This document shows, piece by piece, positions 1 through 64,000 of a stretch of 64,000 bases of DNA. Every line of letters begins with the position of its first letter. Positions within the stretch are counted from its first letter, which is position 1. The position numbers and the translations under genes are program-made. The notes beneath the pieces were generated by a model. It was not told the DNA's origin. It saw only the letters and a program-made list of their open reading frames with translations, and did not search any database. The stretch spans positions 6,634,495-6,698,494 of the forward strand of contig SSBO01000003.1 in assembly GCA_005281725.1 (NCBI GenBank). The letters are read 5' to 3'. The DNA is from Wuchereria bancrofti (taxonomy: Eukaryota; Nematoda; Chromadorea; Rhabditida; Onchocercidae).

Positions 1-1460
1 AGAAGATTGAAGATCGAAAAGTGTGGTTGACGAATTGGATGGCTGTAAGTATATTGCATTCATACAATAGCAAATCTTTATGTATTTATACTGTGTTGTA
101 TTCAGTTCTGTCTTATAAAAATAACCTTTAACAAAAAAATAGTAAATGTCTGCCACGTTCATATCGGGCTGTTATGACTATAGTTGGTCTTGGGAGCTAC
201 TTTTATTAATCATCTACGGTTAAGGATTTCCTTTCATCGTTTCTTAGGAAAAAAAAACAAGACGTGAACAAGGATTAACGGAAGAGTATTTATACGATAA
301 AGATACTCGTGCTGTTTCATTCAAAGATTTCGTCAATAAAGAATTGGTTTTATTTTCAAATGCTGATAATGAAAGATCCATACCAAGTTTGGTTGATGGA
401 TTAAAACCTGGACAGCGTAAGGTTAGTTATATAATTATTAATATCTAATTTTTTATTTTCGCAGTTAGAGCATATATAATGGATTACATGTATGTGGGTT
501 TTCCCATGATTGTACGCAATCCGGTTTTCATTTAAACTTAAAGTGCTCTCAAAAGATTGTGGGAAACTTAGTCTTAAATTAGAATTTCTTCAGTTTTATT
601 ATTTAACTATTTTCAGTATTTTTAGACTCTCCCGATTATTTTTTAGGTGTTGTTCACTTGCTTCAAACGAGCAGATAAAAAAGAAGTGAAAGTAGCTCAG
701 CTTGCTGGTGCAGTTGGAGAAATGTCTGCTTATCATCACGGGGAGGTCCTGGATAAATTCTAGCTTTCTCTCACTGCTACACCTACTGCGGAAAAATCGC
801 CATAAATTTCAAATCAATCTGAGTTTTCAGGCTTCACTTATGTCAACAATCGTGAATCTGGCTCAGGATTATGTTGGTTCGAATAACATTAATTTATTGT
901 TACCAATCGGTCAGTTCGGTACACGTTTGCAAGGTGGAAAGGATAGTGCAAGTCCACGTTATATTTTCACACAGCTTAAGTAAGCTCGTTTATCGAACAT
1001 TTCTTTACTAAATTTTGTTCAAGTCATCAACTTGAGATGTCGATAATTTGATTGGGGAATGTTTGATTTTAAATTTAATTGTTACAAAATATTCGTTCAG
1101 TCCTGTAACCCGAGCACTGTTCCCCGCTGTTGATGAAAATGTTCTACGCTTCCTGTTTGAAGAGAATCAGCGAATTGAACCTGAATGGTGAGTTTCTTTT
1201 TGTTATTAAAAATGGAGAGAATTTAAGTGTAGATCTGCATACTCTGTTGAATTTCGTAGGTATTGTCCAATTATACCCACAGTTTTGGTTAACGGGGCCG
1301 AAGGCATTGGTACCGCTTGGTCAACGAAGATACCAAACTACAACCCACGTGAAATTGTTGATAATATGCGGCGCTTAATACGTGGCGAAGAACCCAAACC
1401 TTTGGTATGTTTTTGATTTACTGAATTTTGAATTCTCAAAGTTATAGTTTGTATTTATTA

Positions 1461-1492
<32 letters not shown>

Positions 1493-4400
1493 GAGAGAGA
1501 AATTTTCAAAATTTACTCTCTGTACTGGATATATATATATATATCTTAAATGTAATGGAAAAAAGGAATTTTCTATGTGTGTTGGTGCTGGTTTTTTCAT
1601 TGCTGTGCAAGGTGATGGTTTTTTCAACCTTCCTTTTTAGATTCCATGGTTCAAGAACTTCCGCGGAACTATCGAAAAATTAGATGAGTCACGATATATT
1701 TGCAGTGGTGAAATAGCTCTTTTGAGTGATGATACAATTGAAATCACCGAGTTACCGATACGAACTTGGACACAAACTTACAAAGAAAGTGTCTTAGAAT
1801 CCATGCTGGAAGGATCTGATAAACAGCCTCCTCTAATACAGTACGCCTTTCGTGATTTGCAAGCATATCTGCATTTTTCAGTACTCATTGTTCTTCATGC
1901 TTTGCATGCATTACTAGAAATTTTTCAGAGATTTCAAAGAATATCACACTGATACAACTGTTAAATTTCTTGTGAAAATGAATCCAGCGAAGCTGAGGGA
2001 GGCAGAAATGGAAGGATTGCATAAAATATTTAAGCTGCAAACGGCAATAAATATAAGTTCTATGGTATGCAACTTAGCCGAAATATAATAAGATAAAAGT
2101 AATTAGGGTATTAGTTGTTAAAAATACGCCTAACGAACTTTTCATAATTTGAATCCTTTTAGATTTTAGCATTTACCATTTAATTTACTGGTTTTCGCAT
2201 ATCTCAGAATGTGATATTTGAAATAATACACCTCACATTTATTTTAATCATCATTCGGAATTAATATTTTTTACATTTTCCAAAAACTTTAGAAATGGTT
2301 GTGGAATATTTGTAGGTTCTGTTTGACCCTTTGGGTTGTTTGAGGAGATTTTCAAATGTAGAAGAGATATGTAAAGAGTTTTTCGAAGTAAGAAAAAAAA
2401 AGTACATCGAACGAAAAGCATTCCAAGAGGGCATGCTTCGTGCTCAAAGCGAACGGCTCAGCAATCAGGTATTTTCTTATTCGTCGTAGAAGTTGAAATT
2501 TCAAATTACTGATCATTTTGCTTAAAAAGATTATTTTTCTTAAAAAGAGTTGGTCTCATTTTAATTCTTCACAGCCACTAACATTTTAGGCACGGTTTAT
2601 TTTGGGAAAAATCAAAGGCGAAATATTGATTGAGAATAAACGTAAGGCAGCAATAGTGGAGCAGCTGGTGAAAAAAGGTTTCGATCCAGATCCAGTGAAA
2701 AAATGGAAAGAATTACAGAGAAAACGTGAACTTGAAATGACTGGTGAAGTCCAGGTAGATGACGAAGGAATGGAAGGTGAAGAAGAGGTTTGTTTTCTGT
2801 TAAAGTATTCAGTTTTTATTTTCCAAATATTGTGCCTAAGTGTTGTGTTAAGTAAGGATTGTTATAATAGTAAGTAGTGTTTTGTTTTTATTAATGTTTC
2901 TGCCTCCATTTCTGTCTCCTTTTTTCCCCCTCTCCATCTATCTTCCTCTTTGCTTTCTAGAAATAAAGTTTTTACGGAATAACAAAAGACATTGGTTATA
3001 TGTACATTCCATTGTATAATTTCTTGCTGTGGTTTTTCGTGGTTAATTGATTATCTTTGGTCAGAAAGTGTTACAATTCGCTATTTTTTTTTATTAAATG
3101 TTACTGTTTAAGGAAGAATCAGAATCATCTGTTTCTCCAATGAAGAAGGATTTGGAGAAGAAACTGAGTGATTACGATTACTTGGTAGGTATGGCAATTC
3201 TAAAATTGTCGGAAGAAGAAAAGGATAAATTGTTACACGATAGCGAACTAAAATTGGAGGAGTTAAAGGTACATTTTGCAGTTCCTGTGTTTTTTCTTCC
3301 TTTGAAATTTATTTTTAATTCGAATTCATATTCAAATTTGGTTGAACTAAGTTTTTTTTCAGGCCTTGGAATTAAAAACTTGGTCTGATTTATGGGAAGA
3401 AGATTTGAGTAATTTTTTAGTTGAATTGGAAAAGCAGGTTTGTTGAGTGGACATATTTATTTTCTTTTTTCGTTTTGGGTAGAATTTTCTGCCTAATACG
3501 AGAAATTTTTTATGTCTTTTTCAGGAAGCCAAAGAAAGAGCCGATATAGAATTGCAAGTAAAGGATGCAGTCAAGAAAATTGCTGGTGTAGCCATGAAAG
3601 GAGGGCGTAAGAAAGCGGGCACACTTGTTCAAGTATGTTTTTAAGGCAGAAAAAATTTGCAATAGATATTTTTAGGATAATGCTTTGACATCTAAATAAG
3701 ATAAGTTTCCATTCAAGAGAAACTTCTTTTTGTTATACTGATTTATTTGTAGTTTTTTTAATAAAAATTTTTCTAATTCGGTGTTATTTCATAATTTTGA
3801 TATAACTTTTTGGTTATTTAGGAAGTACTTCCTGATCCGAACGGAATTCGAGTACATCCTTCCCTAGATGCTATTAAAGAAAAATATGAAGGCAAGAAGA
3901 CAGATGAACAAAAAGTTAGGAAGCCAAGAGTACCAAAAGAGCCAAGACAAATAAAGGATGAGAACGATGAGGGGGTTACATCTTTCATTGAATTTTCATA
4001 TTTTATTTATAGAGATATTTGGAAAATATATATGTATATTTCTTATATATTTAGGATGAGAAAAACAAAGGAAAGCCCAAGCGTCAGCGAAAAGAAAATA
4101 GTAAGCTTTCAGTCCATTTTTTATTTGGTAAAGAATGATTTAGTTTGGATACGGTCTTAACGCCAGGGAAACACTAAACAGGAAAAACACTTCTCAGTTT
4201 TTTAGCCCAGAGCGGTGAGAAGACACTTGGGAAGCATAAATAACATAAGAGGTGATATTTGGAACATCAAGCTTAATGGTTATTCCATATGGTAACAAAT
4301 TTTCAGATCGAGATGGCAGTTCAATGAATACTAAAGCAAAAAAAGGAAAGCGAAATAAGTGGGAATCCGACAGTAGTGAAGATGATTTCGATGAATCTGA

Positions 4401-5492
4401 TTACGTTATTGATGATGACGATGATGATGTGATTGAGATTAAAAAAACAACAGCTGGAGATAGAAAGAGACGAGTTAGTTAGCGGTTTTTTTTAAGAAAG
4501 GAATTTTCCGGGATGTCCCTTTTGAATTTCAAATCGCGTTTCAGGCGGAACAATCAGCAACTAAAATGGATTTGAGCAATGATGATGTTAATGTTGAGAG
4601 TAGTTTGATGCAATCAGGCAGTGAGGGCAAGAAAAAATTTCATGAGAAGATGGATGATCTTTTTGTAAATGAGGTTAGCTTTGATTTGTGTTAAATAGAC
4701 AAAATTTTTGGATTTTTATTTCTTTATTTGTTTTTCCAAAAATAAAAATGATTCGCACCATATCGGAATAAATCTCACTTGATGCTGTAATCTACAGAAA
4801 CCATTTGGAAGTAATACAAAATCAAAAGATATTCCTGAAATCAAAGAAGCCAAATCTAAAAAACAAACAAAACCTAAAGCAAAAATCACGAAAGAAACAA
4901 GTAAAAAGGTGAGTATGCTTTCTTGTAGTTGTCAGTCAGCAGATCAAAGGGAATGCTCGACAGCTGTGTCATCATTTTCCAAAAACATTTCCTCCTCACG
5001 CGTATAATAGTGAAATCATAAATTGAAATTTACTAAGTTTCAGGACTTTGCGCTGGTGAGAGTTAAGTTTTTCGAGTAGTTTTATTTCTCCTAATGTGGC
5101 CAACTTTATCATTTTCCAAAAAGTATTGCCTCCTCCTCTTCTTTAAACTATGTAATTATTCTTTTTTTTTTTAAATACGCTTAAAATCACATCATTGTTT
5201 CATTTACCAAATTATATTATAGGGGTCGGAGTCCAGAAAGCGAAAAGTGAAATCTAGTGATGATGATGATGATGAAGGCAGTGATGATGGTGCTGACGTC
5301 CCCTTTGAACCGGCTGCTGTACGTCCTCGTGAAAGAGGCCGGCAGCTTAAAGCTGTTAAATACACCTTTGATGATGATAATGATGACGATAGTGATGACA
5401 TTCCTGGATTGTCTGAGAGTACATCATCATCACACCAGATGAAGCGGCGAAAGAAGATTGAAAGTGATGAAGAATTTGAATTAAGCAACTAA
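1..5492 (+). CDS. top-2: DNA topoisomerase II, 3' part of gene (19 exons in window)
   Basis: Type IIA topoisomerase; it passes one DNA duplex through a transient double-strand break in another, using ATP. Exons read in phase: 1-44, 248-421, 647-745, 831-979, 1101-1187, 1260-1404, 1641-1840, 1929-2064, 2316-2468, 2590-2787, 3113-3268, 3363-3437, 3525-3632, 3822-3974, 4055-4100, 4307-4473, 4545-4673, 4798-4908, 5223-5492. The breakage-reunion core is clear: the SAYHHGE segment, VGSNN, the [12 protein letters not shown] loop and SPRYIFT, whose Tyr (codon 960-962) aligns with the catalytic tyrosine of eukaryotic topoisomerase II. It is followed by [12 protein letters not shown] and the winged-helix, tower and coiled-coil regions. 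Exons 15-19 encode the usual poorly conserved C-terminal tail, rich in Asp/Glu and Lys/Arg, with basic clusters suited to nuclear import. The ATPase and Toprim domains lie upstream of the window, so the gene is 5'-partial. The stop is TAA at 5490-5492. Confidence 0.97.
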
Positions 5493-8400
5493 GAAATCCT
5501 TTTGTCGAACTAACCTTTGGTTGTTTACATTAATAAGCTGAAGCATTCATTGATTAATCCTTTTTATGTAGTTAAAGTACAATGATTTAGTTGTTTTATG
5601 GTTACTGCAACCTGCAATTCTAGAAATTGTCTACCTGTTTCGTACCTCGTTTGTATTCATTTTTTCTGAAACGGTAATGTGATCTTGTTTGAATTTATAT
5701 ACAGTTTCGTTAAAATAAGATCAACTTATGATTTTGTTTTTTGTTTTTTTTCTTTTTTTTGCATAGAACTTTATTTGGTTTCACAATTGTGCAGCAGTTT
5801 TACATGCCGAATAATTCAGAACAAAATAGTCTGTTTAATCAATATCTCCTAATTTCTGTGTATATAGGTTATTTTTGATCTCTTCACTTTTTGTGATTAT
5901 TTGTCTCTTTTGTAAGTTATATAAAGTATTTATGTCTTTTTCTGACAGGAGCCTATTTTTTCTTTCACATTAATCGTCTTGTTCTTCGATTTTCGTGATA
6001 TAACACTAAAAATGTTCCCCTCATTGTGAAGTAAGACCTCATCAACTTATCATTTTGCCTTTTTTGAACGGACGAGGAAACATTATAGAGTGAGAGGAGG
6101 GCTACGATTCAACAGAATGAAGTAGAGCAGTTATTAGCCCAAAAGTAGGGATGAAATGGCTGTGCGAGTTGGGTTTTAGGTTTGTCGAGCAGTAGAGTCA
6201 TACGGTGTGATATTTCGTTCAAAACCTACGTAATAGCATCATTGCCATGTGAAAATGAAGAGTGAGGGATAGTTTCCAAGGATTTTAAATGGAATCAGAA
6301 AGATATTGCTGCGCGCTTGTTGCGTAACAACAGAGAAGATCTGAATGATCGAAAGTTTAATTGAAAAAATTTAACAACGATAGGTGTAAGTGGTGGTGTT
6401 GTATCGTACAGCTAGCTTATCCTAATTTCTATTTGTAGTGGAAAATAAAATATGTTGGCTACACCCTTACTATTAGTTTTTGCATTGTTAATTGCAATTA
6501 TTGGCATAAAGATGAACTTTATTTGGTTTAATTTGTCAACAGTTTATTGTAATTAATCAGTTTACTGAAATTATCAGAACTGCTCGCAGCGCAAGTTTTT
6601 GATAACATCGCCGTACACAGGATTGAGTGATCGTGGATTGCAAAAAAAAAATGGTAGGTATCTGCTTCTAAATCTTTTTGGTAACCACCTGTGATTCGGA
6701 GGATTATGTGATAAGCTCTTCAATAAGAGATTATTTTCCTGAATGCAATTATTTTTAATTACGCTTTTGTGCCATAATGAAGTAAGTGATCACATGTCAA
6801 TACCAAAGAACAATTAAAAAAATGATTAATGTCATTAGTCACTCCAGATTACAAACCTGAAACCGTACCGCTTCCGTTTAACTGTCAACATACCTACCAG
6901 AACTCATCCCATAACGCATGAGACCATGTTGCAGTTGGAATTGATTCGAATTGTTTTGTCGTAGCAGTTGCAACAGGCTTGTAAGCAAGGATGCTTGCAA
7001 ACTGCAATCACACATAGCACAGGAAACAAAAGTGCTAATTATACAACAAGCAATGTTTGTTTTCCTGATGTCTAAAAGTCCTATGATTTGCTTTCCTATT
7101 CCTTTAATTCAGCTTAACTTTTTACTGGAATCTGGGAGTTCTCAGTAGTCTAAATTCCCTTTTTTCAGATTATGTTCATAGTGGGGCTAAACTTGGCAAA
7201 GCCTAAGATATTTTATTCGAAAAGGTCTATATGTTGAGAAGTTTAGTCAAAAATTGTTGAAATTATTGAATGAGAAATTCGTTTTTGAAGTTTGAAAATT
7301 GAAAGTTTGTTAATCTTTTAGGGATTTGTTATGGTAGTTTTCTTATTTTTGGTTCAGAGTTTGCAAGATGAATGTGCTCTGTAATGGAATCTGTTGCAAT
7401 GAATTTTATTTGCTAACAACTACATTATACAAAGTATTACTCTACAATGACAATATACTGACAATTTCGCATAAGTATTATCCACGAGTGCAGTGTAAAA
7501 CGGAAATAACAAATGCGAAAAATAAGTAAAGGATATAACTGAAAGGAAATGAATGAGTGTACAAGGCCAATTGAATTGAAGTTTGCTCATTCTAACAAAC
7601 TGAGACAAAGGTTTAAATCTTTGTATAGTGGACATTATCTTACAACAAGCACATGATTACTGCACTATTTATCGGATAGTCTTTACTCTTCATGTAGTAA
7701 GAGAGTTGGATTTTAACACTGACTGTTAGATTAGAAAATCTCTACAGTATTTCCACATTGCAAGCAGAATTGGTTTAGAACGAAGAAACAATTTGCAATG
7801 CACACATTCCTTGTTAATAACCGTAAAGGTAATACAGGTAAGCTCAGTACAGTTGGAAGATGAGTGTTAGATGAATGATTGCTTTTATGAGATACAATTT
7901 GTCTAATGAATATTTAATGGAGACAATCTTTACTCTTATGGATTTCGACATATTATTATAATTTGGTTCCTCCGAAGGTAGCAACCGTATACTTTTCAGT
8001 AATTGCTTAAATATATGTGTCACTTTCAATCATTCATTCAGTGCAGGTAATTCAAATTGTAAAACCGATTACAATAAATAAGTTCCGTAATACAACAGTC
8101 AACAATTGAAATAATAGATATTTGCTGATTGTAACTCTGAATGCTGCAACTGCAAGCTTTGTGAACTCATTATCTTTTTATACTTAATTTTATTCTATAA
8201 ATATTCGCAAATTTGATTTAAATTTAATTTCATTTTTACTTTTAAATTTATTCGTTTGAATTGAATTATGGCTTTTGTATTTACATGTTTGAACGATGGT
8301 CAAATACTTCAGCAATGTGTTCCATTAGTCAAATAAAATATCATGATAATGTTGTCGCGAATTATAATTTCGCGAAACTCTAACCAAAATAATAAAATTA

Positions 8401-10080
8401 ATTTAAAGAAAAACCAATAAATCACTTTTAAATTGTAAACAATCTTATGATGTCATCAATCATCTCACCTAAATTTAACTCCTTAAGATTTATTACTCAT
8501 GTGATTTTGTATTTTTAAAATTAACTCCCATTCCTCACACACGGAATTTATCACATGCTTGCTTAACCTGCTATCATATATATGATATTACTGTAAACAC
8601 ATCTAATTCTTGACTCATATGATCTTATCGTAAACACGCCTAATCCTTACATATACAAATACAAGAGTAATAAACAAGGTTATTGTTGTCGATTACACTT
8701 ATCATAACCAAACTCAATTTCCTTCTCCCCACCTTTTAAATCAAATTTTACTGCTCAGATTATTGATATTACTTTTTATAAGAATAAACTTAGATAATTT
8801 CACTGCTGTATTATAAATAATAACGTATCTGACGCCTACTACCTTTAACGTTACGTGCGGAATATAACAATTAAGATAAGTCTTTCTAAATATAATATTT
8901 CACAAACCAACGACAACCTTTCACGACAATTGTGTTGAATATTTCATTGGACAGTATCTGCATATATTATCTTAATCCTATCTATCGAATGCTATTTACA
9001 AGCAGCTATCAATGTCAGCAGATTTGTTAGCATAATATTTCTATTTCAGAGCATATTTTTCCAAATCTTACATTTTAAAAATATTTCAAGTATAAAACAG
9101 ATTTAAATTCATTGAATTACTATAGATGATCAAGAGAGGTAACTCGTTAGCAGTAAAGACTTATAGCAGGCCGAACTTTTGATCTGATCTTACCATCTCA
9201 GGCCTTCAAGCAACTTAGAGGCAATCGAGGATTGTGTGATGCTAAGTGCCAGAAGATGGTCTGCTGCTGCTTCATTTCCTCCTCTCTTAACGACTTTGAT
9301 TTCAGACGTATCATTTTAGACAGCTTTATTACCTGCTGTGTTCTGCCTTGTACTGTTATGCCCCACTATTTTATCTTTTGTCATGCATTAACATCCATTT
9401 CTTATTGTCAGCTATCACAGAAACAAATTGTTTTGTTTGCGTCTTTTATCCATGATAAAGGCAAAACAAGGGACTATTAGGAGGCGCAATGTCAAACGCT
9501 CTATCGTAAAAACGTCAGATATTTGGAATTTGGATGACAGAATTTTTGAATTATGAGATTTATTTTAATTTTGTAGATTTGATTTAGTAATTAAAATATA
9601 CCGTCAATAAATGGCAATATATTTACTATTCATTATGGATAAGCATGACACCGTTACCAGCAACAATAATGCAGAAATGCATGCAGATTAAAATTACTAC
9701 CACTACTTGCAACAAACATGGGAGCTGCAATGCAATAAAATTTGCAAGTAAAAGTAAAGAATAAAAGATTTATTGGAGCTAAAGTTTTGCTTTTCTTTAG
9801 AAAGTGTATTGTCGTCAATATCGAACAATGTCATCGTTGCAAATCACTCTGACATATCATGAAATACATTGTTTAATTTGTTTTAATGTCTCCATATTGT
9901 GAGTTAATAATTTATTCTGCACAAATGTTTACAAAATACATCAAACTAAAGAGCAAACGAGATCAACTTCTCACCTGTCTACTGCAATGCAATAATATGA
10001 AGAAAGAAAAAACAGATGTAGTGTTATCAGCGAAATTAATATAAGAGAGGTTTCATAATATATTATAATGACGTCTCAAA
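5493..10080. other. Intergenic region, no supported gene
   Basis: This AT-rich stretch follows the top-2 stop codon. Only short open frames occur, on both strands. None shows consecutive exons in matching phase, a recognisable domain or a signal peptide. It presumably holds the top-2 3' UTR at its left end. I see no tRNA-like cloverleaf or long repeat, but a covariance search would be needed to exclude small RNA genes. Confidence 0.6.
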
Positions 10081-10862
10081 TCAATCATCCGAATCATTGA
10101 GATAAGAACGTTCTGTTCCTATAAATAATGGTCCGTTGGGTTCGTGAAAGAAATTAAGGATATTCGTGATAATTCGTGCGGTTGGTGCATCACTTTTCGA
10201 TTGCGTTGTAACAGTCGCCAATATGGTATCACAAATCGGTTTGACGGGCGTTTGATTTGATTCTAAATTAAATGATAAGAATTTAGCCAGTCAATTTATC
10301 TATAAATGACATTAATATTTGTAGGACTATTTGCATAAGATTTACCTGTTATTACCTACTCAGCATCTTGCTTAATTAATCTGATTATCAGACTGTCAGT
10401 CACAGATTATTGACCTTTGGCCTTAAACGGTATGCATGTAACAATATCTTTTGGCTTGTTTGAAGTTCTATTGAAAATATGTCTCATTGTTCCGTGGTGT
10501 CATATAGCTGTTGTCATTCCTTCAGGACTTGTTCGTTTTTAAGTCAAAAAAACAGGAAAATAAAAAAATGAAATTAAAAGAGATCGATGTATGCGTGCAT
10601 AAGTCCAATTGTCATTGGATATGTTATTCAATATCTGCGAGGGTCAAAATAAATAATATCAGATAATTTCCTTAAACTGGTTTCATCACACAATTACTGT
10701 ATAGTGAAGAGCAGCTAGATGAAATTATATCGAGTAACAAAGTGAATCTGACTGAATGATTATCAAACTGAAATACAGGCTGCTATCACTTACTTGGTTA
10801 TTTGAACTCGAAATAGCACTACAGCTAGCTAGCAATAGTAGCAGTGCTGAAAATCCAACCAT
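10081..10862 (-). CDS. putative small secreted protein, two exons, frame set by tandem donor
   Basis: I do not recognise this protein. Exon 1 (10794-10862) starts with ATG and encodes a textbook signal peptide, MVGFSALLLLLASCSAISSS, then Asn-Asn-Gln before a GTAAGTGATA donor. Exon 2 lies at 10081-10262 after a TTTAG acceptor. The first GT joins in a frame that ends at TAG (10119-10121) and gives a basic tail containing NRFVIPYWRLLQRNRK. The GT four bases later gives the other frame, ending at TGA (10081-10083), with one Cys, the segment LNFFHEPNGPLFIG and an acidic C-terminus. Mature products would be about 50-65 residues. The second frame looks more like a conserved protein, but the first uses the better donor. 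An intervening exon in the 531-base intron is also possible. The 5' flank runs into the assembly gap. Confidence 0.5.
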
Positions 10863-10970
10863 CACTTGACTGCAAGGTGTTCGCTGTTACTTGAAAACTT
10901 CAGTTCGAAATAATCTTCAATAACTGATTTTTCTTGTTCAGTTCTCTCACTCCTTATTTCTTCATCTGAA

Positions 10971-11461
10971 NNNNNNNNNNNNNNNNNNNNNNNNNNNNNN
11001 NNNNNNNNNNNNNNNNNNNNNNNNNNNNNNNNNNNNNNNNNNNNNNNNNNNNNNNNNNNNNNNNNNNNNNNNNNNNNNNNNNNNNNNNNNNNNNNNNNNN
11101 NNNNNNNNNNNNNNNNNNNNNNNNNNNNNNNNNNNNNNNNNNNNNNNNNNNNNNNNNNNNNNNNNNNNNNNNNNNNNNNNNNNNNNNNNNNNNNNNNNNN
11201 NNNNNNNNNNNNNNNNNNNNNNNNNNNNNNNNNNNNNNNNNNNNNNNNNNNNNNNNNNNNNNNNNNNNNNNNNNNNNNNNNNNNNNNNNNNNNNNNNNNN
11301 NNNNNNNNNNNNNNNNNNNNNNNNNNNNNNNNNNNNNNNNNNNNNNNNNNNNNNNNNNNNNNNNNNNNNNNNNNNNNNNNNNNNNNNNNNNNNNNNNNNN
11401 NNNNNNNNNNNNNNNNNNNNNNNNNNNNNNNNNNNNNNNNNNNNNNNNNNNNNNNNNNNNN
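10971..11461. other. assembly gap (run of N)
   Basis: About 490 unresolved bases sit between the start of the small secreted protein gene on the minus strand and the AT-rich region before the cuticlin gene. A promoter or 5' UTR exon for the secreted protein gene could be hidden here. Confidence 1.
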
Positions 11462-12520
11462 TTTTTTATAAAATTCTTAAGGTTAAATGAACTGAACAGA
11501 ATAGAATGTAATAAGATTGAATCAAATCATCAGATTCTTCTTCAAAAAAAGCATACATAAGGTTATTACAAAGGAAGGAACTACTTTTACGTGCACGATG
11601 CAAAGTGCCAAATTGTCCCATCTAATTTCATCTACCTCCGTCATTGTTAACAGCTAATGATAGAGTTATAACTCAAAAGATATGAATACTGTTTCTTTTT
11701 TAGAATTTGAAACTTTTTCTTAAATCTGAATTGGACTTTGAAATTCAACTTTCGGATATTAGAGAATCATCACAGATTCTGTAAACCTTTCATGAAGCAA
11801 TCCTTTCATCAAATGTAAATCTGTACTCAGTAAACAGCATTTACTGTTAAGTAGTTCATAGCTTACAGTTATGCATTTCAAATTACTTTAACGAAAACCG
11901 CCCACACACGTAGACGTGATATTTCCAACGCAAAAATAATACCGCGTGGATGAAATATTTTCACTCCAGACACAACAACAGATCAACAAAAATAGGACAT
12001 AGTAACCTAGCGAAATTATGAGAAATTTAGCAAACATTGTTCAAACCTCGGGTTTTAAACTGGTTTGCTAAATTTTCAGCATGTAGCGATAGGTGACACT
12101 GCTTGCTTCTGTGTTACTAAAACTTACTTCTTGTGAAAATTAGGATCCTCGCATGGTATGAAATCAGCAAAATCTGCGGTATTAAGTACGAATGATGCGT
12201 ACACTTTTCAGATATTTGGAGGGAAAGTTTGTGTGTGAAAGTGCGCGGCATAAAGGTTCTTACCTTAACATTTCATACCTTAATTTTAGTACTAAGTGGT
12301 AGAGAAGAAGGCGAATTCAAATGATACTTTTGTATTATATTTATTTGAGTAATCCATCTATGCCCATATAAATTCAACTTAAATTTGGTGTTAAATAATT
12401 ACGAAAGTTTAATTCTGCATTTTTTTATACTTTAAAAGTAATCTTTCACAAATATTTCATAAACGACGAAAGATACATTTATCATTATTCGTCTATTTTT
12501 ATTGAGCATTGATTACTTTA

Positions 12521-12602
12521 TTCTTTTTTTTGGATATTTAACATATATATATATTAAAAGTAATCTTTTACATTTTAATATATATATATTAAACACCAAA
12601 AA
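12521..12602. repeat. imperfect inverted-repeat, AT-rich element (MITE-like)
   Basis: A head reading roughly TTTTTTGGATATTTAACATAT is mirrored at the far end by the reverse complement of a TTTTTGGTGTTTAATATAT-like sequence, with TA-rich inner arms that could fold into a long hairpin. A related head occurs again near 12962. This could be a small non-autonomous element or simple low-complexity sequence. Confidence 0.35.
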
Positions 12603-12960
12603 TGTTATCAAACACTTCTGGAAAATCCCTTTGCTGTACTTCTTGTGAAATCACTCACAAGCGGTATTACTGAATGAGAGAGCTTTTGGCGGGGATTCTG
12701 ATGTTTTGCACATTTCGGTGTTCCCTAACTTACCAAATTTTTCTCTTTTGCATATTTAACTTTTACTTATCTTTTAATTGTCATTATTTAATGAATTTTT
12801 TGTAATTTTTTATTTCTTATTTTATTTTCTTGGCTATGGTTTTTTTTTTATTAAGTTTGATTAGTATTAATTTAGGATGTGAAAGCTTTATGATTATAAA
12901 ATGTTAAATAGGTTTTACTACATCTGATTACGGTTCATTCTAGAATTATTTGAATTCCTT

Positions 12961-13045
12961 TTTTTTTTTTGGATATTTAACATATTGATATATATATATA
13001 TTATTAAAAAATCTTTATTAAAAAATATATATGTATATTAAAAGC
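12961..13045. repeat. second, diverged copy of the AT-rich element
   Basis: It begins with the same poly-T, GGATATTTAACATAT head as the copy at 12521, about 440 bases away, and continues into TA-rich sequence ending in ATATTAAAAGC. The right end is less well conserved than in the first copy. Confidence 0.3.
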
Positions 13046-15834
13046 TCTTTTAGGCTGAATATAATTGAAATTGTTTCCTTTCCTTCAGGATTTCTGCTAA
13101 GAAAAGGACAAAGAAATATGATCACTTCAAATTCATTTCAAATTTAAACCTTGTAAAAGATTTGCTTGAGATTACTGCACGATAGAATTTATTATATCTT
13201 TGGTTTGTTAGATTTCTTTTTCCTCGACCATAAAAAAAACTGCTTGTGAAATATTGCCTTTTGCAAATGAAAAATTAATCAAATTTATTAGGAAGAGGAC
13301 AGAACTAACTTTCGAGATCGTCAATGATTTGTTCAAGCGCTGCTTGATTAAGAATGTGTAAGGATTGAGGAACTATTGAAAGGATAGAAATCTTCTGAAA
13401 GAATTTTCAATTCTGTTTGGAATGCAATGCATCATTAACTTCCGATTTTTTGAAGGGACGAAATAGCATGAAGTACTTCTAATTATTATTAAAATACAAA
13501 TAAATTATTTAATTATGCTAATTTTTTCAATTAGGTTGCGAAAAGAACTACAAATTTTGTAGAAAACTATGAAATGTTAAATATGTAAGGTTTTTATCAA
13601 TTTGCATTATATCCAATGAGATCTTCTACTTAGTGATGATACCATGAATGCATTTGTCAGTATATCAAATTACACATTGTTTTGCAGGGAAAATGAAAAT
13701 GAATGTTGTTAAATATGATGGTGATTCGAATTGGATTAATAGGATTATTTGGCTGTTCAAATGTGAACACAGTGTTCAATCATTTTCACCTCCTCCCTTT
13801 AATTGGACCTCCAAATTTTAAATCATATCTTCATCTGGCTTTTAACGTGCTCAGTTCTATTTTAGTCATTGCTATATTTTTACGATTATAAAACATATTA
13901 ATTTTGAAATTTATTTCGTCTTTTAAATCGCGAGTTGATAATAAAACCTTCATTTTAATATTTCCATCCAACTAATAAGATTGTTATAAAAAATACTGTG
14001 CATACCCCATTTCATATCAGACACCACGATACATTCGTCTATTGTAAGTGATTTATTATGATCAATTTCAAGTAAAATTAGAATGCACTATTCTTTGGAT
14101 AAGCTGTCAAAGTTATTTTCTCATCTAATTTTAAAATTTAAATATGAATTCATCATTTCACGAGAATGATCTATCTGCCTTTGGTTTGCGCACTTCTCTC
14201 CAACTCTTTGTTCCCTTCCTCTTCCTTGAATAGGTAATTGAACTATCATTGAGAATGAAAAGAAAAATTACTCTTTTCTTCAGCCTTTTCTGTGAATAGA
14301 AATATTCATAGAAACACCACCCCTTGACCTTCTAATGACTCTCTTATAGTAGTGGTAGATATCTATCGTGAACCATTTACCTTTTCTAATAATTGTCATT
14401 TGTCTTCAGGATCAATCAAACCTCGCGTCATATTTTCCAGAAACCTTCCACGTAACTTACCTATTAAGAAAATGCAGTCATTTACATCAATGGATTTACA
14501 GTTACTGTTATTCTCTCTTATCCAGGTAGATTTCCTGCCTGTAATTGCAGTTTGTAGATTTGCTAACGTGTCGCTGCTAAGCTGTTGCAAAGGATTGGGT
14601 CATTTAATGTTTTAATTCTTTGATTTTATATTATAATTATTTTAAGTTCTTTAAGTAACATCATTTAGCCTTGTTAATTGATTATATGAGAAAATGATAG
14701 GAGAAAATTCTGACCAATCGAAAATTACTGCAATATTATATATCTTTCTGCCTTCGGTAGTTTTTAATAATTGAAACATTTACTTATATTTCCTATTTTT
14801 TATAACTTATTCGAAGAAATTAATTCACAATTTATTCTTTTTTACAAACAATAAAGATGAAGTATACGTTGTTGTAAATCCTACCAACATGATCGCAATT
14901 GCTGAAAACTTGCAATTATTCGTCCATCTTTATTCACTTTTTTTCATTTTTAAGTTATTTTCTTATTGTTAATTTCTAACACATTTTGTTGACAAAAATT
15001 GAAAAATATGATAATTTTTCAGTTTTGTTTACTGATTTATGGTTAAATTTTCAAACTAAATGCGATTATACATCGTATGCCACAGAATCGTACGTAGTTG
15101 GTCCAATGCATAGCAGTTCACCTGAAATCAAATATTAGATAACTTTAATTAAAATAACCATAATAGTGCGACAGTTATTGGTCTTCTATTAATTCAGTTT
15201 TTTTGTTTTTAATTTATTTCTCTAATTTGATTTCTTTCATATGAGACATCATCAAATGAAATATGCATGCATATTTATGATTTGCAATGAGTCATTTACG
15301 AAAGGCATAAAAAATAAAATCTCTGATAAATTCTTTTAATAAGAGAAGGCTGTAATTATCTCATAACACTTTTTAATTAATAATAGTTACGACCTTTCAA
15401 TTAATAATAATTAACTTTATGCAAAAAAAAAATAGAGTAAAAAATTTTGTGCATATTATCTAAGGAAAGCATTTTTAGACTTCGCTATCATCATTCAACA
15501 CTGTGCAAAATGGGATTTCCGGTGAGACCGATAATTTCTTCGTTCCTTAAATTGGCTAAATTTCTTCAATTTGTGATTTATACTTCTTTGATTCCTTTCA
15601 AATATAAGGCATCTTGGGATTCTCTCTGTACTAACTGAGTACAACCGACCGGTTGGACAACTACCAGAAGGATCTAAGATTACTTTGCTGAATTAGTCGT
15701 TACAATAAATGCTAAAAAGATTTCTTGTTTCTTGGTTTTTTGATTCATCAAAAAATGGATATTTCTTCAAACTAGACAAAATTAAGGTGTTTTAGTGTAT
15801 AATTATTAATTAAATTTTGAAGTAATTGTCACAG

Positions 15835-18800
15835 GTCAACCATTGGTAGAATGTGGAAATGAATTTATCCGATTTTCGGTTAAAACAATAAGGCCTTTTC
15901 GCGGTAAAGTATTCGTCAAAGGACAACATGGAAACAGCGATTGTAATCGAAATTATAGTGAAACTGATTCTACCAGTACTTTTCATTCACGCGGTAAATT
16001 TTAAATATATAGGTGGAAAGTTTAGGTTTTGAAATTGTTGGATCTGCTCATCATTTAGAGGTGAAAAGCATTTTACTAAGAGTCTCGAACAAGTCTTGAC
16101 TTTAATCAATTCTGATATAAGTAATGACACGTGACTTCTCTTTCTCTAACATTTATGAGTTGAAAATCTTTTTTTCGATATTCCAGTCTAGCAAGTATGT
16201 TCATTATTCTTGCTCTATCTTTTAACCTTACTTCTCTTCCTTTCTTTGCCACAAAAGCGAAAATAAGAAAGATAAACGATATGGCCGATTCGATATTGTG
16301 CAAATTGCAAAATTGAAATTTTAAGGGATAAATTCTGGCTTGAATTTAGTCAACATAAATATTTCTAGAGACTGCAAATAGTCCAACACAGAAATGGAAC
16401 GATTCGTTAGATGAGCCAGTATTTATGTCATCTTCTCAATCACTGTCTAAAAGTACACAAGGAGCAAGTTTGCTTAGTAAAGCAGAGAGCAATCCGGAAG
16501 CAATTAGAATGACCAGTACTATTCATGGTGGGAAAAACGTAAAATACACATCAAGAATAATGAACAATTTAACTGAAATCAAAATTAAAGAGAAAAAGTT
16601 GCATTCTTTCTGTGGATGAAAACTCATTTAAATATGTTATCAGAATGGAACAATGAAATTGGTTACCAATTTATCATTAAAGGATAGCAAAATTAAGGAT
16701 AGCAAAATTGATTAATATAATCTGGAAAGTGATTTGTTTATTACATTAGAAATTATTCGTTTTGATGCTTGAAAGCTGAGCAATTTTAAGAAATTTGATG
16801 ATATCATTGATAATATCAATAAATTTAGCGAACAAAAGTATCAGTAATAAATCAAATAAACCTACTCGATTCTGTAGATGACCGACTCGAAACGACAAAA
16901 CCGCACTCATCAAAACATTTTGATACAGCTTCAACAACACCTCATTGTCCGCCATGCCCGATATGTCGAGATGAGTTGAAGACTGACGGAGAAGGAGAAA
17001 CTACCGAAGGCACTGCTGATTTGCTTATTAAATTTGGCAATTGTAATGTTAAATACGAGCAACAAGTATACTTCTCCTTCATTTAATTATTTGTCCAACC
17101 TGAAATTACTGAACAAAAGTTCACTGATAAGTAACATTCTAAGTTTTCTTTCATTACAAAGAACATTCATTTCTAACTAATATTATGTAAACTGATCTAT
17201 TTTCACAAAATATGTAACCATTAACGTTATGTCTTTGAGAGAAGATAATGGCAATTCAATAATTTAATAGATATTGTGAAGCGGTAAATCAAAAGAAAGT
17301 TCAGAGAAAAAAAGTAGAACTGTTAACGATTTTTATAAGGAGGTTAAGGACAAACCAAAACAAACTGCTCAATGTAAGCATCTTCAATTATAATGATTAT
17401 CGAAGCTAGTGACGATCGATAGTCTTAAGAAAGACAAATGCTAGTATAAGACTAAAGTTTGTTAAAGTTGCATAAGTACTGTAGGAAGAATAAGCACCTC
17501 GAATATTAAATACTAGTAAAACTGAGGAGAAATATTTAATAATTCAATAAGGAATGCATTAACTCTTATAATCTTGGCTTCCCTAATTTTTGGAAGAATT
17601 TCAGACAGAGCCTCGAGCAATGATTGTATCTTTAACGGTAGTTGTTAGCTTTCATCAAAATTTACTTACTAAATTAGATCGAGCATTTCGTATTCAATGT
17701 GCATATATGGAAGGTAGTGAGACGATCGATACTGACTTAAGCGTTAGGTTAGTTTTTTTTTTTTTGAAAACTTCCATGTGTCTATTGAAGTTATTCAGAT
17801 TGTCAATGCATGTTCTACATAATGCATTATTAAATCTGAACTCAATCAAGGAGGTTAACTGTATTCTATTCCGTTCTTTCATAACCTATATATAAAGAGT
17901 CTAAATTAATTTTCGTTTAAATGTGATAAATTAAAAAAATTGAATGTGATAAATTAAATAAAGCATGTGATAAATTGAAAGTTACTCTGGAATTTTTCAG
18001 TATGCCTCCAAGTATAGAAGTCGAATCGAAAATTAATACACCGCAATGTATTTATGCGGTTAAAAGTTCTTCTGGCAAAGTAATCACGAATGCTCGGGTT
18101 GGTGAACTCATTGAGCATGAATGGATTTGTCAGAGTCCCTTCAAAGGTTACTGAAAAATTTTTTGATTGAAATTGTCTATATTTTGAATTGACCAAGTCT
18201 TAAATATACTTATAGATGACTAAGATTCTTTCAAATAAATTAAGTTAAATCTGTTCTTATAAAATTCCCTGCAATATTGGGACTATTTATGAATTTACTG
18301 AAACTAATCTTCAAGTCTATTTCAGACTATCATTTACAATTTGTACAGGAACTATTCTATAGAATATTTTTGAATGGACTTGAAATTTCCATTTACTCAT
18401 TTTTTGCTGGAATTAAACAAAAAATTTCAGGTGTTCATGCAATGCTGGTAAGGAATTGTTATGCAGAATCAAATGATAACTTTAGAGTTCCTGTTATTGA
18501 TGATAACGGGTTCGTTTTTTTTTTAATTTGCATTTAATTTATGGTAATTATCATTTTTCCTAGCAAACATTTTTCTAATTTCTTTTTTGTGCAATATGCA
18601 CAAAAAGTAAAATCATTCATCATATTATTTCAATAATTGTAAGAGTTTTAGAAGGAAAGAAATGTGATTTCATTCAAAAATTCTTCAATTTATGAATCAG
18701 TACCGTTTGATTCTCTCCTTAATTAATTGCCATAATCGTATCAACTAAAGTAGCAAACCGATGTAACTTTTATAATATTTTTGCAATTAGGCAGTGGTAT

Positions 18801-20906
18801 TCGTTCATTTCCATTTATTGCTATTTTCAAGTAACTAATTCAAGTATATTTGATTTTGTTGAACAAAGTTATATTTTGAGATGTACATTGGATCCTTATA
18901 TTTTACCGAATCTAGAATATGCATCAGACTTACTGTCAGTGAAAGTACGAGCACCTGTTTTCAAATTTCCTGATCGTTCCGAAATTGGTTTCCGATGTGA
19001 TGTTCTGGTTTGCCTGCGAGGCCAACAAGATTGCGAATTGATTACGATAAGCTTTTATTTTATAAACTTCATTAACAATCTATTTATTATCCTAATTAGT
19101 TTTGATTGTCATTAAGGAAATTTATATTATTATATGTCAGCTTTAGCACAACTTCAATCTTATATTAATAGCGGGTTTATTTAAATATAATGTGATTTAA
19201 ATGATATGAATGGGTTTAGTTTAATTTTGCGTAGAAATGAGTTTGTTAAATATTAAGAGCTCAGTTTAGATGAATTTTGTCATAAAAGTTAACATACCTT
19301 GAAGAAAGTCCCAATGAGCAATCATTAATCCTAATTAGTTGTTATAATAATCAAAGGAAGAAGAGTGAGTTCCGCCACTGAAATTTTCGAAAATGGACTG
19401 ATTCAAGAACAATGAATTCACTGCTAAAAACTTTGCATAAGTTTCAGTCTATAATTTGGTTTAATGGAATGCTTATTCCCATAACCGATGATGTAGCCAT
19501 CTTATTTTGCCTGGAATTGTTACAGCTTTGATTAGAGAAATTTAAATTGAGTTCTTATTATGCTAATGGATTAATTTCTGCACAAAACTTCAAAGCAAAA
19601 ATGCAAATAATATAAACTCCAACTTTTACGATTAAATAAGTAAAAAGTCAAAGCATTTAGGAAAGTTTAGTTTGCGCAGGATTCTGGAAAACAATAGTTG
19701 TCACTCGGAAAACTTCAACTTGGATCTAAAAATGCAAGATTAATTCAAAGTTTTATTTGATTAGAAAGACTTTTCCTTTTTTGATCTTTCATCCTTTTTT
19801 TGTTCACCTCTTCGTTGCTTCTTCCTTCGTTTTCAAATTTCTCGTAAAAATTAAATCCCAGTAACTAATTCTCGGCGAAATTGTTAATTTATCACCGTTG
19901 AGATTGGACTAGAAGTTATCAAAGTTCGGATAATTTTCTAACAATAAAGCTTCGTATTAAAATTTACTAGTGCAGCTATTAGTTCTAGGACAGATATATC
20001 AAATATATAGGTATGTCGACAAATGTCTCAAAAGTCAAAAGCATATGTGCTTTTAACTGGTCGAATATTTTGGAAACTTAATTAAATAATTTGAAATTAA
20101 TATTCTACAATGGAATGAATCGTTATTCCTTTCCTCGCATGAAATTTAATCATTTTCTTATTTGATGATTTTGAATTGTTATTCATTTTGCAGCCACCAA
20201 AATGCGCTAACAGTAAACGAAGACGTCGCGATTTATCCAATATTAGCAGAGAAAGCTTGGTTCTTCGAACACCAAAGATTAATATCATCGACCTGGATGA
20301 TGATACTCAAGGTATAGTATATGATCTCCTTAATTAATCTGACTACGCTGATCTCGGCAAATTTTTGGTTAGGAAAATCTCTACATAGCACAACGTTGAC
20401 GTGAATTTGCCCCAATCCCAGTTATTTTCCATAAAACAGTCATCGATAAGATTTGATTTTATGCTTGTCACGAGGACTGTCCACTCAATACACTCAGTAA
20501 TTGTTCTCCGTGTTGTGTTGCTACTTACTGCAAGACTAATAAAACTCTAAGCGGATACACTGATAATCTATGCCGTTAAAATGTTTCATTTGCTCAGATA
20601 GTTTTTTTTTTCTTTTTTTTTGGGACTCAAAAAGTAGTAGCAATGTAGTTTTTTGCTCTAGCAAATGTGTAATATCTGTTCATGATAGAAATACTGATTT
20701 GTTAGTCATGTTAACTGTTCCTGATTTTAAAATTATTTACAGGAGTAGGATCAGAGCAATTAATTTTGAATCCCTCATTATCCGGCAAATCGTTGCGATA
20801 TTGCTTAACGGTGACTCAATTTGCATGCATCATTGCAAGTGCTACATTTCTAATTACCACTACAGTGACCCTTGTTGGTGCTTCTATCATCAGCTCCAAT
20901 TCATAA
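15835..20906 (+). CDS. ZP-domain cuticlin-like membrane protein (5' end missing)
   Basis: A nematode cuticlin-type zona pellucida protein, a family of apical extracellular matrix components of cuticle and alae, secreted from epidermis after cleavage. Exons: 15835-15993, about 16370-16530, about 16878-17065, 17605-17747, 18001-18146, 18431-18509, 18791-about 19040, 20194-20311, 20743-20906. ZP-N hallmarks are VECGNEFIRFSV, GKVFVKGQ, FGNCNVKYEQQ and VSLTVVVSFHQ followed by DRAFRIQCAYME. ZP-C follows with HEWICQSPF, LVRNCYAE, DDNG, CTLDPYILPNLEY and FRCDVLVCL. After PPKCANSKRRRRD, where SKRRRR matches a furin-type site, the last exon encodes a hydrophobic C-terminal anchor and TAA at 20904-20906. 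Two oddities: an extra Ser/Thr/Lys-rich block within ZP-N, and no canonical donor after the exon beginning at 18791. The signal-peptide exon is not identified. Confidence 0.85.
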
Positions 20907-22997
20907 TATCAGCATCCATTAATTTGTGATTACATTTGCAATAACATTCCAAATTCGCATATGCAATTTTCATATTATTAAAATGCAGTGCCAAGTAGAA
21001 GGACACAGAATAATCCAAGAATTTCAAAGACTTTTTTTTCACTAGTTTATTATTACAAGCTATAAAATTTCAGAATTAATCTGCTGTAATATATCTATTG
21101 CATATAGTAATGTAATCTCAAGACTGAGAATTAACTGGATTATTTGAAATTGTACTGAAAATCCCTTTACAAATACTGCTCAATAAATTAATTGATGATA
21201 CTTTAAGCCAAATTGAGACTGTCTTTAATGAATCACCATTGGAAACTGTAATTAATATTTCGATACTATACGATCTTCATAATAACAAGTGACGGTAAAT
21301 AATGTATTTAAGGCATATAAACTTAATACAAATTGATAAATATTGATAAAGAGGTAATCTGATCTCATTATCTCGAAAATTTACAAACGAGGAAATTCTT
21401 AACAAGGTAGGTAGCCAGACCAACAAAGTGATTATTTTGTCAAATGGAAGTTTATATATAAGAGTATTATGTGAATTATTTGCTAGTACTAAAGTACATA
21501 TGGATGAAAATTTCTTATGCTAAGCACTTTTATGAAGATGTTTCTAGGCTTTCTTTTCCCCTTATTTCCTAGTTGATAAAAGTCAATTTTCTGCTTAATT
21601 ACACTATCAATACTTTTTTTTCCATCAATTCAGCAAACCATCTTCTATTTTTTCTTCACATACATGAATCGACATAACTGAGTCTATCCGTAAATCTTTA
21701 ACTGAAATTTTCCAAAAAAAAAAGGATTTTCTAAGAGCTTTAAATGTGTGAAAAATACTTTTGCTGCATTTAGAAACTGCAGGTGTAGGACAGAGTATGC
21801 AAAGTACTTCAACCGAAAAAGCATGGATCCTTTCCGCTTCAAATATATACAAAACAAATTTAATTTTATTTAAAAAAAGTGAGGAAAAGAGAAGAAAATA
21901 TTGATAACACCGGAGGGGAAAAAAGCCACAAGAACTGATTATATAAGGAAATCAACGAAGTCAGCAGGTCAACAGGGCTCTATTTTCGCTCACTGTCGAA
22001 TGTTTTTGAAAACTTAAAAAACATTTTGTATTAAGTTAATGCAGAAATATTCTGCAAAGGATTTTGAAAAATGTCTCCATCTAATCTTAAGAAAAAAACT
22101 CTGAACCTACTGATGACCAAACAACTTTTGAAGACCATTCTGAGTAAGCGATTAATCTGATCATTTAAAAGTTAGTTATGCATTACTTTTCAGTGACCAG
22201 TTTTGAAGCTGTGGTATGATAATGATAAAAATCAAGTAAAGTCAATTAATTTTCACCGTATTATCCGTCAATGATAAGCAGGAAAGATTTTCAAAATTTA
22301 CAACTCGTTTATTAATATTTTAAACATGTCTGTCCATGAACATATCTATTACATTTGAACCGAAATTTATATAGTGTTTACACATTGCCCCAAAGAAAGT
22401 GGAATACTGTTTTGAAGAAATTCGAAATTGCAGGATATTTGGGACCGAAGAATTTCAACATTCTGCTGTCAGACTAGTCCTAGCTCTCAACTCCAACACC
22501 ATAATTCCGCAATAAAAGCATATTAAAAGTGCAACTTTTCACTCTTTGATTTCCGAGCTTTTCTCCTACATTACTTCATTCTTTTTTCCTACACTTTTTT
22601 AAATCAAACAAAATAAAGCAAGCAAATGAAAGAATCGAAAAAAAAGGATAAATACTTTTTCAAAACAGCAGAGCCACGTGATCACAATAATTTGGCTATT
22701 TTTTTATTAACTGAAATTATAATATGTTATAAACGTAATGACGTACTGACATATCAAGATATGTCGCACAGAAAGTACTTCTGTTTCTAAATGCAACTTT
22801 AACTTCAATAGAAAACCTGAAAATCTCAGCTTGTACGATAAATAGATTTTTCATTCCCATACAAAAATCCTCCAGAAAAACCTTTCTAAATTTTATTTCA
22901 AACCTTTCCTCAATTTTATTCAGTTCACTGTAATCCTTATGAAAAATGAAAAAAAAAAAAACAGGATAAAAAGGACGAATACAAGAAAGGTACAAGA
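20907..22997. other. intergenic region between convergent cuticlin and smg-8 genes
   Basis: About 2.1 kb between two converging stop codons, AT-rich. It should contain both 3' UTRs. An isolated 75-codon frame (21625-21852, minus) and a 92-codon frame (22717-22995, minus) have no supporting splice structure or recognisable motif, and I do not call them genes. Confidence 0.6.
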
Positions 22998-25900
22998 TTA
23001 ATGCATCGGTATGTATTGTACTTCAACACAATTTGCCAGCAATTTACCTGACATGGCAGCCTCATTGGGTCGTTGAACAGTTCCATGTGGTCCAGCATAA
23101 ACATAAGGAAACCGTAAAATATAATAACGTGCCCATTCCAGATGTATGGGTGCTTCTCCTGTATGGTATATTGGCTCTTTTGATGTTGGCTAAAAGTATG
23201 CAATTTAACAATTATACCAAGTGTATTAGACATCAGAAACATATTTTTATAAACTGTAATAAAATTACTGCCTAAAGTCCTCTCATTTATTAATAAAAAT
23301 GATAAAGAGAAAAATGAACCTGAACACGAGGATTCAAGACGACAGTAACCGGAGCTTTAGGAGTAACGACGTGAAGTCGCATCAACTGAGCACTTACTTG
23401 CGGCAATCGACGACATGTACATTTTGTCCAAAGTGGTAAATCTGAACGAATCAAAGTTGACCCCGACTCCTGAAGAATTGCTGCATTTACATGATTTTAC
23501 TTAACTTTTTTAAATATAGGATTCAAATTCATTACTGTAATTAAGCAACAAAGAAAAGAATGAAAAAATTATATTGATAATCATACTAAGTTTTTCTTCT
23601 ACTGGAGAAGACTCTAAAAGAGTGCTGTTCTGATTACTATACTCAGTTATAATTATTCGGATTTGTATAACCAAGCTTATCGACTTCACAGATCACTTAA
23701 TTAAATTTATATTGCAGATTACTGCAATCTGCACCAAATAATAAATATTAAAGTGCCAATGATAGGACTTAGCTACTTCTCTTCCTATAAAAAGGGTAAT
23801 TTTAATGTGGAAAGATACTTTTGTAAAAAGATACTTTTGAATTCAATGCTGCTTTCACTCCAGTATTGGCATGCACATCCTGAATCATAAATCGATGTCC
23901 TCTTGGGCATTCATATTCAAATCCAACAAACAACTAAAAAACAGATAAACTAAAACATAGTTTATGCTTCGAAAGTTTTGGTGTTCCACCTCACAATGAT
24001 TCGGAAATTTTTCAAGAAATTTAGCCTCCATGATTTAAGAAGATAGTTAAAACGGATTGTATAAAGATTATCGATCAATGAAGAAGAATTTATTCAAGAA
24101 GCTCTAAGCAATTTTATTACTACCTGAGATATGGCAGAAATTACTACTGAAAAACATGGGAACACCTTATATCAAGGTTAATTTCGAATGAATTTAAAAC
24201 TTGGATTTCCTGATTTTCACTCTCAGTAAAATTTGAATGAATATTCTGATATCATTGAAAATCGTTTAACTTTTAGTTCTGCAAGTAAATATAGTACCTT
24301 CACTTTCTCACGATTACTCTTGTTCACTTTGATAAGACGCTTCGATCTCACACCATATGAATCGCCCATAATTTCCTTCATATCAATATCCCATTTCTCA
24401 GGATCGACTGTAACGAAAACATCGACCGGTAAAAGAAACTGCGTTCCATTTTTGAAGTTTGGCATATCGCGAAGACCAGCTTTATGACTAAACTAATCAA
24501 ATTTCATTAATTGTGGTTAAGTCAACTAGATTAAGCAAACGTTAGTCAACCACTATGCCACACTGAAGGCCTATTCGACTGAATTAATCATATGTAAAAG
24601 AAACCTGTATAAGCTTGATGCACCCAGACATAAAAGCGACCATGAGGGAAAAAGAGGTCTTCTAGATGGTGATTCTGTATTCGGAACACATTCCAAAAAT
24701 TGACCTAGAATAAATTCTTCAGAAAAAAACAACACTTCAATTACGTAAGAAATTGGCAGAATTAAAAAAAAAAAAGAAAATGAATGATAGCTACCTTACG
24801 GATAAGAGAAGTTAGTGTGGCTGCAAGACTTCCAAACAAACCCATAAACCAGTTTTTGACAGAAAAGCTTGTAACGAACTGGACGTAAAGAAAAATAGCA
24901 AATTCATACCTTTGCATAATTTTCTTAGCTTTGCTAATTCCTCTTCAAAATTCATAGCGGAGTTATCTAACTTATCAATATTATCTATATCTGGTTGTCG
25001 TAATTGCACATCATCATCATCAAGATATGAAACTTGTACTTCAGCTTCCGGTATAGTCTCTTCATCTTCCTGCGACCACGATTCGTAATCATCCATGTGC
25101 TATAATTGTCTGCACTTAAAAATATAGTCATAATGATCAATGTGGTACACGACATCAGCTTTTCTTGAATTCAGCAGACTTTTTACTTCTGAACAACTAA
25201 TCTTTACTCAAAGGTGCAAAAAATTTGAATTTACAGCTCGATGACGCCGCATTCCTAGAAATGGTTGCTCAACTTCTTCCGTCCTAACGTATTCCTCATC
25301 ATCCTCTTCATCATTATTCTCCATTTCTTCAGGAGTTTGTTCTTCACCACACTTTTCCGCTCCTGACGATACAGAGACTTTCTTTTCTTCTAATTCTTTC
25401 TCGACATCATCAGTATCTGTACCTACTGCTGAAATATTAGAATTTTTAATGTGACAAAAATTTCAAAAGATAGTCGAGAAAAGCAATAGGAATCTTAAAA
25501 TCACTGCACAATTATAATTCTCATACATTTCATATAGTTAAAGAAAGCATATATTTAAAAAGAAATTAACAGTATACCGATGCAAACTTATGCGTATATC
25601 AAAACCTTACTTTTAAAAGGAGACTGTATACTTTCACGATGCACTTCATCATCTTCCAAAGGATTATCACGATCCAAAAGCATTTTCAAATCGTCTAAAT
25701 ATATCGAGATACAAACATCAAAACAAAACTTCTGGATTCGCAACAATTCAATATCATAATTTATTAATAAGCACTTGTGCCAAAACGTAAGAATAATGGA
25801 TAACACAATTACTAAGAGAGTCCTGCATCAGGTACAGTGTACCAGTTACCATGTGCTTTAAAATCATTTTACCAATGCAATGCTTCTAAAGAGATAAAAA

Positions 25901-28900
25901 GAGAAGACTACAAAAACAAAAACCCAATTACTTTCTATCGATGTTGATGAAAATTCGGAAAAACTATGTTCTGGAGAAGTCATTGATTTTTGCGATTTAT
26001 CCGGTAAACTTTCCATATCCAACGATGCTTCATTGATATTATCATATTTGAAAACTTCAAATTCATATTCTTCCATATTTTTGCAACATGTAAACTGCGA
26101 CTGAATGTAGAAAACATGATTGGCTTCCTGTAACAGTGCACTATTTTTGAACATTATATTATCACAGATACATAACAGGATGCATGTTTATAGCTAAGAT
26201 TATACGTACTTTATCAATTCAAATGAACTGTACATAATTCACTGAAGTCAGTTAGACATGAACAAACATTAAAAAGAAATAAAACGAACACGTAATGAAA
26301 ATGGATCGTTGCGCAATGCTTGTGAATGCCCACAATTACATGTAGAAAGGAAACGGGCTCCACTTGAGTGAGGAACTCGTTTTGTGGCTGGCACTTCCAC
26401 ATCCGATAGAGAATAATGAACCTAAAAAATTATACAGAATTTCCTTCTTGCAAGATATTACAGACTAAAATACCAAAATTATTTATTCAAAAGTGAAATC
26501 TGTTTCCAAGGGCTTTGAAGATTTATTCCATATGCCTTTGCATCCAAATCGAAAATTAAATAATCAAACATAACTCAAATACTTTTATCTTGCAAGCAGT
26601 GAAAACGACCAAACAGAAGTTAAGAGTTAGCAGCATTAATACTATTTAAACTAATTCTTTATTAAGGAAATTACTAACACTGTATCCCACATTTCCAGAA
26701 GACAATAGACTCGTACACATTTTATATAAACTTCCGACTATCTATGAAATAATCCTTCTACGACAACATAAATAACACCAACTAATATAGAAGATTTTGT
26801 CTTGGCACTTGCTCAAATATCAAATATTTTTGTCCTCATGTTAACGCTCAATAACTTACCGGTAGAACACATTCATTCCCAGTGAGGGAAACAAATTCAC
26901 ATGCTTTTTGAATAGCCCAAAGAGCTTCACATTCCTGTTTCAGTTTTTCTTTAGCCTTTCCTAATGTGGTGCCATGATAAATACATTCTAAATGTTCCAT
27001 TGCACGTGCCAACTAAATTACTCAAACATTTTTTAACAAATTCTGTTAATCATTCTTTAACATAGATATGTGCTTCGCGTCTGTTATGTTTCCAACGAAG
27101 TCAGTGAGTGATTTAAATTTTTTTTTTAAAAAATTTTGAAATCCCTCTCTAGAGAAGATTTTTCTTGAGTATCACAAAATGGTGAAAACGAAACCTTCGG
27201 GAAGATGGATGTCATAATACATCATACTGAAAAAATAAAGCTAACCTTAGCTTCATGCTCCGCTTTCGTAAAAACCTGTGATTTCCGCTTCTCGAAATCA
27301 CGTGTATCCTTGTTACCGTTTTGATACACTGCTTTAGCTTGTCCAATGTACGTATTCTCCATACTTAAAGATTTATAATGATATGACTTGTGCATCTCTA
27401 TCATTAAATTTTATGATTAATTTTCATTTAATATTTATAGATGAGGACAACTAAATGGAAAGCAAAAGTGAAGGAATCACTAAAAGTTTTAACGTAGATC
27501 TTTACTATTAAGAAATAAGAATATGTCAGCTTATGTAAGCTACAAGCTTTCGATGTTATTAATCTAAATTTATTTAAAAAGTCTCTAAGTTTAGGCGCTG
27601 AAACGTAGTATGTTAGAAAAGCATGTAAAAACAGCTCTGGAAGCGGCAGTCAAATTAATTAATTTGATTTAAAAATAAATAATTAAAACAGACTTTTCTA
27701 AGAAATAAAACTGTCACCTTACCTTTTGGAAAACTGTAGTTCAAGGCTACTAAGTCTGTATATTTTCTCATCACTAAAGATTCGTATTCGGAACAACTGA
27801 TCATAAATGATTCTTCCACCAATCAAAAGCCACTTCAGCTTAGGTATCTGTCAAAATTATTTAAAAAAAGATTTCACAACTAAAAAAAATCTTAAAAATT
27901 AACTGGAAAGTATGTTTTTCTTTTACTAGCAGCGAATGTAATTTATTAATCATGAAGGAAAAGCAGCTAGAACAGTAAAATTTCCATGAAAATATTTCTA
28001 TAAAAAGAACTTCATAAAGATATCTCCTTCTCTCTTCATCTTGTCGCACGAGATTGATGTGAGACCGCAGAAATTCACCGAAATCACTACGCTCTTCTTT
28101 CTCTAAAACGTTCTCCCATATGAAATTTTAATTAAATGAGGATGACAAGTTAATGAGACAGTAAAGAAGTTAGGGACAAAAAAAAAGAACGTATGTTCAC
28201 AAATTATTCATAACAGTGTTAGCTTTAAACCATTAATTAAACAAAGGCTACAAATTACTTTATCCGATACCACAGAATATGCAAAAGCAATAAATGTTTT
28301 CTTAGCAATAATGTAGAGGCATTCTGCAGTTAGTGTTGGAATTCGAACAATTATTTCCAAACGACTACTTAATTTTTATGGGTATAGCATTCATTTCTAC
28401 TAGAAATATCTATCTCTTTTCTTTACCTGAGGGTAAGTGCAGAACTAATAAAGTAAAATTCCAAAAATATAGGGAAACTAATACAGTCTCTTGAAAATAA
28501 AATCCAATTTTTATATAAAAATTCAAAACAAACTGACAAAACAATACCATTTTTCTCACTTCCGTCATTGCCTTCTTTACTGCTACCTCGTTCAATAAGC
28601 ATCAATAAACTTCCACGAATAACATCATGAGATGATTCTGCTGCCGAAAATAAGTAAACAAATTGTTCCAAAGATTTTGGTAAACTACACGGGCAATCCC
28701 TAAACAGTGCAGATTTAAAGATTTCACTTATTGCTGGGAAAAATATTATACAATAAGTCATAATCCCGTTCCTTGAGAAAAATATTAAAGCTTGACTGTC
28801 CAGTTCTTTTGAACAGTTGTTTTATATTCTCATTTCATCTCAAAAATTTCTAAATGTAATTTATGAAAAAGCAATTAAATTTTGAAAAATTTAACTGGAA

Positions 28901-30764
28901 AAAGCTATTCACCTATCACCGGCCGCAACAAGTCCATATATTTGCATACAACGATATATTTGCTGTTCTAATTTTTCCACCAGTTTGCTCTTCAGCTCTC
29001 TCTGAATTCAAGAGAACTTTTGTAAAACTTAAATATTAACGGCGCATTTACTGATATTTTAAAATCATTCAACAACATACTTCTGCAGCTGCCTAAATCG
29101 GTGACTAGGAACAATAAATAAAAACTGAAAATGGCTGTTGAAAAATCGGGAATGGACTGACCTTTCGACTGGAATTTAAATCACCCCTCAGTAAATGACG
29201 ATGGAAAGCAAACAGGCACCGCGGTTGAGCCAAGCGTCCTTCAGCAGACCATCCCTGTGGAAAACCCGTAACAGCTGACAATTTTATCCGAATTTCTCTC
29301 TGACAAAACCGTCGAAGTTCATTGGCTCGTTTCAAATCACGGCAACAATTCTGATCAAATCGACAACCTGGTTCCATGTAAATGAGCAGATGCGAATAAA
29401 GTAGGAGAAAGGTCAGGCATCGCGCATAGTCGATTTCCTGCTGAGAAAGAAGTTCGAAGAAATCCTGAAATTCATAATATAAAAAGAAATCTGAACTGTG
29501 CATATTCACTATCAACGAATAGTTAGTTGTATGTTTGAATAAGTTACAAAGAATTAAAAACTGTCTAGTATAAATTCACATAGCTTTTCGGAAAGTTTCA
29601 AATTTAGTCTAGAAATATTTCAGAAGAGCACTTTTCTACTAAATTAAAATTGAATAATGAAGCAATAAAACCACAATTGTTCTTGCTGAACTCATCTATT
29701 ATAATAAACACGTGTCAGAACTATTTTTTTGTAAGCCAACCAGTAATATAAAACCATTCACTACATCCTTACCTTTCGGTTACCATCATTATTTCGTACG
29801 AAATGTTCCAATGAGCATAAATCACCATAACCAGAAAGATGCAAAAAAAGAACTGACAATTCTGATTCATAATAAGCTTCGATCTAAAACTATGCTATTT
29901 ATGTCAAAAATGAAACAAATATTTAATCCAGGCAAATCTTACACTGAGAATCACCAAGATGTTTCGTTATGCTTCCCTATAGTGCCATACGTGGCTATGT
30001 ACATTAGTCTTCTGAAGAAGAATGACAGTTTCAGTCCTCTAATTGCTACGTTTATCACCATAGTTAGAGTGGCGATAATTCAAATAAATACGTGTTATGT
30101 AACAAAAAAAGAAAACCTAATAAAAATTTGAAAAGCAAAATTTTATAAGTTTTAAAAAGTATAAGACCGTACAAGAAATGTCCCGCCTTCAGAACACATA
30201 TGAAGTTAATCGCTTACCGAAGCAGTACTGCCTTCTACAACGATTGGCTGAATGAAAATTGGGCGCCCTAATAAGTGATTGATTGGATCGGCCTTAGAAC
30301 AATCACTAGAAGCTTTTCCAACAATTCCTACAACAACAACATGCCTCCCTTCAAACATAGCCAAATTATACGCCGACTCGGTAAGCCACTTCGATAATGA
30401 TTCTGCAAGTCCATTCCTCATCCTGCTATCGTCCTTAACACACATAAAACACAGATGAGAGATAGCAATAAGTATATCATTAATATAGATAAATAAATAC
30501 TTTGTTAATCATTCTTCGACCAAAACAGTGCCATCTTAAGATTATTTTTGAATCAACAAATTATTAATCATAATTAAATAGTAAGTGATTCAATCTACTA
30601 ACACGCAAAGAAGACACTCGACTGTGCTTCAAACTCAACTTTTTATCTGTAATAACATCAAAAAGGATTTGATCAGTATCGGATTTCATTTTCTTTAGTT
30701 GGATTAAAGAAAAAGAAACAAAATTATCTGGTAAAATTAGTAAATCTTCCACAAAAGAACACAT
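22998..30764 (-). CDS. smg-8: SMG8-like nonsense-mediated mRNA decay factor, multi-exon
   Basis: SMG8, with SMG9, binds and restrains the SMG1 kinase that phosphorylates UPF1 in nonsense-mediated decay. Order on the minus strand: first exon 30603-30764; 30218-30433 with the P-loop-like start VVVVGIVGKAS; 29162-29464; a 12-base exon 29081-29092; about 28913-29001 with KLEQQIYR; about 28550-28736; near 28050-28113 (FGEFLRSHINLV); 27720-27850; 27245-27370; 26870-27012; 26285-26420 with HSSGARFLSTCNCGHSQ; 25930-26130 (FTCCKNMEEYEFEVF); 25610-25690; 25265-25435; 24905-25095 (acidic); 24600-24710; 24290-24495 (GVRSKRL); 23860-23935 (FEYECPRGHRF); 23320-23480 (MRLHVVTPKAPVTV); 22998-23160 (YYILRFPYVYAGP), TAA at 22998-23000. 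These motifs match family signatures in order. Middle exon limits are approximate. The start at 30764 is preceded by a possible trans-splice acceptor (CATTAG then GAA before ATG). A later start in the second exon is the alternative. Confidence 0.9.
29081..29092 (-). other. smg-8: 12-base microexon of smg-8
   Basis: The sequence GCAGCTGCAGAA lies between an acceptor (GATTTAG) and a donor (GTATGT). It adds Ala-Ala-Ala-Glu in phase 0 between the exon ending at 29162 and the exon starting at 29001. Skipping it would also keep the frame. Confidence 0.5.
29712..30131 (+). other. 139-codon open frame inside a smg-8 intron, opposite strand
   Basis: An ATG-to-stop frame of 139 codons lies wholly inside the intron between the smg-8 exons at 30218 and 29464, antisense to that gene. 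The predicted protein is basic, with one hydrophobic stretch (VPYVAMYISLL) and no signal peptide or motif I recognise. In DNA this AT-rich such a length is uncommon by chance but not excluded. It could be a decayed mobile-element fragment or a spurious frame. Confidence 0.2.
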
Positions 30765-31859
30765 TTCCTAATGTTCTTCAACATTTTAGCTAAATCTGCC
30801 ATAAAACTTTATTCAAAATTAGCCAAGTCATCAAGAATGACATATTATTAGACCATCACACTATTACCAACACTTTTGCTATTCCAGAAATCACATTACT
30901 CTTTCGCGTCCTCATCTACACATTCCCTATGCTATTTTCGATTTTTATTAATCTCTGTTTACTCCACAAAAAGTGCAGGGTTTTTAGAATGCGATTGCTC
31001 TTTCACGTCTTTTTAGAATGCGATTGTTCACGATAGTTTCATTTCCGATTTATTATGGTCAATTGTTTACTTCATTCCGGAATGTTTTGTTCGGTGGCAT
31101 CTCTTCTCTATTATCGTTTTTATCACTCTCTTATCAATGATAAGGTTTTTATATCATCTCTCATCTTATCATTATAGATTCACTCCTTTTAGTAGACTTC
31201 TGATCATAAGGTTATTTTGTAATAAGAATTAAACTAAAATTCATACTAAAATAGCAAAAGTAACATTACGGAGTAACCCATTGTCTTGATCTTTTACGAG
31301 TAAACATCGTTGAAAACTTTCTGATAGGACAGTAATTTCCAATGATCCGTCAGTATAAGACAGAATTGAGTAAGAATAAGTAGATGATATGAAATTGTTG
31401 TTTTTATTTTTGGTGTGAAAGAATTTATCTGATTTTTATTTTGCATGTGAGGGAATTTATCTGAGTAGCAAAAAGTGTCACTTAAAGGATGCCATCAAAT
31501 ATGTCATAAATAAACGATTAAAAATAAGTGTAACTGTTTTCTTTAAGAATATGTCAGGATGAAAAAATGAGTGGAAAATATGCTTTGCTAATTTTTTTGC
31601 TTCATTGAAATTTGTCAGCGTTTAATATCAATAAGTAACACATTTTACTATTTGCAGAAAAGCTGAAGATAGCACAGGAATGCTGCTATCGTTGAAAACT
31701 GTATTGGTAAAAATTTCCCAGCTGTTCAGGGGGAATCAAGAACATTGTATGAATAGTTTGTGGTACTAATTCGAATATAGCCAAATTTGAAGAAAATTAC
31801 AAGAATTTAATGTTTTCATTTCATTACAAATTAATTCAATAGGTATTTTTATACAACTA
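30765..31859. other. region between K2P stop and smg-8 start
   Basis: About 1.1 kb between the stop of the upstream K2P channel gene and the start of smg-8, both on the minus strand. It contains a 17-base direct repeat (TTTTTAGAATGCGATTG at 30981-30997 and 31010-31026, 29 bases apart) and no coding exon that I can support. It probably carries the smg-8 promoter and the K2P 3' UTR. Confidence 0.55.
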
Positions 31860-34800
31860 TTAGTTCTGAAAAGATACATAGTCTCGAGGCAATAAGGGCA
31901 CTCTTTCATTAATTTCATCTTCTGCATACTGTATTGTATTCATTACTTCAATGGTATGCGATTGGCCAACACCTGAAAGTAGGACCATTTATATTTTATA
32001 CGAAACATGGATTAATCTATCCATGAAAACAAAATAAAAGTACCAGTCCGTGCCAGAATTGATTTTTAGAATTGCACATTGACATATTTTAAATTAACAG
32101 GAGGAGATTGATCAACTTATTTGTTATACATCTCGTTTGACTTCTTTTTTCTTTTCCGTGAAAAAGTTATTTCATTATCTCAACTAAATGCAATGTAAAT
32201 TGGTTTTGTTTTCGGATTAACTTAAAATTCTCTTTGTGAGGAATATTTTTGTAAGCAGCGTGTCGAAATTTTAAGAAAGCCATAAATGCTCTAACATTTA
32301 GGCCGGAATTCCAACTTATCAGTCTTGACAAATAGCGCTCTAGATAGTGGTGATCGCTGTCCATCTTTGAAACAAGCTGTGGCACAGAACGTATAGAACC
32401 AGTCATAGCGTAGATCAGGAAAAACTATTCGTTGTCCACGAACTGTGATCCGTTCCCAGACTGAGAAGTGAGCATTAGGATTTTCCGTATAATAAACAAT
32501 ATAATTCTGAAAGTTATCGCATTCTAAGGTTAACTCAGACGAGTTAATCTCTCAGGTAATGTCAAAAGTTTCTATGAGGAAAACTAAATACTTTAAATTA
32601 ATGTTTCAGAAGGATATTCTCTTGCTCTGAAAAAAATATCTGTTGTTTCGAATGTTGTGGAAGGATATTAATTAATAAACTGAATTGAACTGTGCAAATG
32701 TCTTTAGGCGACTAAGGTTATTGAATATACTTTCAAAGTTATAATATTACAAAATTTGCTAATATATACCGCAACATCTCTGGTGCGTTTGTAAGGCGGT
32801 TCCCAAGATAATTCGATCGTGTTTGCGTTCAATCGTTGAGCTAAGATATGTTGTGGGCTAAGCTGTGGCTCTGCAACACATTACTGCAACACACTACTCA
32901 ACTTAGAAGTTGCATAAGCTTTTCATTTTCAATCATAAAGTATTTTTTTGTATCTGTATTACATTTTTCTTATTTGATTTTTATCGAGACTTCAATTTTA
33001 TAAAATATTTTTTTCACTTTAACACTTTGATCATTTTTGTTTAGTGTTTCTGCGAATTCCTAAGACCTCTTTTTGAAGTTAAAAATAATTCAGGTAATGA
33101 TTTAGCAGGTGCAAAAATTGTGGAATAATCTGCTCTTCGATCAATTTTTTTGAGTAGATCTAAAATAATATTTTCTGAATTTTTTGGAAAGAAGTGAGGT
33201 TACTTGATCTTCAACCGAAATTTTAAGGATTTATCGTGGAAAAACTTCAGCACCTGTATATTGCACTAGATAGACTGGTTTGCTTTCACCGTAGCGTGAA
33301 ACAGCTGTGATACAGAATTCATACAAAGAACACGAATCAACGCTCATAATTTCCGCTGAATGTCCTTGAATGCCGCGTAGTTCACGCATTTTACTATCTT
33401 CTTGATGTCTAAATTAACTGCTTTTCTTGGAATGTAATTCTTCGAATTTGTTAAAGCACAATTTTCAAACTCCAAACTTCCATGAATTGTTCTGATAATG
33501 AAATGAAAATGTGTAAAGGTGTCATGGATATGAGAAGTTAGCAGAAATTCACTTTCAAGTAATCTTTTTCTACTGTAAATTCAAAATCGAATCTTTCCCC
33601 ACTTAAGCAAATTACTATTACAAACTTGATCCGATAACGTATATTGTAGGTAACTTGATCGTCAGCAGAAAATGCCGGTGCCCATGCAAGGCGTACTGAA
33701 TAAGCAGATGTGGAAACAACCTGACATTCCCGTGGTGGATCCGGTGGCAAACGAGCGAACATAAATTCATCATCTGTTACTAAAAATGAATTTTATGAAA
33801 TGTTTTTAAACTTGAGAGGAATTAAAAGAACTGAATTTCTGCATGCGGATAACTGACCATCTTATTCTTATTATTTATTATTTCATTCTTATTATTTCAA
33901 TATACTTAACCTGTAATGAGTGAGAAATCTACATTGTGATATAATCCAAATTATTTTTAAGAATAATTAAAACTTACACATATGTGGCCCACGTTTTTGA
34001 AGCTTTCTGCTCATTCGTCTTCTGGCGCCCATATGAGTATTATGTTCGAATATCATACCTTTCGCTAATTCCAAAAGCATACTTGCAGTTGCTTGTCGTC
34101 GCCGCCTAAATTTTTACATAATTCATAGGAATCCAGCTTGTGAGGAATAGATAGCAAAAAATGAATAGAATATTGTTCTAAAGATAAAATATCTCTCAAG
34201 TGATTTGGAGCTAAAACTCAACGATCAATTTGATTAGTTGCATAGTCAGCAGGATCAAACTGGTAATTTGATTATTTTGACATAATATTTGTTATGGAAA
34301 ACACATGAACACCTTGCTTTTGCTTCACGAATCAGAAAGAAGGGATTATTCGTTTGAATTTTACGACCAATGTAATGAATCTCCTTTAGATACATTCGAC
34401 CGACAACATCCATACACATTGTTGTCAGAATTATGCCACCCATGATGACACACAAAACTACCAACATGTTTTGCTGTCCCGGGCGATAATCACCGAAACC
34501 TGCATCCAGTAGTATTTCTCGAATTATTATTTAAGTTGCAAAACTGACTATTTGATTTTTAAGTAAATAACATTGACTTCAATTTCATACGGTCTATTCA
34601 GCTGTATAGTATTTATCTAAAACAATAATAATTAACTGATTTTTTCCTTATTAATAGTTGTGAAATTCATACTAACCAACTGTCAAAATGCTAATAAATG
34701 TGAAATACACTGATTCGGTATAAGTCCAGTGTTCTTTCTTTTGAATAATATATGAACCGAAAAGGCCATATAAGAACACAATTAGAAATAAGATTACCGG

Positions 34801-36736
34801 TGGAAAGCGAACAAGCTTTACTTTGTCTAATAGTTCCTGAAATATGAAAATTGAATTGTATCCATGTGAAAATTTTTTTGTCACCATCTAAATATTAGTT
34901 TAAAGGGGAAGATCATAATTTAGAACTTGTTCATCGTCATTTCCACTAAAAATAGGTCGAAGGTCATGGGTCGTAAATTCTTTCCGGCGATCTCTCCATG
35001 TTGTTAACTTTTTCCAACAATTGTAATGAATTAAAAAAGCGCATTCTGATATGAACTTGGCAATGTTAGCCACTGTAACCAGTGTTAATGGGATGCCTGA
35101 AAAATGAAAATTCAGTCTGGAAAATGTAAAAGCTGATGAAAACATAATTTAGATTACAATATGAACCAAATTTTTATGTGACATTTACCAATGAGACAGT
35201 AGATGACACCGAATAAACGCCCGGAGAATGTTGATGGTGCAACATAACCATATCCAATTGATGTGAGCATCGTTGCCGTAAAGAAAAACGAGGTAATAAA
35301 ATCCCAGCACGGAGCATTCGTATCGTAGCCATGTCGATACTTAAGATGAGCGGTAAACACGGTATCGACGTACTGCAATATGTGAAATGGCAGAAAATCA
35401 CACGACATTTTCTATCTTAGAATTATCGTAACTTTTCATCTTTAACAATTGATTCAGTTATTTCGTTAAATTTTATACAGCATTTGTTGGGCAGATCAAT
35501 TAAAATTTATTGTTATGATTAATATAGTAATTACTTTATAAAATTGTTCTTTACTATCGCGTCTAAATATTTCCTTCAGTTCTGATCTGCCTATTTTTTG
35601 ATATTTTTTAGAATGTGTTAAATCCCAAATTCGATCTATATACTTCTCCACGCTTACATCGATCCTGTGTAGTTGGGCTGCTTTCATGTCCTGAAATTAT
35701 AACCATGATGATATATCTTTTCAATGTTTACTCAACAATAACAGTATTATACTTTTTATAACATAAACTGGGCGCATCTTAACGTCTATGCAATGTTTTG
35801 TGTTAAATTGAATCTCAACAAATTATAATTTCATGTACATGAAAAAAATTTGGAAGAAACAATTTCATGTTTATGAAAAAAGTTAGAGAATTTTTTTGTA
35901 AGCTGTTTGCAACCACTGATGTTTAAATAAATTCAAATGTAAAAGCTCAATACTTGAGTGGTCATTTTTTTATTATGTATTAAAGTTAATAGCACAATCA
36001 TTTCAACGCTTATTTAATGATCCGACTGAATGCTTTCATAGTTATTTAACTGGAAATAATTGCTTAATAATTGCAGCAGAGGAAGCAATGAAAGACTTTA
36101 TATTGTCGTTTTTTTTTGAAATTAAAAACTTGAACATTTATAACATTTAATTACTTTTTGACAGGGAATAAATTGAGATTACAAAACGTAGACGTCTTAA
36201 TTCAGACGTTTTAATGCACAATAGTTTGTATTTTTATTACTATTCGATCATATCATTTGATTATTATTGAAGTTCAAAAATTTGGAAACTTTAAGGTGAC
36301 GTCCTTCGAGCGCTTGAAATATCCATGCCCCAATTACCATGTATAGAATGCAAGCTACAATTAGCAAGAAATGCGCAGAGATGATTTTGGTAACAATCAG
36401 ACGCCGTAAAATCCTGAAAAAGTAGTGAAAGTGCAAAACTTTTAAATTGTATAAAATATAACTTAAGTTATAAATGCTATGTTTTTGCCAGAATATGACC
36501 TTACTGGACACAGCTTGTTTGCTTAAAGGAAAAGGAAATAATGAATACCTTAAAAAAGACATTACAGCCAGCTTGTTGGTGAGTTTATATTCAAGCTGAT
36601 GAATCTTGGCATTTTTAGCTATTATCGTTTTATCGGATTTAAAAACGTCGATACATACGTCAACAAAGGGAGTGTTACGAGGAAGAAGGAAAAAGAAATG
36701 GAAATGATAGAGTAGTATATTTGGCGGAGAAAACAT
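31860..36736 (-). CDS. two-pore-domain (TWK) potassium channel with two C-terminal fibronectin III domains
   Basis: A K2P leak potassium channel of the plasma membrane. Exons (minus): 36549-36736, 36290-36413, 35535-35690, 35189-35372, 34927-35096, 34677-34836, 34313-34499, 33978-34105, 33626-33779, 33254-33408, 32770-32870, 32296-32506, 31860-31972; all phases agree and give 676 residues. The first membrane segment (HFLLIVACILYMVIGAWIF) is in exon 2. Pore 1 has TSIGYGY. Pore 2 has TVGFGDY, split by the 34499/34677 intron. After the fourth membrane segment (VVLCVIMGGIILTTM) and a basic linker, two FN3 domains follow: the first from PPDPPRECQVV through YEFCITAVSRYGES (33626-33254), the second from ANTIELSWEPP through FYTFCATACF (32870-32296). 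Such a C-terminal extension is not usual for K2P channels. By channel topology it should be cytoplasmic. The start could instead be the internal Met of MSFLR in exon 1. Confidence 0.88.
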
Positions 36737-37569
36737 GATAATGCTGTTCGGTTACTCAAGGAAATTGAGCAGATCGACATGTGGAAATCCTGTGGGAATC
36801 AAAATTCAATATTTACTGCTTTTGAAGCTGAAACAATTTTAGAAATTATTGGTTTCCAAAATCCTAAATTGAGTATCAGCATCCTAAATTAACAAACATA
36901 ACAGTTCATATTCTGAAAGTGATACATTGAAACATCATAAAATAACAGAGATGAAATGAATGAAGAATGAAATAAGTGAACAAAATTAAATAAGAGCATT
37001 TACCGATTTCATGGAGAATAATTTGTTCTCTCAAGAATGCCACGTGTAACACGTCTACTGACACATATACATACACATGAGCATACACGGATATACGTAT
37101 GACACGCAAAAACTGTGTCGTTCTTCTGTTTTACTGTCATTTGTTAAGCTTTAGTGTCATCTTCGATCATGCAGAGAAAAAAAAAGTGTTATGAAAATAT
37201 TGCTAAGATTATTATTAGGTGGATCAGTTGTCTCGTTTTTACGCATCTTAATCAGTTAAGTGTGTCATCTGGTGGGATGTGTTATCTTTATTTAGCACTT
37301 TCTAGAAAGTAAAAAATCCAAGCAAATTCGATATGATTTGAAAAATAGCTATTTTGATGAAATCTTTCCATCCCGTGAAAATTATTTCATTATTTCGTTT
37401 TTGTCATATTTTTCTGCTAGCTTGTTTCGGAACAAGAGCTGAGAACAGGGCTGAATGTTGGAACAGATTCAGGAACAGTTGAAATCATATCAGTGTCCAA
37501 ACCGTAGATAGAAAAAGACCTTGCTGTTAGACATTTATCTTCTATCATTACGATTACTTCTACTATAAC

Positions 37570-37613
37570 CATTTAATCATTGATATTATCACTATAATAT
37601 CAATGATTAAATG
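37570..37613. repeat. perfect 20-bp inverted repeat with 4-base loop (spans 37570-37589 and 37594-37613)
   Basis: The left arm begins CATTTAATCATTGATATT and the right arm is its exact reverse complement, with CACT between them. It lies in the divergent upstream region of the K2P and HD-like genes, about 830 bases from the K2P start. It may be a hairpin, a transposon remnant or a protein-binding dyad; the sequence does not decide. Confidence 0.8.
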
Positions 37614-39629
37614 TTATCATATGATACCATAATGTGTTCACAGTTATATAAAACAAATATTTGATATAACCGAAGAAACGTAAAATCAATTCATTTTACG
37701 GATTTTATGACAATGCAATAAACAAATGATTATATTTTTTTTATTTTTTGAATGCTATGTATGGGATAGTTTAAAGATTAACAGTAAGTACAGTGACAAA
37801 CGCAACAAAACAAGTTTCATTTAATGTGTCAATTTTGATTTTTTTTTATATTCCAATAGGATAGTTTCAATTGTGTGGAAAATGTGAACAAAAAACAAAA
37901 ATTGATTGCAAAGTGAAAAAGTGGGCAGCTAAACGAAGTAGAATCAAAAATTCTAATTAAAATGAAATAATTCTAATTGATTCTAGTAACTGTTGAACAT
38001 TGTCATCATAGTGCCTTCTATAATGTTGCAAAATTTCCTCACTGGTAGTAGTGTTGGAAAAAAGCAAGAATATGAATGCCACTTGAATTTAATCCATTGA
38101 CTTTTCGTATAGATTTTTTTTTTAGTTAAATAAACCTTTATGCATATCTCATATCACTTGTAAGGATATGCGAAAATATTATGGAATATAAAATATGATA
38201 ATACAACAAGAAGGAAGATTTTAATTTAAATGAAAAATAGATGAGTCAGTAGAGTGTCGACAATTGAATAACGATATTGAGATGTTTTCCGTTTCTGATA
38301 CTGAAATTTTTATATTTTCAGTTATGTGGAATAATTGATTTTTTTCTTTTTAAATTGCCATTAACTTCTTTTGCCTTGTAATATGTTTGTTGTTGACGAC
38401 AGCAATGATAAGAGAAATATGCTACCGCTAAAGAAGATTACTGATTGATCATTTTTAGATATAAATTACGAATCTACCTTTTTTAGTTCCAAAAAAATGC
38501 TTTGGCTTTGAAAAAACACTTCTCATTTATTTCAAAATTTTTTAATTCACGAAAACTGATAGGATTTGAAAATTTTCGAAGTTTTTGAACTTTATGAGGC
38601 GAAAAATTGAAAGTTCTTGATTTGTGCACTACAAAACTTTGCATTTTTGTATGAATTTTCTTTCTTTTTTCGAAATCAAATATCCTGAAAACGACATGAT
38701 GAAATTGATTCCTGAAATTTCCGGTGACAGAAAGCTATGAGAGGTCCTTATTACTTTATAACCACTAACTGATTACTGTTTTTTCCACATTTGTCCTAAG
38801 TGTTAAAAATGTCAACGTACTGATCTTTTCTGTTTTTATCAGTAAGTTTCTGCCTGTCCTTTTTGAAATTTGCTCATAAAAATTACATCTTGGCTTACTG
38901 CTTGTAACTGTTATTTTCCATATTTTAGCTGATACTAAGGAATTTCTCTGTGAGACGTCAAATCAAAAGCTTTAAAGTCTTTTATTCAAAACTGCTATAG
39001 AAATTTTATACAGTGGATTAAAACGGCAATACACTAATTGGTGATTGGTGAATATGTGATAAATTCAAAAAGAAATTTAGGCTTTCAATAAGTTCCACAA
39101 AATCGAATCTCTTATAGAAATACAATTCAACGTATATTTAAGTAATTACTGAAATACTTAACTGTTAAGCAAGAAAGAAGAAAAATTGTGAGTGACCAGT
39201 TTACACAACAAAATCAATTTTTTCTAATTACAAGGTTTCCAGAAGGGAGGATTGAATTAAATTGTGTGGGTAATTTTGATTCATTACCCATTTCTTTTTA
39301 AAATTAAGCAAAATAATTATGCATTATCATTAAATCGGAAGATGCGAGCCTGAAATAGCGATGGATGAGTGAATGAATTCATTGATTTGTTATCAATTTA
39401 CTCATTAGCACTACAAATTAACACATTCTTTTAAGTTTGAGTATATTAAATTGTTAGCCATCTATTAATGAGTATAATTTGGCAGTGTTGATTATTCGCA
39501 ATAGAAGTAATGACGGAATAACTGAATTATAGGACATTTATGTAAGAAGAGGATTTAAGAGGAATGAGGGCAGTTAAAGTCAATACAGCCTCGTTCCCTG
39601 GCTTCACATTACGAACTGAATAGAACAAA

Positions 39630-39643
39630 GACCAGGCTTTCAG
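39630..39643 (+). promoter_or_regulatory. likely spliced-leader trans-splice acceptor
   Basis: A good nematode acceptor (GGCTTTCAG) ends four bases before the ATG at 39648, with no convincing upstream coding exon. This is the typical arrangement of an SL-accepting mRNA 5' end in nematodes. Confidence 0.5.
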
Positions 39644-39647
39644 TCAA

Positions 39648-41937
39648 ATGGATACTACAACTGCAAGCTGTAAGGTTGCTCTATTCGAGAGATGGAATGA
39701 TTTGGCATCAGCTTTTGCACCAGACTTAAAGGTTACCATATAAATTATTTCTTGCATAGCACTGAAATGCATTTATTCATTTGAAATTTAGTTTGATTCA
39801 AAAGTGTCATTTTAAAAAGTACAACTTTTATGTCAGTTCTTTATGAGAATGGCTGAACGATATGAATTCATTCCGTTTGATGTATACATACATTTACGGT
39901 AATAAATTCAGGAAAAATGGTGGAAACATTTATTGAATATCTACAGCGAACGGTCATTCTACAACCTCAAACATCTAAATGAAATGTTTTTGCTTTTCGA
40001 TGAATACAAGCATAAGTTGCAGGAACAAATGGCTACCGCTTTTGCTATATTCTTTTTGCAGTAAGCTTTGTCCATAATTTTCTATTAAATGATAAGATCG
40101 TTAATAATGGGAGGAGAGAGAGAGTGAGAAAGAGAGATATATATTATTTAGTAATTGAAACAGTCCGAATCAAAAACTTTGATTTGATATATTGATGATG
40201 ATAGAAAACTTTTCTCTTTTACTTTCCGCCTTTTTATTTTTAACTTTTACATCGCATAGTTACTTCTATTCCATTATTTTACTAAAAATACTCCAAGTTA
40301 AATGCTAAATTCTAACCAAGCTAAAGTATATTAAAATTACATTTCAACAATTCTGAAAGGAGTAAACGACAATTCCGAAAAGGTAATATCGTGACGAATG
40401 AATGCATGTACTTAGTTTCTTTATTCCAAGATAATTATTAGTCATGAAGAGTATTTCATTTGACATAAAAGGAGAGAACAGTGAATGAATTGCTACTGTA
40501 GGTTAAAAAGTTGATCGAAATTTGAAAGTAACATTAAATATTGCAGTGCAGTTCATGATCCGAAATGCAACAATAATGCTGAGCGAAGCGTGGAACTATT
40601 GAAACAATTTTCAACGGAAACAACAATTGACTCGGTAGAGTTTTTTCTTGTGACAAGAAAGGCAAGGATGAATAAATTCATGACTGTAAAGAATTATAAA
40701 TCAGCTTTTACAAACTCTAAAAAGTATTTGGATATAAACTAGTTTTAAGAACTAGACGATGAAAAATTCGGCATAAAATTCTTGAGCTATGCTGTTCACA
40801 TCGAAATATTAGTCCAGTAATGAAAAATGAAATAATGAGTAAAAATTTTTGCCGTCCAAATTTATTTGAATTTTCCTTTAAAGTTCAACTTCCTTACACA
40901 GTAAAAGATTGAATTTAGGAATATTCAGCAATACTGATTCTCAAAAGTGAAAAACACTGTACCGATGCTCATTTAACAGCTGATACTTATGGCGAGGAAG
41001 ACGTTCACTTCTTGTTAGATTTCGATCTAGCTTTTTTGGGAGTCAATAAAATCGAATATGACACACACAGCAAAAATATCAGGAAGGAATATGATCATCT
41101 AAACGACGAGGAATACCGCCAACAAAGATTAAAAGTGCGTAAAACCTTTTTATTAGTTCCACTAATCATTGATGCATCCTTAACTACTGATGTTAGCAAA
41201 ATCAGGAATTTTAAGTTTACTGGCCAGTACTAATGAAATACAGCTAGAAAATTTCATCATGAGAAATAATAAATTTATAATGACCACTTCTTATAGTGAT
41301 TCTCATTCTACTAAAAGTATTGCTTCCTTTGTTCGCAGACAACTATCTCATTAATTAATAAAATGTATGTTGAGTTCTCTTACTTTTTTAGTTCATTCCT
41401 TTCTATCCGGTGATTAAGAAGGATTCGACATGAAAAAGTTTTAACTTCCTTCCAAGATTTGCTGCTGGGCATACGAAAATTGCGATAAGAAAGGATTAAA
41501 AAACGATTGTGGTGTCCTTGACTGTTTTAATAATGTTAATTTCAGTGAATCATCTTGAGCTATTTATAAAATCACATTGCAAAATGAATCAAAGCCATGC
41601 TTACCTTTTTTCTCTTAGTATTTAAAAGTATTTTTGTCAAACCAAGAATGATAATACATTACCTCAATTGAAATTCTTTCTTATTGCTCTTTTTTGCTGT
41701 TTTCATAGCGATGTGTAAAAACGATGAACGAAAAAATCATTCCAGTAAAAGTATAATTAGAGCCTGAAAGAATTTCTAAGATGCAATGAAGCTTTTCATA
41801 TTCGATCGTTTTTTTTTCAGATTTTGAAATTGTTTATGCAAATTCCAAACATTTATGCAACTCGAGAATTAAGAGAACGATTCGAAGTTCAAGCTCGTCT
41901 GAATATCGCGAAGGAAATTTCCGAATTATCCAAATAA
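39648..41937 (+). CDS. HD-superfamily metal-dependent phosphohydrolase-like protein, probably catalytically altered
   Basis: Five exons, 39648-39731, 39912-40060, 40547-40634, 40919-41134 and 41821-41937, join in phase to give 217 residues, the usual size of the COG4339-type predicted phosphohydrolases. Matching features in order: WWKHLLNIYSERSFYNLKHL (family: Y-E-x-R-x-YH-x-L-x-H), ATAFAIFFLHAVHDPKCNNN (family: AIWFHDAVYDP), KSEKHCTDAH, FLLDFDLAFLG, IRKEYDHLNDEEY and IPNIYATRELRE. As I recall the family, the His of YH is replaced by Asn and the HD doublet by Leu-His, while the later His and the DFD aspartates remain. The protein may therefore have lost hydrolase activity. No signal peptide or membrane segment is seen, so it is probably cytosolic. 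The assignment rests on recalled family motifs, not on a search. Confidence 0.75.
40110..40145. repeat. GA-rich simple repeat in intron 2 of the HD-like gene
   Basis: A short GA-rich tract passes into a TA tract. It is a simple-sequence repeat inside the intron between 40060 and 40547. Confidence 0.7.
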
Positions 41938-44900
41938 CTCGGGATATGTCATATTTTGCTAACTTTCTCGTCACTAATTATTTTGGTGACTATTATTGAT
42001 TTCCTTTTCGTATTATAGTGTAAAATTTTTAAGCGTTGGAGATTTTAAATTAAATTTGATTAGAGGATGCAAATCTAGATACAATGATAGAATCAATGAT
42101 AGTGGATAACGAGAACGTTTATTACATGTAGTATTACACCAATTCATAGCAGATTTAACATGAAATGCACTTTGGGAATTTCCAAAGTTTCAGAAACTCC
42201 GCATTATCACAATCATTAATTAACCTGTTAATTATCAATGAAACCCAACACAAGCTGTGATGCTTATGAGACATTGTGTGCATGATGACAAAACAATCGT
42301 TTCAACGCACTTTTTCCTTTTTTTTCCAGAAGTCTTAAATCAAATCGAATTGGTAGCCGAGTTTTGGATATTCCGATTCGAGATTTCATCAATATTATAG
42401 CGGTATCGAGATCAAACTTCAATTTCTTTGCTTATTGTTACCCATTTGCTTTTATTTATACAAGTTTTCTTTTCTTTGTACGAATACGCATTTGCAATGT
42501 CAAAGTTAGGTATAATAATTCAATGTATTTGTCAAATACTATGAAACAGTAGTCAAAAACTGCTACAAGATTCAGCAGCTTAAAATGAGTAAAGAAGTTA
42601 GCAGTACTTTTCACTAGTTAATAGATTTATGATAATATGATATCATATCAATGATCATATTACAACACGGTTCATTCTCACTCTCGTTCTGTGGAACAAA
42701 TTTTTTCAGTTCATAGATGAGTGAGAAATTGCAACTTCTATAATGACATTCTTTGAATTCAGACTAAAAGGAACAAATTGCATTCAAATTTTGCAAATAG
42801 CGGAGCAAAATGACGGGATTAGCTCATACAATTCGAATTCTTCTTTACTCCAAAGAATTTCAGAACTTTTTTCAGCGAACAGTTCCCCTCACAGCTCAAC
42901 CTTCTCCACCTATTCTCATGCTTCTTCTTATTCCCTCATTCTTGCTCTTTTTCTCAATAGCACTTTCGTTTCTATTCATTTGTTTTTGATCGGCAAAAAA
43001 TGTAGAGATGTTTAACTGCAGTAGTCAAATACTCGACAAAATCTCTCGGTGCAAAGGATCAGGTGGATCTCGTCCGAACGACACAATCTTCCCATCTATT
43101 TAGCTTTAGCTTCTTTGCTATATATCATATTCTTTACGTGGAGAAAGAAATTTTTTTAGCACTATAAACAGTTGTGTTGTCGACATAACCGGTTTCTTTA
43201 TCGGCACTCTTCAGATCTTTCGTTCATATCTTAATTTACATCCCAACTAATTACTACAACATCATTATTACAGCGATTATTACAGAAAGCAAAAAATGCT
43301 GAATGGCTTACTAGGCATTTCAGGGCACTACTTTCAATTACCGCGAATATCCATTGGTTCGGAGGACCTGTACAGTCATTCACACTTTCACACCAGGGAT
43401 TATGAAATTATGCAAGCCCTGATCATTTATCAAAATCTAAAAATTAATGAGATACTTGTCTCAGTTTACTTTCCCTTATTTTAACATACTTTTACTGAGA
43501 GGGCAGGTATTTATCGATCTGCATCAGAATAATCAAGGGAGAACTAAATAAAGAAACAATGTGGAAATAAATAAAGAAGTGGAAATGAGAACGAGGAAAT
43601 GTCAAGAAGTCGAACATTTACACATACAGCAATATTTCATTCCCTATTTGCGAAGCGAACAAATATTCCAGTTGAAACTTAGATATGTTATGAAGCAGAC
43701 GATTACTAATAACTTACACTGATAACTTAACTTACATACATATGGATTAAACCGAATAGCGAACATCGAACAGCAGCAATGTTTATAATTTACTGCAAAA
43801 TTTCATCAAATCTTCAACATCAGGAAATATCAGCAAATTTATCCTGGTATGATTTAGTTTATTTGTAAGACTATTTAGCTCATTTAATTACTTCCGGATT
43901 AGTTGGTGTTAACCCTTCCTTACTGTTCTTTATTTTTATTTGTATAAAAACTCGATTTTCAACAAATCAAGCCTTTACATTGTTCATCTCTATAGATTGT
44001 TTTGATCTTGCTAAATTTAATTTGTTATTGGAATGGAATTAAACGGAGCTTTCCTTTATCGAGAAAATAAAAATATTTGATTAATGAGTTAGTGGGCTAA
44101 TTAATGGGAGGGGAGAAGTGGTTTAACTTAGAATAGGCTGCTAATCTATGTAACTAGCTGTTCTGGAAGTCGGTGTTCACGTTAGAACGACTCGGTTGTT
44201 TCAGGGACTTTTCTGGATAAGATGATTGCCGAATTGGTAATCGATATTTTGAGCAATTTCACGAGTAGTAGGACAGGATGCACAATTTTCCGATGAAATT
44301 GCGGTCATCGATTGTTTAGCAACTGTGCGGATAAGATATCTACAGTTTGTCAAATTTACGATTTCTGTTTTGTCTGTATAGTTAGTAACGATAGTGACGA
44401 CGATGAAAATAGATAGGGAAGATGATGATAGTGGTAGTGATACTGATGACTATTGCAGTAATGAGAGCTGCAATGATAGCGGTTGATGATGATCGAGATA
44501 ATGGTACCGGCGTTGACGATAGTGCTGATAATAGTAGCGGTAGTGCGAAGTGATAGTCATAGACGTGATAACAACAGTAGTTCAGCAATACCCATGATAA
44601 AGGCATTAATAGCGGCCATAATAACAGTAATAATGATGATGATGATATAATGATAGTGATAATGACAGTGACAATAGGGATACTAACAATTAATAATTAT
44701 ATGTGGTAGCGATAATAATCGTGGTGCAAATTGTAAATAAATAGTTATGAATGATGGACTGTACTGCGATTTATTGCACTGAGACGACGTCAACAATGAC
44801 ACATGAGGCGGGTGTGGCAGGTGCGGAGATGAGTGGAAGATGTTGGGTAATGTGGTTAACAATACGACATACATGCACATGCATGTCTATGCAGTCACGT

Positions 44901-45742
44901 TCGTGTATATATGTATCCTTACGTATGTATATTCTCATACATATGTCCTACACGTACTATGCCACATACACTACGCCTACACATATATCTATCTACTTTG
45001 ACATGCAGACATAATATCTAATGCATATATAGGAAAGGTAGTGAAATTCAGAGAGATGATATATGAAGAGGGGGATTTCAGAGTTCTCGGAGAGGAAAAA
45101 AGAATCATTTTGAAGAGGAGGGTGAAGAGAGGTTTGTTAATTGGTTGCTGGCATGGGTGGAAGGAATTGTCAAGAGGGACCCTTGACATGACGACTGTGC
45201 TTCGCGCGGTCGGTCCTTGCAGTAGCGAAATAAGTGGATGTATTTGCTGTCATCGTGTTATCAACTTGTATAGCATCATTTTTATTAGTAATAGTAGCTC
45301 TATTTTTTAGTGCAATTATTTTTGTCAGGAAAGTATCGAGATACCACTGTAATATTGTAGTCAAAAGATAGGGTATTGAGAGGTTGCAGCATTTTGAGGT
45401 GTCGAAGAGAACTGCAAATTTCAGTTTCGTGGGTTTATTTTTGTACTAATCCGTTTTTGTAGCGACCGATTCCGAAAAATCAATTCCATGTAATTTTTGA
45501 CTTAATTCTAACGCGAACCTTTTTGAGGTATTGATAATAGTGATATTAACTGTTAAGAAAAAACGATAAATACATACGACTTCCTCGATGGCATCCGGAA
45601 ACCATAATGTTTAGTCGTAATCTCTTGGATATAGTTTCAATCAAGCAGCCTCTTTACCTGGATCAAATCATTTTTCCTTTATTTTATTCTTGTTTCTACT
45701 ATTTGCACTAGTATATTTATTGTTTTGATATAAAAAGAACGA
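41938..45742. other. region between HD-like gene and mel-11, no supported gene
   Basis: About 3.8 kb with several short open frames (for example 42743-43015 plus strand, 45041-45310 plus strand) that show no domains or phase-compatible exons. A GAT/GTA-rich low-complexity block occupies about 44380-44745. The right-hand end should contain the mel-11 promoter and 5' UTR. Confidence 0.55.
44380..44745. repeat. degenerate GAT/GTA-type triplet-rich tract
   Basis: The plus strand is dominated by interleaved GAT, GTA, GTG and AAT-like triplets (for example GATGATGATGATATAATGAT near 44634). It is strongly purine-rich and T-containing compared with its flanks. Open frames across it on the minus strand are by-products of this composition. 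Confidence 0.55.
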
Positions 45743-48700
45743 ATGAATAGTGGAATGGTGAGAGAAGATTCGGATGTCGCATTGGAAGCATCCCACTTCG
45801 CTTTCCTTCAACAGAACAAGAATATTTTAGCGAATAATGTTCTCTGGAAGCGGAAGGTATGTTTTCGTTCTATTGAATATATGGCTTACTTTTTCCCTGA
45901 TTTTCATGTTTTTAATGATCTTTGCTGATCTGTTTTGGATATTGGAAGAAACTACCCAATCTTTTATCAAATTGTGGAATCAAATTATCGTTATTTTTTT
46001 ATCACTGTAGTGAATGACTATTGTATCTTTTAATAAATTTTCATTAAATGTTAATACAGCAGTGGTATAATTTATGTTTCGATATCAAAAATTATTTAAG
46101 TTAAATCCGTAGTGTGGTACAGTAACGTTTTGGCTGATAGAGTTGAGGTCTTTTTTATTGCTGTGACAAATGTTTCCTTGTAACAGTTAAATTTTTTTTT
46201 TTTTGGTACTTTTTGTTGTATTTTTCTGATCTTCAAAGCATTTTGAGTTTTAATTTAAGTTAAATCTATAGTGTGTCACAGTAACACTTTAGAGTTGAGC
46301 GCTGACAGAGTTTCAATATAAATGAATTAATTTGTATTGAAAACGTATATGAGGCTTCTGCTCTAAATTGGGTTTGCGGATCACATTCTTGGAATATTCT
46401 TTGTTTTACTTCAGCCATGGATTTTGGATAGCTTATAGACTCAATAATATTGGGAAACCCATCAGTATACTATTTTGATTTGCAGTTATTGATTAGAGAT
46501 GATATTATTCACTTGTTATGAAAGTTTGTTTTCAACTATAAATTCTAACATTTTTTGAGCAGAAAAATGATGCATTCTATGTTTTCGTATTTGCCAAACA
46601 AACGATGTTTTATCTAGCAAAATTGATTCATCTTTAGAGTGGGCTTGTAGGATCCTGCAGAGGAGCATCACCGTTTAATTTATACTGGTACTCTTTATTG
46701 TTTTTTTACATTTGATTTTAAGTTTGCAAGGATTTAGAAAAGTGCAGAAAGTGACAGCAGTCTTTTTCATTTAAACAATCTTTTACTTTTTCTTATGCTT
46801 AGTGACAATAACCGAATGTGATATACCAAACATACTTTTTTTTGCAGAATTCGTAATATAATTTGGCGTGAGAACTCAGTCCATACTGTGTCTTATTATT
46901 CCTCCCTACCTCGCCCTAATTTAGAAATCTTCAAGGATTGTAATATTCTTTTGCCAAGTCTACTTCTTGGTCTTAATTTCGTTTTTCTTTTTACGATGCT
47001 TAATAGATTGAATAATGAAGATGATCTTTTATTATTGCCTCTGTCTTCGATATTATTAATTAAGTGCAGAAATTACTGTGACAGATCACTTCTTTTCTGC
47101 AGAAAGACAGAAAAATAAGAGAACAAAACTTGGTTAAAAAGTGTCGGCTGGTTTATCTCTTATTGTTAATCTGATCTCATTTTAGTTTTGTTTAAATAAT
47201 CTGCTCTTATGTAATATTTATTTTTCGGTTCGTTTTGTTTATTGGTTGGCGAGTTTTTTTATTGGATGAAAATTGTTCAGTCTTATTTGTTTGATATGCT
47301 TGCCGGTTATTTAAGAAGAATTAAAATAGGTCGTTTGTGTTCAAATTGAGAAGGAAAACGGTATTCTTTTAATACCATAATTGGTTGAAAGAAGAAAGCT
47401 GCTGAGAGCTTATGGATCTTTCAGAATTTTCAAATTAAATTTTTTTATCGAGTCAAAGATTTTTACTTTTATGTTTATTTCAGGAACAGTTGGTGAAATG
47501 GGAAACATCGGAAACGAATCGTTTGCCATCGGTTCGAAAGCTTAGTCATGAATCGAAAGTCAAGTTTACTGTAAGCCAGTTGATGTATATCAAAAACTGA
47601 AATTAATAATAACTCATTGATTATAGTTGTTATATTGTTTTATTAAGGTAACAAATTTTTTCACTAGCTATATGACTATAAACTGATGCAGGATGGTCCA
47701 TCCAAAGCCTTTAAAATTTTTTTTACTCACGGATACTCATTTCTAGCAAGCGAATCACGTAATAAAACTGGAGAGGTTTTTGACCAACAATTTATATTTG
47801 AAAGCTAAAAATAATTTGTAGGACGAGGACATATTTCTGAGTGCTTGCTTAAGTGGTGATCTGGAAGAAGTGCAGACATTACTCAGCGATGGTGCGAATA
47901 TCAATACTAGTACAGTGGATGGTCTTACAGCCTTACATCAGGTCATTGCAGTTTCATAATTAGTTGCAGTTTGTCGTGAATTGAAAAATTCTAATAGTCG
48001 AACTAAGCACATTTTTCCTTATAAAATCTATTTAAGGAATTTTTATAATTAGGTTTTTTAATTATCATAGGTTCCACCGCCTTGACTATAATGGTATCTG
48101 TTGAAGGTTTGGGAAAAGTAAGATTTTTTTATTGTTACTATGAGAGATGGGTGCCCACTTTTTTTATCAGATCCAAAAATCTTAGCGGATACAGTATTAC
48201 GAAATGAAAATTAAACCCAGCGTTTTAGCTTATATTATCCAATGGTAAGAAAAATAATATAACTGAAGTGCATTTTGAGTTTGCGATGTTTCATTAAATA
48301 CTCATTCAAATATTTAAGGCGGTCATCGATGGCAAACCAAAGATGGTGCAATTTTTAGTGGAGCATGGAGCTAACGTCAACGCACAAGATAATGAAGGTT
48401 TGTCCATTTTTCTGTTTTATTTGCCGTAGATTAATGGTCATAAATCTTTCTACATCTTCATAACATGGTTAATAACATGGTTAATTTTTCCCATGTTCAC
48501 ATCTCTTAAGCGGAAAAATCTACATCCTTTAAGTGTCTTGGTTTGTTGGATAAGCAGTCTCATTTCCATGATGAAACTAACCCATTATCATCAGTTTTCT
48601 CTTGCACTTCTTTTTTTTTTGACGAAGAAGAATTTACTTTCTTTAGGTTGGACCCCATTACACGCAGCAGCTTGTTGTGGAAATGTCGATTTAGTCGAAT

Positions 48701-51700
48701 ATCTATGTGCAGGGGGTGCCGATCTTTCTGTGACAAATAGCGACAAGGAATTAGCTGTTGACTTGGCAGAGGAAGATGACTGTCGTTTGGCCCTGGAAGA
48801 GGAACATCAACGACAGGGCATCAATCCTGATGAATGCCGAAACAGGTAAATGCATTTGTGTCGTATGTTAATACATTTATATTACCGAAGTGTTTTCAAG
48901 TTTAGCCGATGAATGTGAATGAGAAAGACTTATCCGCTCTAACTGTCAACATTATTTGTTTGAACGTACGCAATTAATTGTTAGGTTTGTAGCCATGTCA
49001 CTATGTCAGACATATATGACAATTCTAGGTATATAATCAAAAAGATTTACATCTTAGGTTGAGTGAAAAATTAGTTTCAGTTGCTCTAATTGCTTTTCGG
49101 AGGCCTACGTACTAATCTATATTATAGAGAGTTAGCAATAATGAGACGTGATGCAGAGCAATGGCTGAAGGATGGTGAAATGCATGATCATCCGCATTCT
49201 CGAACTGGTGCTACAGCGCTTCATGTTGCAGCCGCTAAAGGGTTCCTATTTATTTCATTACAAGATAGTTGTTTTTATAAAGAACTGCTTATTTTTAGTC
49301 TTTAAGCTTATCTGCTGTCAATTAGGTCAGGAACACTTGGTTGTTGTGTTTGTAATACTTATTTGTCGCAGTTTTTTGTTATCAATAATACAACATAGTC
49401 TTCTGTAAGAACATCTTTCATTCATTGTTTCTCGTCCGTACTACACTTATCATTTTAACTTCCCTACCATTCTTTATATTGGAATATGGCTTTATGGTAT
49501 TTAAAATTTGGTAGAAACTTGCTGCCATTTACGAATCTCTTTCCCTGACCTGACTTATTCTCTCTTGCGCATAAATCATCACTTCGTTTATTCTCTTGAA
49601 AATGCATAGAAGTACCATTATTTCGGTTGTTTCAGTTATAACGATGTAATAAGATTGTTGCTCAAAGCTGGTGCTGATGTAAATTGTCGTGATCGTGATG
49701 GCTGGACTCCACTTCATGCTGCTGCACATTGGGGTGAGCATGAGGCTGCTACTATTCTTATTCAGAATGGTGCCTCGTTCTCCGAACTTACCAATAATGT
49801 TAGTATTATATAAATTAAATCTTTTGCAGACATGACTATTTTTCTCTTTGGTGGGGGTAGTAGACATAACATCATATGTTGGGCAGATGTAATTTTGTTT
49901 AAAAGGTGATTTACTATGATAGGAATAAAGTAAATGGAAGCAAATAATAGAAGGTAAATCTTAGTTCAGAACTCAAATACCTGTTTTTTTTTTTTTTGAC
50001 TTGTAGATTAAAGTGATTTATTGTTCATCTCATATTTTTTGATCAGTGACTAAACAAGCGTTCAATTGAACTGCAGTGATTTTTTTCTAACTTACAGGGT
50101 GAAACAGTATTAAATGTTGCCGATAAAGATATTGTTGAATACTTGGAAGGAATGCAGGAAAAAGAACGGTTGAAACTAACTTCCAACAGTTCTGTTAATA
50201 TATTGGCACACTCTAATACACCACTTAAAAGGTACTAACTTTTAAAGTCGTAATTTATTGGCACTTTCCTAAAAATGGGTTTGAGCAAAATCATCAGTTA
50301 CTTGTTTTAATTCACTTGTCATTGTCTTAACTGAGGCCTCACTATGCTTCATTTCTTTTCAAGTCACTTTCAAGTAATTAAGTTACACAGCTGTACAATT
50401 ACTGAATTTAATGGAATAAATCTTTCAGTATTTTACTTTATGTTTGTCTTATTATTCCTAATTTTCATTTATATTTCAAGAATTTTTGTAGAGCTGGTTC
50501 GACGACTTCCGTTTTAAGAATGTCTACGGAAGAAAAAACAAAGAAAACAAAACTGGACGAACGAGATGAAAAAAAAGAGCTTAAGGAAGGTGATTACTCC
50601 TTCATTATTGAAGACAAGTCTCCGTCTCCATCTGTAGAAGTTCGATTACCGTTCCCTGTGAAACAACATCAACCCGATATTTGTGAGTCTCCCTCTGAAG
50701 ATAGCAGGTTTGTCTTTATTGGGAATATATTCAACTCAAATTATGAAAATGTTTTCTATTTGCATGCTTAATGTGGAGTTCAGTCTTATGGAAATTAAGG
50801 AGAGATGTACAAGTTAAAATATTTTTTGGATTTTGGCATTATTGCTAGTTTATCTCTTATATCTTTTTTTTCCCTCTTAAATATAAATAAATGAATTGAG
50901 AATTTTTAAATTTGTCACAATGAACTCAGGGCAGAAAAGGCACTAGAATAACTTTGGACTAAGACACGAAAACAACTGGCAAAAATGATTCGTAACTATA
51001 GTATTAATAACAAGTGTTTCAGCTTAACAAGAAACAATGTTTTAAGTATAATTTACATTGCTCACTTTCGGAAATTAGCATAAATATAGATTTAGTGATT
51101 GGAAAATATAAAATGAGTTGACATGTCTCTAATTCCATAAGCATTTGCAATTCAGATCTTCCAAATCAAACAGCGAAGGTTGTAGCGAAGAAAAGACTGC
51201 TTCGATTTCTGAATCTAAGAACAGCGATTTGGACAAGAGTGGGTCAACTGGATCAGAATCTGTTGCTTTTTCTGAGTCTGATCAAAAAAGAAGCCTAGCA
51301 GTGGAGGATAGATTGGCACGTGTTACAACCGTTCCATCTCCTCCTCCGATAGTGCCAGCGTGCGTAAGCGAATCGAAGTCTCCATCAGAAGTGATACGGA
51401 ATTCAACTTCCCCTTCATCATCTACAACCATTGTTAGTTTTACTGAATTTAAATAATGGTTGGTTAAACATATAAAATATCGGTTAAAAACATATGCCAC
51501 TTTTTTCCAGAATTTTAAGAATTCGGGGAAACCAAATCCAGTCTACCTGAAGTCCAATTACTAGTCGATGAAATAAATTTGACTAATAGCTAGAATGTCG
51601 TGCAGTTATTATTAATGAAGGGCACAGTGCACGAATAATTTTAATGATCATTAAAATCATGTAAACGTTTAAGTTTTTTTTGTAAAGTCACTTGTTTGTT

Positions 51701-51927
51701 AAGTGCCCTGATTGTCAGCCATGAAACAACTTATCCACAAAGTACATTTCATATCTTACTTCCCAGTGTTCTTTTTCCTCTCATTCATTTTTTTCGGCTG
51801 CAACGTGATCATTTTCTTGCTGATACATTAAGAAAAGATAATGTATTATGAATGAGTGGTTGGTCTAGATTCACAAGTATAATTTACATGATCATATGTC
51901 GATATAACATATCATGTAATTTGGTAG

Positions 51928-51968
<41 letters not shown>

Positions 51969-54900
51969 GTTACCCGTTTTACATCTGGCAAATGCAGTTT
52001 ATTACCGTGCTTCATAGCTTTAACAGACCAGAAAGTATATTTCCAGAGCAGTTTGACTTCACGATCTGCGAGTATTGATTCTAATTCGTCGATTGCATTA
52101 TCGCAGAATCAGCCATGGCTTAAAACTCACTCTGCAGAAAAAGCATTTGCAACGACAACAACTTCCTTAGAGTCATCTACTCGTTTCAGTAAATCGTAAG
52201 CAAATGATTTATTATTTTTTTTATTAATCTTGCATTTTTAGACAATTCCTTTATGATATCGAAAAGCGATTTTTCTGTTATAACGGAGACCAAAGCCTAT
52301 TTATTATGGAGGATAGGTCTTCTTGTTGTGGAATGATAGCTTTTCCTCCAGTCACTCCTCATGCTTTTGTTGCTTGTGCTTGCGCTTTCTGAAAAATTTT
52401 TTCTTATACATTGTCATCGAAAATTATTAGATTTTCACTGAAATGCTGTTTTTATTTCGGACGGGATCCTTGGAAAATTATTTTTGCATCTCTTATATGC
52501 TGACAGCTTTCAAGTACCTGGTTCTTTTTAACTTCTCATCCTCAACATTTGAAACTTAAATGCCCGAATCTTGGTAATAATCAGTCTTTGATAAAAATCT
52601 TTAAGGTCAGTTGCTTCGTAGTTTGAGCAATTTCTTTCACATCAATTGAATTTACAACCTTAGTTTATGAATTGGAATGTATTTATATTATTCTTTTTTA
52701 TTTTTTGTACCCTATCGCAACTACCCACGATTTTTTGTCTTTTGAGTCCCTCTGTTGCACATAGATAATTATAATTATGGTTGCATAAGGAAATCGGATT
52801 ATTCAAGCTGTTGAAAAATACAGTCAGCTTGGGTCTTTTCTTCTTGCCAAGCGTTACGTAAAAGATTCATCTTTGTTTATTCTCGAACTTTCTCACGTGA
52901 CCGTTTCATTCTTCAACGAGAGAAGTTCTTTTAAGAAGAGAATATGATGAAAAAGTGAAATATTGTAATTGTATTTTGGTTTTGTTAATCTCTTTCAAAC
53001 TAATATTCATTGCTTTGCATGAATTTATTTTGCCGCACGACAAAGTATGCCTCTATTTTCATTTGCATAAGTTTTTTCTAAGATATGGTCTTGATTTTTC
53101 ATTTCAAAAAAAAAACGACAAATTTAGTGTCAACTTGCAACGATCAACATCAACACCTGTTCCATGGATGCCTCTGTATCGTAGTTCGGCAGTCAAAGGC
53201 CCGCTACATCCGGCTTTTGCGCATTTCCAAGCTGCTGTACGACAGGCTGCTACGGACACCGTGAGTAGAAATCAACCAGTAACGAACGCTTGTTTATTGC
53301 AGACTGGCATATCATCCTTGTCAAGGTGCTCCATATATCTTTCTTGTTTTTGTTCATCGTCTACTGTTTTTGAATTAAAATTATAATGCTTTCTTGCTCA
53401 AGTATTTCTACATTTCATTTTTTTGTGAAGCTAACCCGTTGAAAGCTTTTACGAAAGGTGAATTTTTGCCATGTTTTCCTAGTTTAGTAGTATTTAACTA
53501 TGTGATAGATGAAGGAGAAGGCTAGAATTTCAGATATTTAAAAAAAAAAATTCATTGACCTTGTCTGTTTGCAGCTGTTTTTGTCTTAGATTAGCCTATT
53601 CTTAAATGATACATGTGGCGTTTTATAGCTTGTAGCTTTTAATCATTTGGCCATGCCCTGTCTTTGCATAACCGCTGCATTTCCTATTACTTGATAAAAT
53701 ATTTGACTGGGAAGAAATCAACTGTAAATGTTAACATTCTCGATTTCAAATTGAGATTGATTTAATATTAATATTTGAATGACATAGTATAGTCGAAGCA
53801 AGGAGTCTTGTGGAAGAATTATTACAGCTTAAGTGCTTTGTCCTACCGAGTCCGAAGTCTACTGTACTTGTGTATTTTTCATTTGCTTTTATTCAGAGTT
53901 TAACTATTGCATGGAGCATCTTGTTTTGATTTATTGTATACATTTTATTTTCCTGATGACAATACTTTAGGATGATTAGAGAAGTTAATGTTAGACGTGG
54001 TGTTTGGAGTGTCTGGTCTATGTTCTACTTTGTTTTCGCATGGACTTATAGTTTTTTTTGAGGAAAACTTTAGAGTTTAGAGGTTAACTTGAAATAGTGC
54101 ATTATTAAAATTCTAAATGACTTTCTGAAAGTGAAATTTATCATGTTCTAGACGAATTAGTTGTGAGTTGTTAGTTTTATAATTAATACTCTGATTTAAG
54201 GGGATCACTTGCAACACCACCGATGGAACCAAATATGCCAAATGAAAGTGAAGCTGAACGACGAAGTAGAGCAAAGCGGCAAAGAGACTCTCGCAGGTTC
54301 ATTAATTGACCTAATAGAATTTAAGTTAAAGAGTAGAGCCAGAAATAAAAAGAGAGGAGAATACAATAACTACATTTGACGTACTTTTTGTTACATGGAA
54401 GGCAATGCAATAAGGACCAGATGTCGTTCGTAATTTTCTTAAAATAAGTATTATATGTACATATTAGATCGACTCAAGGAGTAACTCGAGAACAGCTACG
54501 CTTTGCTACAACTCTGACTGTTCGACGTGATGATAAGGAAAAAGATCGAGAGAATGATTCGCAGAGGAATGGAACGAACTCTTCTTCGTCTTTGGTACGA
54601 GCACTTGTTCCATTACTGATAAGTTCAATGTTCATGGATCGTAGAAAAATTATCTTAACTGTCTTATTTAGTAGATTTCATAAGTATTAAGAAACTATTA
54701 CAGCGAATACTTTCATAATTTCTTAGTATTTGAAATATTTTTCCATCAATTGTACTGATCACTATAATATGGTTTAGAAATTTCATTATAGATATTCTGG
54801 TTGGAAGCACTGACCTTCATTTCATATATCTATGTTGAAATACAGTTTCTTGCTTGTTTTATTTTTTTTTCTCATGCGTGAAATGATCTATTATGGTGGA

Positions 54901-57900
54901 ACTAGTTGAGTTTTATAAAAATTTCAGGTTGAATTTGCTGGTATTGTTTTATCATACATTTAAGAAATCTTTATAATTTTTCAGGAATCCACTTCACTGC
55001 ATGAAATCGAAAAAAGAGTTGGGGAAGAAAGGAAAGATTTTGACGCTAAGATATATTCTCCTAATCAGTCGCTTTCTGCTGTTCGTCGTCGATCACAAGT
55101 AAGTAAAAGCTGTTTTGCTTTGCACGGATCAGGTTGATTTATTTGATTTTTTGCTTATTCACCAAAAAATTGATTTTCGGATTGTTTTGTTCCAGGCTCC
55201 AAGAAATACACGGCGTGTGACAGGTCCAGTCCGAATTGAGAATCTCCAGAGTGATGAAGCATCAGATGACTCGGTGCAGAAAAGTAGTGGTGACATGTCT
55301 TCAGCCAACACAACCACACCATCATCTCCCAACGTCGATCGCTCAAACCCTGTCACTGCTACTACTTCCTATAACTTTAGAGATAATGCTCTTACAACTA
55401 TTGCTTATACTCAAACCGCTCTTCCTGGTAAAGTAAGGACCACCCAAGTATGTTCTAGTTTATATTTATATTTATCGTTTAAATTACTCGAAAACCGTTT
55501 TAATGCCGCGAAATCTTTGGATTCTATTTCCTCTATGTAAAAAATGCGAATTGTACGACTATTCTTAGAGTTCTTTGTGGTTGCTACTGATTTCTCCACC
55601 ACTACCAAAAAAATTAACCACAGCTTAAAGGACGAGAAGTTGCTTCATTTTATCTGTTTATGTCTTTCAAAATTTGTTTCCAACTTGTTATAGACTAATT
55701 CAATACATATCGGTGGAGGCACAGCTACAACAACATTTCAAATGCTTAGTAGCAGAACGAAATGCCAGGAGACAACTGTGGATTACAAAGCACTATATGA
55801 AAAGGAAAAACAAGAAACGGAAAGACTACGTCACCAAATTGAAGAACTATCATTAGAGGTTATTTTATTTTTATTATAAGTGATATAAATAAATAAATAT
55901 ATATAAGGGGTCATATGGATACTCTTTTTATAAATTTGAGTAAGGGTTTAATTATACTGAAAAAAAAATTTCTTATACCTCTTTATTTTTGTTTTGAGTT
56001 GCTCCTCTGCCATTTTCTAAACCCCACTCACATTGAAATTCTTATTTATGTTGTCACTTCTCTAATCTTTTATCTCAAAACATAAATATTTTTTTTATCT
56101 ACATTCAGATATCATTTGAGAAAACTTTGCACTTGTTTAGTCATAAAGAATGAGTAAACTGAAATGACGGCTGCTATAAAGCATGAGTAACTTCTTTTTG
56201 TGTGCAGTTTTAGTTTGATACTGTCTACATTAACTGCTGTGTCTTAGTACTGTTGAATATTTAGAAATCAAATTCAGCAAATAGCATTCCACTACTGAAA
56301 TGTAATATTGGAGGACGGCTTACATCACTACCATCGCTTAATAAATCTTCGTCATCAGTATCAATGAACGATCGTGAACGACATAGTTATGAACAGCGAA
56401 TTGCCGAAATGCAGTATGAAATTGAGGTCATTTTGAAGTTCTTTCTCTAATTATAGTTCATTTTATCCATAAAAAGACTTGAAAATTTCTATTATAAGAA
56501 TAGGAATATACATATTTATCTTGTGAGATGCTATCATTTCACTTGCTTACTTCTTTCATATACTTAGGTCATATAATTTTCCTTTGATGAAGAGCGTAAA
56601 GTTAGAGATAATGAGCCTCGCCCATATATTTTTATTTCATGATGTGCATTTTGAATGCAAAGGATTTCTTTTATAGTAACGACAATAAAACTTAGCAGGA
56701 ATGTCAGCAAAAAAATGTAAGGTACAGTAAAGAATAGATGGAACGGTTCATGGGGGATTCATTGAATGTTGAACTTCCTTTAAATCCTTTGAAGAATTGG
56801 ATGTTCAATTTCTTTCAAGCTTTTTCGAAAATCTTTTTTCACTGCTAACGTATTAAAAGCAAGTTCATGTTAACTTAGGAATTGAAAAAACTGGAGAAAA
56901 ACAATGATTCGCTACGAGTGGAAAACGAAGCACTGATTCGTGTGTTATCTAAAATGAGCCGTCAGCAGAGTACACCAACTTGGCCTCGGTAGTGTTAGCT
57001 TGGGTTGCACTTGGCTAACAATGCTGCTATTATTTCTATTACTACTGCCTTCTCGCTTTTCATAACCTTATCTGTTTTACTCTTTTGTGAATCTACAATC
57101 ATATTAGAATACCAAGCACGCCATAAATCATAGACATGTGGGATAAAAAACTTCATCTCATAAATGATGCCGGAATTGTCATGAAAGTCCGAAATGTGAT
57201 GGGATTATAATAAGGGTAGTTTAAAAATGGCACCAGTCACTTGAAGGGTAAGAAATCACCAGCATACGTCAAGATTAATTTTAAATGCTGTTATGCAGAA
57301 TGGCTTTTTTCAATTTTTGAGGATATTCACCTTCTTTTAGAAATATTCCTATGACGTTTAATTAAACAGCATCACAGTTGCACTGAAGATTAGGTAGTTT
57401 TATCTCGATCTAACATTCTAAATAATAGCTATGTTCTGACTTGCGGTGAATCTAATGCAATATTTCGGGTAATTAATAGTCAAGTCTATTAATAATGTTT
57501 TATGAAGTCTATCTTCTCACTCTTCGTTGTATTTATTTTTTGAATCCTCGTAATTATTCTTTATAATAATTCGAGGTACTTTAACTTCCCTGCGCCTAAT
57601 ATTCGAAGTTGTGAGGAAAGTAGACACTCATTTTTGAAATAGTTAGTTGGTGAATGGAAGAAGCCAGAAACAAACTTGAAGCAAGCTGTAACTGCAAAAC
57701 ATGTTGGAATGACGATATAAGCCAAGTGACATTCGGTATTTGGATGTCTTGGTTTACGAATTTGAGCTTTACGAATTTGTTTTGCAAATAATTTTGTTAT
57801 TACACATGCTATTACTGATATCGTATTCGAAAATCCATTTTTCCAATAACTTATGGTTTTACCAAAAGACTATTTCATGTCTTTCAAATTTTAACAAGGA

Positions 57901-58031
57901 ACTTGTCCAAAAAAAAAAAGGTTTATTAAATATGCGACTTACAGCAATTGGAGCATCTACGCGCGGACAACCAAAAATTAAAGGAAGAGAATGGTGCATT
58001 AATACGTGTAATATCAAAACTCTCCAAATGA
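45743..58031 (+). CDS. mel-11: myosin phosphatase targeting subunit (MYPT/MEL-11)
   Basis: The regulatory subunit that directs PP1 to myosin light chain, opposing Rho-kinase-driven contraction. Exons: 45743-45856, 47484-47570, 47822-47941, 48319-48397, 48647-48845, 49128-49241, 49636-49798, 50098-50231, 50492-50707, 51156-51432, 52047-52195, 53128-53325, 54201-54296, 54468-54594, 54985-55098, 55196-55432, 55694-55858, 56265-56426, then terminal exon 56879-56992 or 57945-58031. Products are 954 or 945 residues. The PP1-docking KVKF is at 47556-47567, preceded by RKEQLVKW, resembling the MyPhoNE motif. Ankyrin repeats include [34 protein letters not shown] and [13 protein letters not shown] Ser-rich middle is followed by RRSTQGVT (across 54296/54468), matching the inhibitory Rho-kinase site of vertebrate MYPT1, then coiled coil and zipper. 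The donor of exon 12 is chosen by phase (AG|GTGCTC). Confidence 0.95.
51928..51969. repeat. (TC)n(TA)n microsatellite in a mel-11 intron
   Basis: About ten TC units are followed by about ten TA units, roughly 80 bases before the mel-11 exon at 52047. The tract is pyrimidine-rich but lies too far upstream to be that exon's polypyrimidine tract. Confidence 0.85.
56879..56992 (+). other. mel-11: mel-11 alternative terminal exon A
   Basis: After a CTTAG acceptor this phase-0 exon encodes [20 protein letters not shown] and then [17 protein letters not shown] followed by TAG. The heptad leucines are partly retained, with a polar, Pro-containing extension after the zipper. Confidence 0.8.
57945..58031 (+). 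other. mel-11: mel-11 alternative terminal exon B, canonical leucine zipper
   Basis: After a TTACAG acceptor this phase-0 exon encodes [20 protein letters not shown] followed by RVISKLSK and TGA, 28 residues. It closely resembles the C-terminal zipper of vertebrate MYPT1 as I recall it. It lies about 950 bases after exon A and accepts the same donor (56426). Confidence 0.85.
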
Positions 58032-59640
58032 ACTATCCAGTTCGCTGTTCTTTGGACTTCTTTCAATCATTACTGTCCTCCTGTAGACTGATTTATTTTC
58101 GAGATTGAAAATTTTCTGGAAAATGTATAACTGAGTAGAATGAGCAACGTTTTTAAGAACAGAACTGATCAATAGCTCCACTTATGTAATCACTTGTTGA
58201 TTTGGACGTCCTATTTATTTTAGAGTTGTAATTGGCTTAATGAAATAATTTATTGCGAAAATGTACTGCTTGGTTGTATATGTGGTCCATATGTCTAGAT
58301 TAAAAGATCGCTGGTTCTATAAAATTATGTAACGTTGCAGTGCATGTGAAGTGGGGACAGTTGCTTAACCTTATTGTTTTAGTTTCGTAAAGATGAGAGC
58401 GTAGTTTATCGTATTTCGCTCCAAAACTGTCTCATTAGTTTTACTCTGTAGTCATACCTATCTTGTGAATGAAGCACTGTGCAATTCAATATGTTGTTGT
58501 GATAATGGTGTTCCGATGTTTGAGTTGTTATTCTCTATTGTTATCCCCTTTGCTGTTTTTTCCTTCATTTTGGTTGCATATTTCTGTACCGCATTCATTT
58601 GTACCAAAGTTTGTTTGATAAGGTCCCCACTTTTTATTGACTGCCAGTACACAAGCTTTGCGGATATTCCTCGAGTTGATGCTGGGAGCTAATTGGTTTT
58701 TTCCTGCTTGTTTTTTCAAGTCTTCAGTTATTTAATAACATGCTGCAGGACGTTTCAGTGTATATCCAGCAGGAAGAGATTCAGCCTGACATATTCTTTT
58801 TTTTGTACTTTACTACTGTCATGGGAAATAGTACGATTTGTTTGCTCATATATTTATATTATTGTGATGCCTTACTTCTCGAGGAGTTATCTTAGTCTAA
58901 ATATATCGTTCACTTACATATGTAGTAGCCTTAATGTGTGGACTCCACCAAGCTAATGATTCAGCTCATCTCTTAAGAAGAAACAGTGACTTAAAAGTTT
59001 CTCGAAAGATAGTGGAGCCCATATTACATTTTTTCCGCTAATCCGTTCCAGCTCGCTTTTATCTGCCGTGCATTTTCATTTGTTCATTTGTTTCTTGTTC
59101 TTTGAAATAGGTATTGAATATGGAATATTTCTGATTATGTCTTCGTCGTTTTTTTTTTTCTTAGTTCATAACAAAGGAGAATAAACTTGTAAAATATCGA
59201 CATCTTTTAGATCAATAGAGATTACATAGGCAGAAGATAAATTCAACCCTTGATGAAAGAAAGATGGTTCGCTGAATTTCCATACTCTAGTAATATTGCG
59301 CTTAAATATGCTTGGTTAAGGTTGCTTCTAGAGTTACTTCTGGACACTACCTAAAAGCCATTCTGATTTCAATTCATCAGTCATTCCTCCGCAAAAGAAA
59401 ACCTTGGTCGCTGTAAACACAGAGAGGAGCAAGACGCTGTAACGAAATCTTGAAGTCTCCAGGTTATACCCGTCACATTTATTGGTATAATTTGATGACA
59501 ACTACTACAACTAGCCATAGCACTATGAAGTACCAGTTGTCCATAAGTTATGACAGTAATGTGACGAATATGAAGAAAATATGAAATGTGGTTTTGAAAA
59601 GAGGGTCATTTAATATTAGGATAACGAGTGCACAAGTTCT
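58032..59640. other. intergenic region between convergent mel-11 and UTP3 genes
   Basis: About 1.6 kb between two converging genes. It should hold their 3' UTRs. Open frames at 58465-58692 and 58693-58956 are short, hydrophobic by composition and lack splice support. Confidence 0.6.
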
Positions 59641-62525
59641 CTAAGCTTTTAGTTTAACGCTTCTCACGGTCGATGCTCTGATTCCTCGAATTTCACCTCC
59701 GTATGGAGTTAATTCCCTTCGTGCATCAGCTTTTTGTGAGTGTTTTTTGGTTAACGCTTTCTTGAACTGCTTCCTCTTTTTGACTCTTGAATGATGTGTC
59801 CCTTTCTTCCGCTTATTTTGCAAACCTCTATTCTTCTCAATCTAAATGCACCGCAGAGTAAGTAAATGAAGTAAACCAAAACACCTAATATTTTCCATTC
59901 ATTGTTAAATTAGTGACTGTTAAATAATGCAGCTTTCTGAAATTTAGAAAAAGTTATTTGCTTTAGATCTTCAAAGAAAAAAAAGCAATTGTATCATTTT
60001 TCTCAATGTAATTTGAATCTAAACATTAAAAATAGCTTAATATTTGTTGCACTATCAAAAAAAATTCCGGGATTCTGCATATAAATCAAAGAACCGACTT
60101 GGTTGGTTATTGAACGTTTCACAGTCCCTTCCTTTATTTCGTCATTCCCAATTCGAACTTCACGATCCATCCTCTCATCTTCGATTCTTAACTGTTCATT
60201 TTTCTTTAAAATTCTTGACTTCTGTACAAACTCTACTGTTGGAAATGTATCCAACATATTCTCGAAATTCCTCGATTTAAGGTTATTTCTTATCTTTTGC
60301 AGAATGGCACTGTGTTTTTCAAGGAAATGCATAACAGCGAACACTTCCTATGACATTTAAAGAGCTTAAAACAAATACTGAAATATAATGTGCTAAAAGA
60401 GTCATAAAAACGAAGAATAAAAACTAATAATTACAATGCCAGGGCAGATATTACTCGATAATATAACATAAAGATTGTTTCCTTGTATACGTTCCAATAA
60501 TTCAGACCCACTAGATGCTAACCAGTATTATCCTCATTACTATTAACAGAGCGTTCAAAAAGACGTAACATAAAAAGACTCACTTTCTGAAAAGTTAAAA
60601 GAGCCTGCAGAACAGGATGGCCAATAAATTTAGGAGCTTCCTGACATGAATTTCCAACTATTTTTATATGAAATGCAAATAACAAATTGGTCAGGTATCT
60701 GAAAAACATGACTTGAAACGGATTTGTTCCTTTTTAATCTTACCTGCTTATCCAAGAAATCCAAATTCCAGAAAAATTTATCCTTATGTTCCTATTTTTT
60801 CGATCAATTATGTAAATTGCAACGAGCAAGATAGCGAATCATTTGCATTTTTCAGAATGTTCTCATTCTTATGGAAATCAAAAATAAGTAAATGAAAAGC
60901 TTTTGCGTTCCGGAAACTTTCCTTTTCTCACCTACTGATTAAAGTGTAAAATACAAAAACAATTCATATAACACAATTTATCGATGGAGTCGATAAAGCA
61001 ACTGATATTCCTAATTTTATGAACTTTCCTTCAAACTTTTAATTCCTATGAAAATAACAGTAACAGCAGAAATTCAAACTAACAAGAACATAAAATGGTA
61101 TGTTACTTTGCTTTTTAAATAGAGTACAACAGCCCGAAAATAGCAAAATGTTACCTCGAAAATACGTTGACTGCAAGAAGTAGTTGCTTTTCCAACACTA
61201 AGCCCGGTCGAACATGTTTTAGTGAATGAGCTAAATCCAACAGAGGAAGCACATCGGTTAAGAAATATGCTCTCTGAAAATGACGAAAATAATTATATCA
61301 ATAGAAACAAGTTTCCAGTTTCTGAAATAACCATCCAGTACTATAACCTAGTTAAAATAAAGAAAAAAAGAAGCTTCTTGAAGGGTCTTTAAAATATCTC
61401 AATATGCTCTTACAATTGTTTTTTTTTTTTTTTTTGGAAATGCACCGAATAATATAAGCAAGTCTTCATTCAAAGTAAGGTAACTAATATGCAGGTTTCA
61501 GTGATTTATTAGAATTTTTTTTATCTTCTAAGCTCTTGTATACAAAGTCGTTCAGATTTTCTGATTGTTCTAATTCACTCAAGGAAATCTTGCCTTTGCT
61601 TGGTACTCATTAAATATCTGCTTCAAATCAGGATTAACTTTTAAAAAGTATTCATATCGTTGTTCTGCAGTCATGCTTTTGCTATCTGAGAGCTCGTCCA
61701 AATCATGAGTGGTTTCCTGTTCCTGCAGTTCATCCTGAAAATATTGTCAACAATGTAATCAGGTTAACCTATCTAGATTTTGATCCTGCTCTTTGGTACA
61801 AACCTGGAATTGCATGGGCAAAAGGCCAAGAGCAGCATCTAGTTTCTTTTGCCTTGCAATAGCGTCTTCCTCCTCCAATTCGGCTAATTCCGCTTCCGTT
61901 TCATTCATGCCACCCCAGTCCTCGTCGACATACGAAGTGTTGTAGAAACTTCTCCGACCACTACCCCACTTATCCGCCGAAGGTAAGACTGAAACTATAA
62001 GTTCTCGTTTCCTGTTCATAATTATTTCGAAGAGCAACTAGTGATTAACACTCCTACCCAAATTAGTAACTAGTTCACCAGTAAACTGCACATATGACTA
62101 CTTTCACTCTTCGAATTCCTTTTCTTTCTTTAAATTCAACTTAAATTAAGATATCAAACATTTTTATAATAAACCCGATTCTTGATATCGTTTACAGATA
62201 ATATTCCGTTTAAATGAAAATGCTAACAACTTTTAACATTCAGACCGTTAATGCAAGAAATGCACAAAAAAAATCTAGCTAACCACACTAAAGATCACAA
62301 AGACTTACACTTCTCGACGTTACTTACATCGTCTTCATCAGTATCCGAGAAAGAATTACTGTCCTCTTCATTGTCATCATCATTAGATGAATCCCCTTCG
62401 ACGTTTAACACCTCCACGCGCTTACGAGTCACAGGATCTCTCCTTTCATTATCAGATATATCAAGTGACATGTGATGACGATCGATTTCATCGTAAATCT
62501 CGTCACTATCTTCTTCCGAACTCAT
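59641..62525 (-). CDS. utp3/sas10 homologue: Sas10/UTP3 small-subunit processome protein
   Basis: A nucleolar factor of the U3 small-subunit processome, needed for early 18S rRNA processing. Seven exons: 62309-62525, 61804-61988, 61594-61734, 61155-61273, 60584-60698, 60099-60347 and 59641-59841, all phase-consistent, 408 residues (human UTP3 is somewhat longer). The N-terminus is acidic (MSSEEDSDEIYDEID; a second Asp/Glu run in the same exon), then ADKWGSGRRSFYNTSYVDED, which is typical of Sas10. A helical Sas10/Utp3/C1D region (61594-60584) contains LEKQLLLAVNVFSRYLTNLL. The basic C-terminal Sas10 domain begins at ITNQIEKNRGLQNKRKKGTH and ends in ELTPYGGEIRGIRAS, then SVKLKA and TAG. The first donor used is the second of two possible GT sites, set by phase. 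Intron 3 has a GC donor (AAG|GCAAGA). Confidence 0.95.
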
Positions 62526-64000
62526 TCCGTCCCGAAAATAAGCAAGAATAATTCAAGCAAATTTAAGAGAACAGGCCAGTTCTTCGTTTTTGAAGGAATA
62601 AAGTCAAGAAACAAAAATATTCGCCACTAGATTGGTTGAAGTTTATGGATTTAAGGATCATGAAATGACACCATGATTTAAGGATATTATGACTTCTTGT
62701 TTACATTTAAAGTATAAAACCGTCACTCCCTCGTATTTTACGGCAATTTGTTGTGTACATCAAAGGTGAACTTGATATTTTTACGGTAAAACATGAAAAT
62801 ATTTAGAAAATTATTACCAGCCGTCCTATTTTCACCATAAAATAACTTAAATAAACCTTTTTTATCTTTTTTTAAAAATTTTATTTCAGTCTTCTACAGA
62901 TGAAGGATAAACGATAAAAAATGTTCTAAATCTTCATTGAGAAAGGGAAAACAAGAGATTCTGCCAACCAAACCTCGACCGCATTCTTTCAGATGTCGCT
63001 TCACCAGTGAACCAAGTCGTTACATATTCGTTGCATGCCACCAATAATGAAATGGGTTTTTACGGCGGGGTAGTTTGAATTCGAGGGGTTAGGGTTTTCT
63101 TCAAGTTTTGGGTTTGGGTGGCACGAAATAGGTAAGTTGGTGGAAGCATTGCGAAATTATTCCACGTAGGACAAGAAATTCTTGGATTATTTTCTAGGAC
63201 TAAGATCTTCATTGCCATCAATTCTAGAGCTATTTTTAAAACTTCAATTTATCCAATTCCTCCCCACCTCCGCTCTCGTCCTTTTCATCACCTCTTTGAA
63301 ATATTATCATTCTTTACGATCAAATAAAACCGTTTTCAAGCATTACGATTGTTTGAAATTGTTGTGGGAGACAACTAATCTTCCTTTATATGAATCCGTA
63401 AAACTCGTTGGAGTCCGAAATCACTGACACATGGAAGAACAGTAATGTTAACAAAGGGTTAACGTCTCGAACAAATTGTTGGTGTTAGTACCGGAAGGGG
63501 TGATTCAAATCTGACCTGTCTTTTTCAAGAACGTAGGTGTTTTTAAAGAGGTCAAAAAGTAGATTAAGCATGACCTAACTTTAGAACTTTACTGTAGTGA
63601 CAAGAATAAAACAGGAGAGAAACTGTGGGAAATATATTTAGCCAATTAACATTGTAATTAGGAGTTGAAATTGCTAAGGACTTTCCTTTAAACCTTTATA
63701 TGTATGATTGAAAAGAAGAAGATAGAGTGAATTCGATCCCTGAAAGAGATGAAGTGAATGGCTTTTAGTTGGGGAAGACATCAGAGATTCATTTAAGGAA
63801 ATAATTTTACAATTTTATATAGTTATGCTGTAGAAAGAACGTAACCATATGGCATGCTCTAACTTCATTTTCCCTTTCTTTGAATGTAACGAACTTCTGT
63901 GCAAATAATTCTATGCAAATGATAAGCAGGAAACCGAGGCTTGAAATCACTTATGAACAAAATACATGTGTGGAATTATAAAAACCTGATTAACTCTTAA
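62526..64000. other. terminal region, no supported gene
   Basis: Sequence upstream of the UTP3 start to the end of the window. It presumably includes the UTP3 promoter. An 81-codon frame at 63182-63427 (plus) has no recognisable motif. GGGTTAGGGTTT near 63090 is an isolated G-rich patch and not a telomere-like array. Confidence 0.5.

Follow-up and report, generated by a model that had tools for sequence, protein, structure and literature searches.

A predicted filarial TWK-30-type K2P potassium channel fused to two fibronectin III domains, probably on the cytosolic side of the membrane

K2P channels set resting excitability, and their placement in neurons is poorly known. The closest described system to the gene treated here is TWK-30 of Caenorhabditis elegans, whose nematode orthologues likewise consist, colinear over their full length, of a K2P channel, two fibronectin III (FN3) domains and a tail. 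One study reports that loss of twk-30 function lengthens the reversal after head touch (10.5 versus 6.4 body bends); forward locomotion and curvature are not marked as changed there (PMC9049526). A second study, in which a twk-30::GFP strain was produced, assigns twk-30 to every class of motor neuron listed for the ventral cord (PMC1079822). The word 'fibronectin' is absent from the main text of both papers, and in the open-licence literature we found no paper on FN3 domains of K2P or TWK channels. PMC3534327, which contains K2P and fibronectin terms, names twk in a family table, and the matches of a search for filarial K2P channels in the same literature concern, by their titles, other channels. 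For C. elegans muscle, planar-polarised membrane compartments that contain potassium channels and the dystrophin-associated complex have been reported, which makes scaffold-based placement of nematode potassium channels a live idea (PMC11164867).

Two further groups of proteins are useful for comparison. The first is formed by vertebrate K2P channels (TWIK, TREK, TASK and THIK); the K2P chains among the best 60 of 126 matches to solved structures are 264-424 residues long and match best in the channel part. No vertebrate K2P is known to carry an FN3 domain, and this part of the protein, seemingly absent from vertebrate channels, would set parasitic worms apart from their hosts. Integrin beta4, also a membrane protein, has tandem FN3 domains in its cytosolic tail, as we place them here. 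The first of its cytoplasmic pairs binds plectin at the actin-binding domain of the latter (PMC4452579). The integrin FN3 pairs match ours in fold (Foldseek E about 1e-10; 1qg3, 3f7p) at only 18% identity; integrin beta4 is a different membrane protein, and plectin-type binding by our domains would be an analogy. The nearest matches in sequence and fold are FN1-FN2 of LAR and PTP delta and FN5-FN6 of neogenin and DCC, which are extracellular and about 20-28% identical to the pair described here.

The gene lies on the minus strand at 36562-31860 of the window, by which we mean the whole stretch of 64,000 nucleotides of Wuchereria bancrofti DNA analysed here. Joining of 13 exons gives a protein of 618 residues; every intron is GT..AG and the phase is continuous throughout, which bears out the claim of an earlier note on this DNA that all 13 exons keep phase. 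Two donors are weak (GTTTCC 3' of exon 2 and GTTCTA 3' of exon 5); at both junctions the joined protein has no gap of its own when aligned with a Dirofilaria protein (P0001, 611 aa). This match (84% identity over 100% of the query) spans the last exon as well, so exon 13 is real. The predicted start, found by exon joining, is the short one in exon 1 (36549-36562; MSFLR, ATG TCT). Translation may instead begin about 174 bases farther upstream, at a longer start in the same frame (36736), and the N-terminus is provisional between the two.

The channel exons, all on the minus strand, were placed by exon joining and alignment, supplemented by hydrophobicity for exon 2 and by Pfam for exons 4 and 7. 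Exon 2 (36290-36413) encodes M1, exon 3 (35535-35690) the extracellular cap, exon 4 (35189-35372) the first pore loop with TSIGYGY and the start of M2, exon 5 (34927-35096) M2 and the M2-M3 loop, exon 6 (34677-34836) M3 and the first part of the second pore loop, and exon 7 (34313-34499) the GFGDY filter, M4 and the start of the post-M4 segment. The remainder of this conserved basic segment and a variable linker are encoded by exon 8 (33978-34105; joining, conservation, structure model), which ends in phase 1. Joining, Pfam and intron phases place FN3-1 (33254-33779, minus strand) in exons 9 (33626-33779) and 10 (33254-33408), and FN3-2 (32296-32870, minus strand) in exons 11 (32770-32870) and 12 (32296-32506). 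Exon 13 (31860-31972, minus strand; joining, alignment, conservation) encodes a conserved tail, GQS.TIEVM ... LLPRDYVSFQN, and the stop. The two selectivity filters named in the earlier note are both present, TSIGYGY at about 35.25 kb and TVGFGDY across the exon 6/7 junction (34677/34499), but they lie upstream of the interval to which they had been assigned; what that interval, 31860-34313, comprises is the part of the post-M4 region that starts with exon 8, together with both FN3 domains and the tail.

The domain assignments were confirmed by profile. Two pore loops with G-Y/F-G filters occur in one subunit, together with four membrane segments in a K2P fold, and Pfam Ion_trans_2 matches two stretches with 96 bits. 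The profile check of the proposed fusion with two FN3 domains came out in its favour: the fn3 family matches two stretches with 58.8 bits together, and each exceeds the gathering cut-off of 25 bits singly, FN3-1 with 32.2 bits (E 1.3e-7) and FN3-2 with 35.9 bits (E 8.8e-9). In a sequence search of solved structures the first half of the protein found K2P channels and the second half FN3 domains of LAR/PTP delta, titin, DCC and neogenin, again among the best 60 of 126 matches. The predicted structure of the Dirofilaria protein shows an FN3-type beta sandwich with strands at 386-564, and the best Foldseek match of the pair is FN1-2 of LAR (E 3.9e-13). When residues 381-560 are divided into 18 blocks of ten, the mean pLDDT is 70-82 in 12 blocks and 58-68 in the other six. 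For the whole model, which is a monomer only, the mean pLDDT is just 68.5 and the pTM 0.43; pLDDT is about 46-53 in the post-M4 segment, predicted as a helix with low confidence, and below 50 in the linker, so the placement of the FN3 domains relative to the channel is not fixed by the model. Taken at the level of the predicted protein, the K2P-FN3 fusion is confirmed.

Whether other nematodes share the pair had been left open in the earlier note. By listed Pfam labels, 42 of 54 homologues found in a protein search carry both parts in one protein, one carries FN3 only and 11 the channel only; a profile search gave 71 matches, 43 with both domains, eight with FN3 only, 19 with the channel only and one without a label. 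All double-domain homologues with a named source are nematodes, from Plectus to Caenorhabditis, and orthologues such as those of Dirofilaria (P0001) and Plectus (P0021) are colinear with the window protein along its whole length (K2P, two FN3 domains, conserved tail). Besides the Dirofilaria protein, identity is 88% for Cercopithifilaria (over 92% of the length), 61% for Plectus sambesii (P0021, over 97%), 56-58% for cyst and root-knot nematodes (P0030-P0032) and 49% for a shorter model of Globodera pallida (P0041); a Wuchereria bancrofti entry (P0056) is 98% identical over 53%. Two proteins in which Pfam finds both K2P and FN3 domains (P0018, P0033) come from frames that stay open over 628 and 670 residues, and the contigs that carry them measure at most 2,036 and 2,524 bases. 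Contigs of this size cannot accommodate introns and are thus probably transcripts in which channel and FN3 domains are joined. Neither the 71 profile matches nor the 47 matches of a search with the Plectus FN3-to-tail region included a named K2P-FN3 protein of non-nematode origin or an entry whose name pointed to Trichinella or Trichuris; the protein search requires shared 5-residue words, so this absence is weak evidence. The named non-nematode matches of the profile search are fungi (P0068-P0070) without an FN3 label. A partial protein of Aphelenchoides avenae (P0034, 58% identity) carries the source label 'Protein TWK-30'. Given this label and the Caenorhabditis orthologues (P0012, P0040, P0055), orthology of the window gene to C. 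elegans twk-30 (F36A2.4) is the most probable assignment. The architecture is common to many chromadorean nematodes and already labelled by domain in databases, and is a little-studied variant, not a new kind of channel. Two K2P models in the set are joined to other domains, P0029 (Mesorhabditis spiculigera) to PF03351 and P0049 (Ancylostoma ceylanicum) to PF01094, which may be prediction errors.

A second, divergent K2P-FN3 gene, new here, was found in the same genome (L011 1226-5974; G000:C9:6613825-6618573, plus strand). Genome-wide Pfam searches gave 87 fn3 matches and 59 matches to K2P exons, and the only fn3 exon near K2P exons was at C9:6616910, 1.2 kb after them. The search missed the window's own FN3 exons and is therefore insensitive to split exons. 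The model of this putative gene gives a partial protein of 519 residues (1226-5510) with the filters SIGYG and TIGFGD, 73.5 bits for Ion_trans_2 and 51.6 bits for fn3, with one fn3 stretch passing singly; its second FN3 is supported by alignment and intron position only. It is colinear with Plectus TWK-30 (25% identity, 163 bits), lacks the conserved TWK-30 tail, and has other residues at the positions of the FN3-1 cysteines C393 and C452. Its last modelled junction reads AG|ATAAGC, with AT instead of GT, before the next exon at 5890. In the FN3 region, two of four introns agree with the window gene in alignment column and phase, one between the FN3 domains (phase 1) and one inside FN3-2 (phase 0). 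The intron inside FN3-1 agrees in phase (2) but lies five columns off in this gapped alignment. The intron ahead of FN3-1 also agrees in phase (1), although the linker that precedes it is shorter; none of the channel introns coincides exactly in the alignment. Most likely the two genes descend from one K2P-FN3 ancestor.

Against an FN3-1 HMM the joined protein of the second gene scores E 3.3e-11 (best of 100 shuffles, 0.081) and its single exons against the FN3 HMMs E 0.00035, 0.015 and 0.085; with the window's FN3 protein as query, the gene was not found at E 1 or better. A search of open frames in 19 of 33 additional K2P stretches, this locus and the window stretch with the FN3 HMMs gave no further FN3 with E <0.1; the next best match (L023, E 0.13) lies on the strand opposite to its K2P. 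In view of the weak single-exon scores, divergent copies could be missed. An apparent duplicate on C16 was left out of this search: the K2P loci G000:C8:739703-739837 (L001) and G000:C16:61780-61914 (L002) have equal scores for both exons, and are perhaps one locus assembled twice.

Conservation was taken as mean pairwise identity over 25 near-full-length rows in ten segments. It is highest in the post-M4 segment (0.81; residues 313-354), followed by FN3-1 (0.77), FN3-2 (0.75), P1-M2 (0.74) and M3-M4 (0.70), and lower in the tail (0.59), M1 (0.47), the linker (0.45), the M2-M3 loop (0.36) and the cap (0.35). FN3 identity equals pore identity, so that, as judged from these values, the constraint on the FN3 pair matches that on the ion path. 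From such conservation, across the many nematodes that have this K2P, we would predict a specific partner in the cytosol. We consider it rather probable that the gene encodes a TWK-30 potassium leak channel whose FN3 pair serves as a cytosolic docking module. It would be the filarial member of the chromadorean TWK-30 subfamily, and its subunits would dimerise, as K2P subunits do, to form the leak channel. Where M4 ends, in the cytosol, each chain would continue through the strongly basic conserved segment and the short variable linker into the tandem FN3 domains and the conserved tail, so that four FN3 domains would hang below the dimer, behind the basic segments. The pair would dock a scaffold or cytoskeletal protein and so place or retain the channel; coupling to gating through the post-M4 segment is possible. 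This reading draws on the analogy with the cytoplasmic FN3 pairs of integrin beta4, by which a tethering or interaction role is plausible; the extracellular nature of the best structural matches (LAR, PTP delta, neogenin) is a point against it.

The conservation of the FN3 domains fits a direct role in gating or assembly equally well, and this is the main rival to docking. The FN3 pair would then act mainly within the molecule, packing on the post-M4 segment or pairing across the dimer, and would set gating or stability with no outside anchor. The post-M4 segment, the most conserved of all, lies just before the linker and the FN3 domains, and the equality of FN3 and pore identity would also be expected here. 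However, the linker between them is variable in sequence, and the model predicts no fixed packing at the pTM and linker pLDDT given above, dimer contacts being outside a monomer model. On balance we think a mainly intramolecular role unlikely.

Docking and tethering from within the cell presuppose that the FN3 domains lie in the cytosol. Hydrophobicity scores are 2.28 to 2.52 for the four membrane segments, and no fifth strongly hydrophobic segment follows M4, after which nothing exceeds 1.03. The 64 residues after M4 have a net charge of +13. No sequon in the FN3 region is common to the family; 20 of 29 rows have none at all. Together with K2P topology, these features place the FN3 domains in the cytosol, a conclusion that is well supported and agrees with the side assumed for the C-terminus in the earlier note. 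An extracellular position, which would require an additional pass through the membrane or an otherwise unusual topology, could be read from the extracellular origin of the best-scoring solved FN3 pairs, from the cysteines C393 and C452 of FN3-1, which are invariant in the aligned rows and could form a disulphide, and from the sequons in the other nine rows. Six of these share an NAS site in FN3-2 (one with a second site too), one has a sequon two residues beyond this site and two have other sequons; by topology these sequons should stay unused. Both cysteines are absent from the aligned FN3-1 of the second gene, and with the basic stretch in place of a further membrane pass and no family-wide sequon, we reject the extracellular arrangement as very improbable. 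That two neighbouring genes or transcripts, one for a K2P of the usual kind and the other for an FN3 protein, were joined only by gene prediction is hardly credible and is likewise rejected, for the half-only entries in both searches and the short channel that retention of intron 8 would yield stand against the phase kept by all 13 exons, the presence of both halves in most homologues and on the two intronless contigs, and the same domain order in the diverged second gene.

Each FN3 domain is a two-exon module with an intron of phase 1 at both ends, and symmetrical 1-1 modules are a hallmark of exon shuffling. The simplest history would be the insertion of two such modules at a phase-1 site between exon 8 and the tail exon. 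Owing to this symmetry, exons 9-12 could be skipped without a break of the frame, their 621 nt being divisible by 3, and with intron 8 retained the protein would stop three residues past residue 374; for these two reasons shorter isoforms are possible. More tentatively, and with less than even confidence, we suggest that chromadorean nematodes possess a distinct class of K2P channels, with at least two genes in this filaria, which arose by FN3 module insertion between the post-M4 and tail exons and is anchored through these domains from the cytosol, a mode of placement or mechanical coupling that is not known from vertebrates.

The C-terminus ends in S-F-x-[V/I/L/F] in 16 of 29 rows (with isoleucine for phenylalanine in one), and five further rows have A, C or W as last residue, which brings S-F/I-x-hydrophobic to 21 of 29. 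This end resembles a class II PDZ ligand. In contrast to the TWK-30 orthologues with such an end, the filarial protein ends in SFQN, as do four rows (Dirofilaria, Cercopithifilaria, Onchocerca and Thelazia); one row ends in SFAN and two are irregular. Should the tail bind a PDZ protein in other nematodes, this end may have been lost on the branch that unites Thelazia with the filariae.

Elsewhere in the window, an open frame downstream on the same strand (29105-29575, minus) matches Smg8_Smg9 with 53.3 bits and belongs to a separate gene. About 500 unknown bases, X in translation, occupy approximately 10970-11465. An exon at 18723-19115 (plus strand) carries a cuticlin C-terminal domain (40.1 bits), and an ankyrin-repeat exon at 48430-48849 (plus strand; 37.5 bits) resembles a MYPT-type phosphatase regulator.
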